A stretch of 64,000 nt of DNA, from NCBI GenBank assembly GCA_009746045.1, contig RPFO01000156.1, forward strand, positions 971,653 to 1,035,652. Reading direction: 5' to 3'. Origin of the DNA: Mesostigma viride (Eukaryota > Streptophyta > Mesostigmatophyceae > Mesostigmatales > Mesostigmataceae). The notes beneath the pieces are model-generated. The model was given only the letters and a program-made list of their open reading frames with translations, had not been told where the DNA came from and made no database searches. This document shows, piece after piece, positions 1 to 64,000 of this stretch. Within the stretch, counting starts at the first letter, position 1. Each line of letters opens with the position of its first letter. Both the position numbers and the translations under genes were made by a program.

Positions 1-1150
1 CGCCCCCGCCCACGCCCCCGCCCCCGCCCCCGCCCACGCCCCCGCCCACGCCCACGCCCGGCCCCGCCCCGCCCACGCCCACGCCCACGCCCACGCCCAC
101 GCCCATGCCCACGCCCCTGCCCCCGCACCCGCCCATTCTCACCCACGCTCACGCCCACGCCCACGCCCACGCCCACGCCCACACCCACGCCCACGCCCAC
201 GCCCACGCCCACGCCCACGCCCACGCCCACGCCCACGCCCACGCCCACGCCCACGCCCCCGCCCCCGCCCCGCCCCCGCCCCCGCCCCCGCCCCGCCCCC
301 GCCCCCGCCCCCGCCCCCGCCCCCCGCCCCCGCCCCCCCCCCGCCCCGCCCCCGCCCCCGCCCCCACCCCTGCCCCGCCCCCGCCCCCGCCCCCGCCCCC
401 GCCCCGCCCCCGCCCCGCCCACGCCCACGCCCACGCCCACGCCCACGCCCACGCCCCCGCCCCCGCCCACGCCCACGCCCCGCCCCCGCCCCGCCCCCGC
501 CCACGCCCACGCCCCGCCCACGCCCACGCCCATGCCCACGCCCCCATGCGCCCGCACCCGCCCATTCTCACCCACGCTCACGCCCACGCCCACGCCCACG
601 CCCACGCCCACGCCCACGCCCACCCTAGCCTCACCCCTACTCCAAGCCACAAATATACCCAAAGCCGGCCACAGCCAGAAGTAGAGCGCAGCTGCAACAA
701 TATATAGCAGACGTAGCTGAGACACACACCTACCCACGCCCACGCCCACGCCCACGCCCACGCCCACGCCCATGCACGCCCACGCCCACGCCCACGCCCA
801 CGCCCCCGCCCACGCCCACGCCCACGCCCACGCCCACGCCCACGCCCACGCCCACGCCCACGCCCACGCCCACGCCCACGCCCACGCCCACGCCCACGCC
901 CACGCCCACGCCCACGCCCACGCCCACGCCCACGCCCACGCCCACGCCCACGCCCACGCCCACGCCCACGCCCACGCCCACGCACGCCCACGCCCACGCC
1001 CACGCCCATGCCAACGCCCACGCCCGGCCACGCCCACGCCCACGCCCACGCCCACACCCACGCCCACGCCCACGCCCACGCCCACGCCCGCGCCCATGCC
1101 CACGCTCACGCCCACGCCCACGCCCACGCCCACGCCCGCGCCTGCGCCCA
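1..1150. repeat. CCCACG hexanucleotide satellite with GC-only variants
   Basis: Nearly uninterrupted tandem copies of CCCACG run from the window edge to about 1150, with variant blocks of CCCCCG between about 258 and 535. Open frames through it only encode His-Ala, Gly-Arg or Pro-Arg dipeptide runs on both strands, which is what a 6-bp repeat gives, so I do not call genes. A roughly 110-bp unique-looking segment near 622-740 recurs near 1147-1258 (both contain tagcctcacccctactccaa and acacacctaccc), so the array has a higher-order period. The array is cut by the window start. Confidence 0.95.
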
Positions 1151-1423
1151 CCCTAGCCTCACCCCTACTCCAAGCCACAAATGCACCGTAAGCCACAGCC
1201 AGAAGTACAGCACAGCAGCGACAATTGCAGACTTAGCCCAGACACACACCTACCCACGTCAATGCCCCTGCCCAGAGACTCGCAGCCTCATCCCACCCCC
1301 CTGCACGAACAGTTCCCAAACAAATGAAAAGGCAAACAAAAGGAACAAGAGTAGCAAGCTGCATTGCCAGCACATATGCCAGTTCTGGCGCACATGCCAG
1401 CTAGGCCGAAAGCAACTCATGAT

Positions 1424-1632
1424 TGCCCCTGCCCCTGCCCCTGCCCCTGCCCCTGCATGCCCCTGCCCCTGCCCCTGCCCTAGCTGCCCCTGCCCCTGCC
1501 CCTGCCCCTGCCCCTGCCCCTGCCCCTGCCCCTGCCCCTGCCCCTGCCCCTGCCCCTGCCCCTGCCCCTGCCCCTGCCCCTGCCCCTGCCCCTGCCCCTG
1601 CCCCTGCCCCTGCCCCTGCTCCTGCCCCTGCC
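1424..1632. repeat. CCCCTG hexanucleotide satellite
   Basis: About 33 tandem copies of CCCCTG with two small interruptions near 1455 and 1480. The unit differs from the CCCACG array upstream but has the same 6-bp length. The open frames crossing it encode only Pro-Ala, Cys-Pro or Gly-Ala runs. Confidence 0.95.
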
Positions 1633-2121
1633 ATCACCATTCTAACCACCACACAATACGAAAAGCAAGAAGAAACTATAATAAACAAGCACAAAGTTGA
1701 CTGCACATGCGACTGTACCAGTAGGCACGTAGCAAATTTTAGCTGCAGTTTCAATTTCAACTTCATTGCAACTGCAAGTGTGACTGCATGTGTAATTGCA
1801 CTACCAATGCCTAATGCCCATGCACTGCATGTGCCCAGTGCGAATGCAATTCAAAAGCAACATGCAATCGCAATTACAGCTGAAGCCGGCTATTAACAAA
1901 GATATTTAAAGCAGTTGTTAACTGCAGAGACCCAATGAAAATGCAAATGCAGTGAAAAAGAAACAGAAGTTGAAGCCACTGCCACTCCACCTGCCGACAG
2001 TAACACCACCGCCAGCACCCACTCATATCGATCCCAACGACATGGAAATAGAATTGCCCAAAGCCAGACATACATTGGGACGCATAAGCAAACGGCAACG
2101 CAAGCGCACATGCAAATGTAT
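1633..2121. other. Degenerate TGCA-rich quasi-hexamer region, no gene seen
   Basis: Words such as actgca, atgcaa and gcaatt recur at roughly 6-bp spacing, for example 1740-1880, as if a hexamer array had decayed. No coding signal is evident, since the frames are shared with the flanking satellites. Confidence 0.5.
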
Positions 2122-2216
2122 ACGCAAAGGCAAACGCAAACGCAAACGCAAACGCAAACGCAAACGCAAACGCAAACGCAAACGCAAACGCAAACGCAAA
2201 CGCAAACGCAAACGCA
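2122..2216. repeat. GCAAAC hexanucleotide satellite
   Basis: About 15 perfect tandem copies of GCAAAC with degenerate copies on each side. It is the third hexamer array within 2.2 kb, each with a different unit. Frames through it encode Lys-Arg, Gln-Thr or Leu-Arg runs and are not treated as genes. Confidence 0.95.
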
Positions 2217-2853
2217 AGCTTGTCATGTACCTACGCTTAACTGCAAACGCAAACTGTGCACGAAGCAAAAAGATTGGATGGCCAAGATCATGGCAAATAC
2301 GAGGGCCGAAAACAATCCGGCAACTTCATGTAAATATCCGAAATCCTCACGACGTTTCGATGCGCGAGCTTGAATGTCGAAGGCCTGCGCCGATTATCGA
2401 TCATAAGTCGAATGTGTAATAATTGTCGGCTTATGAGAACTGCTTTATGACAGTATCACGTCAGGCCGTTCCTGTGCAGCCATTTTCCCTGTGCAGCGGG
2501 TGGACAACGTTCACTTTCCGCATAATATTCATGGCTATCGAAGTTAATTCTTACCGACCCCGGCTGCCATGGCCACTGGCCACGCATATCAAGTTCAGGT
2601 ATTCCCGACCTGTAGCGCAGCAGATTTCTGTCGGAAGGCATCCTAAGCATCGTGATAAAAGAAATCCGAACAATAGACATTCATGCTGCATCTAAGGACA
2701 TTATGGCATTTGTATATACTGCAAGTACATGTATCGACATTGCCGTGATTGCTAACCCCGACTCACCATGAACAGGAACTTTCCCTCTGCCTCCATGAAA
2801 TGTACTTCGTGAAATGTACTGTAATACATATGATGTACTACGATGATAATCAT
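2217..2853. other. No recognisable gene
   Basis: Unique-looking sequence of mixed composition between the GCAAAC array and the inverted promoter-like repeat. Short open frames on both strands show no recognisable domain. Confidence 0.4.
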
Positions 2854-3168
2854 CCCAGCAAAGCCATAGCACACCTTCCGTTTCGACCGCCATGTCGGCC
2901 ACTAGTCCGGATAGCTCAATGTGCACCTGACCTTGACACTAATTGCACAAAAAGCCACAATTTTGCAAGCAAGAAGACATGGCTACCTCGGCATTTCATG
3001 AAATGTACTTCGTGAAATGCACTCCGTGAAATGTACTAAGGAACGTGATTGGCCGGCGTTCGCTCGCCAAATCTCGCAAAATGTACTAAGGCACGTGATT
3101 GGTCTCGCAAAATGTACTAAGGAACGTGATTGGCCGGCGGGGTGGTTTTACCGGATTAGGATACATTT
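2854..3168 (-). repeat. Inverted copy of the 18.5-18.9 kb transposon-like 5' region
   Basis: This stretch is the near-identical reverse complement of 18,523-18,884. Both share the word accggattaggatacattt at one edge, three aatgtactaagg(a/c)acgtgattgg modules, and the first codons of the 18,809 reading frame. The 18.5-kb copy has about 50 bp extra next to its outer edge. Only the 5' end of that unit is present here. Confidence 0.85.
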
Positions 3169-3227
3169 GCACGGCTTCAGATGTATCCTAAATGCACCAT
3201 TGGCAAACATGGTTTCCGGACATGGTT

Positions 3228-3606
3228 TCGGGGTTCTCTGAACATAGTTTCTTTATAGTGATACGGAAGGGGAGCCGCTGATGCTAGGTGAAATAGAGCT
3301 GGGTGATGTGATCGTAATAAGGTTGATTAGGCTTCTAGTGTACGAGTATTACGGATGATATGGCCTAATTGCTGCGGCCCATACCTTGACGGTGTGCTGA
3401 GTACCTTGACGACGGATTTTTGCGTCTAGGTTCTCCTAACAGATCTGTGATTGCGGACGGGTTTGCAACAGGCAATATCTGAAGTAAAACTTGACGGCTA
3501 AAACTGTTTAGAGGCCGTTGCCGGATCTGGCCGTTGGTAGAGAGCCGTTGGCCTTGAAACACGATAAAAGCTTGCTCACCTAGCTCATGGCGGTCTCTTT
3601 TGTTTT
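3228..3606 (+). repeat. DIRS-1 split repeat A1
   Basis: Direct repeat of 8057-8438, starting tcggggttctctgaac and ending in the ggtctcttttgtttt word. It is the left terminus of the element, and the gag-like ORF starts inside its last 20 bases. Confidence 0.92.
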
Positions 3607-4735
3607 AACGAAGGCGGCGACAGGGGTCAGGGGCAGCGTAGCTGACGCCCGAATTCCTTTCTGCAAAGCGGCTGGGATGCCGAAGCCCGGGCGGAAGCCA
3701 GGTTCGACAGGTGCTGGGAAGCAATTACCGAAAGCTAATCCCGAGGTGCCGACAGCTACTAAACAGACGGGAAAGGGCCGACTAGGCTGGCCGACGCAGA
3801 AGAAAAGGCTCCATCAGGAGCTCTCCACTTGCTCGGGCCTGCCTGAAGTGTGCGCTGCCTTTGAGGCGGTCCTCGGGACCGACTGGGTAACTACTGTCAG
3901 CCGGTGGTCTGCGGCCCAGCTGGAGTCCGTCGTTGGACTGCTGGTCGACCACGTGGACGGGCCTGAAATTCTGGCAGCAGCGGACCCAAACGAAGCGCTA
4001 GTGGCAGCCCTCCAAAGCGCCCGGGACTTGGCGGACTCGGACGAAGAGGAGATGCAGCCACCACGCCGGCCCACGAAAGGGGCGAAAAAGGGGACGAAAA
4101 AAGTCGGAAGCCCAGCCCCGAGCAAGGGAAAGGCCGCGGGGGATGTGAGGGAGCAGCTCTTGGAGCTGGCGGCTATTATTGGCAAGCAGGGGCAGGCGGG
4201 CAAAGAAGAGGAGGAGGAGGAGGAGTCCGAGGAAGAGGATTTCCTGACGAAATTGAAGGATGCGCTGGCCGGGGCAGATGGGGCTTCCAGGAAGCCGAAA
4301 AAGACCAAAGGGGTGACGCTGCCCACTCGAGCACAAGTGGTGAATTGGAGGGTGCAAGAGAGAGTGCTCCCCGAGGTGCTCGAGGATGCCAACGACAATG
4401 GAGGGGGGATAAAGAGTTGGATCATGGCTACTCGCCAAGGGGGGTGGAGGAACCAGGAAAGCAGGAAGGTGGTCATGAACATCGCCCTGGCCATGGACAC
4501 ACTCTTCAAGGAGTTGGGGCCGGCAGCCGGGGAGTTGGCTGGGGTAGAGTATCTCATGAGGGTGGTGGCAGCCATGCTCCTAGTGGAGAGCCAGGGGTCA
4601 GGAGGGTGGAAGGTGGCTGGCCACCTCCTTGCTCTCAAGGAAGATGCCTCCTTGGTGAGCAACCCGGCCATGAAGATGGCCCTGCAAAGCGCCACGATGA
4701 TGGAGAAGCTGGGCAAGGCCCAGCAAACCAAGTAA
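3587..4735 (+). CDS. DIRS-1 gag-like ORF
   Basis: A 382-residue ORF immediately before the RT ORF, in the position of gag in DIRS elements. The N-terminal third is basic (KPGRKPG near residue 30). The middle has an acidic patch followed by Lys-rich stretches and a second acidic run of Glu near residue 210. The C-terminal part (about 250-380) is the most protein-like and predicted helical. No zinc knuckle is visible. The ATG at 3587 lies within repeat A1, and an internal Met at residue 30 is an alternative start. The ORF stops 47 bp before a plausible ATG for the RT ORF. Function is inferred from position; I do not recognise the fold. Confidence 0.7.
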   Translation: MAVSFVLTKAATGVRGSVADARIPFCKAAGMPKPGRKPGSTGAGKQLPKANPEVPTATKQTGKGRLGWPTQKKRLHQELSTCSGLPEVCAAFEAVLGTDWVTTVSRWSAAQLESVVGLLVDHVDGPEILAAADPNEALVAALQSARDLADSDEEEMQPPRRPTKGAKKGTKKVGSPAPSKGKAAGDVREQLLELAAIIGKQGQAGKEEEEEEESEEEDFLTKLKDALAGADGASRKPKKTKGVTLPTRAQVVNWRVQERVLPEVLEDANDNGGGIKSWIMATRQGGWRNQESRKVVMNIALAMDTLFKELGPAAGELAGVEYLMRVVAAMLLVESQGSGGWKVAGHLLALKEDASLVSNPAMKMALQSATMMEKLGKAQQTK

Positions 4736-4782
4736 ACACCGAAAGGGTAAACCGCTCCCCCTTCCCACTGCCTCTTCCTACA

Positions 4783-7700
4783 ATGCCTCTAAGCACTACG
4801 TGGGGGAGAGTGAGGTCAGCACGCAGACGCCAGCGTGCAACTCGCCGCCGCCGGACCTTCACTCTACAACACAAGGTGATTACGTGGTTGAATTGGCTAT
4901 GGCACGGGGGGGCAGACCCTCCGCCTAAATCTGGAGGCGCGTGCTCCAGAGGAACGGCGGAGGCCCTGAAAAGGGTCAAGAAGCACTGCGAGTGGTACAG
5001 TCGCCGCGTAACCGGCGTTGCGACAGGCCCCGCAGAAGGAAGTGATCTAATCTATGGGAAATGTAATAAGTATGAACAACTTGTGGCGGAGCGGGTGAGT
5101 CTGCCGAAGCGCGAGGTGGCAGGAAAGGCGAAGCTGCTGGATTTGCTGGCGCTACGACCTAGTTGGCGAGAGGTGTACGCGAGCGAAGCCAACTGCATCA
5201 AGCCGGAGGTGGCTGCCAGTGCGAGGTATTGGAATGTACCTGCCCCCAGCCGAGGGTGCACCATGGCGGAGTGGGGCAAGTTGATGGGGAGGGCAGCGGA
5301 CGTGGGGATGGTGGAGTTCCGAGAGACGCGGCCAAAGTGGGTAGACGGATGTTTTGGGGTGGCCAAAGGAGTGGGGGAGTTAAGGCTCATTGTGAATAAG
5401 AAGTTGGGGAACGCACTGTGGGTGGACCCCCCTAAGACGGTGTTACCCCACCTGGGCATATACTCGGAGGTCTATATCAAGGGTCGGTGCTACACGGCCA
5501 AGAGCGATCTGGTCTCGTATTACTATACCATCCAAGTGCCGGAGTGGTGGTGGGATTATCAAGGGCTACCTGATGTGTGGTCCACCGATGTCGGGCTGCC
5601 GGGGCGGCGGAGGAGGGTGTGGCCAGTGCTGAAAGTGCTGGCCATGGGGCACTCCCACGCTGTAGCGCTAGGGGAAGCCATCCATGAGATGGTCCTCTAT
5701 GCCACGGGCGCTTTGGATCCTAGACGGCAGGTGAACCGCCTCACAAGTGTAGGGGAGCTGACCGTGCTTCGGAATGCATGGGGTAACCCAACCGCCCTAG
5801 CCATCGAGTACAAGGAGGAGAGCACGAGGGAGATGCAAATCGACCTTGAGGACCCCCCTGCCCCTATGGTATCCATCACTATTGATGACCTGGTGGTCAG
5901 CAATGGGCGCACGTGCGAGGCGGTGAATCGCTTAATCGCGAGTGCTATTGAAGACGGGTACGCGCCTAACAACCTTGTGCCCTCCAAGGACAAGACGATC
6001 ATGGCTAGCCCGGAGGGGGAGGACGAGCTAGAAGCTCTGGGTGTTGTTCACCGGCGGGATGGGGTGTTGGAGCCGACAGCTAAGCAGCTCACCCTTGTGG
6101 TTGCGCACACTCGTGTACTCCTCGAGAGGGGACGCGCTACCGCTGAGGCGCTGGCGGCCGTCGTGGGCCGGTGGGTGTGGCTGCAGATGCTCAGCCGCAC
6201 TTGCTTGTCCATATGGCAGCAGAGTTTTAAGTTCATCAACCTCAAGGGGTGGGGCCAGCGAACGCGACCTTTGTGGCAAGGTGTGCGCGATGAGCTCGAG
6301 TGTGCCATGGCGTTGGCCCCCATGCTCCGTGTGGACCGGGGGGCTGCCCTGGCTCCGGTGGTGGTGGCCTCGGATGCGTCTAGTTTTGGGCAGGGGGTTG
6401 TCTACGCTGAGATGGCCCCAGCTGAGGTGACGGAATTAGCTCGGGCCCGGGAGGTGCGGGGTTACCCAACCCTCCTCACCCCAGGTGAGGCCATGTATGC
6501 CGGGCCTAGACCCTTGACCAAGGCCGCGGAAAAAGCCATCATCCACGGGCGATGGCGCGTAGGGATCAAGAGTCGCTGGCGCGATTCGACCATGCACATC
6601 AACGAGAAGGAAGTGCGGGCCGCTGTGAAGGGGGTGGAGCGCTCGGCCCGGAACCTCGGAACATGGGGTAAGCGGGTGGTGAGGTTAGTGGACTCCACTG
6701 CCGCTTTGGGCTGCTTGGCTAAAGGGCGTTCCTCTTCTTACCGGTTAAACAAGCAATGCCGCCGGTTGTGCGCTCTTACGTTGGTCACCGGCAGCCGCTC
6801 ACAATGGGTCTGGACGCCAAGTGAGCTTCAGCCTGCGGATGGGCCTTCGCGGGGGCTTTCCATGGCTGCCTCGGTGGCCGGGTGGGTCCGCGATTTGACT
6901 CGCGAGGGTGTTCATCCCAATCCCGGGCCTCGGCTTGGCGCTAGCTACTTGACCCTTCTTGAGGGCAAGGTGAAGCCGGCTACTTTGATGGTTTACCATC
7001 GGGGTCTTAGGTCCTTTTTCGCATGGTGGGCGAGCCGGCGGGGTCGGGTTGGCAGCTTGTTGCGCGGCTTGACGATAGAGGAATACTATTGCGAGTATGT
7101 CGCTTGGGCGCACTCACGGTGTTACAGCCGCCAGTTGTGTGTCAATGCGCTTATGGGCCTGAATTTGTACTTCCCCGGGAGGTGCGGGATTGGGCCTTGG
7201 CACGAAGTGTTTTGGCTGGCTGGCGCACGTTGGCACCCCCTCGTGCCCCCCCCCCATTCCATGGGAGGCTGCGTTTGCGCTTGCTTGTACTATGGTGCTC
7301 CAGCGGCAGCCTCGTGCGGCTATGATGGTCATCGTTATTTTCCAACAATACCTGCGGGTATCGGAGGCGCTCAACCTGTTGGTCGGCCATGTGCGCTTGC
7401 AGCCTGATGTTCGGTTGCGGGGTTCGCAGCGGGGCGCCTTGTTGTTGATGTCAGCTAAGACGGCTAAGGGGGAGGTGCAGTCTGTGGTGATCGAGGATGT
7501 CATGACTGAGACCCTCTTGCGGGCTTGTATGCGTGGCAAGGCGGCCTGGGAGCAGGTGTTCCCTTACGATTATGCCCAGTTCAGCCGGGTTTGGCATCAG
7601 GCCACGCAGGCTTTGGGGGTCGACACGGTGTTTACCATTCACGGGCTGCGGCATGGGGGGGCTACCTATGATTTTTTGCGGCAGCGCAGCATGGCTGATA

Positions 7701-7918
7701 TTCAGCATCGGGGTCGCTGGCGCAGCAGCAAAACTGTCGCCCACTATGTGGGATTGCACCGGAGCTTGGCCCTCACCCTTCCTGACGCCCTGGTTCGGGC
7801 TATCGCCGCCTGCCCCCCGCGCATTTGGCGGAGCGTCTTTTCTCTGCCTTCATTCTCGTCTTATGCGTCCACCGGTTTTTGTTTTGCCCCTGGCTTGGGT
7901 CGCCAGGGAGGGATGTAA
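4783..7918 (+). CDS. DIRS-1 polyprotein: reverse transcriptase - RNase H - 2A-like - tyrosine recombinase (one frameshift)
   Basis: The frame is open well upstream, but ATG 4783 (MPLSTTW) fits best after the gag stop at 4735. The RT domain spans about 5200-6100 with the catalytic box ITIDDLVVS (IDD at 5881-5889). RNase H follows with VASDAS near 6367, HINEKE near 6597, RLVDST near 6687 and PADGPSR near 6832. Next comes EGVHPNPGP (NPGP at 6919-6930), and after it an N-terminal recombinase domain. Around the 10-C run at 7246-7255 the frame moves by one. In the new frame the tyrosine recombinase core continues with LRVSEALNLL, a Lys-containing strand, HGLRHGG (7640-7660), RGRW and a terminal Tyr in AHYVG, ending at the stop before 7918. 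All catalytic residues are therefore present, with one indel (or assembly error) splitting the protein. Confidence 0.88.
6898..6930 (+). other. 2A-like ribosome-skipping motif between RNase H and recombinase
   Basis: The residues LTREGVHPNPGP end in the invariant NPGP of 2A peptides. The usual upstream consensus is D-(V/I)-E-x-NPGP; here it is G-V-H-P-NPGP, so the Asp and Glu are replaced. The motif lies exactly in the linker between the RNase H and tyrosine recombinase domains, where separation of the two enzymes would be useful. Activity is inferred, not shown. Confidence 0.55.
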
Positions 7919-8056
7919 GGGTAAGGCTAGCCTTTTTGGACATAAAGTGTTCCCATGGGTAAGGATGGCCAGTTGAGGGCCACTTCCCGATGTGCTCTAC
8001 TTATTGCATGTTTTAATAAAGAGTCTGGTTACCTTGGAGTTCCACGGTTAATAGAA
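7919..8056 (+). repeat. DIRS-1 split repeat B1
   Basis: Direct repeat of 8472-8605, starting gggtaaggctagcc directly after the recombinase stop. It carries an AATAAA-like word (ttttaataaagag), so it may supply the 3' processing signal. It abuts A2. Confidence 0.9.
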
Positions 8057-8438
8057 TCGGGGTTCTCTGAACATAGTTTCTTTATAGTGATACGGAAGGG
8101 GAGCCGCTGATGCTAGGTGAAATAGAGCTGGGTGATGTGATCGTAATAAGGTTGATTAGGCTTCTAGTGTACGAGTATTACGGATGAATATATGGCCTAA
8201 TTGTTGCGGCCCATACCTTGACGGTGTGCTGAGTACCTTGACGACGGATTTTTGCGTCTAGGTTCTCCTAACAGATCTGTGATTGCGGACGGGTTTGCAA
8301 CAAGCAATATCTGAAGTAAAACTTGACGGCTAAAACTGTTTAGAGGCCGTTGCCGGATCTGGCCGTTGGTAGAGAGCCGTTGGCCTTGAAACACGATAAA
8401 AGCTTGCTCACCTAGCTCATGGCGGTCTCTTTTGTTTT
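8057..8438 (+). repeat. DIRS-1 split repeat A2
   Basis: Direct repeat of A1 (3228-3606) with small differences such as a 3-bp insertion near 8188. The B1-A2 junction is the internal segment used to regenerate the termini in PAT/Ngaro-type elements. Confidence 0.9.
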
Positions 8439-8471
8439 CCCACCCGCCCTCCCTGTGTGTTGCCTGTTTGG

Positions 8472-8605
8472 GGGTAAGGCTAGCCTTTTTGGACATAAAG
8501 TGTTCCCATGGGTAAGGATGGCCAGTTGAGGGCCACTTCCCGATGTGCTCTACTTATTGTTTTAATAAAGAGTCTGGTTACCTTGGAGTTCCACGGTTAG
8601 TAGAA
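8472..8605 (+). repeat. DIRS-1 split repeat B2 (right terminus)
   Basis: Direct repeat of B1, lacking four bases (catg after tacttattg), ending ccacggttagtagaa. It marks the right end of the element. Confidence 0.88.
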
Positions 8606-9133
8606 GATATCATTCATATGTTTGGCAAGCATGATATGATCATGCTTGCCAAAGATGTTGTATCTTTTCATATCTCACACATATATTATCGGCCTCGGCG
8701 TGCCATGCTTCCACGTTTGTTGTCTCTTTTCATATATTGTAAATATGATCAATAAAATTCCAAACATGACCATGTTGGAGACTTCAAGTGGAGCATCATG
8801 ATTACTGTTTTCACTATTACGTAACCCATGGTTCATGTTAACATGGCATAATGAGCAATCCTATTGACCCCATGACTAATGGTGAAGTTAATAAAGTTAC
8901 ATCGTGGCACGTTACTATAGCATCAAGTTGCATCATTGTGCATAAAGTAGTTTAGCACTGAGTTGGCATATGCCAACACCAGGTACACTAAATAAATTAA
9001 AACCAGAATTGATAAACAACCCAGTATCCAAATACAGTATCCATATATATGCAGGTCGTACTACAGGTACAGCCACGGCTGCCACGCGGCTTCTGCAGCG
9101 ATCACGCTCTTTCTCCTAGACAATTGCTCTACT
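8606..9133. other. AT-rich spacer with a perfect hairpin, no gene seen
   Basis: AT-rich sequence, clearly different in composition from its neighbours. It contains a 15-bp perfect stem at 8621-8653 and an aataaaatt word near 8751, but no convincing coding frame. A short open frame at 8543-8755 begins inside B2 and has no recognisable domain. Confidence 0.45.
8621..8653. repeat. Perfect 15-bp hairpin
   Basis: tttggcaagcatgat (8621-8635) is perfectly complementary to 8639-8653 with a 3-nt loop (atg). It begins 15 bp after the right end of DIRS-1. Confidence 0.85.
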
Positions 9134-9217
9134 AGTTGAATGCCCTTCACCGCTGGCTAGCACGCCGGCGATGGAGACGGGATTTTTGTTGTTTGGGGAA
9201 CCGATTGTGGGAGGCTA
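9134..9217 (-). repeat. 84-bp direct repeat, left copy
   Basis: Begins agttgaatgcccttcacc and ends gtgggaggcta, repeated at 11,204-11,287 in the same orientation. It may be part of a former LTR. Confidence 0.85.
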
Positions 9218-9931
9218 CAACATGACCTCAGAAATGGGAAAGAAGTGAGACATGGCAATGCGCAGCCCCCGCCACAAGGACTCCTCTACCATGCTTGGCA
9301 GGGGCTCTATGGCTAGGAAGTTGGTATAGCGATCCATCAAGACCAAATAATAGTCCCCCTCCTCCAAATGCATGACATCCCCCACTAACCTCCCCCGGTA
9401 CGGGGAAGGAGTCTTAGCATGCCAGCGCCTACGCTTCTTCCTGACACTAATTGCGCATGCGTGGCACTCCTCTAACTCCGCCTGAGCGACCTTCAACCCC
9501 GGCGCCCCCATAAGCCGAGTCGCCCAGTCTAGCGTTTGCCCCGCCACATGACCCACCGCAAGGTGAATCTGGTGAGCAAGCATCCGCAATCCTATGGCCG
9601 TGGGGGTGGTGCCATCCCCTTCTATGCTAGGCACCTGCCCCGCCAAGCTCTCTGCATGTGCATTCCTGTCGGCAATGTGCTCTAGTGAGGCCTTACTGAG
9701 GCGGCGACCCAACTCCACGTCTACGTGAGGGGCGACCTCGGCATCTGCCGGCACTATCTCACCTGAAGGGGTAAGCTCCGGAAGGGCGTGTTCAGGCTCT
9801 ATTGCGACCACGCTGGGCACGCACTCGTGATCAGCTGCAGCACTTGCACTTCCATTCTGAACCACTGACGTGGGAACATTAGGACTACAAGGCACAGCAT
9901 CCTCACGCCTAGCCGACTCACCGCGACACAC
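9215..9931 (-). pseudogene. Truncated Copia-type integrase
   Basis: The minus-strand frame contains a pre-integrase zinc-binding pattern (H-x3-H, GHVAGQT, then ECHAC) typical of Ty1/copia, followed by the start of the catalytic core: GDVMHLEEGDYYLVLMDRYT with the first Asp. It stops at the edge of the 84-bp repeat, so the second Asp, the Glu and all of RT are missing. The N-terminal part overlaps the gag ORF in another frame, which implies a frameshift between gag and pol here. Confidence 0.75.
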
Positions 9932-11157
9932 ATCACCTCTATGACGTCACTTGGGCATGGCTGGCCGTGGCCGGCGCGGCATGTGTTGGGGTCGTGTCCA
10001 GGAAGCCGAACCGCCCAGCAACGCCGGCACACTCGAGTCGCCTTGCCGAGGTCCAGCCGCAGCGTGCAGTTGTCCTCGGTGTGCCCCACGCCGGTGCACC
10101 GCTCGCAGACGACCTTCTCCTTGGGGACACTACCCTGCTGCTGTTGCTGCCTGCCAGTGCCGCCCTCCTGGCGAGGCTGCTTGCCCTGACCGCCTCCCGG
10201 CCCGCGTTTGCTGGACGCGTTCTGGTTGTGCCGACCACCGCGAGCTCGGCGTTTGCCACCCAACATTCGCACCACGTTGTCGGCCACCGTCGTGGACAGC
10301 TGGGTAACAAGAGTGGTCAAGTCCGACAGAGAAGCTGCTGGCGGGGTCGAGGCAGGCACAGGGTTTACCTGAGCAACTGTCGGCAGCTTGTTGTTACGCC
10401 TGGGGCCGCCCCGGTCCTTGAACATCTCTCGGAGGTGCGCCATGGCTGCGTTGAACCGTTTCTGGTCGTCCGGGGTGCCCACTACCACGGAAGAAGCTAG
10501 CGCAATTTTCATGCCGAGACCGGCCTTGACATTGGCACGGCTCTCTGGCGTCAGCCCCAGCGCATCCAGAACTGCGCTGAGTAAATATTCGCTACTCATG
10601 TGCTTCAAGACACCCTTGCTCCGGACCTGGGCCGCGAATCTGGCCATGTCCGAGCTGAGGTAATTGGGGTCAAGCGACAGGTTGCGCACCAGCGCCTGCC
10701 CCTCCTTTTCCTCGTCAGGAAAGCTTGAGGTGTCGAGCACCTCTTGCAGGGCCTTCACTGTGTCGGGCCAGGTCCACGCCTCTTTGCTGGCGTTGATAAT
10801 GACCCCTCGCACGTCCGCATTACCCGTAGCCTCGTTGCATACCTCTGACCGGCGCAGCTTGGTGAGGAAAACTGCGTCGGACAGTTCGTTGTAGTCCTGC
10901 CGGAGCTCGCCCAGGCTGTTAATAAACTCCTCCACGGCGGACGGCGTCAGAATTTCTGGCAGCTTACTTGGCAGCTCTTCTTTCTTGAAAACTTTCCGGG
11001 CAGTTGGTGCTGACTGCTGCCCCGGAGCTGTGCTGACCGAGCCCCCAGCTGGCTCAGTCGCCACGGTGGCTGCGCCACTCCCTGCATCCGCCGGAGTTGA
11101 TGCTTGCGTTCCCTGGTCCTGGGTTGCAGCTGGCGTTCGCTCCGCGCCACGCGCCAT
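9799..11157 (-). CDS. Copia-like gag with Cys motifs
   Basis: The minus-strand ORF runs from 11,220. The Met at 11,157 (MARGAER) is the first start outside the 84-bp repeat and is preferred. A Ala/Thr/Gly-rich N-terminus is followed by a helical capsid-like region (about residues 60-260 from this Met). Then comes a basic Gly/Arg/Gln linker and two Cys clusters: CERCTGVGHTEDNC, matching the CCHC spacing C-x2-C-x4-H-x4-C, and CRRC...HDPNTC. The protein would package element RNA in virus-like particles. The last 40 residues run past the Cys clusters into the overlap with integrase and are probably not native. Confidence 0.7.
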   Translation of the reverse strand: MARGAERTPAATQDQGTQASTPADAGSGAATVATEPAGGSVSTAPGQQSAPTARKVFKKEELPSKLPEILTPSAVEEFINSLGELRQDYNELSDAVFLTKLRRSEVCNEATGNADVRGVIINASKEAWTWPDTVKALQEVLDTSSFPDEEKEGQALVRNLSLDPNYLSSDMARFAAQVRSKGVLKHMSSEYLLSAVLDALGLTPESRANVKAGLGMKIALASSVVVGTPDDQKRFNAAMAHLREMFKDRGGPRRNNKLPTVAQVNPVPASTPPAASLSDLTTLVTQLSTTVADNVVRMLGGKRRARGGRHNQNASSKRGPGGGQGKQPRQEGGTGRQQQQQGSVPKEKVVCERCTGVGHTEDNCTLRLDLGKATRVCRRCWAVRLPGHDPNTCRAGHGQPCPSDVIEVMCVAVSRLGVRMLCLVVLMFPRQWFRMEVQVLQLITSACPAWSQ

Positions 11158-11203
11158 GAGCCCAGAAAAATGGTCAACGGTAATGTTGACTGTTGTGAAT
11201 ACA

Positions 11204-11287
11204 AGTTGAATGCCCTTCACCGCTGGCTAGCACGCCGGCGATGGAGACGGGATTTTTGTTGTTTGGGGAACCGATTGTGGGAGGCTA
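11204..11287 (-). repeat. 84-bp direct repeat, right copy
   Basis: Same sequence and orientation as 9134-9217. The gag frame on the minus strand starts in or just downstream of it. Confidence 0.85.
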
Positions 11288-11376
11288 AGCCCGCAGCCGC
11301 CACTGATTGCTATTGAACCCTTGCAGCTGGCCATGCAGGCCGCAAGGAGCTCAGCGGCGCGGCGCTAACCGATAAG

Positions 11377-11456
11377 GCATGCTCGAGCCTCTAACCCGAG
11401 ACTACCGGTAGGCTACCCGATAGTGCATGCTCGAGCCTCTAACCCGAGACTACCGG
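11377..11456. repeat. Tandem duplication of a 32-bp unit
   Basis: The 32-bp unit starting gcatgctcgagcctct occurs at 11,377-11,408 and 11,425-11,456, separated by 16 bp. The surrounding 11,288-11,820 has no coding signal and could be leader or LTR sequence of the adjacent retroelement remnant. Confidence 0.8.
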
Positions 11457-11839
11457 CACTCAGCGGATCTGTGCTACCGAGGGCGACGGTTCTCTGACCG
11501 TCCCGGCGCGCACTGGCTAAGTTCCGTACCTTGCTTAGGCACCGACTAGCATCTAGACACCAATCTTTGATGCCCACCTGACTAGGCGCCCAGGCCGGCG
11601 ACTACCGGCCAGCGGATAGATGCCACTCGGGAGCACAACTCTACTGGTCCCTACAGGTCGGTCGACTTGGACCATGATGCGTCAAGAACAGTTTATTGAC
11701 GGACTTCAACAAGATGTTTGTCTACATGCAGCTGTCTGCACCTAACTAACGCGAAACCGCGTGCTACCAAATATAGGGGGAAATGCATGAGTAACACATG
11801 TCAACGCACAACCGGTGGAAATCACGCGATACCAACCGC

Positions 11840-12345
11840 GGCAACAGTGGTGTGAACATAGCGGGCACTGACATGCAAAAAAGCACCAGCAGCGGCATCA
11901 GTAGCAAATTGTAGTAGCGGAACAATAGCCACTACATCAATGCAACAACACATCAGCCCAGCAACACAGCAGCAGCATGACCGTAGCACAGCAGCAGCAC
12001 AACTGTAGCACATCAACACGGCCGCATAGCAGGAGCAAAAGTCAGCACAGCAGCAACTTAGTATGCCGATTCCTGAATTTCCTATCAGTGGACTATAGTC
12101 CATTGATAGGAAATTCACAAATAGGCAGTACTAGCTCAGCAGCACGGCAGCAATGCAGCAGTGCATCAACACAGCAGCACGGCAGCAGCATGACAGCAAT
12201 ACATTGATCAGCGGCACGGCAGCAAATTATGCAGCAACACATCAGCACAACAGCACAACAGCAGCACGGCAGCAATGCAGCAGCAGTAGCATGGCAGCAC
12301 AGCAGCAGCAGCAGCACATGAGCAGCTCAATGACAACAACGCTGC
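11840..12345. repeat. CAGCAGCAC-type low-complexity tract
   Basis: Dense, imperfect repeats of cagcagcac, cagcaacac and cggcagcaa. Both strands give Gln/His/Ser-rich or Cys/Leu-rich frames, which I attribute to the repeat rather than to a protein. Confidence 0.75.
12074..12117. repeat. 44-bp near-perfect palindrome
   Basis: tgaatttcctatca (12,074-12,087) pairs with 12,104-12,117, and the centre tggactatagtcca is itself a palindrome, leaving one mismatched pair. It interrupts the CAG-type tract and contrasts with it in composition. Confidence 0.85.
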
Positions 12346-12377
12346 TTGCGCTTCAGCAGTCGTCGTCGTCGTCATCG

Positions 12378-12800
12378 TCATCGGCAAGGATGAGCGCTCG
12401 CTTCCGACGCCGGGAGGCGCCTGCGTTGTTGTTCTCCGCCACAACTGACGTCGCTGGGTGGAACCATCTCGCGCAATCGAGCCTCGGCCAGGGTGATATC
12501 CGGCGCTTGCAACGCAGGGACGACCACACGGGGGCACCCGCAGATCTGTGCCTCCAGCTCGTGGAGAGGCACGCAAGAAACCGCGTCCTCCTCCCAACGG
12601 GCACCCCAGTACATGGCTACCATGTCGTTTTGCGTGTCAACAACAGCGACACGACCATGGTACCTGCCGTCCCGGCTTTCGGTGCGACCGTCCGCGGATT
12701 TCACACGCTCCGACGCCCAATGACACACGACTTGCCCTACGAGGTTGCGGCTGCCACTCTTGACCTGCAGCGTTATGCCTTCCCAGCATGCCTTCGCCAT
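12378..12800 (-). CDS. Hypothetical ORF, possible Tudor-like fragment
   Basis: A minus-strand frame of 140 residues. Residues about 45-85 (YHGRVAVVD, MVAMYWGARW, VPLHEL) look like a small beta-barrel of the Tudor or agenet kind, but this is a pattern impression only. The opposite strand also has a long open frame (12,153-12,905), and the choice of strand rests on the more protein-like composition of this one. No start context, promoter or intron signal was identified. It could be a C-terminal piece of a transposon protein. Confidence 0.3.
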   Translation of the reverse strand: MAKACWEGITLQVKSGSRNLVGQVVCHWASERVKSADGRTESRDGRYHGRVAVVDTQNDMVAMYWGARWEEDAVSCVPLHELEAQICGCPRVVVPALQAPDITLAEARLREMVPPSDVSCGGEQQRRRLPASEASAHPCR

Positions 12801-12905
12801 GCCGACGATGCCCTTCGAGCATTCAGCATGTCAGGATATGCCCCAATATGCCTGACAATCTTTTTATTGAGTTTTCTAGTTTCGGGTATACCGGAACTTA
12901 TATGA

Positions 12906-13128
12906 CTACTTTCTGCTACATTTGACATCATGGTTGGATCAAGCTTGGTGAGCTGATCAACTTTGCAAGTGGAAGTTTCTCATTCTGACAACTGGTTGAA
13001 AAGATATGACCATTTGTGTAGTTATGGCCCACAGTGGACAGCATTAATGTGGGACTGAATTTATGCGTTAGACATACTGTGTACCGCTGTGGGGTAATAA
13101 CCTGCAGTGTCTGGCGACACTTAAAGTT
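12906..13128. other. Spacer before CACTA copy 1, no gene seen
   Basis: No recognisable coding or repeat signal. The CACTA terminus begins at 13,129, preceded by gtt. Confidence 0.4.
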
Positions 13129-13177
13129 CACTAGGAACTCGGCTTTGAGAATGGGTGAGAAAAGGTGAGAAAAAGGG

Positions 13178-13383
13178 AGTTACGTTAAATAGTGCCGGAA
13201 CCTTTTGCCGCCTGAGGCAAATCGGTCCGTAACACTATTTTGCCCGGAATAACCACTTCCGAGCACCCAAGTTAAATCGGCCGATTTAACTTGGGTGCTC
13301 GGAAGTGGTTATTCCGGGCAAAATAGTGTTACGGACCGATTTGCCTCAGGCGGCAAAAGGTTCCGGCACTATTTAACGTAACT
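13178..13383. mobile_element. Palindromic MITE with AGTTA...TAACT ends, 5-bp TSD aaggg
   Basis: A 206-bp almost perfect palindrome: agttacgttaaatagtgcc at the left is repeated inverted at the right. It is flanked by aaggg at 13,173-13,177 and 13,384-13,388. It is inserted in the left subterminal array of CACTA copy 1. Its organisation (AGTTA end, aatagtg(c/a)cggaacc word, hairpin centre) parallels the palindromes at 50.2-51.2 kb although the sequences differ. Confidence 0.88.
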
Positions 13384-13388
13384 AAGGG

Positions 13389-13690
13389 TGAGATGGGTGA
13401 GAAAAAGGGTGAGAAATGGGTGAGAATGGGTGAGAAAAGTGAGAAAATAGGGTGAGAAATGGGTGAGAATGGGTGAGAAAAGGGCAATCTCACCCGGGTG
13501 AGATTGCCCCAAAAAGGTGAAAAAAGGGGAAAAACGTGAGAAAAATCTCAAAAAACAGGACGTGAGATAAGTGAGAAAAACGGGAGGTGTGAAACGTGAG
13601 AAAAGTGAGAAAATCAGGACGTGAGAAACGTGAGAAACGTGAGAAAAGTGAGAAAAACAGGACGTGAGAAAAGTGAGAAAAGTGAGAAAA
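13389..13690. repeat. CACTA copy 1 left subterminal gtgagaa array
   Basis: Dozens of gtgagaa(a/t) words separated by about 5-12 bp, including a cacccgggtgag palindrome at 13,495-13,506, the site where a LINE inserted in copy 2. Open frames here (Phe/Ser/Leu-rich on the minus strand) are artefacts of the repeat. Confidence 0.85.
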
Positions 13691-15403
13691 CACAGCGCTG
13701 AAAAACACACCCATAATGCAATATGCTGGCAGCAGACACATGCATGCAGTGCCAGTAACAACCGCTGTTCAAAACAGCACGAACAATAATGATTTTTTCA
13801 TTAAATGTTTGAATAATTTTAATGTTTACAGCTGCAAGAACCCGTTGATTCAACTATTCAACACTGTTATGGCGTTATGTACATCTTCGGCATTCAAATA
13901 TGCCTGTTCAACACAGTCTGTTATGGCGTTATGACATCTTCGGCATTCAATGCCTGTTCAACACAGTCTGTTATGGCGTTATGACATCTTCCGCATTCAA
14001 TGCCTATCATCAAATACTATATGGTAGCTAGCTAACAAAGCGGGCCGGTCGACAGGGCGTCACATGCTGACTTGAAAGTGGAACTGCTTGCATTTTACTC
14101 TCGTGGTCCCTGCAAGAAATAAAGCAAACCGACACAATATACGCAAGAGGAAAAGAAATCAGATCCTTGACATAGATGTAAGCGTTCTACAAGGAAGAGC
14201 TCACCAGCACCTAACGGTCCATGCAGCAAATGTGTAGAACCCAACACTCACTCTTATGGCAAAGCAGCCCCATGTGGCAAGGCAGCACCATACACATGAA
14301 TCACACCATGCGCCAGATGTCACACGAGCAAGGCACAACGTTGTCGTCGGATCAGAAAGCAACAAACGTGAAAACGCTAGCGGCCCAAATCTGAGATTCC
14401 GCGGAACACAGAAAATAAGAAAGCTCAGAAGCTACCAGCAAGGGATCGAACATATGACCTTTGGCATGATTTCGCGGCTGTGTGAGTCTCCTGATCCGAA
14501 GGCATCTCACTTAATTAACGTTTCGAAACAGCCAAACTGCGGAAAATCTCTTACCGGAGAGAGTTGCCAATATCAAGGAGACAACCAGCGCAGGCCAGAA
14601 ATCGGGAGAATCCGGACCATGGTAGCTCGAGCCTGCCGTTATCTTGTCCGCGTTTTCGAGTCGTGCAGGATTATGAATATGAATGGAGATGGAAATGTGT
14701 AGCCTTGTGCATTGAAATTACGGCTGGCTGACGTGAAGAGCGACTACATGACCTACACGGTGGGGCCGGAAACGGCTTGCTTGATTGTGTTTCATCGTGG
14801 GCAACGAGTCCAACAACTACTTTCTCTGGGCGGCAAACTGCGGCAAATTGAACGCAAACCTCATCATGAAATCTTGACCGTCGAAATGTAACAATCCGAC
14901 GACTTATGCAGTATGCCGCGTAATTTTCTGTTGCGGGAGAGCCGTTGGGCCGGTTCCCGACGCGGGCGACCAGTGGTTTGCGTTAAGTTAACTTAGCTGA
15001 AGTTCCCCAAGCCGCATGATGGCTCTCATCGACGGCCTCAGTCTATTGACGCGTCGGCCCGATTTTGGCGGCACCCAATTTGACCCCAACGGCACCTACC
15101 GACAAAGGGCATACGTACGTTTCACGCGCACCACGACCTTCGAGCTCTGCTATGGCGGTGGTGCCGTGGGGCCCGCATCAGACTGCGGGCCCTTATCTGC
15201 TTTGGCGGTGCTGCCGTTGGGCCCGCATCAGAATTCAGGCCCTTTATGCATGCGGGCCATTAATGCATGTTACTTTTTTAGTCTTCTGCATACAAATATG
15301 AAGCAATGAGGTCGTGTCCTCTGGATTTTTGCACTGCAAATGGCATTTGCACCGTGTGCAGTTCCTGGACGTTTGGAAACATGCATGATGGCATGTGGCT
15401 AAT
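13511..15403 (+). repeat. 1.9-kb arm of the large inverted repeat (copy-1 side)
   Basis: Near-identical reverse complement of 22,397-24,274. It includes matching frames at 14,256-14,702 and 15,016-15,309, which are mirrored exactly on the minus strand of the other arm. The match reflects two CACTA copies in opposite orientation. The frames have no recognisable domain and are not called as genes. Confidence 0.9.
13859..14006. repeat. About 54-bp minisatellite, three units
   Basis: Units containing tgttatggcgttatg and cttc(g/c)gcattcaa, repeated three times with small indels. A mirrored copy lies at about 23,790-23,940 in CACTA copy 2. Confidence 0.85.
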
Positions 15404-15925
15404 GTAATGACTGACTAGCTAGACCGTTTCAGTGGTTTTTCATTTGCGGGTATTTCCTCGTAAATGGTGGGAAAGCGATCGCAGCAATGGTTCTCACCAC
15501 TAGACACTCCCGGCCAGTGAAGCTCGAAAAACACGCCCTGATCAAGCAAGCTGTTTCCGGCCCCACTGTATAGGTCATCTTACAGTCGCTCTTTGCGTAA
15601 GCCAGCCATAATTTCAATGAACAAGGCTACACATTTGCATACTCTTTGCTTGGTTATCGGTGTGCCTTTGTTTGGATGCAGGGGGGATCGCTGTGCTGAC
15701 ACAACGCGGCAAGGGATTTGCTGGTAGAAGATGCCCTTCCCAAGGCTGATTACAGCGACCCTGCGAATGGCGACGAGGCCTACTGGTGAGCCTTGTTTTT
15801 TGCAAATGCTACTTACGCCGTCTGCTTTGGTTATTTTAATTCAGTCCTATTGAAAGGCGCCTTGGGATTAGCCATGCAATCATGTTTTACTGTCACAAAG
15901 CCAGCCCTAGTAATTAATATCTAGT

Positions 15926-17014
15926 TTGTTTGGTTTTACCCATCCGGGTGCCATGATCTTGCCGCCAGTAAAAGCGTCCTGTGTTGTATCTGTTCTATTT
16001 TTTTTAATAACCAATACTTGCAATAATAATACTCTTTGCTGGGTTATCGGTGTGCGTTTGTTTGAATGCAGGCGAGATCGCTGTGCTGACACAACGTTCA
16101 ACGTGCTTGCATGGGCATCATTAAACCTGACGCCGCTTGTGCCGCAAGGCATTGTAGCGGCGTGTGGGGGCGTGAAGCGCTACGCGGATTCTTTCCACAA
16201 AGTCAGGATACACGGGTTCAACTACCGCACGGAGGCTGCGGACCAATCCCAGGGAAAGCGGCACAAGAATGCGGGAGTTGCGGTGCATGGCCCGGGCGGT
16301 GTAGACTTTGGTTTCATCACACACATTCTGAAGGCCAGGTTAGAGTACCCACGAGGGGGCTGGGAATGGCAGCTGTTGTTGAAGGTGGAGCTTTTTGATC
16401 GCCTTCATGTCGCTCACCTGCCCCACGAGAGGTTGGTGGTCATCAGCAGCGCACAGGCCCCCAGGTCGTCGTGCCTTGTGTTGCCAGGTGCAGTGAGCTC
16501 AGTTGGGTATGTCGTCGATGAATGCTATGCTCCCGAAATGGTGGTAATCCCTGCCAAACTGCCATGGAGCATGGCACATCAGGCGCAATCTGCCCTCAGT
16601 AACCATGTGTATCACAGCGTGGCAGCAGATTTCCCCACCATGCCGCAGTTTGAAGTGATTGAGGAGGGTGAGCCGATGCCACCGCCACCGCCTAGTGGCA
16701 AGAAGAAAGGCAAGAAGAAGGGGTCCAAGAAGAAGAAGGTGGCAGCGGCAGACCTAGGTGATGGCGACGTGGTGCGCCGCGCTGGCAAGGCACCTGCTCG
16801 AGGGCGCAGCCGCAAGCGTGGTGCTCCCACAGATGCTGGACCTAGCCAGCCCACCGTTGTAATTGAGGAGGTCCCTATGGCAAAGAGGGCCAGTGGAAGG
16901 CAGCGTAAAGCTGTGAACTATTGCGACACTAGTGGGGATGACACTATGTCATCAGAAGATGATGTTGATGCAAGCAACCCCTCGGACAGCAGTTCTGAAG
17001 AAGATGACTATTGA
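15926..17014 (+). CDS. Possible C-terminal part of the CACTA transposase
   Basis: A 362-residue frame, the only substantial ORF unique to CACTA copy 1. Residues about 95-200 (FGFITHIL, WEWQLLLKVELFD) form a compact domain reminiscent of the DUF4216-type region at the C-terminus of plant TNP2-like CACTA transposases; this is pattern-based. After it come a Pro run, a Lys/Gly basic patch, further basic stretches and a strongly acidic Ser/Asp/Glu tail ending at the stop. The real exon probably begins near 16,072, after a polypyrimidine-AG 3' splice-site-like sequence (tttgaatgcag), so the first 50 residues may be intron. The catalytic core is missing, so the copy is non-autonomous. Confidence 0.5.
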   Translation: MFGFTHPGAMILPPVKASCVVSVLFFLITNTCNNNTLCWVIGVRLFECRRDRCADTTFNVLAWASLNLTPLVPQGIVAACGGVKRYADSFHKVRIHGFNYRTEAADQSQGKRHKNAGVAVHGPGGVDFGFITHILKARLEYPRGGWEWQLLLKVELFDRLHVAHLPHERLVVISSAQAPRSSCLVLPGAVSSVGYVVDECYAPEMVVIPAKLPWSMAHQAQSALSNHVYHSVAADFPTMPQFEVIEEGEPMPPPPPSGKKKGKKKGSKKKKVAAADLGDGDVVRRAGKAPARGRSRKRGAPTDAGPSQPTVVIEEVPMAKRASGRQRKAVNYCDTSGDDTMSSEDDVDASNPSDSSSEEDDY

Positions 17015-17189
17015 TTTAATTTGGGCATGACAGCATTGTTTATGGAATGATGTGCTGTTTTATATTGTATGACAACCCTATATTGCACCTTTGTGCACCC
17101 TATAATGCATATCAAAGTGGTGTTGAGTTTTTTTTTCACGTTAAGGACTTAATGAAATAAAGCTCATGATTTTTCTCGTGTTACACTCT

Positions 17190-17510
17190 TGGTGAGAAAT
17201 TTCTCACCACGTTGACTTGTGATTTTTCTCGTGTTAGTGATTTTTCTCGTGTTGGTGAGAAACTTCTCAATTTTCTCAATTTTCTCACTTTTTCTCACTT
17301 TTTCTCACCCATTCTCACCTTTTTTCTCACTTTAGGGTTTTTTCTCACCCAAATCTCACCCAAACCCCCTTTTTCTCACCAAAATCTCACCCTGGTGAGA
17401 TTTTGTTGCCTAGCGTTTGCGGAAAAAAATTGAGATTTTTCTCACTTTTCTCACCTTTTTTCTCAAAGGGGTGAGAAAATTGAGGGGGTTTGAGAATTTT
17501 CTCAGAAATT
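17190..17510. repeat. CACTA copy 1 right subterminal ttctcac array
   Basis: Repeated ttctcac and tttctcgtgtta words in the orientation opposite to the left array. Its reverse complement is found at 21,030-21,430 in CACTA copy 2. Confidence 0.85.
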
Positions 17511-17522
17511 GAGTTCCTAGTG

Positions 17523-17830
17523 TGGGGGGTGGGGTGGGTGGGGGGGTGGGGGGGTGGGGGGGGGGGTGGGGGTGGGGTTGACTGTGTGACTGCGTGGCTG
17601 CTTGGCTGGAAAGGAGGGTGCGTGGCTGTGTGGCTGCGTGGCTGCGCTGCTGCGCTGCTGCGTGGCTGCGTGGCTGCGCTGCTGCGTGGCTGCGTGGCTG
17701 CGTGGCTGGCTGGGTGGGGGGGGGGTGCCGGGTGCGTGGATGCGTGGATGTGTGGCTGGGTGGGTGCGTCACTGCGTGGCTGGCTGGCTCTGTGGCTGCG
17801 TGGGCGGCTGGATGGCCGGCCGGGTCAGCG
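17523..17830. repeat. G-rich tract followed by GTGGCTGC minisatellite
   Basis: 17,523-17,578 is a run of GGGTGGGG-type words that could form G-quadruplexes on the plus strand. 17,590-17,830 is an imperfect 8-bp repeat of gtggctgc. It starts immediately outside the CACTA right end. The open frames are Trp/Leu/Gly/Cys-rich artefacts. Confidence 0.85.
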
Positions 17831-18522
17831 TGGCTGCGTGTTCAATGGGATGCTAATATGTTGTTGCCTTTGGATGCCACAATTCGTGGATTCTTTTGTT
17901 CACATGCAGGTGCTGCCGTCTTCCTCATCGACGTCGTCAAGACCGATGTCGCCAAGAAGGATGATGCAATCACTCTCGGTCATGTTTAACTCATGTGGGC
18001 CTTCATGGCCATACGGGAAATATGATTGAATCAGTTCTTTGACACTGAGTTGGCACTACGCAACACCTTTGATGCACATGAGTGCAGGGCGCATGTGTTG
18101 AAACCATGGATGCAACCATGGCGATCCCTCAAAAAGTTTGGTTATGTAATAAGTGAGACAATTATTCCGGACGTATGATGGCCCAACGTCCTGTAAGGTT
18201 GAGTTGTCTTGGAGGAGGAGCGTGATGACCGCGGAAGCCGCGTGGGTGTCTGTAGTGCTATATCTTAAAGATGTACGGTCTTGGAAGAATTATGGTCTTG
18301 GAATCATATAATAATGAGCTTGGAATAAAGTTGCGGGCAGCCTTCAATTGGCATATGTTGTCTCATTGATGTTGTCTCATTGCGTTAATGGGTCAATTGT
18401 CTTAGTTTATATAATGTATATCTTGGGAAACTCATCGCTTCAATAAAATGCATGTTAGGCGCAATCAACCCCCTCAAACACATCTGAAAACTGCACAGTG
18501 CATCAAATGTATCCTAGACAAA
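17831..18522. other. No recognisable gene
   Basis: Mixed sequence with no domain and no long repeat that I could identify. An aataaa word lies near 18,441 just before the 18.5-kb repeat. Confidence 0.4.
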
Positions 18523-18884
18523 AAAATGTATCCTAATCCGGTAAAACCACGCCGTTGATTCTGTAGGGAATTTTCATTGCAGCAAACAGAATCGATTCTG
18601 ACCAATCACGTTCCTTAGTACATTTTGCGAGACCAATCACGTGCCTTAGTACATTTTGCGAGATTTGGCGAGCGAACGCCGGCCAATCACGTTCCTTAGT
18701 ACATTTCACGGAGTGCATTTCGCGAAGTACATTTCATGAAATGCCGAGGTAGCCATGTCTTCTTGCTTGCAAAATTGTGGCTGTTTGTGCGATTAGTGTC
18801 AAGGTCAGGTGCACATTGAGCTATCCGGACTAGTGGCCGACATGGCGGTCGAAACGGAGGGTGTGCTATGGCTTTGCTGGGACA
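18523..18884 (+). repeat. Promoter-like 5' region shared (inverted) with 2854-3168
   Basis: Reverse-complement match to 2854-3168 with one extra 50-bp block at about 18,548-18,598. It covers the outer edge atgtatcctaatccgg, the CCAAT/CACGT modules and the first 25 codons of the frame starting at 18,809. Two copies with the same outer edge suggest the terminal region of a dispersed transposon. Confidence 0.8.
18603..18706 (+). promoter_or_regulatory. Three CCAATCACGT(G/T) modules upstream of ORF 18,809
   Basis: ccaatcacgttcc, ccaatcacgtgcc and ccaatcacgttcc occur within 104 bp, each followed by ttagtacatttt/ttagtacattt. They combine a CCAAT box with a CACGT core, and tttggcg lies between the second and third. 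They end about 100 bp before ATG 18,809, a usual promoter distance. Confidence 0.5.
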
Positions 18885-19253
18885 TAATCGTGGCTATCTG
18901 CTTCCTGGCTTTCGCTATCATGGTGATGGGACACCATGGGAAGCGCAAGTTCGCAGCCATAGTGCTAAGCGGCAGCACCCATGCCGGCAGCCAAGTGACC
19001 GACGAGACGTTCGACTGTAAGTGCGGCCACGAGTGCATGAAGCCCATTAGAATATCACATCTCCAGGCATTGCGAAGCGCCTGGTTTTCGCCCGGGCGGA
19101 AGCAAGAGGACAGGAAGGCGGCGATAAAGCAGCATGCAGCTGCACCAGGGGGGGTACGACGCCATAACCACGATGTCGTCATCTACTCGTCACAAGTTCG
19201 TTCATGGCGCTGGTTTTCGGTTCGTTCTCGACGGGGGAGTCAAGGATATGAAC
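18809..19253 (+). pseudogene. 5' part of an interrupted Cys-rich gene
   Basis: The frame from ATG 18,809 encodes a hydrophobic stretch at residues about 28-42 (IIVAICFLAFAIMV), then a Cys-rich motif (CKCGHECM near residues 71-78) and an Arg/Lys-rich helix (SPGRKQEDRKAAI). The pattern of Cys-x-Cys, then RxxWF and a basic helix recalls N-terminal parts of some transposon-borne proteins, but I cannot name the family. The frame is cut at 19,253 by Copia-2 (TSD tgaac). Removing the element and one TSD continues the frame to a stop at about 55,103. A parallel frame after the junction reads FRVCEAAFRHCQKI, which suggests an older frameshift near the insertion. Confidence 0.5.
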
Positions 19254-19898
19254 AGTTAGCATTTTGGGCAACCAATATGCTAAGTGGATGCAGTTTGGAA
19301 AGACCTTTCCAACGCCGTGCTGACCGCCTGAAACAGACAAGGGACAAGAAAGATATGAAGTCCCGAAGTCCTAGCCATCCGTGGCCGACTAGGGTGCAGT
19401 CCTCTGGTACAGTGGACAGGACACGTGGCAGGACGTACCTGCACAGGCTTAGCCTGTCTATCACGTGACTGTGGTCCACGTAGACCAGGAGGAGCAGCAG
19501 CCTGTGACTGGTGGGGTACTGGAACTGGCACAGGGCTGCAAGGATACTAGACCTTGCAGGCCTGTGACAGGTCATGTACTTCCTAGGTTGCAGAGTCTAG
19601 GCAAATCCAGTTCGTCCTGGCTCTGCACTGATGCCAGTGGACGTTGAGGATTTGCTTGCACGCCTGCACGTGCCTCGTCACGCCGATGGGAACGAGGAAC
19701 AACACAAAGGATATAGCTTGGTCATGAGGGATGACCAGCTATCTCGATAAGCACGAACCGTGGGTGCCACCTTGGTCGTGGAAGTGCCCACCGTGGTCGT
19801 GGCCTGGTGCATGGATTTAAGGTTGCTGCCTTGCAACATTGGCTAAGCCGTGCTGTGAAAGACCAAGAGCTCACACCCGTTGGGAGCTCTTTCTAACT
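19254..19898 (+). repeat. Copia-2 5' LTR
   Basis: 645 bp, near-identical to 54,370-55,021, with terminal AGTTAG...CTAACT instead of TG...CA. It is preceded by TSD tgaac. Confidence 0.93.
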
Positions 19899-19927
19899 CG
19901 TATTATTGTCTCCTTTCCATCTTCATG

Positions 19928-21014
19928 TCCAACGTGCCGACGGAGCGGGCCATTGAGCCTTCGCAAAGCCAAAGCTCGCAGCCGCTGCTTCGGGTAGGAG
20001 CCCCGGAGCGAACACGACCTTTTCATCCCTACGCTCATCCGAGCACCGCATCGACCTTCGTCCAGGCGGCGTACCTGGCGAGAGGGCTGGCGAAGAAAGG
20101 TTGGGTGGCGGTTTGTGGAACTGCAGCAGGGCCGGCAGCGAGCGACCCCATTGTGATGCAAATTGAGGCTTCGGCAGCTCCTGGCGAATTGTCGCGAGAA
20201 GCCGTCGAAAAGTTTGTGTCGCTGAGGGACGAGCTGTCCTCGACGATTTACGGTCTGGAGGTGGCTCACCAGGGCGGGCACGTGACCGTGCAGCAGCTGG
20301 ATTTGGCGCGGGAGGCACTGGGCCAGATAGTGGCCATTGGATTGGGGGCAGCGCGACTGTTCAACCATCAGGTGGCGACTTCTGTGCTGGGCGCGGGAGT
20401 TGAGGTCCCGGACGTGATCAGGCAAGCGCAGGCGCGCGAGGTCGACAACCCCTGGTTGTCGGCAGAGGTGGTTTCCCAGACATGCGAACACCTCGTGAAC
20501 ATTCTTTTGCAGGAGTCACGGGGCAACGCAGATCGGTGGGTGATAACCACACGGCCATTTGGGATTTGGTCAACACTCGACACACCGCGGGCGGCGGAAC
20601 CAGAAGCACACGATCCAGTGGTCGAGGTCATCACGGGTCGGGAGGTAACGCCAGAAGACTTCCACTACCAATTCGTTGATCAACCAGAGGGGATCATCGA
20701 ACGTTCATCTCAGCAGATAGACGAAGGCGACGGTACCGTAGAAGGGTACGCTGCACGACGTCGTGCTGAGCTGCACGTCCCGCAAGAGCCCGAACACGAC
20801 TACGGTGGTCGTGGGGCCTGCAACGACAAGCGGGGTGGTGGGACGCGGTGGGTGAAGAACCTTGAGTGGGATCGTAAGAGTGGAAGCAAGCCCCGGATCC
20901 CAGTGGAGAAATCCGCAGACGGGCGACCCGTTAGCAGAGTGCTAGGACCCTACGCCGACGGGGAGGACGCCGCTGGCAGCGACGAGGAGCGGCCAGAGAC
21001 GCCCATCGCAGCCA
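19928..21014 (+). CDS. Copia-2 ORF0 (upstream of gag), interrupted by CACTA copy 2
   Basis: The frame is open from 19,880; ATG 19,928 (MSNVPTE) lies 30 bp after the LTR and is preferred. About 360 residues are encoded before the CACTA end at 21,015. Crossing to 47,189 the frame stays open for 18 more codons and stops at 47,243, just ahead of gag. Residues about 35-200 look helical and Ala-rich (REAVEKFVSLRDEL, LDLAREALGQIVAIG), while the C-terminal 150 residues are charged and low-complexity. I recognise no domain. Its position equals that of ORF0 in Copia-1, which also has a helical N-terminal half and an acidic tail, so an extra 5' ORF is shared by the two families. Confidence 0.65.
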
Positions 21015-21433
21015 CACTAGGAACTCAGATTCTGAGAATTTTCTCAAAACCCTCAATTTTCTCACCCTTTGTGAGAATTTTTTGAGAAAATTGAGAAAAA
21101 TCTCAATTTTTTTCCGCAAACGCTAGGCAAAAAATCTCACCAGGGTGAGATTTTGGTGAGAAAAAGGGGGTTTTGGTGAGATTGGGGTGAGAAAAAACCC
21201 TAAAGTGAGAAAAAAGGTGAGAATGGGTGAGAAAAAGTGAGAAAAAGTGAGAAAATTGAGAAAATTGAGAAGTTTCTCACCAACACGAGAAAAATCACTA
21301 ACACGAGAAAAATCACAAGTCAACGTGGTGAGAAATTTCTCACCAAGAGTGTAACACGAGAAAAATCATGAGCTTTATTTCATTAAGTCCTTAACGTGAA
21401 AAAAAACTCAACCACTTTGATATGCATTATAGA

Positions 21434-22396
21434 GCACAAATTAATTAATTAATTAATTAAACTCGTGCTCCCGTTGGGGAGTCACGGAGCACCGAAGTGC
21501 TTTTAATCCCTGTGTGTGCACTACAGGAGAAAGGGCAGAGACCCCCAGTCTCCTTCATGCCAAAGGCATGCCACAGCTGCAATCGGGCGCGGCTAGCTAA
21601 AAGGACAGGCTAACGATCCGGCAAACTGTGGGTGCAATAAGACCCATGTGAGCATATCATAGCAAGGAGCGTGGGCAAGTAATCTGAACATAGCCAGGGC
21701 GTAGCATGGCTGTACTAGGACTGGGCTAAGGCTATGGCTGGTTGTGTACCGTGCGTTGGCGGCACGTGACTAGGTGTGTTGGCACAGCTAGGCAACATTC
21801 TAGGCATGGCTGCCTTAGCGGCAGTGACGCCAATGGTTACAAGCTAGGGCTATTGCTACTCTAGCCCGGTGGGGGCGTCCACATCTTGTGGTTGATCATC
21901 AGGTCCCCGCCCCTCCAGTACACCTTGGGCTTCTGGGGGTCCTGCTTATGGCGGAGGTATTCCGGCCACAGGTCGCGTCGCTGCTGTTGCTGAGCGGGGG
22001 TGAGGTCGTCATCCAGCGTCCAGGTGAGGTCGTGCAACCGCTTGCGACGAGAGAGGAACCGCTGCTTATCCTCAGGGGAGGGGAAGGTGAGTAGGACTGG
22101 TGGGGGAGCCGCCTTGTCCCGTGAGTGGGGAAGGCGGTGGCACCCACGCAGTTCTACCTCACCTACCAGGCCCATGAGGGTAAGAAGCTGGTTCTTGAGC
22201 TCGTCAGCAAGAGAGGTTGACGTCTCACCTGGCTTCTGGGGGAAGCGACGTAGCACCACTCGGCACTCGCGGCGAGCGCGGTCGGTGACCTCCCGTTGCT
22301 GGGCCTGGCGGTGGTCCTCCAGCTCCTGGAGCTTCGTGGCGATGGCGTCGGTGGTGGAGGCGGTCGCTGACCGCAGCAGGTCCGCGTAGCCACATG
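21434..22396 (-). mobile_element. LINE fragment in CACTA copy 2
   Basis: Minus-strand fragment ending in an (ATTA)n-like tail at 21,443-21,461 and containing a LINE ORF1 C-terminus. The body has no RT, so ORF2 is missing. The junctions coincide with the breakpoints between the two CACTA copies, so insertion came with loss of host sequence or happened in a different CACTA variant. Confidence 0.6.
21861..22259 (-). pseudogene. LINE ORF1 C-terminal fragment
   Basis: The 132-residue frame contains LRGCHRLPHS, PVLLTFPSPEDKQRFLSRR and LDDDLTPAQQQQRRDL, followed by KVYWRGGDLMINH. The LINE ORF1 at 25,283-25,690 carries the same order (VRRLPGR, PVALVLTRP, LDNDLTPAQLRARRDRL, VRLRWKDDAWH). This identifies it as the RNA-binding C-terminal part of an ORF1 protein from a related but distinct LINE. 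It begins after the start of homology to CACTA, so the N-terminus is absent. Confidence 0.65.
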
Positions 22397-24274
22397 CATG
22401 CCATCATGCATGTTTCCAAACGTCCAGGAACTGCACACGGTGCTAAGCCATTTGCAGTGCAAAAATCCAGAGGACACGACCTCATTGCTTCATATTTGTA
22501 TGCAGAAGACTAAAAAAGTAACATGCATTAATGGCCCGCATGCATAAAGGGCCTGAATTCTGATGCGGGCCCAACGGCAGCACCGCCAAAGCAGATAAGG
22601 GCCCGCAGTCTGATGCGGGCCCCACGGCACCACCGCCATAGCAGAGCTCGAAGGTCGTGGTGCGCGTGAAACGTACGTATGCCCTTTGTCGGTAGGTGCC
22701 GTTGGGGTCAAATTGGGTGCCGCCAAAATCGGGCCGACGCGTCAATAGACTGAGGCCGTCGATGAGAGCCATCATGCGGCTTGGGGAACTTCAGCTAAGT
22801 TAACTTAACGCAAACCACTGGTCGCCCGCGTCGGGAACCGGCCCAACGGCTCTCCCGCAACAGAAAATTACGCGGCATACTGCATAAGTCGTCGGATTGT
22901 TACATTTCGACGGTCAAGATTTCATGATGAGGTTTGCGTTCAATTTGCCGCAGTTTGCCGCCCAGAGAAAGTAGTTGTTGGACTCGTTGCCCACGATGAA
23001 ACACAATCAAGCAAGCCGTTTCCGGCCCCACCGTGTAGGTCATGTAGTCGCTCTTCACGTCAGCCAGCCGTAATTTCAATGCACAAGGCTACACATTTCC
23101 ATCTCCGTTCATATTCATAATCCTGCACGACTCGAAAACGCGGACAAGATAACGGCAGGCTCGAGCTACCATGGTCCGGATTCTCCCGATTTCTGGCCTG
23201 CGCTGGTTGTCTCCTTGATATTGGCAACTCTCTCCGGTAAGAGATTTTCCGCAGTTTGGCTGTTTCGAAACGTTAATTAAGTGAGATGCCTTCGGATCAG
23301 GAGACTCACACAGCCGCGAAATCATGCCAAAGGTCATATGTTCGATCCCTTGCTGGTAGCTTCTGAGCTTTCTTATTTTCTGTGTTCCGCGGAATCTCAG
23401 ATTTGGGCCGCTAGCGTTTTCACGTTTGTTGCTTTCTGATCCGACGACAACGTTGTGCCTTGCTCGTGTGACATCTGGCGCATGGTGTGACTCATGTGTA
23501 TGGTGCTGCCTTGCCACATGGGGCTGCTTTGCCATAAGAGTGAGTGTTGGGTTCTACACATTTGCTGCATGGACCGTTAGGTGCTGGTGAGCTCTTCCTT
23601 GTAGAACGCTTACATCTATATGTCAAGGATCTGATTTCTTTTCCTCTTGCGTATATTGTGTCGGTTTGCTTTATTTCTTGCAGGGACCACGAGAGTAAAA
23701 TGCAAGCGGTTCCACTTTCAAGTCAGCATGTGACGCCCTGTCGACCGGCCCGCTTTGTTAGCTAGCTACCATATAGTATTTGATGATAGGCATTGAATGC
23801 GGAAGATGTCATAACGCCATAACAGACTGTGTTGAACAGGCATTGAATGCCGAAGATGTCATAACGCCATAACAGACTGTGTTGAACAGGCATATTTGAA
23901 TGCCGAAGATGTACATAACGCCATAACAGTGTTGAATAGTTGAATCAACGGGTTCTTGCAGCTGTAAACATTAAAATTATTCAAACATTTAATGAAAAAA
24001 TCATTATTGTTCGTGCTGTTTTGAACAGCGGTTGTTACTGGCACTGCATGCATGTGTCTGCTGCCAGCATATTGCATTATGGGTGTGTTTTTCAGCGCTG
24101 TGTTTTCTCACTTTTCTCACGTCCTGTTTTTCTCACTTTTCTCACGTCCTGATTTTCTCACTTTTCTCACGTTTCACACCTCCCGTTTTTCTCACTTATC
24201 TCACGTCCTGTTTTTTGAGATTTTTCTCACGTTTTTCCCCTTTTTTCACCTTTTTGGGGCAATCTCACCCGGGT
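22397..24274 (-). repeat. 1.9-kb arm of the large inverted repeat (copy-2 side)
   Basis: Reverse complement of 13,511-15,403, with a few subterminal repeat units missing near 24,110-24,180. It stops abruptly in the middle of the cacccgggtgag palindrome, where the LINE inserted. Confidence 0.9.
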
Positions 24275-24377
24275 ATAGCCAATGATGCTGATCTTCCACC
24301 CGGGGTTCAAAATTGACATGCTATGGCGGACGTAAACGACGCTAACTACCACGTTTGGTCACCGAATTAGGTCGGAT

Positions 24378-25690
24378 TTGGCACGATCGACTCGCCCTTC
24401 CACGCCACATCGACCGAGCTCGGTCTTGAAGATGGTTACCAAGAAATCAGGGCGCAAGGAATTACCGCCTGCTGCCGCCCGTGCAGGCGACGCCCCGCAG
24501 GCGCCAGCCATAGGAGAAGGCACGGGCAACTCTCAGGCTATGGAGTCTGCCGCCAAGAAACATGGGCCTAAATCCCCCCGTGGCCACACTGGCACGGCCC
24601 GGGCCCTGTTCGTCGCAGCCCCTGCCGACTCGGGGAACACCGCTACTGAAGTCCGCAATGCACCCTTCGACGCTGCGGCATTTGCTAACGGCACAGCTAA
24701 TGTGCAAATCCTTCTGACGTTGTCTAGGCTGGACCTCGTGGCTCTGCTCACCGAGATTATGCAACAAGGCCGGCCCCTACTCTGGCCTCAGCCACCGCCT
24801 GGGCTCACCGCCATTACCCCGGTTACCGACCCCAAGGACTTGACCTCACTCAAGAAAAGTGAGTTGCGCGTCGTTGCCACGACGACGCTGCTGGGAAATT
24901 CGGAACTGCTGCCAGTATCCGGATCTGCAGCAGCAGCAGCCCTTGCCGGTACGGTGGCGCAGAAGCTTGCCACGGAGCTGATAAATTCTGATCTCGCAGG
25001 CCACTTGGCTGCGGCGATCGAGGACAACGTGGCGGACAAGGTGGCGGCCCAGGTCGTCGGCACGCTGACGGAGGCGGTTGCCGGCACCCTAGCGGCGCAG
25101 GTGGCCGGCAATTTAGCGGACAACGTGGAGGCGCAGGTGGCGAAGGTGGCCCCGTCCTACGCGACTATGGCCAGCACAGCCATCCAAGAAATAGCCACTA
25201 GCACTGCTCAGGCGGTCTCTAGGACCTTCGCCGACCGGGACAACAAAGAGCGGCGCGGCCGCACCATAATTATTCGTATAATGTGGCGGCCCTCCCCCGG
25301 GAGACGGGGCTGAGCCTCCGCCTCAAGGTGGAGAAGGAACTCATCACCAACTTCCGCCTAGAGGACAGTGTCACAATTGACACCGTCCGCCGCCTACCGG
25401 GGCGCGCAGATGCGCCGGTGGCGCTCGTGCTTACGCGCCCCATCGGCAAGCACTATATTCTCCAACACCGCACCAAGCTACCACGAGGCTTGGGTTGGAG
25501 TCTCGACAACGATCTGACCCCGGCGCAGCTTCGCGCCCGCAGGGACCGGCTGGCACAAGAGGACGCGAAGAAGGCCCTCGCTGACCGCACGAAGAAGGTG
25601 CGGCTGCGGTGGAAGGACGACGCATGGCACATGCATGGAGGTTACCTCACGGGAGGCTACCACGCCGAGGGGAGACGCGCGGGGGGGTAG
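24378..25690 (+). pseudogene. LINE-1 ORF1 (RNA-binding protein), one frameshift
   Basis: Two frames join near 25,280: 24,378-25,313 (start Met 24,378, or 24,429 MVTKKSG) and 25,283-25,690. The N-terminal part is basic and low-complexity. Residues about 190-290 show regular repeats of the type AAQVAGNLADNVEAQVA, likely an amphipathic helix or coiled coil. Across the shift RTIIIRI leads into LPRETGLSLRLKVEKEL and TIDTVRRLPGR, resembling the RRM-like core of ORF1 proteins, followed by LDNDLTPAQLRARRD. In LINEs this protein binds element RNA and acts as a chaperone. A single indel breaks it. Confidence 0.65.
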
Positions 25691-25773
25691 GGAGTAGGCC
25701 CTCCCCGCCCCCCTCACACCGCGAGCAGCTACCGGGGGGTTAGCTAGAACCCACCCCCCACACCCGTCGTCCG

Positions 25774-28700
25774 ATGGCCGAGCGTGTCTTGGATAGTCCA
25801 ATCTCACGGACGACGCAACGGAGTCAAAGCCGCGACCTTCATCGCCAACTTCGCAATAAGGAGCGCCTGCTGGCTTTCGCAACCCGGCACTCCCAACGGT
25901 ATGCTGCATTCTTTGACCCCAAGACCAGGCGAGCAAGTCGCGCCGCCCGCCTGGAGGGTGCCCTATGCGCGTTGAAAAGTACTATGTTATCTCACGCCGC
26001 ACACACGTCCCCGCCAGCCTCCCCCCAACCCCCTGCCGACACCGCGGGTCCCCGGCGCCCCCTGCTGGGCGGCCAACGCCGGCACCACTCGCTGCGCATC
26101 GCAACCTACAATGTCCGCACCCTGCCTGGGGGAGATGCCCCCCCGCGGGCCAACGAGCTTGTCCACTACTGCCGCCTATATGGCATTGATGTGCTTGGGG
26201 TCCAAGAGCACCGACGCTCCTTTGAGGGCCCCGTTCAGCGTGTCACCCTCGCACTACAATGGCAACTGCTGTGCGGCCCGGCGCATGCACCGGGTCAGGG
26301 AGGAGTGGGCCTGCTGTGCTCCCCCACCGCTGCCGCCCAGCTCGTGGACCACAAACTTTGCTCGAATCGGATCCTTCAGTGCACTTTCCGCTCCCTTGAA
26401 GGACGGACCCCCATTATGCTCTCGGTAATTGTCGGATATGCCCCACATGCTGGGCACCCGGCCGAGGACCGCGCAGCGTTCTTCAACCAGTTGCTCGACA
26501 TAGAGAAACAGATCCCACGCCAATACATCGTCGCCATCTTGGTGGATGCCAACGCGACCCTGCCCGTGGGCCGCGGGGGCTGCATGTATGCGCCGCGCCT
26601 AACCGATAGCAATGCCAACACCCCCCTACTTGAGCAACTGCTCACTGAGGGGGACTTGACTGCTGCCAATACGCTTTTTGCTAAACCGCCTGATGCACTA
26701 GTGACCTTTGTGGGCCCCATGCGCAGGGCGGCTGGCTCAATGCTCCCTCGGCGGCGATGTGTATGCTTGGACTACATACTTGTGCGCAAGTGCTGGCGCT
26801 CTTCCGTCATCGATGCCCGTACGCTGACCACCCCCAGTGTCGCATCGGATCATCGCATGGTCACCGCAACCTTGCGCCTACGTCTTCAGGCCCCTGCGCG
26901 CCGCCGCCCCCGGCCCCGCCCTGACTGGACCTGCTTACGTCCCGTCCGTGGGCGCAGCCGGAGAAGTGGTCAGCGGATGAGATACGCCGCGATGCAATCA
27001 GGTCTGCCTTTGTGGACGCGCAACCTTTGATGTACCTGGACGCAGATCGCGGTGTAGATCTCACGCCACCCTACGAACTGTTCATGCGATCGGTGGAGCT
27101 TGGCTCTAAGCTTCTCCCCGAGCAACCCCGCGCCCGACCAGCCCCACTCTACCTGCGCGACGCCCGGGTGGTTGCCGCCCGGCTGGCGCTAGCGCAGGCC
27201 CGCCGCCGCGGGGAGGACCTGTACCCGTACCAGGAACGGCTTACTCAAGCATATACTGCCGCACATGCGGAGGAGGTGGAGACACTTGCCGCCGAAATCA
27301 ATCGCCACACGGCCGCCAACCAGCACAAGGCGGCCTGGCGCTCTCTCGACCGTCTCACCGGACGCCGGGAAACGCAACGGGCTGACATCCCAGGCACCCC
27401 CAGTGAACGCCTTGAGATTTGGTTCAGCTCCCAGGCCATACTATCAGGGGCCCCTGGCCCGCCCCCCCCGCTTGACCCCGCTGCAGCTGCACGCCCTGCG
27501 GCCAGCCGAGGCGGCCCCATCGAGCCCCCGCAGGCGCCCACCAGCGAGACGGACTACCTGGTCCCACCGCTCTCCGGCCCCCTGCATGGTGGACGGCCCC
27601 CACGACGAGTGGACTCCCCAGGAATGGGCTGCTGCCATCTCCACCCTCCGCAATGATGCTGCCATGGGAGTGGACAATATTTCACCGGAGGTGGTTAAGA
27701 TGCCTGAGCTTGAGCCCTTCCTCCGGGGTGTTTGCAACCGGATTCTACGAGATGGCCTCCCCCCGCCGACGTATTGGAAGACCGCTGTACGGGTCATGCT
27801 CTACAAGGGCAAGGGGTCCGCCGCGGATACCGGCAACTACCGCGGCGTATGCCTCCAAAGCTGCGTGCTGAAAGTCTTCATGCGTCTCCTGCTGAACCGC
27901 ATGCGCGCCAGCCTCGATCCCCACCTAGGTGAGTCCCAGATGGGCTTCCGTGTTGGTCGCAATTGTGTTATGGTCACTATTACCGCGCGCCGCCTGATCG
28001 AGGAAGTGGGTCGCCTGGCCCCCGGCCTCTTGCCATTGCTATTGATCTTCGTGGATTACACCAAGGCATTCGATACGGTTACCTGGGACGCCCTGTGGGT
28101 GGTCCTTCACCTGTTCCGTGTCCCATCGTACATCGTTGAGATCATCCGCCAGTTCTATGAAGGGTCCCAAGCCCAGGTCCGTATCGCCGACGGCGTCACT
28201 CCGGCGTTCCCCCTGCACACCGGGGTGTGGCAGGGCTGTGTGCTCTCCCCATATCTATTCATCATTATGGTGGACTATATTATGCGGCGTGCACAAGCCC
28301 GCTTCGCCCGGGTGGAGGGGCGCCCGCCGGGGATCGAGATCACGGAGTACGCCAGCTACGGCGGGGTTGACCCACCCTACCGCCTGAGCCGATCTGATCT
28401 ACGCTGATGACACGACACTCGTGGAAACCCCAGAGTCAGCCCAACTGTGGCTACTAGACAGCTTATCACTGGAAGCGCGGGCGGTGGGGCTTATGATCAG
28501 CAAGAAAACGGAGGTCATGGCCATCGGCTTCCCTGCTGGGATAGCCCCACCCACCCTCCTTTTGCTGGACGGCAGCCCCGTCCCCCCGGCGACTCGCTTC
28601 AAGCTCGATCCTTGGCAGCTGGCTTCCCTCCACGGCCGACGACATCAACACCCGCATTGGCCAGGCCTGGGCGGCCCTCCGCCGCCTCGACAGGTTCTGG

Positions 28701-29080
28701 ACCTGTCGCTACCTGAGTGAGCGACGCAAGCGCATTCTGTTCAAGGCCCTTGTCCTCAGCATCCTCCTTTATGGCTGCGAGGCGTGGACCCTGGACCAGG
28801 CGCTGAGCCAGCAGCTTGACGGCACCGTCACTCGAATGCTCCGTCATATCCTCGGCGTCCGCTACCAAGAACGCCGCACCCGGGCCGAGCTCTACTGCGA
28901 GCTCCCTCTTGTCACCCATACCATCCGACACCGCCGCCTCCTCTTTGCCGGCCATCTTGCCCGCACAGACCAGGTGAATACCGATGTGGGCCCTGCCGGG
29001 GGGCTTAAGACGGGCCAACCAGGTAGACACCTCCTCCTATGGCAGGGTCCCCTTGTCCCATCGCAACCCACTGGCAAACT
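25774..29080 (+). pseudogene. LINE-1 ORF2: endonuclease and reverse transcriptase, several frameshifts
   Basis: The APE-type endonuclease begins HSLRIATYNVRTLPGG (about 26,090) with DVLGVQEHRR (about 26,190) and ends SDHRMVTATL (about 26,850). A linker with AWRSLDRLTGR follows in another frame (27,012-27,656). RT motifs in the 27,265-28,407 frame are AAMGVDNISPEVVK, VRVMLYKGKG, NYRGVCL, LIFVDYTKAFDTV (catalytic Asp) and VWQGCVLSPYLF. The IYADDTTLV box lies at about 28,398-28,424, one frame over. SILGSWLPST and LLYGCEAWTL follow in a third frame to 29,080, where Copia-1 interrupts. The frame resumes at 46,587. All catalytic motifs can be seen, but at least four frame changes inactivate the ORF. 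Confidence 0.82.
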
Positions 29081-29774
29081 AGTTAACGCCAAGCGCATTG
29101 GCGTGATCCTGATTCGGCATATCTCTGCGATTCCAGCGGCACCGGAACGAGTTCATTCCGACAAGTATCAAGAAAGTTATGGCGTTCCGACTTCCCGGTC
29201 GCGCGCGAGCGCGAGCCGGCTGTTCTTCTAAGTCGGACGTGAATATTTGCCGACGACATATGGGGTCGACAGTAATTCCTGGGCTGACAGGAATTAGGTG
29301 CTGTACCTACGACGGTATTGGATTGATACGTCGTACGCAGGAAATAGGAACCTTAACCTGTGGTCTGTTGGTACCGCAGGCTTAGTCCTGGACTTCTAGG
29401 TGCAGATGCAATAGTCACTGTGGACTGTGCTCTGTGGTCACTGTGCCTGTATGGCAGACCTACTGTATAGGAGTGGGCGCTGTACAGGTAGTGAATACTG
29501 TACCGGGGGTGTTATTACTGAGCAGGCCTCCTAGGCTGCTCAGGACTAGCAAGCACAGTGCACAAGTATATAAACAATAGGCCAGTGCCAAATGGGCATC
29601 TCTTGCGAGCCCGCCTCACGTGTTGTGCCTTGACTTGGCAAGCTCGTGTACAAGCCTCAAGTGTTGAGCGCTGTAAACATTATCCGATTTAACAAAGCTC
29701 CGTTTCCAACCATATTCACACATTGCTGCATTGCAACCATATCCTTCACATTGCGTGTGCGAAGAACGTTAACT
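29081..29774 (+). repeat. Copia-1 LTR, copy 1
   Basis: 694 bp, starts agttaacgccaagcg and ends aacgttaact. It carries a TATA box (tatataaa, 29,567-29,574). The start is preceded by TSD aaact, and LINE sequence lies directly to the left. Confidence 0.95.
29567..29574 (+). promoter_or_regulatory. Copia-1 LTR TATA box (also 36,900-36,907 and 46,373-46,380)
   Basis: tatataaa preceded by aag and followed by caataggcc, identical in all three LTRs and about 200 bp before the LTR end. It is the likely core promoter, with transcription starting in the remaining LTR segment. Confidence 0.65.
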
Positions 29775-29867
29775 CAAATTACAACCAGTCTCAGCGGAAC
29801 GGCCAGGAGGGTCGTTGCCGGTTGCGGTGTGCAGCTTTGACGACGAGAGGAGCTCGTCCGGTGGTGA

Positions 29868-30786
29868 ATGGTGCAGGAGGAACAACGGCAGCAGGATTTC
29901 CGGTTTCGGCAGTCTGCTGGGGGTTCGATTTCTCCTGAATTACGCCGTGTCGTTCGGGATCTATCTTTGTTGCTTGCAGATCGTCCGCCTGTAAATCGCA
30001 GCTTCGTGCAATTCGTCGACGACCAGGTCGAAGATTGGGAGCGAATTCTGCGACACGTACAAACCATCGTCATTCCGGAGCACCGGAGCATCGACGACCT
30101 TGAGCAGGAGCTTCACGGGTTGGTCGGCATCCAGACGGTGATTACTGCAGTAGCAGAGCGAGTGCGGACGGAGTTGGCAGCAAGGCGAGGCGAGGTTGCG
30201 GAGGCAGCTGGCGCAGGGCGACACGAGTTTGTGCCGACAGTAGCGGGCGCGGGAGTACCACGTGCTTTCGCAGGCGGCATCGGCGACGAGGGTGTTGCAG
30301 CGGGCCAGTTAGGCGTGAACGACGCGGAGCGGAGCATCACAGGCGGCTTGCAGAGGTCGGGGCGACAGCGGAAGCCATCGCCGGAGGACAGCGCGCGACA
30401 AGAGTCGGCAGGTTTCCAGAGCGAGTAAGAGTTCCTTTTCAGGAGCTGCCCCCGCCCCTTCGCGTTCGTGTGACGCGTTGGGAGGAGTTTGCACCTCTTG
30501 GTACGAGAGTGACCTTGAGGTAGGAGCAGGGGGTGTCGCTGGGCTAGGCGACGAGGCACTTGGCGACCACGAGGTGCCAACGTACAATCCGCGAGGTGCC
30601 AACGACGGGTTGTCACCTGTCTACTTTACCAACGGTGACGATTCAGTCATCGCGGGCCGACAGCGGGTCGACGACGGCGCAGCAGGTAGCAGGGTACCAG
30701 AGCTGATTGTGGTGAGCGACAGCGACGACGACAGCGACAAGGAGAACCAGGACGCGCCTGGGGCCAGCCGTGGTGGTCTTGCCTGA
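29868..30786 (+). pseudogene. Copia-1 unit 1 ORF0, frameshifted
   Basis: Same protein as 38,216-39,136 but with a 1-bp deletion near 30,306 (gggccag versus ggtccag in unit 2), so the first frame stops at 30,428. The C-terminal part is recovered in another frame from 30,478 and ends at 30,786 with LIVVSDSDDDSDKENQD. Function as for the unit 2 copy, now broken. Confidence 0.75.
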
Positions 30787-30888
30787 GTGGTAACACTTGG
30801 CACTTTCCTTTCTTGTTCAGTAGCTTATATTGCTTTAATTGCTGCTTGGCCACTTGGCTGGCTGTAGCAGATCTGAACAGAGGCCATC

Positions 30889-31708
30889 ATGGAGGATGGA
30901 GCTATCAACCAACAAGCGGGCTTTATGGGCTTCGCGGCGCGGCGCTGGGCTGGATGGACGAGATGGACGCGATGGACGCGGTGGACGCGATGGACGCGGG
31001 GACGGCCAGGCGCTGGGAGACCAGGCTGAGGTGCCAGATAATCAGAGCCAAGGATCGCAGGGCGGGCAGCACGCGCCAGCCGCAGATCAAGCGGCGCCTA
31101 AGCGACCAACCGTTGCTGAGGGGTACGCGGTGCTAGGCCAGTTTCAGTCCATCAAGGACAATTGGCAGCCCCGGGATGCTGAGAGGATGTTAGAGGACAT
31201 GAACTTGTACACGGAGATATACAACGGTGACAAGCTTCGCATCCTGGCGTCTAGTGCCTACATACGGCAGTCGGCGAGGCGGCTGTTCAAGTTTGTTCGG
31301 GAGCGACACGCGGCGGGGGACACCTGGACGGCGTTTATGACGCGACTCAGGTCGTTCCTGAGTGACAAGAGGACCATAGATGGGTCCCACCTGAAGCAAG
31401 AATACCTGGACTACAAGCCCATCAAGGGGCAGCTAGTGGTCCACGCCTTTGAAGACTTCGTCAAGCTGAGGGAGGACGCCATGGCCAAGGGCTTCTTCGT
31501 CGCAGATCGGATGGCCATGGGCGACTTTCTCAAGTCGCTGCAACTGGATCCGGTCACCATGGATAATGTGACCATCCACATGCGACAGGTCCATGGCTGG
31601 GCAGCCATGACGGATCAGTTGTATGAGTGTTTCAGCGGCAAGTACGTGGGGGTAAGCGCCCTCGTCAGAATGATGAGGAGGCCACTGAACCCACGGTTAA
31701 GTCCATGA
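30889..31708 (+). pseudogene. Copia-1 unit 1 gag, N-terminal frameshift
   Basis: The start equivalent to unit 2 is ATG 30,889 (MEDGAINQQ). A 2-bp difference near 30,933 moves the body into the frame that is open from 30,839. The capsid-like body (MLEDMNLYTEIYNGDKL to MTDQLYECF) is intact and nearly identical to unit 2. The Gly/Asp/Arg repeat GLDGRDGRDGRGG follows the start. The stop at 31,708 overlaps the zinc-knuckle frame by 82 bp, as in unit 2. Confidence 0.75.
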
Positions 31709-32073
31709 GGGGATCGGGCCACGGGGGCCCAGCGTCCTCGAGAGGGCCTGAGACCTCTTCAAGGGGTCGAGGAAGGTCCAGGAGGGGGCGTGACAGAAGG
31801 GCTGGACGGGGGACCCCGCCGAAGTCGGGACATCCACAGTCCCAGTTTGACTTCAAGAGGGTGGGTGGTCCTCCCAAGGCTGGGCCCAGCAGTGGGACCT
31901 CACGGGACATCAGTCAGGTGGAATGTTATTTCTGCCAGGGGAAGGGTCACTTCAGGAATGAGTGTCCCTCGTACCTGAGGCAGGAAGGTCAGAGCAAGCC
32001 AGCTCAGGGTGGCAGCAAGGACAAGGCTGGTCCATCCCAGGACAAGGGCAAGGGCAAGGCTGCTGATCATTGA
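31627..32073 (+). CDS. Copia-1 unit 1 nucleocapsid frame with CCHC zinc knuckle
   Basis: A 148-residue frame, -1 relative to gag, carrying a basic Arg/Gly-rich segment and CYFCQGKGHFRNEC, a perfect C-x2-C-x4-H-x4-C knuckle, then a Lys/Gln-rich tail. It is in the same frame as pol, separated by one TGA stop at 32,071-32,073. The overlap contains a run of five G at 31,648-31,652 (gtgggggtaag) where a -1 slip from GGG to GGG gives GGKRPRQND. Whether this is programmed frameshifting plus readthrough or a family-wide lesion cannot be decided from sequence, but both units have it, while Copia-2 gag is one continuous ORF. Confidence 0.7.
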   Translation: MFQRQVRGGKRPRQNDEEATEPTVKSMRGSGHGGPASSRGPETSSRGRGRSRRGRDRRAGRGTPPKSGHPQSQFDFKRVGGPPKAGPSSGTSRDISQVECYFCQGKGHFRNECPSYLRQEGQSKPAQGGSKDKAGPSQDKGKGKAADH

Positions 32074-32106
32074 TATGAGCCTGCACACATCCCTGAACCC
32101 TGGAGG

Positions 32107-35100
32107 GTGCCCCCAGGGGTGTGTAATGAAGCTGCTAGTGACAGCAGTGAGGGGCAGCCCCATGCTCTAGTGAAAGAGCCTATTGGACACGATGGGGCAA
32201 GCTTGGTTACCACAGAGAGTATGCCAGCTGTAGCTGCAGTGGTTACTCGCCAACGTGCCCGCCATGGCGGTGCTGAGCCTGAGGTAGGACCTGGTGATGT
32301 GGACCCAGGTGGATCTCAGAAGCATTCTGACCGTGCAGGACTGGCACAGGATGGTCAGGATGAGGATAGGGCTGGAGACAGTCTGACAGGCACGACCCTG
32401 GTGCCTCCTGTACATAAGGGATCTGTACATACCTTGAGTGCTAATAATGACAATAAAAGGTTTTCTCTCTTGTATGACATTGCCTCAAGGTTGCATACCA
32501 TGTTTGGCCATGCAGCTCAGTCTTTGCAAGTTGCTAGACGGCTGGGAGGAAGTGAGTTGTACTCCATCTGCCAACAGGTTGCTCAAGCTTGCAAGTGCAG
32601 GCTAGTTGCTAGAAAGCCCAAGCAGTCTCATGCCAGGACTCCTATTTTGCAGCCAGGCCATGTGCAGGTAGATATTCAGAGAATCAGGGGTTTGAAGCTG
32701 CTGGTGGCAGTGGACAGATATACCAAGTACAAGACCCTAGAGATCCTGCCTGACATGGAGAAGCCTACATTGATTGCTGCTCTGAAGTTGACAAGGAGCA
32801 GGTACCCTGGGTTGGAGTTGTTGCAGTGTGACATTCAGTTTGAGTGCTGTGAGAACCTGCCAGAGTTTCCAGAGTTGCTGATTACACCCAGGGAGAGCCA
32901 CGGCCAGCAAGGGGTGGTGGAGAGAGCCATCCAAGAGATCAAGACTGTGCTGCTGGTGGAGAGGATTCCAAGGACGTCATCTGCCATTGTGACATCTGCA
33001 TGGCTACGTTCTGTGGAGGACAGGCTGAACCTGAGGACTCCCATGTTCTTTGGTGACATTGCCATCAATCCTCTTATGCTGCATACCAGGATGCTGCCAG
33101 CTGATGCTGAGCAGGCATGGAAGGAGAAGCTAGAGGCCAAGTTCCTCAAGCTGAGGCAGAAAGACAAGGGCTGGAGTGTCCTAGAACCTAACGTTGGACA
33201 ACAGGTTGTTGTGTGGAAGGAACCAAGCTTTCCAGGGAAACGTGGCAGCTGGCATGATGGGGTGGTGACCCGAGTAGAAGCCGCTGGCCATAAGTGCTGG
33301 GTGGCCATTGATGGCTCCCAAGCAGTGCACCGTCTGTCCTGGTCAAAGATCCGTCCCCGGGGAGGTAATCAAGGAGACCTCTTCCAGGTGCCCGCTGGTG
33401 TACAAGGCGGGGGTGACGTGGAGCTTCCTGATCAGGGTGCTACAGCTGTATCGAGCCCTCAGGGTGACCCTGGCCCGGCCCCTGGGGTACCTTCACATAC
33501 GGTGGTTGGGCAAGCAGGCGGACAGGCTGCACCTCCGGAACGGCCCGACACCAGGCCTAGGGGTGTGCGTCTATCAGATATTGTACAGGCTTTGCAAAGA
33601 GCCAAGAAGGAGCCTAAGGTGTCCAAGCTTGTCCAGTTGGATGAACCTGAGGTAGCTGCCATGGAGATAGATACCAATGCACAGGTTTCTGTCATGGGAC
33701 CTCAGCATACAGGAGAACTGCTGGTCGGAGAACCAAGTTGCCCCTGGGTGTCTGATTTCAGTGGTAGGACGCATCTAAGGGTGTTGGGAGAGGTTACTGC
33801 CCCTGTCATGGGTGTGGATGTGACCTTCCTTGTCCTAGAGGACTATGATGGCCCTGTGATTTTGGGTCAGAATTTTCTGGGCAATCCTGGGATTTCTATC
33901 AGAGCTACAGCTCTGAGAAGAGATGGCTGGGGGATGATTCCCCTAGAAAATTTCAGGACAACATTTCCAGTCAGGTGCAGGGCCAAGCCGGTCAAGGGTG
34001 TAAAATGGGATGAAGGGGAGGTGCCCCCAGCGGCCAGTTTGGTTATTCCAGCTGTGTTGCACCCCAGCAGTATTGGCATAACTCACAGGAGCCTTGCTGC
34101 ACACTCTCCTTTGACATATGACCAGCTGGTCCAAGAGATGAGCTCGCCTACTTTGTTTGAGGCTTGGAAGCTCGCCTTCTCCAAGGCATTGGAGGAGTGG
34201 TTGCAGTTTGAGTGTGCTGCACCAACAGACAGACGTCCCCCAGCATCAAGGAAGCTTGCTTTGAGATTTGTGCTGAAGAGGAAGGTTGTGGATGAGGTAT
34301 CAGTGCCCCATGTCAGGCCTGTCCTGAATGAGTATCACGGCACGGGGAGTCTGCCAGGAGAGGAGCTATACACGCCAGGGATGCTACACGACACATGGAG
34401 AATTTTGCTATGTCTCTACGTGGGGTTGCTGAACAGGGGAGCAGCTATGTCATCAGTGCTGCTGGACTTCAAGAGGGCATTTTTAAAATCTGATCCAGAA
34501 GTGGCCAGGAGGGTGTGGAAGCAGGATGAGCCTTACTGTGTTGAGGTGCCTGCCATCTGGAAGCTGGAGCTGCATCAACAATTCCTGGTTATTCTGAAGG
34601 GCCTGGAAGGACTCAGGTCGAGCCCAATCATCTGGAGACTCACGCTGCAGGAAGCTCTGATCAGTGAGTGTGGCTTGAGAGTGTCTTCAGTTGATCCCTG
34701 TTTGCTGCTGGCCCAATGGGAGGGTCTGCCAGTGTATGCTAGTTTGCATGGAGATGATCTGCATTTGCTAGCCCCCACGACCTGGCTGAAGAAGTTTATT
34801 CCTGTCATCAGTGGCAAGTTTTCACTGGGCAAGGAGCTGTGGCAGGAGCCCAACAAGCCTGTAGTGTTCTGTGGAATGCAGGCTACCCTGTTCAGGAGGG
34901 ACGGGGAGTGGAGTATCAGGCTTCAGGCTGGAGGAGATTATAAACAGACCATTGTGAAGGCCTTGCCAGAGAAGATCACCCAGGCTGCAGGACCTGAGTT
35001 GAGAGGCATGTGGGCCTGGTTTGCCAGCATCTGTGGTCCGTCTTTGATGGTCCATAGCAGAATGCCTGATGAGGTGCTTGAGGATGAGAAGCCTCGAGTC

Positions 35101-35664
35101 ATAGCCCGGTTGGTGGAGAGTACCCCTGATCTGATTTTGTCTGGGATTGACTTTACCCAGCCTATCACCTTGGAGATCTTTGTTGACAGTTCCATGGATG
35201 CTCGCCAGGTTACCAAGGTCAGGGGGAGATCTGCTGCTCTGTTTGCTTTTTATCAGAGCAGGGCAAGTTTGTTCAGCTGGTACAGCAGACTGCAGAAGAG
35301 GGTCTGTATCAGTTCAGATGTGGCAGAATGCAGGGCCATATGCGAGGGGATCCAGTCCAGCCTGTACATAAAGGAGTTAATGCTGGAGCTGGCTTCAGTT
35401 ACCCCTTGGACCTTGCAGATGGAGACGTTGTTGCTAACAGACAGCATGGGTATGGTCCAGTTTGTTCACAAGCAGCTGGCCAGGAGCCGGGACCTGGATT
35501 ATTTGTTGCTGAAGGAGTTGGCCAGTTTGGTTGACTTGAAGCATATCCCTGGCGAGGAGAACCCTGCTGATGCATTGACAAAGCTGCCACACAAGGCCCC
35601 AGCCCAGTACAATGTACTGAGGAAGCTCATGAATGCTGACTGTCAAGTCGGTCTATCTGTCTAA
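32107..35664 (+). CDS. Copia-1 unit 1 pol: integrase - protease-like - RT - RNase H
   Basis: An intact 1185-residue ORF. Integrase: HTMFGH zinc-binding start and a C-x-C (ACKCR), then catalytic Asp in HVQVDIQ (about residue 189), Asp in LQCDIQFE (about 242) and Glu in QGVVERAIQ (about 273), spaced like DD35E. A retropepsin-like segment follows at about residues 520-600: EIDTNAQVSV with a candidate catalytic Asp, and VILGQNFLG. RT: VLKRKV, LLDFKRAFLK (Asp), GLEGLRSSP and the box SLHGDDLHL (about 880-886), with His where Copia usually has Tyr. RNase H: LEIFVDSSMD, AECRA, LLTDSMG and NPADALTK to the stop. No protease motif is seen before integrase, so the domain order differs from the standard gag-PR-IN-RT-RH of Ty1/copia. 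Start Met is uncertain because the frame may be entered by readthrough. Confidence 0.9.
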   Translation: MPPGVCNEAASDSSEGQPHALVKEPIGHDGASLVTTESMPAVAAVVTRQRARHGGAEPEVGPGDVDPGGSQKHSDRAGLAQDGQDEDRAGDSLTGTTLVPPVHKGSVHTLSANNDNKRFSLLYDIASRLHTMFGHAAQSLQVARRLGGSELYSICQQVAQACKCRLVARKPKQSHARTPILQPGHVQVDIQRIRGLKLLVAVDRYTKYKTLEILPDMEKPTLIAALKLTRSRYPGLELLQCDIQFECCENLPEFPELLITPRESHGQQGVVERAIQEIKTVLLVERIPRTSSAIVTSAWLRSVEDRLNLRTPMFFGDIAINPLMLHTRMLPADAEQAWKEKLEAKFLKLRQKDKGWSVLEPNVGQQVVVWKEPSFPGKRGSWHDGVVTRVEAAGHKCWVAIDGSQAVHRLSWSKIRPRGGNQGDLFQVPAGVQGGGDVELPDQGATAVSSPQGDPGPAPGVPSHTVVGQAGGQAAPPERPDTRPRGVRLSDIVQALQRAKKEPKVSKLVQLDEPEVAAMEIDTNAQVSVMGPQHTGELLVGEPSCPWVSDFSGRTHLRVLGEVTAPVMGVDVTFLVLEDYDGPVILGQNFLGNPGISIRATALRRDGWGMIPLENFRTTFPVRCRAKPVKGVKWDEGEVPPAASLVIPAVLHPSSIGITHRSLAAHSPLTYDQLVQEMSSPTLFEAWKLAFSKALEEWLQFECAAPTDRRPPASRKLALRFVLKRKVVDEVSVPHVRPVLNEYHGTGSLPGEELYTPGMLHDTWRILLCLYVGLLNRGAAMSSVLLDFKRAFLKSDPEVARRVWKQDEPYCVEVPAIWKLELHQQFLVILKGLEGLRSSPIIWRLTLQEALISECGLRVSSVDPCLLLAQWEGLPVYASLHGDDLHLLAPTTWLKKFIPVISGKFSLGKELWQEPNKPVVFCGMQATLFRRDGEWSIRLQAGGDYKQTIVKALPEKITQAAGPELRGMWAWFASICGPSLMVHSRMPDEVLEDEKPRVIARLVESTPDLILSGIDFTQPITLEIFVDSSMDARQVTKVRGRSAALFAFYQSRASLFSWYSRLQKRVCISSDVAECRAICEGIQSSLYIKELMLELASVTPWTLQMETLLLTDSMGMVQFVHKQLARSRDLDYLLLKELASLVDLKHIPGEENPADALTKLPHKAPAQYNVLRKLMNADCQVGLSV

Positions 35665-36394
35665 AAGCTGAGAGCTGGGTGCTTAAGTCTCTGGATATCA
35701 GGCTGGGAGCTTGATTGTACATAATCCTGAGCACACCTTGAGGGGTGAGACATGTCTCTGGTGTGGGAATGTCTGACATTGTCTCTGATGGAGAGATGTC
35801 TATCTGGGGTTTTCATCTCAGTCTGAGGTTTCCCCAGATCTGTGGTTTGTGGGCGGGGTTCGATTCCCTGGTGCCGTCTTAAGGCGGAGTTTCACGGACT
35901 GGCTGACCCATCCACCATGCTGGTGAGGTGGCGACAGGTCCCCTGATTTTCCACGGTTGGAACGAGTAGGGAGCTTGTGTTTTGCATGTGCTTCGCGTAG
36001 ATGTTGTGTCTGGTTCGATAAGGGGCAGCAGACCGGCGCCGACTCCCGTCTGGGGGTCAGCAATGTTTTCTGATGAGCTGTTGTGGGTGATCTGTGGGGT
36101 TTCGCCTAAGGTCCTGAAGGTTGTACATACTTCTCAAGTTCTTAACTGAACACCTATGGGCTGCCACAGTTGGCCAACCTCTTGTACATGGGTAACACAA
36201 CGAGCCTCCCGTGAAGGGATAGGGACTCATTGTAATTTGTTTGTGCTCCTGAGCCAGTATGGGTGCTATGTACATATAATAAGGAATCCAAGCTGACTGT
36301 CATGCCCAGCGGGTTGTGACTTGTAGTCTGGGGAGGATATCCAGTACCCATTGTGTGTGTTTGTATGTAGACTTGTGTGAGCTGCTACAGCTCA
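35665..36394 (+). other. Copia-1 unit 1 3' untranslated region
   Basis: No coding signal. It is repeated in unit 2 (45,138-45,868) almost unchanged. The short frames here are not treated as genes. Confidence 0.6.
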
Positions 36395-36411
36395 AGAAAA
36401 GAAAGGATTGG
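36395..36411 (+). promoter_or_regulatory. Copia-1 polypurine tract (second at 45,869-45,885)
   Basis: A purine-rich run (agaaaagaaaggattgg) immediately before the LTR start agtta, the expected primer site for plus-strand DNA synthesis. The same form, aaaagaagaaagggttgg, precedes the Copia-2 3' LTR. Confidence 0.75.
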
Positions 36412-37108
36412 AGTTAACGCCAAGCGCATTGGCGTGATCCTGATTCGGCATATCTCTGCGATTCCAGCGGCACCGGAACGAGTTCATTCCGACAAGTATC
36501 AAGAAAGTTATGGCGTTCCGACTTCCCGGTCGCGCGCGAGCGCGAGCCGGCTGTTCTTCTAAGTCGGACGTGAATATTTGCCGACGACATATGGGGTCGA
36601 CAGTAATTCCTGGGCTGACAGGAATTAGGTGCTGTACCTACGACGGTATTGGATTAATACGTCGTACGCAGGAAATAGGAACCTTAACCTGTGGTCTGTT
36701 GGTACCGCAGGCTTAGTCCTGGACTTCTAGGTGCAGATGCAATAATCACTGTGGTGACTGTACTCTGTGGTCACTGTGCCTGTATGGCAGACCTACTGTA
36801 TAGGAGCTGGGCGCTGTACAGGTAGTGAATACTGTACCGGGGTGTTATTACTGAGCAGGCCTCCTAGGCTGCTCAGGACTAGCAAGCACAGTGCACAAGT
36901 ATATAAACAATAGGCCAGTGCCAAATGGGCATCTCTTGCGAGCCCGCCTCACGTGTTGTGCCTTGACTTGGCAAACGCGTGTACAAGCCTCAAGTGTGTG
37001 AGCGCTGTAACATTATCCAATTTAACAAAGCTCCGTTTCCAACCATATTCACACATTGCTGCATTGCAACCATATCCTTCACATTGCGTGTGCGAAGAAC
37101 GTTTAACT
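36412..37108 (+). repeat. Copia-1 LTR, copy 2 (shared by the two units)
   Basis: 697 bp, near-identical to the other two LTRs. It acts as 3' LTR of unit 1 and 5' LTR of unit 2 and has no TSD around it. Confidence 0.94.
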
Positions 37109-37205
37109 CAAATTACAACCAGTCTCAGCGGAACGGCCAGGAGGGTCGTTGCCGGTTGCGGTGTGCAGCTTTGACGACGAGAGGAGCTCGTCCGGTGGTG
37201 AATGC

Positions 37206-38342
37206 ATGGTGCAGGAGGAACAACGGCAGCAGGATTTCCGGTTTCGGCAGTCTGCTGGGGGTTCGATTTCTCCTGAATTACGCCGTGTCGTTCGGGATCT
37301 ATCTTTGTTGCTTGCAGATCGTCCGCCTGTAAATCGCAGCTTCGTGCAATTCGTCGACGACCAGGTCGAAGACTGGGAGCGAATTCTGCGACACGTACAA
37401 ACCATCGTCATTCCGGAGCACCGGAGCATCGGCGACCTTGAGCAGGAGCTTCACGGGTTGGTCGGCATCCAGACGGTGATTACTGCAGTAGCAGAGCGAG
37501 TGCGGACGGAGTTGGCAGCAAGGCGAGGCGAGGTTGCGGAGGCAGCTGGCGCAGGGCGACACGAGTTTGTGCCGACAGTAGCGGGCGCGGGAGTACCACG
37601 TGCTTTCGCAGGCGGCATCGGCGACGAGGGTGTTGCAGCGGGTCCAGTTAGGCGTGAACGACGCGGAGCGGAGCATCACAGGCGGCTTGCAGAGGTCGGG
37701 GCGACAGCGGAAGCCATCGCCGGAGGACCGCGCGCAACAAGAGTCGGCAGGTTTCCAGAGCGAGTAAGAGTTCCTTTTCAGGAACTGCCCCCGCCCCTTC
37801 GCGTTCGTGTGACGCGTTGGGAGGAGTTTGCACCTCTTAGGTACGAGAGTGACCTTGAGGCAGGAGCAGGGGGTGTCGCTAGGCTAGGCGACGAGGCACT
37901 CGGCGACCACGAGGTGCCAACGTACAATCCGCGAGGTGCCAACGACGGGTTGTCACCTGTCTACTTTACCAACGGTGACGATTCAGTCATCGCGGGCCGA
38001 CAGCGGGTCGACGACGGCGCAGCAGGTAGCAGGGTACCAGAGCTGATTGTGGTGAGCGACAGCGATGACGACAGCGACAAGGAGAACCAGGACGCGCCTG
38101 GGGCCAGCCGTGGTATTTATTTCAAATTACAACCAGTCTCAGCGCAACGGCCAGGAGGGTCGTTGCCGGTTGCGGTGTGCAGCTTTGACGACGAGAGGAG
38201 CTCGTCCGGTGGTGAATGGTGCAGGAGGAACAACGGCAGCAGGATTTCCGGTTTCGGCAGTCTGCTGGGGGTTCGATTTCTCCTGAATTACGCCGTGTCG
38301 TTCGGGATCTATCTTTGTTGCTTGCAGATCGTCCGCCTGTAA
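37206..38342 (+). pseudogene. Copia-1 unit 2 ORF0, first (duplicated) copy
   Basis: From Met 37,206 (MVQEEQR) it is nearly identical to 38,216-39,136 up to GASRG at 38,115. It then runs through the duplication junction into out-of-frame sequence and stops at 38,342. A 4-bp difference (aatgcatgg versus aatgg) lies at the start. It probably no longer leads into gag because the second copy intervenes. Confidence 0.7.
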
Positions 38343-39136
38343 ATCGCAGCTTCGTGCAATTCGTCGACGACCAGGTCGAAGACTGGGAGCGAATTCTGCG
38401 ACACGTACAAACCATCGTCATTCCGGAGCACCGGAGCATCGGCGACCTTGAGCAGGAGCTTCACGGGTTGGTCGGCATCCAGACGGTGATTACTGCAGTA
38501 GCAGAGCGAGTGCGGACGGAGTTGGCAGCAAGGCGAGGCGAGGTTGCGGAGGCAGCTGGCGCAGGGCGACACGAGTTTGTGCCGACAGTAGCGGGCGCGG
38601 GAGTACCACGTGCTTTCGCAGGCGGCATCGGCGACGAGGGTGTTGCAGCGGGTCCAGTTAGGCGTGAACGACGCGGAGCGGAGCATCACAGGCGGCTTGC
38701 AGAGGTCGGGGCGACAGCGGAAGCCATCGCCGGAGGACCGCGCGCAACAAGAGTCGGCAGGTTTCCAGAGCGAGTAAGAGTTCCTTTTCAGGAACTGCCC
38801 CCGCCCCTTCGCGTTCGTGTGACGCGTTGGGAGGAGTTTGCACCTCTTAGGTACGAGAGTGACCTTGAGGTAGGAGCAGGGGGTGTCGCTGGGCTAGGCG
38901 ACGAGGCACTCGGCGACCACGAGGTGCCAACGTACAATCCGCGAGGTGCCAACGACGGGTTGTCACCTGTCTACTTTACCAACGGTGACGATTCAGTCAT
39001 CGCGGGCCGACAGCGGGTCGACGACGGCGCAGCAGGTAGCAGGGTACCAGAGCTGATTGTGGTGAGCGACAGCGACGACGACAGCGACAAGGAGAACCAG
39101 GACGCGCCTGGGGCCAGCCGTGGTGGTCTTGCCTGA
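38216..39136 (+). CDS. Copia-1 ORF0 (upstream of gag), intact copy
   Basis: A 306-residue ORF ending about 100 bp before gag. Residues about 20-110 are helical (SPELRRVVRDLSLLLADR, DDQVEDWERILRHVQ). The middle is Ala/Gly/Arg-rich. The C-terminal 30 residues contain LIVVSDSDDDSD, matching a SUMO-interacting motif (hydrophobic core followed by acidic residues), overlapping SDKENQD, which has a KEN box like APC/C degrons. I recognise no catalytic domain. Because it is the first ORF of the transcript and precedes gag, it could be an accessory or regulatory protein. Standard Copia elements do not have it. Confidence 0.7.
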   Translation: MVQEEQRQQDFRFRQSAGGSISPELRRVVRDLSLLLADRPPVNRSFVQFVDDQVEDWERILRHVQTIVIPEHRSIGDLEQELHGLVGIQTVITAVAERVRTELAARRGEVAEAAGAGRHEFVPTVAGAGVPRAFAGGIGDEGVAAGPVRRERRGAEHHRRLAEVGATAEAIAGGPRATRVGRFPERVRVPFQELPPPLRVRVTRWEEFAPLRYESDLEVGAGGVAGLGDEALGDHEVPTYNPRGANDGLSPVYFTNGDDSVIAGRQRVDDGAAGSRVPELIVVSDSDDDSDKENQDAPGASRGGLA

Positions 39137-39238
39137 GTGGTAACACTTGGCACTTTCCTTTCTTGTTCAGTAGCTTATATTGCTTTAATTGCTGCTTGGC
39201 CACTTGGCTGGCTGTAGCAGATCTGAACAGAGGCCATC

Positions 39239-40060
39239 ATGGAGGATGGAGCTATCAACCAACAAGCGGGCTTTATGGGCTTCGGACGGCGCGGCGCTGG
39301 GCTGGATGGACGAGATGGACGCGATGGACGCGGTGGACGCGATGGACGCGGGGACGGCCAGGCGCTGGGAGACCAGGCTGAGGTGCCAGATAATCAGAGC
39401 CAAGGATCTCAGGGCGGGCAGCACGCGCCAGCCGCAGATCAAGCGGCGCCTAAGCGACCAACCGTTGCTGAGGGGTACGCGGTGCTAGGCCAGTTTCAGT
39501 CCATCAAGGACAATTGGCAGCCCCGGGATGCTGAAAGGATGTTAGAGGACATGAACTTGTACACGGAGATATACAACGGTGACAAGCTTCGCATCCTGGC
39601 GTCTAGTGCCTACATACGGCAGTCGGCGAGGCGGCTGTTCAAGTTTGTTCGGGAGCGACACGCGGCGGGGGACACCTGGGCGGCGTTTATGACGCGACTC
39701 AGGGTGTTCCTGAGTGACAAGAGGACCATAGATGGGTCCCACCTGAAGCAAGAATACCTGGACTACAAGCCCATCAAGGGACAACTAGTGGTCCACGCCT
39801 TTGAAGACTTCGTCAAGCTGAGGGAGGACGCCATGGCCAAGGGCTTCTTCGTCGCAGATCGGATGGCCATGGGCGACTTTCTCAAGTCGCTGCAACTGGA
39901 TCCGGTCACCATGGATAATGTGACCATCCACATGCGACAGGTCCATGGCTGGGCAGCCATGACGGATCAGTTGTATGAGTGTTTCAGCGGCAAGTACGTG
40001 GGGGTAAGCGCCCTCGTCAGAATGATGAGGAGGCCACTGAACCCACGGTTAAGTCCATGA
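39239..40060 (+). CDS. Copia-1 unit 2 gag
   Basis: 273 residues from MEDGAINQQ, which lies 50 bp after a TGTAG stop-rich leader and matches the unit 1 start. A GRDGRDGRGG-type repeat (residues about 25-40) is followed by a helical capsid region (about 85-260) with WQPRDAERMLEDM and LDYKPIKGQLVVHAFEDF. It would form the particle shell around the element RNA. The stop at 40,060 overlaps the -1 frame encoding the zinc knuckle. Confidence 0.8.
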   Translation: MEDGAINQQAGFMGFGRRGAGLDGRDGRDGRGGRDGRGDGQALGDQAEVPDNQSQGSQGGQHAPAADQAAPKRPTVAEGYAVLGQFQSIKDNWQPRDAERMLEDMNLYTEIYNGDKLRILASSAYIRQSARRLFKFVRERHAAGDTWAAFMTRLRVFLSDKRTIDGSHLKQEYLDYKPIKGQLVVHAFEDFVKLREDAMAKGFFVADRMAMGDFLKSLQLDPVTMDNVTIHMRQVHGWAAMTDQLYECFSGKYVGVSALVRMMRRPLNPRLSP

Positions 40061-40425
40061 GGGGATCGGGCCACGGGGGCCCAGCGTCCTCGAGAGGGCC
40101 TGAGACCTCTTCAAGGGGTCGAGGAAGGTCCAGGAGGGGGCGTGACAGAAGGGCTGGACGGGGGACCCCGCCGAAGTCGGGACATCCACAGTCCCAGTTT
40201 GACTTCAAGAGGGTGGGTGGTCCTCCCAAGGCTGGGCCCAGCAGTGGGACCTCACGGGACATCAGTCAGGTGGAATGTTATTTCTGCCAGGGGAAGGGTC
40301 ACTTCAGGAATGAGTGTCCCTCGTACCTGAGGCAGGAAGGTCAGAGCAAGCCAGCTCAGGGTGGCAGCAAGGACAAGGCTGGTCCATCCCAGGACAAGGG
40401 CAAGGGCAAGGCTGCTGATCATTGA
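39979..40425 (+). CDS. Copia-1 unit 2 nucleocapsid frame with CCHC zinc knuckle
   Basis: Identical in layout to 31,627-32,073: -1 relative to gag, five-G run in the overlap, CCHC knuckle, TGA stop and then pol in the same frame. Confidence 0.7.
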   Translation: MFQRQVRGGKRPRQNDEEATEPTVKSMRGSGHGGPASSRGPETSSRGRGRSRRGRDRRAGRGTPPKSGHPQSQFDFKRVGGPPKAGPSSGTSRDISQVECYFCQGKGHFRNECPSYLRQEGQSKPAQGGSKDKAGPSQDKGKGKAADH

Positions 40426-43400
40426 TATGAGCCTGCACACATCCCTGAACCCTGGAGGGTGCCCCCAGGGGTGTGTAATGAAGCTGCTAGTGACAGCAGT
40501 GAGGGGCAGCCCCATGCTCTAGTGAAAGAGCCTATTGGACACGATGGGGCAAGCTTGGTTACCACAGAGAGTATGCCAGCTGTAGCTGCAGTGGTTACTC
40601 GCCAACGTGCCCGCCATGGCGGTGCTGAGCCTGAGGTAGGACCTGGTGATGTGGACCCAGGTGGATCTCAGAAGCATTCTGACCGTGCAGGACTGGCACA
40701 GGATGGTCAGGATGAGGATAGGGCTGGAGACAGTCTGACAGGCACGACCCTGGTGCCTCCTGTACATAAGGGATCTGTACATACCTTGAGTGCTAATAAT
40801 GACAATAAAAGATTTTCTCTCTTGTATGACATTGCCTCAAGGTTGCATACCATGTTTGGCCATGCAGCTCAGTCTTTGCAAGTTGCTAGACGGCTGGGAG
40901 GAAGTGAGTTGTACTCCATCTGCCAACAGGTTGCTCAAGCTTGCAAGTGCAGGCTAGTTGCTAGAAAGCCCAAGCAGTCTCATGCCAGGACTCCTATTTT
41001 GCAGCCAGGCCATGTGCAGGTAGATATTCAGAGAATCAGGGGTTTGAAGCTGCTGGTGGCAGTGGACAGATATACCAAGTACAAGACCCTAGAGATCCTG
41101 CCTGACATGGAGAAGCCTACATTGATTGCTGCTCTGAAGTTGACAAGGAGCAGGTACCCTGGGTTGGAGTTGTTGCAGTGTGACATTCAGTTTGAGTGCT
41201 GTGAGAACCTGCCAGAGTTTCCAGAGTTGCTGATTACACCCAGGGAGAGCCACGGCCAGCAAGGGGTGGTGGAGAGAGCCATCCAAGAGATCAAGACTGT
41301 GCTGCTGGTGGAGAGGATTCCAAGGACGTCATCTGCCATTGTGACATCTGCATGGCTACGTTCTGTGGAGGACAGGCTGAACCTGAGGACTCCCATGTTC
41401 TTTGGTGACATTGCCATCAATCCTCTTATGCTGCATACCAGGATGCTGCCAGCTGATGCTGAGCAGGCATGGAAGGAGAAGCTAGAGGCCAAGTTCCTCA
41501 AGCTGAGGCAGAAAGACAAGGGCTGGAGTGTCCTAGAACCTAACGTTGGACAACAGGTTGTTGTGTGGAAGGAACCAAGCTTTCCAGGGAAACGTGGCAG
41601 CTGGCATGATGGGGTGGTGACCCGAGTAGAAGCCGCTGGCCATAAGTGCTGGGTGGCCATTGATGGCTCCCAAGCAGTGCACCGTCTGTCCTGGTCAAAG
41701 ATCCGTCCCCGGGGAGGTAATCAAGGAGACCTCTTCCAGGTGCCCGCTGGTGTACAAGGCGGGGGTGACGTGGAGCTTCCTGATCAGGGTGCTACAGCTG
41801 TATCGAGCCCTCAGGGTGACCCTGGCCCGGCCCCTGGGGTACCTTCACATACGGTGGTTGGGCAAGCAGGCGGACAGGCTGCACCTCCGGAACGGCCCGA
41901 CACCAGGCCTAGGGGTGTGCGTCTATCAGATATTGTACAGGCTTTGCAAAGAGCCAAGAAGGAGCCTAAGGTGTCCAAGCTTGTCCAGTTGGATGAACCT
42001 GAGGTAGCTGCCATGGAGATAGATACCAATGCACAGGTTTCTGTCATGGGACCTCAGCATACAGGAGAACTGCTGGTCGGAGAACCAAGTTGCCCCTGGG
42101 TGTCTGATTTCAGTGGTAGGACGCATCTAAGGGTGTTGGGAGAGGTTACTGCCCCTGTCATGGGTGTGGATGTGACCTTCCTTGTCCTAGAGGACTATGA
42201 TGGCCCTGTGATTTTGGGTCAGAATTTTCTGGGCAATCCTGGGATTTCTATCAGAGCTACAGCTCTGAGAAGAGATGGCTGGGGGATGATTCCCCTAGAA
42301 AATTTCAGGACAACATTTCCAGTCAGGTGCAGGGCCAAGCCGGTCAAGGGTGTAAAATGGGATGAAGGGGAGGTGCCCCCAGCGGCCAGTTTGGTTATTC
42401 CAGCTGTGTTGCACCCCAGCAGTATTGGCATAACTCACAGGAGCCTTGCTGCACACTCTCCTTTGACATATGACCAGCTGGTCCAAGAGATGAGCTCGCC
42501 TACTTTGTTTGAGGCTTGGAAGCTCGCCTTCTCCAAGGCATTGGAGGAGTGGTTGCAGTTTGAGTGTGCTGCACCAACAGACAGACGTCCCCCAGCATCA
42601 AGGAAGCTTGCTTTGAGATTTGTGCTGAAGAGGAAGGTTGTGGATGAGGTATCAGTGCCCCATGTCAGGCCTGTCCTGAATGAGTATCACGGCACGGGGA
42701 GTCTGCCAGGAGAGGAGCTATACACGCCAGGGATGCTACACGACACATGGAGAATTTTGCTATGTCTCTACGTGGGGTTGCTGAACAGGGGAGCAGCTAT
42801 GTCATCAGTGCTGCTGGACTTCAAGAGGGCATTTTTAAAATCTGATCCAGAAGTGGCCAGGAGGGTGTGGAAGCAGGATGAGCCTTACTGTGTTGAGGTG
42901 CCTGCCATCTGGAAGCTGGAGCTGCATCAACAATTCCTGGTTATTCTGAAGGGCCTGGAAGGACTCAGGTCGAGCCCAATCATCTGGAGACTCACGCTGC
43001 AGGAAGCTCTGATCAGTGAGTGTGGCTTGAGAGTGTCTTCAGTTGATCCCTGTTTGCTGCTGGCCCAATGGGAGGGTCTGCCAGTGTATGCTAGTTTGCA
43101 TGGAGATGATCTGCATTTGCTAGCCCCCACGACCTGGCTGAAGAAGTATATTCCTGTCATCAGTGGCAAGTTTTCACTGGGCAAGGAGCTGTGGCAGGAG
43201 CCCAACAAGCCTGTAGTGTTCTGTGGAATGCAGGCTACCCTGTTCAGGAGGGACGGGGAGTGGAGTATCAGGCTTCAGGCTGGAGGAGATTATAAACAGA
43301 CCATTGTGAAGGCCTTGCCAGAGAAGATCACCCAGGCTGCAGGACCTGAGTTGAGAGGCATGTGGGCCTGGTTTGCAAGCATCTGTGGTCCGTCTTTGAT

Positions 43401-43475
43401 GGTCCATAGCAGAATGCCTGATGAGGTGCTTGAGGATGAGAAGCCTCGAGTCATAGCCCGGTTGGTGGAGAGTAC

Positions 43476-44591
43476 AGTTATCGATTCCTGCGGAATCGAT
43501 ACTAAGCGCTTAGTATCGATTCCGCAGGAATCGATGTATATAACTAAAACTTTTGCTTGCGCCGGCAAGGCTAAGGCCGATACTAGTCGGGTCATCGAAT
43601 TGGCTATTCGATTATCGAAGTTGCCTATTCGACCATCGAACTTTCCTATTCGATTATCGAATTTTCCTTATTCGATTGTCGAAATTTCCTATTCGACGGG
43701 GGGTCAGAGGCCAGCGGCCTATCATACTCGGTGCCCAGCGAGCCACCGAACTAGGCCTAGTCGATTATAGCGAGACATCGCGTGGAACTTAGCCGATTTC
43801 GGGGACTTAGCCGATTTTCGGAGCGACGTCGAACAACACTGATGATTAGCCGGTTGAGCACATCATATCAGTCGAATAGCTAGCGCTGGTACTCGGCCTA
43901 GTAAGCGGAGAGCACTTGCCTATTTCGATTGACACATTAGGCCGAACGATTAGCGTCCGCAACGTTATTCGCATTACCAGGCGAAAAATCCACCCCCGGA
44001 ACGATCCTAGCGGGATTCGAACCCGGGATGCCGGCGTGTCGCAACAGTCTTAGTTATATACAACGATTCCTGACGGAATCGATACTAAGCGAATAACGTT
44101 GCGGACGCTAATCGTTCGGCCTAATGTGTCAATCGAAATAGGCAAGTGCTCTCCGCTTACTAGGCCGAGTACCAGCGCTAGCTATTCGACTGATATGATG
44201 TGCTCAACCGGCTAATCATCAGTGTTGTTCGACGTCGCTCCGAAAATCGGCTAAGTCCCCGAAATCGGCTAAGTTCCACGCGATGTCTCGCTATAATCGA
44301 CTAGGCCTAGTTCGGTGGCTCGCTGGGCACCGAGTATGATAGGCCGCTGGCCTCTGACCCCCCGTCGAATAGGAAATTTCGACAATCGAATAAGGAAAAT
44401 TCGATAATCGAATAGGAAAGTTCGATGGTCGAATAGGCAACTTCGATAATCGAATAGCCAATTCGATGACCCGACTAGTATCGGCCTTAGCCTTGCCGGC
44501 GCAAGCAAAAGTTTTAGTTATATACATCGATTCCTGCGGAATCGATACTAAGCGCTTAGTATCGATTCCGCAGGAATCGATGTATATAACT
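43476..44591. mobile_element. Foldback element FB-A, AGTTA...TAACT ends, 5-bp TSD agtac
   Basis: 1116 bp flanked by agtac (43,471-43,475 and 44,592-44,596). Terminal palindromes P (43,476-43,545, with a 6-bp internal deletion, and 44,516-44,591) consist of cgattcctgcggaatcg-type arms. Inside are 427-bp inverted arms (43,546-43,972 and 44,089-44,515), starting aaaac next to each outer P. The centre holds a tRNA 3'-half-like segment (minus strand, 44,010-44,051) and half a P (44,052-44,091). It reads as P-arm-tRNA-like-P with a partial inverted duplicate. No protein is encoded. Confidence 0.85.
44010..44051 (-). other. tRNA 3'-half-like segment in FB-A
   Basis: On the minus strand: aagac stem-like bases directly after the palindrome end TAACT, a short variable-like stretch, then cccgggttcgaatcccgct, a T-arm with the pol III B-box consensus GGTTCGAATCC. 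No 5' half, acceptor pairing or CCA is found, so it is not called a tRNA gene. Confidence 0.5.
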
Positions 44592-45137
44592 AGTACCCCT
44601 GATCTGATTTTGTCTGGGATTGACTTTACCCAGCCTATCACCTTGGAGATCTTTGTTGACAGTTCCATGGATGCTCGCCAGGTTACCAAGGTCAGGGGGA
44701 GATCTGCTGCTCTGTTTGCTTTTTATCAGAGCAGGGCAAGTTTGTTCAGCTGGTACAGCAGACTGCAGAAGAGGGTCTGTATCAGTTCAGATGTGGCAGA
44801 ATGCAGGGCCATATGCGAGGGGATCCAGTCCAGCCTGTACATAAAGGAGTTAATGCTGGAGCTGGCTTCAGTTACCCCTTGGGCCTTGCAGATGGAGACG
44901 TTGTTGCTAACAGACAGCATGGGTATGGTCCAGTTTGTTCACAAGCAGCTGGCCAGGAGCCGGGACCTGGATTATTTGTTGCTGAAGGAGTTGGCCAGTT
45001 TGGTTGACTTGAAGCATATCCCTGGCGAGGAGAACCCTGCTGATGCATTGACAAAGCTGCCACACAAGGCCCCAGCCCAGTACAATGTACTGAGGAAGCT
45101 CATGAATGCTGACTGTCAAGTCGGTCTATCTGTCTAA

Positions 45138-45868
45138 AAGCTGAGAGCTGGGTGCTTAAGTCTCTGGATATCAGGCTGGGAGCTTGATTGTACATAATCC
45201 TGAGCACACCTTGAGGGGTGAGACATGTCTCTGGTGTGGGAATGTCTGACATTGTCTCTGATGGAGAGATGTCTATCTGGGGTTTTCATCTCAGTCTGAG
45301 GTTTCCCCAGATCTGTGGTTTGTGGGCGGGGTTCGATTCCCTGGTGCCGTCTTAAGGCGGAGTTTCACGGACTGGCTGACCCATCCACCATGCTGGTGAG
45401 GTGGCGACAGGTCCCCTGATTTTCCACGGTTGGAACGAGTAGAGGAGCTTGTGTTTTGCATGTGCTTCGCGTAGATGTTGTGTCTGGTTCGATAAGGGGC
45501 AGCAGACCGGCGCCGACTCCCGTCTGGGGGTCAGCAATGTTTTCTGATGAGCTGTTGTGGGTGATCTGTGGGGTTTCGCCTAAGGTCCTGAAGGTTGTAC
45601 ATACTTCTCAAGTTCTTAACTGAACACCTATGGGCTGCCACAGTTGGCCAACCTCTTGTACATGGGTAACACAACGAGCCTCCCGTGAAGGGATAGGGAC
45701 TCATTGTAATTTGTTTGTGCTCCTGAGCCAGTATGGGTGCTATGTACATATAATAAGGAATCCAAGCTGACTGTCATGCCCAGCGGGTTGTGACTTGTAG
45801 TCTGGGGAGGATATCCAGTACCCATTGTGTGTGTTTGTATGTAGACTTGTGTGAGCTGCTACAGCTCA
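45138..45868 (+). other. Copia-1 unit 2 3' untranslated region
   Basis: Same sequence as 35,665-36,394 apart from single-base changes and a short indel near 45,442. No gene. Confidence 0.6.
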
Positions 45869-45885
45869 AGAAAAGAAAGGATTGG

Positions 45886-46581
45886 AGTTAACGCCAAGCG
45901 CATTGGCGTGATCCTGATTCGGCATATCTCTGCGATTCCAGCGGCACCGGAACGAGTTCATTCCGACAAGTATCAAGAAAGTTATGGCGTTCCGACTTCC
46001 CGGTCGCGCGCGAGCGCGAGCCGGCTGTTCTTCTAAGTCGGACGTGAATATTTGCCGACGACATATGGGGTCGACAGTAATTCCTGGGCTGACAGGAATT
46101 AGGTGCTGTACCTACGACGGTATTGGATTGATACGTCGTACGCAGGAAATAGGAACCTTAACCTGTGGTCTGTTGGTACCGCAGGCTTAGTCCTGGACTT
46201 CTAGGTGCAGATGCAATAGTCACTGTGGACTGTGCTCTGTAGTCACTGTGCCTGTATGGCAGACCTACTGTATAGGAGTTGGGCGCTGTACAGGTAGTGA
46301 ATACTGTACCGGGGGTGTTATTACTGAGCAGGCCTCCTAGGCTGCTCAGGACTAGCAAGCACAGTGCACAAGTATATAAACAATAGGCCAGTGCCAAATG
46401 GGCATCTCTTGCGAGCCCGCCTCACGTGTTGTGCCTTGACTTGGCAAGCTCGTGTGCAAGCCTCAAGTGTTGAGCGCTGTAAACATTATCCGATTTAACA
46501 AAGCTCCGTTTCCAACCATATTCACACATTGCTGCATTGCAACCATATCCTTCACATTGCGTGTGATAAGAACGTTTAACT
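45886..46581 (+). repeat. Copia-1 LTR, copy 3 (right end)
   Basis: 696 bp, ends gtttaact followed by TSD aaact and then LINE ORF2 sequence. Confidence 0.95.
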
Positions 46582-46586
46582 AAACT

Positions 46587-46896
46587 TGCGCGCGCCGGGC
46601 ACCGGCGCGGCGCGACCCGGACCTATGTGACACAACTGCTTGAAGATGCAGGGCTTCTGGGACTATCCGTACTCCGCGCCCGCATGATTGACAAGGAGAA
46701 ATGGGCTGCCATCTGCGATAAGCACCTTCCCGAGGGGTATGCTCCTGTTTTCTCCCCACGGGCCCCGCGGCCCGTTGCTAGCCAGGGTAGAAGTCCGCAG
46801 GTGGAGGTTATTGGTCCTGAGGATAGCCGCTACACTACCGCCTCGTCTGCCATTACAGTAGAGGACAGCTCGGATGAGGATTACATCCCCATCTAG
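46587..46896 (+). pseudogene. LINE-1 ORF2 C-terminal end after the Copia-1 insertion
   Basis: Continues the frame left at 29,080. It contains TYVTQLLEDAG and MIDKEKWAAICDKHLP, the typical last helices of such LINE ORF2 proteins. The end is an acidic tail ITVEDSSDEDYIPI and a stop at 46,896, followed by about 130 bp of 3' UTR and the acttactt tail. Confidence 0.8.
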
Positions 46897-47026
46897 TGCT
46901 TAACGGTTGGGGGATGATGCAGACGATATTTGTTTAAACTTTTGTGTAATTATTTTTCTAATGAGATTAGCATAGTACTCCGTGGCATGCCTTTGCGCAT
47001 GACACGCAAGTACTTACTTACTTACT

Positions 47027-47188
47027 TCACCCGGGTGAGAAACGTGTTTTCTCACCCATTCTCACCCCATTCTCACCCTTTTTTCTCACCTTTCTCACCC
47101 ATTCTCACCCATTTCTCACCCTTTTTCTCACCTTTCTCACCCTTTTTCTCACCATTTCTCACCCATTCTCAAAGCCGAGTTCCTAGTG
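47027..47188 (-). repeat. CACTA copy 2 right terminus and subterminal array
   Basis: Dense ttctcaccc repeats ending in aaagccgagttcctagtg, the inverted form of the copy 1 left end at 13,129. Confidence 0.85.
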
Positions 47189-47341
47189 CACTGCTCAAGA
47201 ACGGGAGCAGGAGGCAGCGAACCAAGCAGGTGCTGAGTCAGTAGCTGGGACGGTGCCCACGGCATCCTCCAGCGACGGCAGCGCTTGAGTCAGTTCTTCC
47301 TTTTTCCTTCGCCTTTATTGTCGTGTCCCCACTTGTATATA

Positions 47342-48697
47342 ATGCCTCGTGGCAAACCGGGCGACGGCGACAAGGGCGAGGCGGAGGCACCGGCTGGGGA
47401 GAGCCAGGAGCCTAGGAAGGACAAGGAGGCGCTGGTGGGAGAGGCGATCCCAGCCAGCGACGGCGATGGGGGCAAGCGGCCAGGGAGCAAGAGGCGACAC
47501 GAGGACTCGGTGGAGGAGGCGCGTAAGGTGCGGGCGACAGGGCCATCTGACGCAATAACGGTGGCGAATGGGCAACCAGCCGTGGAGAAGCGTAAGAGGG
47601 ACCCCTCCGCTGACGGCAATGGTAAGAGGCTTCATGTGGATGTGCTCTCCCCTGTGCCTGCTGGACCAAGTGGTGGTGTTGCTGTGACACCCGCTGTGGT
47701 GGAGCCAGTGAAGGCGCTGCCAGGGTCGAGGCCTCACATGAGTGCTGTCACTGTCATGAATGGGCAAAAGCCTCTTAACCCACCACTAGCACAGGAAGCT
47801 TTGGACAAGTGGCTAGAGGACATGGAGCTCGTTGTATTCTCCGTGGACCCCACTGTCAACCTAGTGCAAGTGTTTCACTCGTCCACGTGCAACAGGGACT
47901 CATCAGAGCGTGTCAGGGAGAAGGCTAGGACTGCTGTCAAGGATAAGCTAACCTGGGCACAGTTCCTGGATGGGTTGAGGGAGGAGTTCTCTGACAAGGT
48001 TCTCAACCTCACCAACTATTATAAACATCAGTATGACACCTTTGAGATAGTGGGTCCTGTGGCAGAGGAATGGGCTAGGCTCAACCGTATCAGTGACAAA
48101 GGGGCCAAGTATGGCTTCCTGGTCACAGATAGGGCCTTGGCAGACTATTTCCTGGACCGTATGGGTCTGAGTGTGGATGGTAGGAATGGTGCCCGCATGT
48201 TTCTTAACCAGACTGATGGCTCCTTGCGTGCTCTGGAGCTTGTAATCCTCAGCATAAGGAAGCCAGATCCTGCCTGCAAAGCTATCCAGTCCCATGGCAG
48301 CAATGCCACCTCCGCTGTGCAGGGCCAAGGTGATGTCCCCGGGTACCCAGCCCGTGACGGGGCAAGGCCCAACAAGCGTAAGCGCTTCAGGCGCCAGAGG
48401 CAGGGGGCTCAGCGTGGCAAGGGTGCAGGTTCCCAAGGAGGGGTTGGGGGCCAGCAAGCTGGTGGTCAGCAGGGTAAGGGTGGCCAAGGGCAAGGCAAGG
48501 GCCAAGCTCAAGGCAACCAGGGCAAGCAGGGTGGGCAGTCTCAGGGAGGCCAGGGGAAGCCTGGCAAGGGTGGGGCTGGGTCTGGGAAGAAGGGTGGAGC
48601 ATGCTTTGTGTGTGGCAAGGAAGGTCACTGGCGACGTGAGTGCCCTGACAGGAAGGCCAAGCCTGCTGGGGCAGGAGGCCAGTCTGGGCAGCAGTGA
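47342..48697 (+). CDS. Copia-2 gag with CCHC zinc knuckle
   Basis: The frame opens at 47,285, but MPRGKPGDGDKG at 47,342 is the more likely start; 451 residues. A charged N-terminal 130 residues is followed by a helical capsid region (about 145-315: LDKWLEDMELVVFSVDP, WAQFLDGLREEF, ALADYFLDRMGL). It aligns in layout with Copia-1 gag. Then comes a long Gly/Gln/Lys linker (GQGKGQAQGNQGKQGG type) and the knuckle CFVCGKEGHWRREC near the C-terminus. Unlike Copia-1, gag is one uninterrupted ORF. The stop lies 40 bp before the pol frame. Confidence 0.85.
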   Translation: MPRGKPGDGDKGEAEAPAGESQEPRKDKEALVGEAIPASDGDGGKRPGSKRRHEDSVEEARKVRATGPSDAITVANGQPAVEKRKRDPSADGNGKRLHVDVLSPVPAGPSGGVAVTPAVVEPVKALPGSRPHMSAVTVMNGQKPLNPPLAQEALDKWLEDMELVVFSVDPTVNLVQVFHSSTCNRDSSERVREKARTAVKDKLTWAQFLDGLREEFSDKVLNLTNYYKHQYDTFEIVGPVAEEWARLNRISDKGAKYGFLVTDRALADYFLDRMGLSVDGRNGARMFLNQTDGSLRALELVILSIRKPDPACKAIQSHGSNATSAVQGQGDVPGYPARDGARPNKRKRFRRQRQGAQRGKGAGSQGGVGGQQAGGQQGKGGQGQGKGQAQGNQGKQGGQSQGGQGKPGKGGAGSGKKGGACFVCGKEGHWRRECPDRKAKPAGAGGQSGQQ

Positions 48698-48734
48698 CTA
48701 GCTACACCATCCCCTGTAAATAGTCAATCACCCC

Positions 48735-49880
48735 TTGGGGAAGGTGTGCTGGATGTACATAAGGACGGGCTACGGCTTCGCAAGGCAACCCCTTTGCCCC
48801 TTGTGCAGCACCAAGGGTGTAAAGATGTTGTTCTTCCACTGGATTGCAATAACAATGCTGCAGCTGAATTCCCTATGCCTCATGCAGGTGGTGGGTCTCC
48901 AGCAGGTGCTGGCCTGGAGGGCCAAGGGACCTTGCTGGAAGGGCCTGGAGCGGTCCAGGGTGCAGGGCCTGACTTGGGGCGTCAGGACGACCTGCAGGGA
49001 AGCCCTGGAACCTCAGGAGTGGATCATTCATGTGTCCCCACACACGGTTCAGGCGTCTCACCAGGTCAGTACTGAGAGAGTGCTGAGCTATGCTGAGGCT
49101 GGCCATAGGTTGCATCACATGTTTGGGCATTCTGGGCAGGCAGCAATGTTTGCTTGGAAGCTAGGTAGGGAGCCTTTATGGGAGGCTTGCCAGGCTGCAG
49201 CTGAGAACTGTGGATGCCAGGAGAATGCTGTTCACCCACCTCAGTCCCATGCTAGGAAGCCTGCTAGGGAGCGTGGCGACATCCAGATGGATATCCAGCA
49301 TATCAGGGGCTTGTATATATTGGTGGGGGTGGACAGGTTCAGCAGATACAGGCTGATAGACGTTCTGCCTGGTATGCAGGAGCACCACTTGTTGTTGGGT
49401 ATGAAGGCCCTGATCCCAGGCTTTGGGGTGTGCAAGAGTGTGCAGGCAGACTTGCAGTTTGACTCTTTGCTGAAGCATCAGGACCAGCTGCCTTGTGTAA
49501 GCTGGTAGTAGTCCCCAGAGAGAGTCATGGGCAACAAGGGGCTGTAGAGAGATCCATACGTGAGGTGAAGACAGTGGTGCTAGCAGCAGAGACAGTGCCA
49601 CTTGTGGCATGCATCTGCCTTAGAGAGGGCAGCCTGGTGTAAGGGGATAGAAGAGCAGCTGAACCACAGGGTTAACTATTACTTTGATGGTGTGGCTGTC
49701 TCTCCCCTGGCCCTGCAGTATAGATTACTGCCTGAGAACGTGGTGCAGGCCAGTCTTAGTAGGAAGGCAGATAGGTTATTTGCCCAGCTGAGACGTAAGG
49801 ACAAGAACTGGAATATGCTGAGGCCTCAGGTGGGGCTGAAGGTCAGGATGTGGAAGGAACCATCTATTCCAGGCAATTAA
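48735..49880 (+). pseudogene. Copia-2 pol 5' part (integrase), with stops and frameshifts
   Basis: Frame pieces 48,735-49,508 and 49,602-49,880. HHMFGHSG and the C-x-C zinc-binding region precede GDIQMDIQHIRGLYILVGVDRF (first Asp) and VQADLQFD (second Asp). The Glu region (GQQGAVERS-like) can be read near 49,520-49,560 in another frame. WKEPSIPGN corresponds to WKEPSFPGK of Copia-1 integrase C-terminus. The first about 110 residues before the zinc-binding motif are poorly conserved. At least two lesions inactivate it. Confidence 0.75.
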
Positions 49881-50182
49881 GCGGGGGAAGTGGCAGGATG
49901 GGGTTGTCACTCGTGTGGAAGAAGCTAACAGATCTTGCCTGGTGGCTTTGGAAAAGGATCCAAGGCACGTGTACAGGTTGTCCTGGGCTCATGTCAAGGA
50001 GAGAAGGCCACATGCAATCTGCATGGCCTGCAGACGGGCCAGGCCCTCCCAGCTAGGTTGAGGAGCCAGGCCAGAGCCAGGCAGCAGCAGCTAACAATCC
50101 TCTGGTGGTGGATGATGGCCTGTCCCTGCTGGAAGATGACGAGCAGGAGGAGGCTGCTGAAGCAACTGTCACAAGGCCAGAG

Positions 50183-51231
50183 AGTTATTATAAATAGTGA
50201 CGGAACCTTTTTGCCACTTGGCAATTAGTAGGTCCGTCACTATTTATCCGGCGAAAACCACTCGCCGGTATCTATTCCGCGTTAAGTTCTCGTGAACGTG
50301 GCGCGGAATTGATACCGGCGAGTGGTTTTCGCCGGATAAATAGTGACGGACCTACTAATTGCCAAGTGGCAAAAAGGTTCCGTCACTATTTATAATAACT
50401 AAAACGTCGTATAGTGTGGGGGTCGATATCTATCATACCGCTGATGCCTACTGCAGTACCGAATCTCGCCTTAACGATATTCCAACCAGGCATATTTTCC
50501 CTTCTGGCACTTTCGTTTGGCCTTCTGGTATCAATTCCTTCCGGTATTCGGAAATACCCGTGTCACCACAGGGATTCGAACCCCCGACTTACGAGGTCTT
50601 AGTTATTATAAATAGTGACGGAACCTTTTTGCCACTTGGCAATTAGGTCCGTCACTATTTATCCGGCGAAAACCACTCGCCGGTATCAATTCCGCGCCAC
50701 GTTCACGTACGTGAACTTAACGCGGAATAGATACCGGCGAGTGGTTTTCGCCGGATAAATAGTGACGGACCTAATTGCCAAGTGGCAAAAAGGTTCCGTC
50801 ACTATTTATAATAACTAAGACCTCGTAAGTCGGGGGTTCGAATCCCTGTGGTGACACGGGTATTTCCGAATACCGGAAGGAATTGATACCAGAAGGCCAA
50901 ACGAAAGTGCCAGAAGGGAAAATATGCCCGGTTGGAATATCGTTAAGGCGAGATTCGGTACTGCAGTAGGCATCAGCGGTATGATAGATATCGACCCCCA
51001 CACTACGACGTTTTAGTTATTATAAATAGTGACGGAACCTTTTTGCCACTTGGCCATTAGGTCCGTCACTATTTATCCGGCGAAAACCCCTTGCCGGTAT
51101 CAATTCCGCGCCACGTTCACGTACGAACATTTTAGCGCGGAATAGATACCGGCGAGTGGTTTTCGCCGGATAAATAGTGACGGACCTAATTGCCAAGTGG
51201 CAAAAAGGTTCCGTCACTATTTATAATAACT
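50183..51231. mobile_element. Foldback element FB-B: three palindromes and two inverted arms, TSD cagag
   Basis: 1049 bp flanked by cagag (50,178-50,182 and 51,232-51,236). Palindromes P1 50,183-50,400, P2 50,601-50,816 and P3 51,015-51,231 are near-identical, each starting agttattataaatag and ending with its complement. Arms 50,401-50,600 and 50,817-51,014 are inverted copies of each other. Each arm has aaaacgtcg next to the outer palindrome and a tRNA 3'-half-like segment (gattcgaaccc...gtctt) next to P2. It has the same plan as FB-A with a different sequence. No ORF of its own; the frames seen here are mirror artefacts. Confidence 0.9.
50561..50600 (-). other. tRNA 3'-half-like segment, left arm of FB-B (mirror at 50,817-50,856 on plus)
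   Basis: Read outward from P2: aagac, ctcgtaagtc, then gggggttcgaatccct, i.e. anticodon-stem-like, variable-like and T-arm-like parts with the B-box GGTTCGAATCC. The 5' tRNA half is missing. Confidence 0.5.
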
Positions 51232-51236
51232 CAGAG

Positions 51237-53365
51237 GGGACGGGGCAGCCACCTAAGGCCCGGGGGCCTCTCATGGCGGACGTCATCCGAGCACTCATGC
51301 GCAGCAAACATGATCCCAAGGTATCCAAGCTCACGGGGTGGGGGTCGTGCTGGGCAGCTACGATGGAGGTAGATACCAACTCACAGGTGTCTGTCATCAG
51401 GGAAGAGGATGCTGTAGGCTTACAGATATCCCATCCCAGTTGCCTTGCTGTGTCTGATTTCTCAGGAAAGGTGTCCATGAAGATCCTTGGGGAAGTGAGT
51501 GTGCCTATCTTAGGGGTGCCCACCACGTTCTGTGTGGTAGAGGGCTATCAGGGGCCTGCCATTCTGGGTCAGAACTTCTTGTGCATGCCAGGGGTTACTT
51601 TGACCTCTGATGAGTTGGCACTAGAAGGCAGGGGCAGCCTCCCCCTTGAAAGATATCACTATTCCCAGGGTCTTGCAGTGGCGGTGAAGGCTGTTAGAGT
51701 CAGCCAGCTGAGGGTCCTCAAGGTCAGGAGCCCATAGCTGAGGACCTGTTGATAATCCCAACCACCTTTGATCCACGGCAGTTAGGGGTAAACAGGTACC
51801 AGATAGCTGCTCACAGTCCTATTCCCTGGCGCCAGCTAGTCGAGATGATGCAAAGCCCCAAGATGGCTAAGGCATGGACTCTTGGCTTTGTTGCTTCTGG
51901 GCATGAGTGGATAGTTTCCAACTGTGCAGAACCTGTGGATGAGCTGCCAGAAGTTCACCAGCTGCTCAGATTGATGTTTGTCCTCAAGCTCAAGGAGGTA
52001 GATGGTGTCCAGGTGCCACATGTCAGACCAGTTGTAACCGAGTATCATGGCACTGGCCAGTTGTTAGATGAGGAGCTCTATACTCCAGGGATGCTGCATG
52101 ACACGTGGAGGATTCTGCTGTGTATATTTCTGTCTTTTCTGGTTAAGGGTGTGCCCTATAGCTCTGTGCTGATTGATTTCAAGAGGGCTTTTCTCAAGGG
52201 TGACCAAGATCAGGCTAGGCAGACTTGGAGAGATATCCCTCCTTTCTTTGTGACTGTACCTGCTGTATGGAGAGCAGAGATAAAGGCCAGGTACCTGAGA
52301 ATTCTGAAAGGGTTGGAAGGTCTCAGGTCCAGTCCCATTATCTGGAGAAAGAGCCTAGAGAAATTCTTGAAGAATACTTGTGGGTTTTCTGTGTCTCCAG
52401 TGGATCCCTGTTTGTTCCAAGGGTCCCACAATGGCCTTCCTGTCTTTGCCTCACTGCATGGTGATGACCTGCATCTCATAGGTCCACCAGACTGGGTTGA
52501 GGCTGTCTTGGCTAAGATCCAGAAGCGGTTTGAGCTGGGTAAGATACAGCACATGGTGGAGAATGAGCCTATGGTCTTCTGTGGCATGCAGGCTACGTTG
52601 TTCCAAGCCAAGGGCTCGTGGTTCATCAGGATGGAGGGTGGTAAGGACTACCCACAGCAGATTGTAGATGCATTGCAGGAGCCCATCACGCAGGCTAGGT
52701 GTGCTACCATCAGGGGCATGCTGGCATGGCTTGCAAGTATATGTGCCCCTGACTTGCTGGTTTTGAGTCGACTTACTGATTCCCAGCTGGTTGAGGTGGG
52801 TGCTGAGAGTGTGGTGCAGGCTGTCATGATGTCTCCCCCTCTTATACTGGGTCCTGTGGATTTGTACAAGCCCCTTGACATGGTTCTCTATGTGGACAGT
52901 TCTATGGATAATAGGAAGGTCACAGAGGTCAGGGGCAGGGCAGCAGCATTAGTTACCCTGGAGCAAGATCACACCTCACTTGTTACCTGGTACAGTCGGT
53001 TGCAGAACAGGGTTACACCCAGCAGTGATATTGCTGAGTGCAGGGCAATCTGTGAAGGGCTGCATACTGCTCTTTACTTGAGGGAGCTCTTCTACCAGCT
53101 ATGTCAAGTGGCTTCCTGTAGGTTGCAGCTGCACACACTGGTGAGGACTGATAGCATGGGCATGGTGCAATTTGTGCACAGGCAGCTGGCCAGGAGCAGG
53201 GACCTTGACTACTTGTTGCTCAAGGAGATGTCCTACCTAGCTCACATTGAACATGTGCCTGGTGTGGACAACCCTGCAGATGCCCTCACCAAGCTGGAGG
53301 AGAAGGCGGAGAGGCAGTACCCCCTGCTCCGTGGGCTCATGGACCCCTTACACGGGCGGCCATAG
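51237..53365 (+). pseudogene. Copia-2 pol 3' part: protease-like - RT - RNase H, one frameshift
   Basis: Frame to 51,737: DVIRALMRSKHDPKVSKL, MEVDTNSQVSVI (candidate catalytic Asp) and AILGQNFLCMPG, the same retropepsin-like block as Copia-1 and again between integrase and RT. Frame 51,749-53,365 (538 residues): VLIDFKRAFLKGD, GLEGLRSSP, SLHGDDLHLIGP, then RNase H with VLYVDSSMDN, AECRAICEG, RTDSMGMV and NPADALTK. The frame changes once near 51,740, and the foldback element cuts the 5' side. The RT and RNase H themselves look intact. Confidence 0.85.
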
Positions 53366-54351
53366 AGACCAGGCCTTGCTTCAGCTTGGGTGTCCCCAGT
53401 GGGCTGCTTGACCAAAGTACCAAGTGGTGACTGGTGCTTACTGGTTGACAGCCGGTCCTTCAGGGTTAGGTACACCCTCCTGGACAGGAGTTGGTGTGGA
53501 ATGTCACTCCTACCAGCTGAGAATCATGCCTGGCCCTCCCCATGGGGTTCAGAAGAGTCGCCAGGACTTAAGTCGACGCCTTTGGCCTCAAACAGTTAGG
53601 CCATGCAAGGGCAACCCGAATGCTGGTTCTTACAGGTTGCTGTATATATGTTTTCTAGTGCTTGTTTCCAACCTGTTGCTAATAAAGAACCTGGTTGTGT
53701 GACCATGTGGAACATGGTTGCCAGGGAGCCACATTCTGGGTTATATAATGCTTGAATAAAACATAATCATGTCTCTCTCATGTTGTTTCATGGTTGTAAT
53801 GTTTCTCTTGTGTGAAGTTCCAGGTCACCTATAAACCTGGAGGTTGGGGTGGGGTTCAATTCCCCAGCAGAGCCACAGCCTGGCATGAGTGATTCCTGGG
53901 CTTAACACCCAGTGAAGACATGGGCTCCCCAATAAGGCAGTATTTGCATGGTGCTACCTGAGTCTCTTTGAGCATAAAAGGGAAAGGCTGGCCAAGGCGG
54001 GCGCCATAAGAACGGGCGCCTGTGATAACTGTGAAAGATCAGGAACTCACAATAATACGTTCTTGGCATCCTTTAATCCCAGCCATTGGACTAGGTAATG
54101 TGCCTTGACTTTAATCTAACACCAAGTTCCCAAGGAAAGGTTGGGAGCTGACCAAGGGGTCAGGGGATAACCTGGGGTGACCTCTGATTCACTGGCCAGT
54201 ACACCTAGCCTGGTCCAAGGGCGTATATGTTGTTACCCAAAAGGAGGCAGGACCCTGGGCCCTATCAGGTCTGATCAACCCAAGGGACCAAGCGGTCTGT
54301 GGCTGAGTGGGCACAAGCAAGGTTAGGCTTGTTTCAAGCTGGTCCAGCTCC
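53366..54351 (+). other. Copia-2 3' untranslated region
   Basis: No coding signal. Contains several aataaa(g/a) words (53,681, 53,755) that may be old processing signals, and ends in the polypurine tract. Confidence 0.5.
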
Positions 54352-54369
54352 AAAAGAAGAAAGGGTTGG
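54352..54369 (+). promoter_or_regulatory. Copia-2 polypurine tract
   Basis: aaaagaagaaagggttgg directly before the 3' LTR start agttag, closely similar to the Copia-1 tract. Confidence 0.75.
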
Positions 54370-55021
54370 AGTTAGCATTTTGGGCAACCAATATGCTAAG
54401 TGGATGCAGTTTGGAAAGACCTTTCCAACGCCGTGCTGACCGCCTGAAACAGACAAGGGACAAGAAAGATATGAAGTCCCGAAGTCCTAGCCATCCGTGG
54501 CCGACCGTATAGGGTGCAGTCCTCTGGTACAGTGGACAGGACACGTGGCAGGACGTACCTGCACAGGCTTAGCCTGTCTATCACGTGACTGTGGTCCACG
54601 TAGACCAGGAGGAGCAGCAGCCTGTGACTGGTGGGGTACTGGAACTGGCACAGCTAGGGCTGCAAGGATACTAGACCTTGCAGGCCTGTGACAGGTCCTG
54701 TACTTCCTAGGTTGCAGAGTCTAGGCAAATCCAGTTCGTCCTGGCTCTGCACTGATGCCAGTGGACGTTGAGGATTTGCTTGCACGCCTGCACGTGCCTC
54801 GTCACGCCGATGGGAACGAGGAACAACACAAAGGATATAGCTTGGTCATGAGGGATGACCAGCTATTTGGTAAGCACGAACCGTGGGTGCCACCTTGGTC
54901 GTGGAAGTGCCCACCGTGGTCGTGGCCTGGTGCATGGATTTAAGGTTGCTGCCTTGCAACATTGGCTAAGCCGTGCTGTGAAAGACCAAGAGCTCACACC
55001 CGTTGGGAGCTCTTTCTAACT
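54370..55021 (+). repeat. Copia-2 3' LTR
   Basis: 652 bp, near-identical to 19,254-19,898 with small indels at about 54,506, 54,652 and 54,866. Followed by TSD tgaac. Confidence 0.93.
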
Positions 55022-55026
55022 TGAAC

Positions 55027-55480
55027 ACAGGGTTTGTGACCCCTTTTCACTTTCGCGTTTGCGAGGCGGCCTTCAGGCACTGCCAGAAAATTAGCAACCA
55101 CGTTTGGAACTCGTCGGACCACCTGTGAAACTAATCACATTTGATGATGTGCTGGCGGGCCTGGGCATCGCATTTGAGCATGTTACTTCGAGCAGGGCTC
55201 AACAAGCTCGATGCGCCAACTCAACCCGAAGAAGCCCTAAGCTGCGGTAAGACATATATTTGTGTGGATGGCTCTTGATATCATGCTGAATTTCTAGTCT
55301 TCTCTATAGGTGGACAGTTCATGTGCAGCCATACAGGTCATCCATGTGTGTTTTAACCATGTTGCATGTGCCACAGATATTATGAGCAGTATTTACTAAG
55401 TGTGCTGGGGTCGTTGTATTTCACAGGTTCACGCCTGCATGAACGCATCGTTGATATACTATAATGATGATTCATATTCC
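55027..55480 (+). pseudogene. Interrupted Cys-rich gene, segment just after Copia-2
   Basis: Sequence that was contiguous with 19,253 before Copia-2 inserted. In one frame FHFRVCEAAFRHCQKISNHVWN can be read. The frame from 18,809 instead stops at about 55,103. Downstream, gtaagacat at about 55,246 and an ag near 55,310 could mark an intron. I cannot decide between intron and decay. Confidence 0.35.
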
Positions 55481-55485
55481 ATGAC

Positions 55486-57197
55486 TGTTCTATTGGGGAC
55501 GCCGCGCTTGATGTCACAACGTGGCTGAAAGGGTGCATCCACCGCGACTTTGGCCGGTGGGTGAAATCGATGGACGCATTTCCGAAGAAGCCAGCCGCGG
55601 GCCACACCCATGGCGCGGGCGTGGGCGCGGGCGGGGGCGGGGGCGGGGGAGAAGGCGCGGCCGGTGCGGGCGCGGGCGCCATGCACCCAAGGCGCGGGCG
55701 CGGGCGCGGGCCTGGGCGGGGCGGGGGCGGGGCGCAGGCGCCGGCGCGGGTGCGGGCGCGGGCGCCACCCAAGGCGCGCGCGCGGGCGCGGGCGGGGGTG
55801 GGGGCGCAGGCGCCGGCGCGGGTGCGGGCGCGGGCGCCACCGCCGACTTGGATGATGAGCCAGCAACCGAAGCCGAGAGGGAGAGGCACCGCTCTTCGAA
55901 GGTATTCGATCTCGAAATGTTTTGGGGGCCGGATATGACCGTGTATGTCCGCTGGCGCCTAGCCGCATCGCAGACGTTGGCAAATGCACCGGTGAACAAG
56001 TGGCAGCCCACAGGGCCTAATGGCGAGGCTTGTGACGGGGTCAAGCCCATTGGGTACACCCCGCAGGGAGATCCTGTCTATGCATGGGTGCCTCCTCATA
56101 CAGAGCGTGGCAAGGCCCCCAAAGGAAGTCCTGGTCTAGTGCCGCTTTTTGAATGGGACGAGGGCGGTGCCAGGAGATGTACCTGCGCTAGCCTTCACAG
56201 CCTTTTTCCCGACATCGTCGCCGCTGAGAAGCAGCAGTTGCTGGACGGATGGATTGAGCAGCTAGGTGCCAAAGTCCGTGGAGGATGTGCGTGCCAACAA
56301 CGAGAATCTGTTCGACATCATGGAGCAAAAGCTCAAAGAGAAGCGTGAACTGCAAGCGCACAAGGCGGTACCCTTACCGCTGCGATCTGCAGGCGACCAG
56401 TCGGTTGCGCGGGCAACACGAGCACTGAGGCTGCCCATAAAACAAGTCATCTCACACGTCGCTTGCCCTGCCCGCGAGATTCAAGCGCAGATCAACCGCG
56501 CATGTGCGCCCGCTGCGCGAGGGAGCACATCAACGGCAACGCCCGCTTTGCGCACACTGATTTCAGGCAGGCACACCTTCAAGGTGAATGGAAGCCTCAT
56601 ACGACGCGGCGACCTACTCGTTGTTAAGCGGCCAGCCGTCACCTGCGGGCAGGGAATGCAGTGGGCACCACACATGCTGGTGAAGGTCCTTGATCTGGAA
56701 GGCGATCGCACGGAGCGTGACAGCATTGTCGCCTCTCCTTACTACGCACCGTCGTGGACGGGCCAGTTTTCTATAGAGTGACATTAGGTGGCGGCAGCGC
56801 AGGGATGACGGTCCCCATTTCTGATGTACACCTGCAGCACTGGACAGTGGGCGGTACGGCAGAGGTGCACCAGCCTGAGCTGATCAGTACCGGCAAACTG
56901 TCAGCTGCCACGGTGGCGGCGTTGAAAGAGCACCCGCAGATTGACTTTCAGCATTACAAGACTGCCACCGCCGCCAGGGCAGCAGCAAAGGATGACTGTA
57001 ATGCCTACTTTGCCGAGCATGGAGCACGTGCGCTTATCGGGATGCGCCTGTGTGCCCTGTTTCCGGGGACAGCAAGGAAGAGGGAGCGCTTCCATGACTG
57101 GGTCACTAAGGTTCAGATTGACCCGGCCAAACTTTGTGCATGGTCTATTCTAGTGGTAATTAGGTTGCTTGCAAATACAGTATCCATGATGGTTTGA
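55486..57197 (+). pseudogene. 3' part of the interrupted gene (unassigned family), three frame changes
   Basis: Pieces in order: DAALDVTTWLKGCIHRDFG (about 55,500); a GC-rich Gly/Ala run; EAERERHRSSKVFDLEMFWG to CASLHSLFPDIV (55,860-56,260); SVEDVRANNENLFDIMEQKLKEKRE to YYAPSWTGQF (56,266-56,781); FYRVTLGGGSAGMTVPISDVHL to FHDWVTKVQ (56,754-57,197). The pieces abut without intron signals, so I read them as one ORF with indels. HTFKVNGSLIRRGDLLVV and ISDVHLQHW suggest a beta-rich adapter domain, but I do not recognise the family. It may be a transposon-borne gene whose 5' end is duplicated inverted at 2854. Confidence 0.45.
55610..55850. repeat. GGGCGC-type GC-rich simple repeat
   Basis: Imperfect gggcgc/gggcggg units inside the pseudogene, giving Gly/Ala/Arg runs in all three plus frames. 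The frame change of the surrounding gene falls in this tract. Confidence 0.85.
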
Positions 57198-58460
57198 CGT
57201 CATTTAGTACTGTTTCCTATTTATTAACCCCTAAATGGTCTGGCTGCCGATTTTCCGCCTAAAACTGAGTTACAGCCGACACGTCGGCCCCTTCTCGGGG
57301 GACCAGATGCCGCGAAATCTATTGAGAATTAGGAAAAGTTTAGCTGAGAAGATCGAAAGTTTATAAAATTCTTCACAGCATGGTACTAGGGTTTGCATAC
57401 TTTTGACAAAGTTATAGAGGTGTTCTGGCCGGTCAAAGTACAAGGGGTCAGGGTACTTTTTCACGTACAACGTGCATTCCGGAAAACGACGACCTGGCCA
57501 TGGCGGCTTGCGCCCACGCATGGCATTTACGTTTGCGTTCGAATTTTCTGGCCAAACTTAGGATATTGATTTTAAACGTCCTAAAGATTATACAGGCCAA
57601 TTTTTGGTTCGCGGGAATGCCATTTGATAGGTGTCGGCAGCGTTCTTGCTGGAAAAAACTGCGATCAGGCCGGACGATAGAAACGTTGACAGCAATACCT
57701 TTCCGGCGTATTTCAAAGTATATATTGGTTTCTTTGTACTTTTTATGATACATAGTAGTCGTAAACGTGCAAGGGTGGCCAGAAATCGCCGAATCCAGCG
57801 ACCATGCTGCACAACTTTGGTGTGCCGAAATGCGCCATTTTGCGGCCACCGCCTGGGCCAAGGTAACGCCATCCATGCCTGGTAAAGCTTAAGCATCGTT
57901 TTCCTATCGATGTTTGACGTTTATATATACGTTCTAGCTTGTGTAGCACATTCTTTTTGCACTATTCATGCTCTTTCTTGACCCTGGCCTGGCCCCTTTC
58001 TAAAACACCCTTCTTAGATGCTTCCCTCAGTCAGTTGACCTGCCACAGGGTGATGGTGATAAGTTTTAGAGGCTGTATGGGTTTGAATACCTCCATATAT
58101 GTTTGTTATACATTTCCCATACACATATTGCATGAGTGTGAGGCAGTTGGCTGGTCTCTGTGGCATCATCAAGCACGTAACTGGTGAGTAAAAGCTTCCC
58201 ATTGACAGCATGTGCCACCAGGTGTGCTGGCCATCACCTGGCAAGCTATAGCAGCTTAGGCCTAGTTTATCCTTGCTAGGGCAGGCTGAAATAGGCTCAA
58301 CACCACTAGTTTGTTGGTGGCTGCCTCCTAGAATGCATGCCTTGCGTAGGGTGTCCGTACCACGTTACCTACGTGCATGGACAAGGTGGCACCTGCACAT
58401 AGGTGCCATGTAAGGGCAGTGTGATGATGCAGTTATGTTTCCCCATCATTGTGGAAGGGA
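57198..58460. other. No recognisable gene
   Basis: AT-richer sequence containing the left copy of an 18-bp inverted repeat (57,225-57,242). Short frames on both strands (for example 57,448-57,876 minus) have no recognisable domain. Confidence 0.4.
57225..57242 (+). repeat. 18-bp inverted repeat, left
   Basis: taacccctaaatggtctg, perfect complement of 60,857-60,874. ctgccgat follows shortly after in both. Possible terminus of a non-autonomous DNA transposon. Confidence 0.7.
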
Positions 58461-58879
58461 ATCGGGGTTCTTTGAACGGAGTTTCTTCTATACGTGAATG
58501 CGGGAACAAGAGGCCGCTGGATGAGCGGCTTATAGGTCGTAGTGTTTACTCGTAGCTGTTTGGCTAGAGCTTTTGTGATTAGTAGATGCAATATAGTGCA
58601 TGGTTGAAAAATGAATTAAATAAAATGTGCGTTCCGCGCTTGGGTTGATTATACCCGGGCGGAACGGGGCGTGAGGTGCAGTGCCCCTGAAAAGAACAAC
58701 CTACGCATTATTTAATACTAGCCGTGCAGATTCGGGATATTCTACCCCCGGTCTGTACGGTTAGCGTCTTACTAGCATCCACTAAACATAAGGGTTTAAT
58801 GACGTCAGTTAGCTAGGGATAAGGGAGGTTTTGCGACTAAAAGCCGCTCTGGCTGGTTTTGTCGGCCTCTTTCTTTGCT
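58461..58879 (+). repeat. DIRS-2 split repeat A1
   Basis: 419 bp, identical in length to A2 at 59,836-60,254. Confidence 0.9.
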
Positions 58880-59708
58880 TGATTTTAGAGCCGCAGCTAT
58901 GGGTGCTGCGGAGCAAAATCCCAAAAGCACTGGTTGCACTGGCCACTTGGCCAGTGGTGAGACTTCCAGTTGTTAACCGGCCAGGCGTAGTTCCTCGCTC
59001 GGTTAACTAAAAGAAAAGAAAATGATTACCTCCGGTCCGCACCTTTTCCCCAGCTTGGGGTCTTTGGTGGGCCGGATGCCGTGACAGGTGCTCAACTGTC
59101 GCTTGGTCGGCCCAGTGCGCGAGCTGGTGCTCCGTACCTGGGGATGCTTGCACCCCGGGTTGGAGCCGGATGGCTGGCACTGGCGACCCGTGTCTCGGTC
59201 TGCGGCCTGCGGCTTTTTCTTCGGAAATTGCTGCTGGCCAGCAAACTTTGCAATTGCCTTCCGCCGAGGGGGGGGTGGTTGGGGCTGGGGACGGCGATGG
59301 GAAAAGCGCCTAAGCTAGAAATTTTTTCCCCACGCATAGAAACCTCGGGGGGGAATGCGGTCTTGGCTGAACGGACTCTCGTTCAGCCAGGTGCCTGGGG
59401 CTGTGGCCTCGGGCATCCGGGCTGGCGGGGCCTGGGCTAGGTCCACGTTTTTTCTCGAAGCACCCCGGGTCTATGGGGAGACGGCCATAGCGGTACCGAC
59501 TCGGGGCCCCGAGAGGGGTCATGATAGGCTGGCCGTGCGCAATCGCAGTGCAAATGCGCTGGGCCTTTTTGGGCCTGGCCATGCATCCACAGCCGCCGGG
59601 CACACGCCTCCCGATGTGGGGGGGCTCCCGTTTTGCGGCAGGGCGGTCACTTGTGACAACGAGCAAGGTGGAGTGCGGCTTCAAGGGAAAGCCAGGGCGG
59701 GGGTGATT
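58880..59708 (+). other. DIRS-2 internal region, no credible ORF
   Basis: GC-rich. Open frames up to 134 codons exist on both strands (59,081-59,440, 59,310-59,714) but show no domain and overlap each other. Confidence 0.6.
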
Positions 59709-59835
59709 GGGCAACGTACTTCATGAAGGGCCTTGAACGGCGTGCCTCCGGGCATGTCAATTAGTGTCACATGTATGCTTCCACTTATTGTTTTAATGAA
59801 GATGCTGGTTTTTGTGGGAGCTACGTGGGACATGA
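59709..59835 (+). repeat. DIRS-2 split repeat B1
   Basis: 127 bp, starting gggcaacgtacttcatg, repeated at 60,289-60,415. Confidence 0.9.
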
Positions 59836-60254
59836 ATCGGGGTTCTTTGAACGGAGTTTCTTCTATACGTGAATGCGGGAACAAGAGGCCGCTGGATGAG
59901 CGGCTTATAGGTCGTAGTGTTTACTCGTAGCTGTTTGGCTAGAGCTTTTGTGATTAGTAGATGCAATATAGTGCATGGTTGAAAAATGAATTAAATAAAA
60001 TGTGCGTTCCGCGCTTGGGTTGATTATACCCGGGCGGAACGGGGCGTGAGGTGCAGTGCCCCTGAAAAGAACAACCTACGCATTATTTAATACTAGCCGT
60101 GCAGATTCGGGATATTCTACCCCCGGTCTGTACGGTTAGCGTCTTACTAGCATCCACTAAACATAAGGGTTTAATGACGTCAGTTAGCTAGGGATAAGGG
60201 AGGTTTTGCGACTAAAAGCCGCTCTGGCTGGTTTTGTCGGCCTCTTTCTTTGCT
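59836..60254 (+). repeat. DIRS-2 split repeat A2
   Basis: Direct repeat of A1, abutting B1. Confidence 0.9.
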
Positions 60255-60288
60255 CCCCACCCACCCACCCGTGTCTTGGTTGCCTCTA

Positions 60289-60415
60289 GGGCAACGTACT
60301 TCATGAAGGGCCTTGAACGGCGTGCCTCCGGGCATGTCAATTAGTGTCACATGTATGCTTCCACTTATTGTTTTAATGAAGATGCTGGTTTTTGTGGGAG
60401 CTACGTGGGACATGA
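60289..60415 (+). repeat. DIRS-2 split repeat B2
   Basis: Direct repeat of B1 and right end of the element. Confidence 0.9.
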
Positions 60416-61050
60416 AATGTATTGTTTGGCATGGTTGGTGGCCATATTAGGAGGTAGTATGCCCACTCCTACTCCCTTGGTTGCTTTTTACCAACGGTAC
60501 CCCTATGGGCTGTACTGGGTGTAACTGCTGGTATACCCACCCAAATGATGACCCCAATGGCTCAAACTGTTCAGCAACTAATTGTTTATCATCCCTGAAG
60601 TGGTAGGTGCCTAGGTCTTATAACATAATTCAAAATGCACATTCTACCAAAAATGAAAACGCGCGTCTTGACCCCCCTGACTTTGACGGCAGTTAAACAT
60701 GGCCTACCCTGCATATATGTGAGGTTGTGATATACCAACCCGAAGGGCAACTCATGAACATGCTTGGCCCCCAAGGACAGCCATTGGATATGGGTAGGTT
60801 GGATGGCATCTGGTTTGCAAAATTGTGAAGATCCAGCCGATTTATCGGCAGGATCTCAGACCATTTAGGGGTTAAAATGACAAAAATGTACCTTTATTGC
60901 TAGCAAATGTCACCAAGATGACGTCCGATCGATACGAGGTCTATTTTGGTTGCAAACATCATGCATGGCAATTTTCAGCATAAAAAGACAAACTTCGGTA
61001 CGAAGTACATTTTGCGTGCTGGAGTACATTCCTAATGGCTGCATGGTAGG
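60416..61050. other. No recognisable gene
   Basis: Contains the right copy of the 18-bp inverted repeat (60,857-60,874). No domain or long repeat seen. Confidence 0.4.
60857..60874 (-). repeat. 18-bp inverted repeat, right
   Basis: Perfect complement of 57,225-57,242. The pair brackets 3.65 kb that includes DIRS-2. Confidence 0.7.
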
Positions 61051-61054
61051 GACC

Positions 61055-62025
61055 TTAGTGTATTGTTCTTGCGTCAAGAGCCGGCCAAGCGCGACGCATT
61101 GCGGCTGAGTTCCAGAGGAAGATAAACCGCCTCACCACGGCTGCTTTGGTGTACTCGTGCCGCACTTTGAAAACCGTCTCGTTTCGGATAGTCCAGATCG
61201 CATATAGCATATTAGTGCGTAGCCATACCCAGGCCAGTTGACTGGCGGACAACTCTTCCCCTGGGGTCCCCACAATACCGAAGATGATACATCGCACTGA
61301 TAGCGCTAATGTGGAATGTGGTAGCGCGGTCCATGCGGACCATACGTTAAACAACCATTGCCACACCCCGCTCACTTGGCAGTAGAGAAAGCGATGCTCA
61401 ATTGTTTCCGAGGGGAAGGTGCACAGGCATGTCGCATGGTGGTGAAACCGACTGGTGAGGGTCGCGTTTACCCCAATTGCCCTGTGCAGTAAAAGATGTT
61501 GAATGTCAGTCGCTCTGCGGTCCACCAAAGGGTGATCGACTGCCAGGGTGATAAGTTTAATCCAACTGTAACCAGGCCATTGAAAGCCCATCGTGGGCGG
61601 CCAGGGTGGAGCTTATGGTTCTCGTGCAGTAAAATGTCATAACCCCATTCTGCCGTGTACTCGTAAAGACATTTGCTGATCCTAGACATCCCCTTGTTCA
61701 GGGTCCAGCCAAATTCCAGGGGGTCCAATGGTAAAGTATCCAACCTTGTATTGCCTACTATACATGTAACCAAGTGATGGCCTCCGCCGGGGTCGTGGGG
61801 TCCGGCTGGAACATGCAGGACCTTGATATTAACCACGGGACCATCCGGATACGGTGACATTGGTGGGCTGGAAGACATACACATAATGTCGCCAACTGAT
61901 TGAGGCAACCATTGTGGCCTGGAAGGGTGTCGGCCACTTGGACTTGAATTCCCGCCGGATGTAACACTCCCCGGACCAGACCTTTGCATGTGGGTGTGAT
62001 CCCGTCTGGGTAAAAACTGATCCAA
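61055..62025 (-). pseudogene. LINE-2 ORF2 C-terminal region with zf-RVT-like domain
   Basis: Frames 61,468-62,025 and 61,055-61,591 overlap. The latter holds IQHLLLHRAIGVNATL, then CLCTF...ETIEHRFLYCQVSGVWQW, the Cys/His pattern and Trp ending usual for the zf-RVT domain, and a helical tail (LRTNMLYAIWTIRNETVFK) to a stop at 61,055. The two frames show one shift. It would follow RT in an L1-type ORF2. Confidence 0.7.
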
Positions 62026-62043
62026 TCACCCGGTTGGAGGGCC

Positions 62044-62856
62044 TTAATTGCGTGGGGCCATCATCAGAGCATGCCATGTAGCTGGGATGGCTTGGATGAG
62101 GGTGTTCCAAGCGTGTAGCGATGGCATGTATTGCACCCAAGCATTACTGACTTCAGTATATGCCAGTAACCGATATCTGTCCCCCTGCCAGGCGTAGAGA
62201 TCAAGCACTCTCAGAATAGGGGGTGATGCGCACAGGAAGCCAGCATAAGGGTTGTGCCTGGCATGTAACGTGCCCAAGGGCTTGCACGCATTGTCTAGAA
62301 TCAAATCATTGAAATTAAGGATCTGTTGTGCAACCTCCTCACGAGTGGTGGGAAAAACGAGGCGCCCAGGTTTGAGCTTGTTATAACCTAACCATATAGG
62401 CGCGACCAGTACCATGGGAGCCCCTAAGTTGTATGATATCAGTGTGCAGCCAAGTACTCCAGCGTCAAGGTGCCATGATGTGCCGTTAGCATGGGTGTAA
62501 ATAGCTGAGAGGGACTCTTTTGCCAACATGCAGCCAGGGTGCGTATTCACTACCATGTACACGTTGATCACTTGTTTAGCATACATCAACCACAATCGCC
62601 ATTGTATGTTTTGTAGCCCTAGACCACCATGCAACCATGACATAAAGGACATATCCCGGCTGATCCAGCCATGTACCGTGTGAGATATCAAACCTTTCTG
62701 TTTCCAAACAAAATTGCTGCCTATATGCGTTGGATAAGCTGTATGGTATGATCGTTGGGAGGGTGTGCCAGACAGTAGTATAAAACCTTGGAGAACAAGA
62801 GTTGGTTGACGATCAGTGATTTTCCTCGTAAGCTCATCCGCTGGACGCCACTCCAC
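62044..62856 (-). pseudogene. LINE-2 ORF2 region downstream of RT
   Basis: A 270-residue frame with VLQGFILLSGTPSQRSYHTAYPT and MSFMSWLHGGLGLQNIQWRLWL, the conserved GGLGL stretch between RT and zf-RVT in L1-type ORF2. Upstream pieces (SLRGKSLIVNQLLFSKVLYYC, 62,721-63,008) continue it in another frame. Confidence 0.7.
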
Positions 62857-63137
62857 CGCCCTGCCGTGGGGAGCACTCCTGCAAGTTTGCCCACGTGGTT
62901 GGTTTCGTCATATAAAAACGCATGATGTTCAGCCAAACGTCCCTCTGGCGTGCAGCCAATGGGGCAGTTGTGCAAAAGATGGTGTTCACCTGGTTGGACC
63001 CATGTCATGGCCAGGTCAGAGGGCCGGGGTTATCCGGGATGGGTTGGGTTTGCCGATGTGCAGTCCCGTGGACTTTTGCACATTGCATCGTTGTTGTGAG
63101 GCCACAGAGGACGTGTTGATATTTTCCAAGACAGCAT

Positions 63138-63634
63138 TCACTTCCTGTAGAGAGATGCAAACATTGGTAGTGTCATCCACATATAGGCTATCTGTACAAT
63201 ACCTTTGGCACTACCTGCACGCGGGAAGCCCTGCAGACGAGGGTCGTGCTGGTGGAGCCAAAACAATCCTGCGTGTGCCAATAGGAACGAGATGGGGGAC
63301 ATACAATCTCCTTGTGGGAGGGATCTTGAGCTGTGGCCAAGTGCAGATTTGTGACCGTTTATAAGGACGTACCAGGTTAGCGATTTGATCATTCCCATGA
63401 TGACAGTTAGGATGCGTGGGCCAAACCCTAAGCCGATGATCAATATGTGTCGTAGGTATGCCCATGGCACATGCGGTCAAACGCTTTTTCAAAGTCCCAA
63501 AAGAGGATAAAGCCAGCGATGTCGTCGCGCCATGCCTTCTCTACTATGTCCATTATGACACTTGAGCTCCCAAGAAAACCAGCATTTGATTGAAAACAAT
63601 GAGTAGAGCCCCTGCCAAAGGCAGGTTTAAGTAG
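63138..63634 (-). pseudogene. LINE-2 reverse transcriptase core, frameshifted
   Basis: Reading minus from 63,634: QSNAGFLGSSSVIMDIV, then FILFWDFEKAFDRM (about 63,480-63,530, catalytic Asp), then GFGPRILTVIMGMI and SLPQGDCMSPISFLLAHAG in the frame 63,138-63,470. The box YVDDTT is read near 63,170-63,190 one frame away, where the annotated frame gives YMWMT. All RT boxes remain visible despite two shifts. Confidence 0.7.
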
Positions 63635-64000
63635 TCATCTCGTCTCCCTCGCATGCAGGAGGAGCAAGAGCCCCGCAAGGGTGGGATGGGTGGGAAGAAA
63701 CAATTACGGGTCACAACCCGCCGACCATGCTTATCAAGCCTACCGTCAAAATGGAAAACGGCAAAACCAGAAATATCCTAACGCTGACAATTTAATAATT
63801 CAGCCAGCCAGCTCATCTGTCACACGTCTGAGCTGTCAGGCCATGTGTACTCTTCGAATGCAACCCTAAACACACTACCCAACCAAGCAGCACACCAATC
63901 AATTGGTGAGTGCTGGTTACATCAGATTTTATTACAGCTTTTTGACGCAACTTCCGTCAGCATTCAACACATGGCCGGCCGTTCAAACAAACGGCGCCTG
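63635..64000. other. No recognisable gene at the window end
   Basis: Sequence beyond the LINE-2 RT homology. No continuation of the ORF was readable and no repeat was recognised. The window ends here. Confidence 0.4.

Follow-up and report, generated by a model that had tools for sequence, protein, structure and literature searches.

Short elements that end in palindromes form a genome-wide class in the streptophyte Mesostigma viride, with ends of the type found on Copia retrotransposons and a 5-bp target site duplication (TSD). Three such elements lie at positions 13,178-13,383, 43,476-44,591 and 50,183-51,231 of the stretch of 64,000 nucleotides that was analysed (contig RPFO01000156.1, positions 971,653 to 1,035,652 of the forward strand; hereafter, the window), and further copies were collected from the rest of the genome. 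In our estimate, the chances are about even that these are non-autonomous elements resembling long terminal repeat (LTR) retrotransposons, which would be inserted by Copia integrase acting in trans and would be multiplied by fold-back copying at their palindromic ends.

Palindrome-ended elements in the window and across the genome

For all three window elements, the coordinates, the perfect AGTTA...TAACT ends and the perfect 5-bp TSDs (AAGGG, AGTAC and CAGAG, in the above order) given in a preliminary description of the window proved exact. When AGTTA/TAACT pairs separated by 60-2000 bases in the window were examined, 3 of 51 had a matching 5-bp flank, compared with 189 of 138,701 for all 5-mers. 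That description had also taken the three elements to be of otherwise different sequence, which is wrong: the palindromes (P) of the 13,178 and 50,183 elements align over their length, and families A, B and C, represented by the elements at 43,476, 50,183 and 13,178, respectively, are built on one common plan, as members of a set of several related families. The unit of this plan is P-i-P, with a P of 78 or about 212 bp at either side of an internal part, i, that reached about 520 bp in the longest of the units read.

The family C element is a solo P, a perfect palindrome of 206 bp (13,178-13,383) between copies of its TSD at 13,173-13,177 and 13,384-13,388. Both other elements have the form of an inverted dimer, P-i-P-i'-P. 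In the family A element, the center of which is truncated, the left TSD (43,471-43,475) is followed by a P1 of 70 bp (43,476-43,545) that is six bases short at its outer end relative to P3, by a 506-bp i on the minus strand (43,546-44,051), and by the first half only of the central P2 (44,052-44,088), which is joined through 3 nt of microhomology to an inverted copy of i without the head (44,089-44,515, plus strand); P3, a 76-bp palindrome (44,516-44,591), precedes the right TSD (44,592-44,596). The family B element consists of P1, a 218-bp palindrome (50,183-50,400), a 200-bp i on the minus strand (50,401-50,600), a central P2 of 216 bp (50,601-50,816), an inverted i copy of 198 bp on the plus strand (50,817-51,014) and a P3 of 217 bp (51,015-51,231), with TSD copies at 50,178-50,182 and 51,232-51,236. 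A B-box head adjoining P, missed in the preliminary description, is present in both dimers: the box is GGTTCGAATCC in family A (44,013-44,023, minus strand) and lies at 50,572-50,582 (minus strand) and 50,835-50,845 (plus strand) in family B. In the family of the 13,178 element, such a head was found in two fuller copies (L034 and L035).

The genome copies were tabulated in 43 rows that, after removal of 7 duplicates, represent 36 distinct insertions, the three window elements included. AGTTA and TAACT stand at both ends of 34 of these insertions, and an exact 5-bp TSD flanks 32, or 33 after correction of one boundary; the rows that lacked a TSD in the table are L052 (right end deleted), L055, L013 (which exceeds the fetched stretch) and L035 (the boundary later corrected). 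Among loci outside the table, L043 has the TSD GCCTG, three of the eight loci L092-L099 have a TSD, and none was found for L069 to L072, which are damaged or cut, so that a TSD is present at 37 of 49 loci once the non-tabulated ones are added. Base counts over 32 TSDs revealed no strong target-site pattern. The genome contains solo copies of P, P-i-P units and larger forms. None of the three outcomes named beforehand as contrary to its interpretation was observed: TSDs flank most of the tabulated copies, AGTTA ends are found again in other copies, and the 12 single-head loci read, a small sample and hence a weak test, included no long, similarly ended element of the autonomous DNA transposon type. 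Viral contigs yielded 0 matches to two element patterns.

Internal parts, palindromes and dimers

A tRNA-type B box in i, adjoining one P, was matched 1665 times genome-wide, compared with 0 matches for the reversed control. The box is located inside i, not inside P, at a distance from P of 18 nt in family B and 28 nt in family A; by eye, P contains an A-box-like motif in families B to G, but not in family A. On either strand, i ends in GTCTT or GTTTT before P, without a purine run, and in six families one end of i is a decayed inverted copy of the other. No tRNA genes were predicted by ARAGORN in the window, nor in the sense units in the standard and intron modes, and its metazoan-mitochondrial mode produced two doubtful hits in unit A. 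An Rfam search of positions 43,400-51,300 returned 9 matches, all under the gathering score; one of these, mascRNA/menRNA-like (21.7 bits against a gathering score of 42.5, E 0.93), would place the acceptor strand inside P and is suggestive only. A copied tRNA primer was considered as the source of the P/i boundary and was dropped by reasoning, given that its orientation is wrong for a primer binding site (PBS).

The outer P's behave differently in the two families compared. In family A, 8 of 17 elements have outer P's that match exactly as direct repeats (mean of 1.07 in shuffles, with 0 of 2000 reaching this number), and in 4 of those 8 the halves of P are unequal, so that the match holds for direct repeats only; the i copies of these four elements differ by 1, 4, 3 and 7 events. 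Exact inverted matches in family A number 4 of 17 (0.59 in shuffles), all four being symmetric P's that match both ways. In contrast, the outer P's of family B are mirror images at 9 of 9 loci (exact in 4 of the 9), with direct identity at 0 of 9. The comparison was made without the family A window element and A_L052, each with a damaged outer P, and without B_L016, a duplicate; one of the nine family B loci, L024, duplicates the L010 insertion. The orientation of the central P varies in family B, and the center of P is an imperfect palindrome. The designation of these elements as palindrome-LTR miniature retroelements in the preliminary description agrees with the direct, LTR-like outer repeats of family A and less well with the mirror-image repeats of family B; we consider a miniature retroelement the likely reading.

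In families B to G, the halves of P form two hairpins in which changes are compensatory, and this covariation implies that folding is important to P in single-stranded form, whether RNA or DNA. The number of pairs with a double change (6, compared with 4.7 in shuffles; equalled or exceeded in 111 of 500) and that of further pair types (11, compared with 11.1; equalled or exceeded in 347 of 500) are not above chance. As for the dimers, the heads, that is, the B-box sides, meet at the central P in 34 of 38 close pairs. In three truncated dimers, the sequence breaks at or beyond the middle of P2 and resumes on the inverted i, with microhomology of 3, 3 and about 5 nt.

Relation to Copia and competing explanations

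The family A element resides in a tandem Copia (29,081-46,581, plus strand; LTRs at 29,081-29,774, 36,412-37,108 and 45,886-46,581; ends AGTTAA...TTAACT; TSD AAACT), and the family B element in a second Copia spread by nested insertions (19,254-55,021, plus strand; LTRs at 19,254-19,898 and 54,370-55,021; ends AGTTAG...CTAACT; TSD TGAAC). Both Copia families of the window therefore share the terminal AGTTA/TAACT and the 5-bp TSD with the palindrome elements, as initially noted, and the same holds for 7 of 7 additional copies from the tandem Copia family. The empty site of the 43,476 element is visible because the other internal copy of the tandem Copia is uninterrupted at that position; a second empty site was found in a Copia-type LTR (locus L003). 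Self-BLAST of the window detected no similarity between the internal parts of the elements and the window Copias. In the junctions compared, P is followed inside by AARAC and the inner P is preceded by GTYTT, unlike the bases adjoining the Copia LTRs, and because the junctions differ, no shared PBS or polypurine tract (PPT) is seen. From the five shared terminal bases and the TSD length, we infer that Copia integrase inserts the palindrome elements in trans. Strand transfer of the P ends by Copia integrase is predicted.

Under the reading that we favor, P would be a palindromic terminal repeat in the role of the LTR. RNA polymerase III would probably be driven by the B box of the tRNA-derived head, along with the A-box-like motif in P in the larger families, and a retrotransposon reverse transcriptase would copy the transcript into DNA. 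At the head-side P, the end of the growing strand would fold back and copy the unit in reverse, which, P being palindromic, would account for inverted dimers with central heads, and Copia integrase would then insert the product through its AGTTA/TAACT ends, generating the 5-bp TSD. Several features speak against this scheme, namely, the lack of an A-box-like motif in family A, the lack of a Copia-like PBS or PPT, the mirror-image P's of family B and the decayed inverted ends of i. A narrower proposal, which we advance tentatively, is a self-priming retroelement, in which the end of the RNA or of the first cDNA would fold onto its own other end without a tRNA primer or PPT, one half of P would copy the other half, dimers would be a normal product, and Copia integrase would be borrowed. 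If a transcript stopped at the T run in the far P, its 30-nt 3' end would pair with its own 5' region, and extension would add the following 30 nt of P with a single mismatch; this complementarity follows from the palindrome itself and hence is no independent proof.

The strongest competitor, which is possible but appears less probable than the Copia-dependent scheme, is that these are Foldback MITE-like DNA transposons with long, internally palindromic terminal inverted repeats, mobilized by a DDE transposase that makes 5-bp TSDs, such that the AGTTA match to Copia would be coincidental and the dimers would arise when repair or replication switches strands at hairpins. The overall inverted symmetry, the decayed inverted ends of i in six families, the lack of a Copia-like PBS or PPT and the importance of the single-stranded fold of P, evinced by covariation, are all compatible with such transposons, and the mirror-image outer P's at all nine family B loci suit terminal inverted repeats as well as fold-back copying. 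However, the asymmetric outer P's of four family A dimers are directly identical, three or more terminal bases match LTRs of the same genome, and the 12 single-head loci included no long element with these ends; furthermore, to our knowledge, TSDs of 5 bp are generated by few of the DNA transposon superfamilies described. An ordinary TRIMp3 of the Helenus type, with tRNA-primed, PPT-dependent LTR replication, a palindrome that arose by chance in a single lineage, and dimers formed by recombination, would agree with the short, non-coding format, the direct terminal repeats of family A, the Pol III motif and the 5-bp TSD, which plant and fungal Helenus also have (PMC10886601). We deem it unlikely because GTYTT rather than a purine tract precedes the inner P, a TGG start follows P in none of the junctions compared, P is palindromic with covarying hairpins in families B to G, and the heads-in polarity of the dimers is not expected of recombination.

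Somewhat more doubtful still are hairpin replicons, that is, linear DNA with hairpin ends (compare those of parvoviruses, poxviruses and protelomerase products), in which P would be the replicated palindromic junction, subsequently inserted by an integrase. Copying round a hairpin end yields P-i-P-i'-P, and the foldable halves of P, the imperfect palindrome at its center and the variable orientation of the central P in family B would all be in keeping with such an origin, but no unit read, with i of about 520 bp at most, encodes a replication protein, and the outer P's of family A are directly identical. Finally, given that the matching published assembly of M. viride was built with PacBio reads (PMC6947507), inverted units could in principle come from unsplit long reads. 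Such an artefact is extremely improbable: it would mirror the flanks too, whereas the left and right flanks are unlike each other, the elements have AGTTA ends and, in 32 of 36 insertions, 5-bp TSDs, and empty sites exist.

Place among known elements and implications

Like tRNA-derived SINEs, which are non-coding and have a tRNA-related head with a B box, the palindrome elements possess such a head, lack coding capacity and have GTTTT where i ends opposite the head; unlike SINEs, for which a TSD of variable length and a LINE-type 3' tail are diagnostic, they have a constant 5-bp TSD, P at both ends and inverted dimers. Long inverted symmetry, absence of coding sequence and constant TSD length are common to them and to Foldback elements and MITEs (of the FB, Galileo and Tetris type), although terminal inverted repeats are present trivially, P being a palindrome. 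The difference is that each P is itself a palindrome, able to stand alone with a TSD, that the ends and TSD length are those of Copia LTRs, and that the outer repeats are directly identical in family A.

The closest known system is TRIMp3 (Helenus). TRIMp3 comprises Helenus, with a tRNA-type sequence in the LTR, and Cassandra and Ajax, with a 5S-type sequence; Helenus has a PBS and a PPT, and for fungal Helenus, in which the PBS is complementary to tRNA anticodon arms, Copia has been suggested as the partner (PMC10886601). TRIMp3 and the palindrome elements are alike in being short and non-coding, with repeats at both ends, a small-RNA-type promoter motif, solo terminal repeats and a presumed dependence on LTR retrotransposons. 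In contrast to Helenus, P is palindromic, the B box resides in i, a PBS and a PPT of this sort are not seen, and inverted dimers occur frequently. The terms "palindrom", "inverted" and "hairpin" are absent from the main text of PMC10886601, and "palindrom" is absent from the main texts of two M. viride genome papers, which name MITE and LTR annotation tools. A literature search with "palindromic LTR" and similar phrases brought up no evident elements of this kind among the matches listed, and a description may exist elsewhere in print.

Current annotation probably splits such elements between the MITE and LTR classes. The short palindrome-ended mobile elements of M. viride may be hairpin-ended passengers that exploit the integration enzyme of Copia. 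If so, about five terminal bases would suffice to borrow an integrase, and palindromic ends would replace the tRNA primer and the polypurine tract that are held to be essential for LTR replication. The elements would then represent a route from retroelements to hairpin elements resembling DNA MITEs, and would offer a natural system, present in high copy number, in which DNA is synthesized by fold-back.

Genome-wide abundance and insertion signature

The elements are real and numerous and, judging from the likeness of their copies, recent. The preliminary description had claimed AGTTA...TAACT ends and perfect 5-bp target site duplications (TSDs) for the three elements of the window, at 13,178-13,383 (family C), 43,476-44,591 (family A) and 50,183-51,231 (family B), and both were borne out (TSDs AAGGG, AGTAC and CAGAG). 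Within the window, 3 of 51 AGTTA and TAACT pairs 60-2000 bases apart have a matching 5-bp flank, compared with 189 of 138,701 for all 5-mers; the B box GGTTCGAATCC occurs 3 times (0.01 expected), and the junction motif GTYTTAGTTA 7 times (0.08 expected), always within the two larger elements. The tandem Copia element that hosts the family A element (29,081-46,581) supplies an empty site, its other internal copy being continuous at the corresponding point, where the two sides overlap by 5 bases as expected from a TSD. Another empty site is seen at locus L003, where a family B element interrupts a Copia-type LTR.

Genome-wide searches covered the assembly of 439.9 Mb in 2243 contigs, with match counts that are lower bounds. 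The pattern TAACTAARRCN{5,40}GGTTCGAATCC, describing the B box-carrying, tRNA-type end of the internal part (the head) next to a palindrome, matched at least 825 + 840 times (1665 heads), and its reversed control 0 times genome-wide. Among the first 100 matches listed, about seven head sequence types were distinguished by eye, 28 heads stand alone, and 38 neighbour pairs lie <1300 bases apart; in 34 of these the two heads point outwards from a common centre, in 1 they have the opposite arrangement and in 3 they are in tandem, and 32 of the 34 outward-pointing pairs have 68-208 bases between them, room for a palindrome. A table of 36 distinct insertions (19 of family A, 12 of B, 4 of C and 1 of D, including the window's three) has both AGTTA and TAACT ends in 34 and an exact 5-bp TSD in 32, or 33 after one boundary correction; when 13 loci read outside the table are added, a TSD is present at 37 of 49. 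Head-to-head inverted pairs account for 22 of the 36; 1 is a direct dimer whose two internal parts are both complete, and the others comprise monomers, solo palindromes, and broken and tandem forms; L049 is a trimer that additionally has a tail-to-tail junction.

Anatomy of the unit and its dimers

The unit consists of two palindromic terminal repeats (P) around an internal part (i). The family B element at 50,183 is an inverted dimer, P1-i-P2-i'-P3, with P of 216-218 bp and i of 198-200 bp (P outside the window is mostly 212-218 bp), and in the family A element at 43,476 P1 is shortened and the centre truncated (P is 76-78 bp in most copies of this family and i is 506 bp). Family C, a solo P at 13,178, occurs as P-i-P at L034, L096 and L097 and as an inverted dimer at L073. 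The solo P is surrounded by one stretch of a degenerate GGGTGAGAAA-type minisatellite found at 13384-13700, 17129-17404, 21131-21406, 24100-24274 and 47027-47171.

In families A and B, one end of i meets P as P/AAAAC and the opposite end as GTCTT/P (slash marking the junction); counted per locus with duplicates included, TAACT/AAAAC was found in 57/57 cases in A and 52/55 in B, and GTCTT/AGTTA in 51/51 and 54/54. Read on the opposite strand, the unit begins AAGAC, with the B box 28 nt on in family A and 18 nt on in family B; the boxes presumably have the function assigned to them from consensus. At its far end, i carries the head again in inverted and decayed form, about 25-30 nt long, with a likeness reached in 0 of 300 shuffles in families B, C, D, E and G and in 4 of 300 in A. 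Around 1254-1344 of L041, two family A palindromes are separated by a mini internal part of ~17 nt, an internal deletion product built from both ends of i.

Fold-back is proposed to start from the head-side end, which would explain why heads meet at the dimer centre. In three truncated family A dimers, the strand ends at about base 37-40, 42-45 or 51-57 of P2's 78 and resumes on the inverted i, with microhomology of 3, 3 and about 5 nt.

The Copia elements and their surroundings

Both Copia families have the ends and TSDs attributed to them earlier: AGTTAA...TTAACT with AAACT in the first, and AGTTAG...CTAACT with TGAAC in the second, which extends over 19,254-55,021, spread by nested insertions. 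The first Copia's LTR start gave 1026 candidates, 40 of which were scored; seven pairs 7-9 kb apart, chosen for outer-flank reading by eye, had AGTTA...TAACT and a perfect TSD in 7/7 (GACAC, CTGTA, GCAGC, AACAG, GGAGG, ATAAC and ATACT). A Pfam search found RVT_2 in the second Copia at 23.9 bits, below the cut-off of 31.6 and so weakly supporting the Copia label, and no Pfam family in the first Copia's long frame; at the DNA level, the reverse transcriptase stretch of the first is 64% similar to that of the second. One of the window's Copia reading frames has a 100% match, spanning 68% of the query, to a protein that its source names jgi/Mesvir1. At 51749-53365, the second Copia's frame shares 87% identity over 58% with a protein of Prorocentrum lima, a likeness that may reflect transfer or contamination.

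The second Copia's 5' LTR is enclosed by 1.9-kb inverted repeat arms (13492-15395 and 22397-24274; 98% alike, about 7 kb apart), suggesting a large element of the foldback or TIR type. By eye, two translated frames at 25774-28407 resemble the endonuclease and reverse transcriptase of non-LTR elements, and two mutually interleaved direct-repeat pairs (58459-58879/59834-60254 and 59709-59836/60289-60416) are 100% identical.

Candidate mechanisms and relation to known elements

We lean, with about even confidence, towards LTR-like elements that are copied by fold-back and that Copia integrase inserts in trans. The putative link to Copia consists of five bases and the TSD length; LTR ends of the form AG...CT in place of TG...CA are unusual, which makes the common ends more telling. 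Foldback DNA transposons that resemble Copia at their ends by chance are a possible though doubtful explanation. Of 17 family A elements, 8 have outer P's that are exact direct repeats (mean of 1.07 in shuffles; 8 reached in 0/2000), and the outer P's are exact inverted repeats in 4 of 17 versus 0.59 shuffled, all four being symmetric P's that match both ways. At L041, L046, L047 and L050, where the halves of P are unequal, the outer P's match as direct repeats only, with 1, 4, 3 and 7 events separating the two copies of i; such identical ends with unequal interiors are an LTR hallmark. The outer P's of family B mirror each other at 9/9 loci (8 distinct insertions), exactly so in 4/9 versus 1.82 shuffled (54/2000 shuffles as high), and are direct repeats at 0/9. 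A single P-i-P unit that folded back would account for this, and TIRs would do so equally well.

Nine half-P sequences taken from families B to G, mutually related and tested against a fold derived from their own consensus, form two hairpins with 92.5% of cells paired, versus <=48% in slid controls. Double changes in them number 21 versus 7.9 in shuffles, with no excess of pairs having a double change (6 versus 4.7) or of further pair types (11 versus 11.1). In a hypothetical transcript from P's A-box-like region to the T run of the next P, the last 30 nt pair with its own 5' part, so that self-priming could regenerate part of P; copying onward from this 3' end would restore the following 30 nt of P, with a single mismatch.

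That these are ordinary TRIMp3 seems unlikely, and that they are hairpin replicons highly improbable. Going by PMC10886601, TRIMp3, and Helenus above all, are the closest described elements, having in common with the P elements their size, a Pol III-type motif, a 5-bp TSD and a presumed dependence on LTR elements. Unlike Helenus as described there, the P elements have no polypurine tract and carry the B box outside the terminal repeat, and on these grounds they are not filed as Helenus. The P elements of Mesostigma viride may nonetheless work in a TRIMp3-like way.
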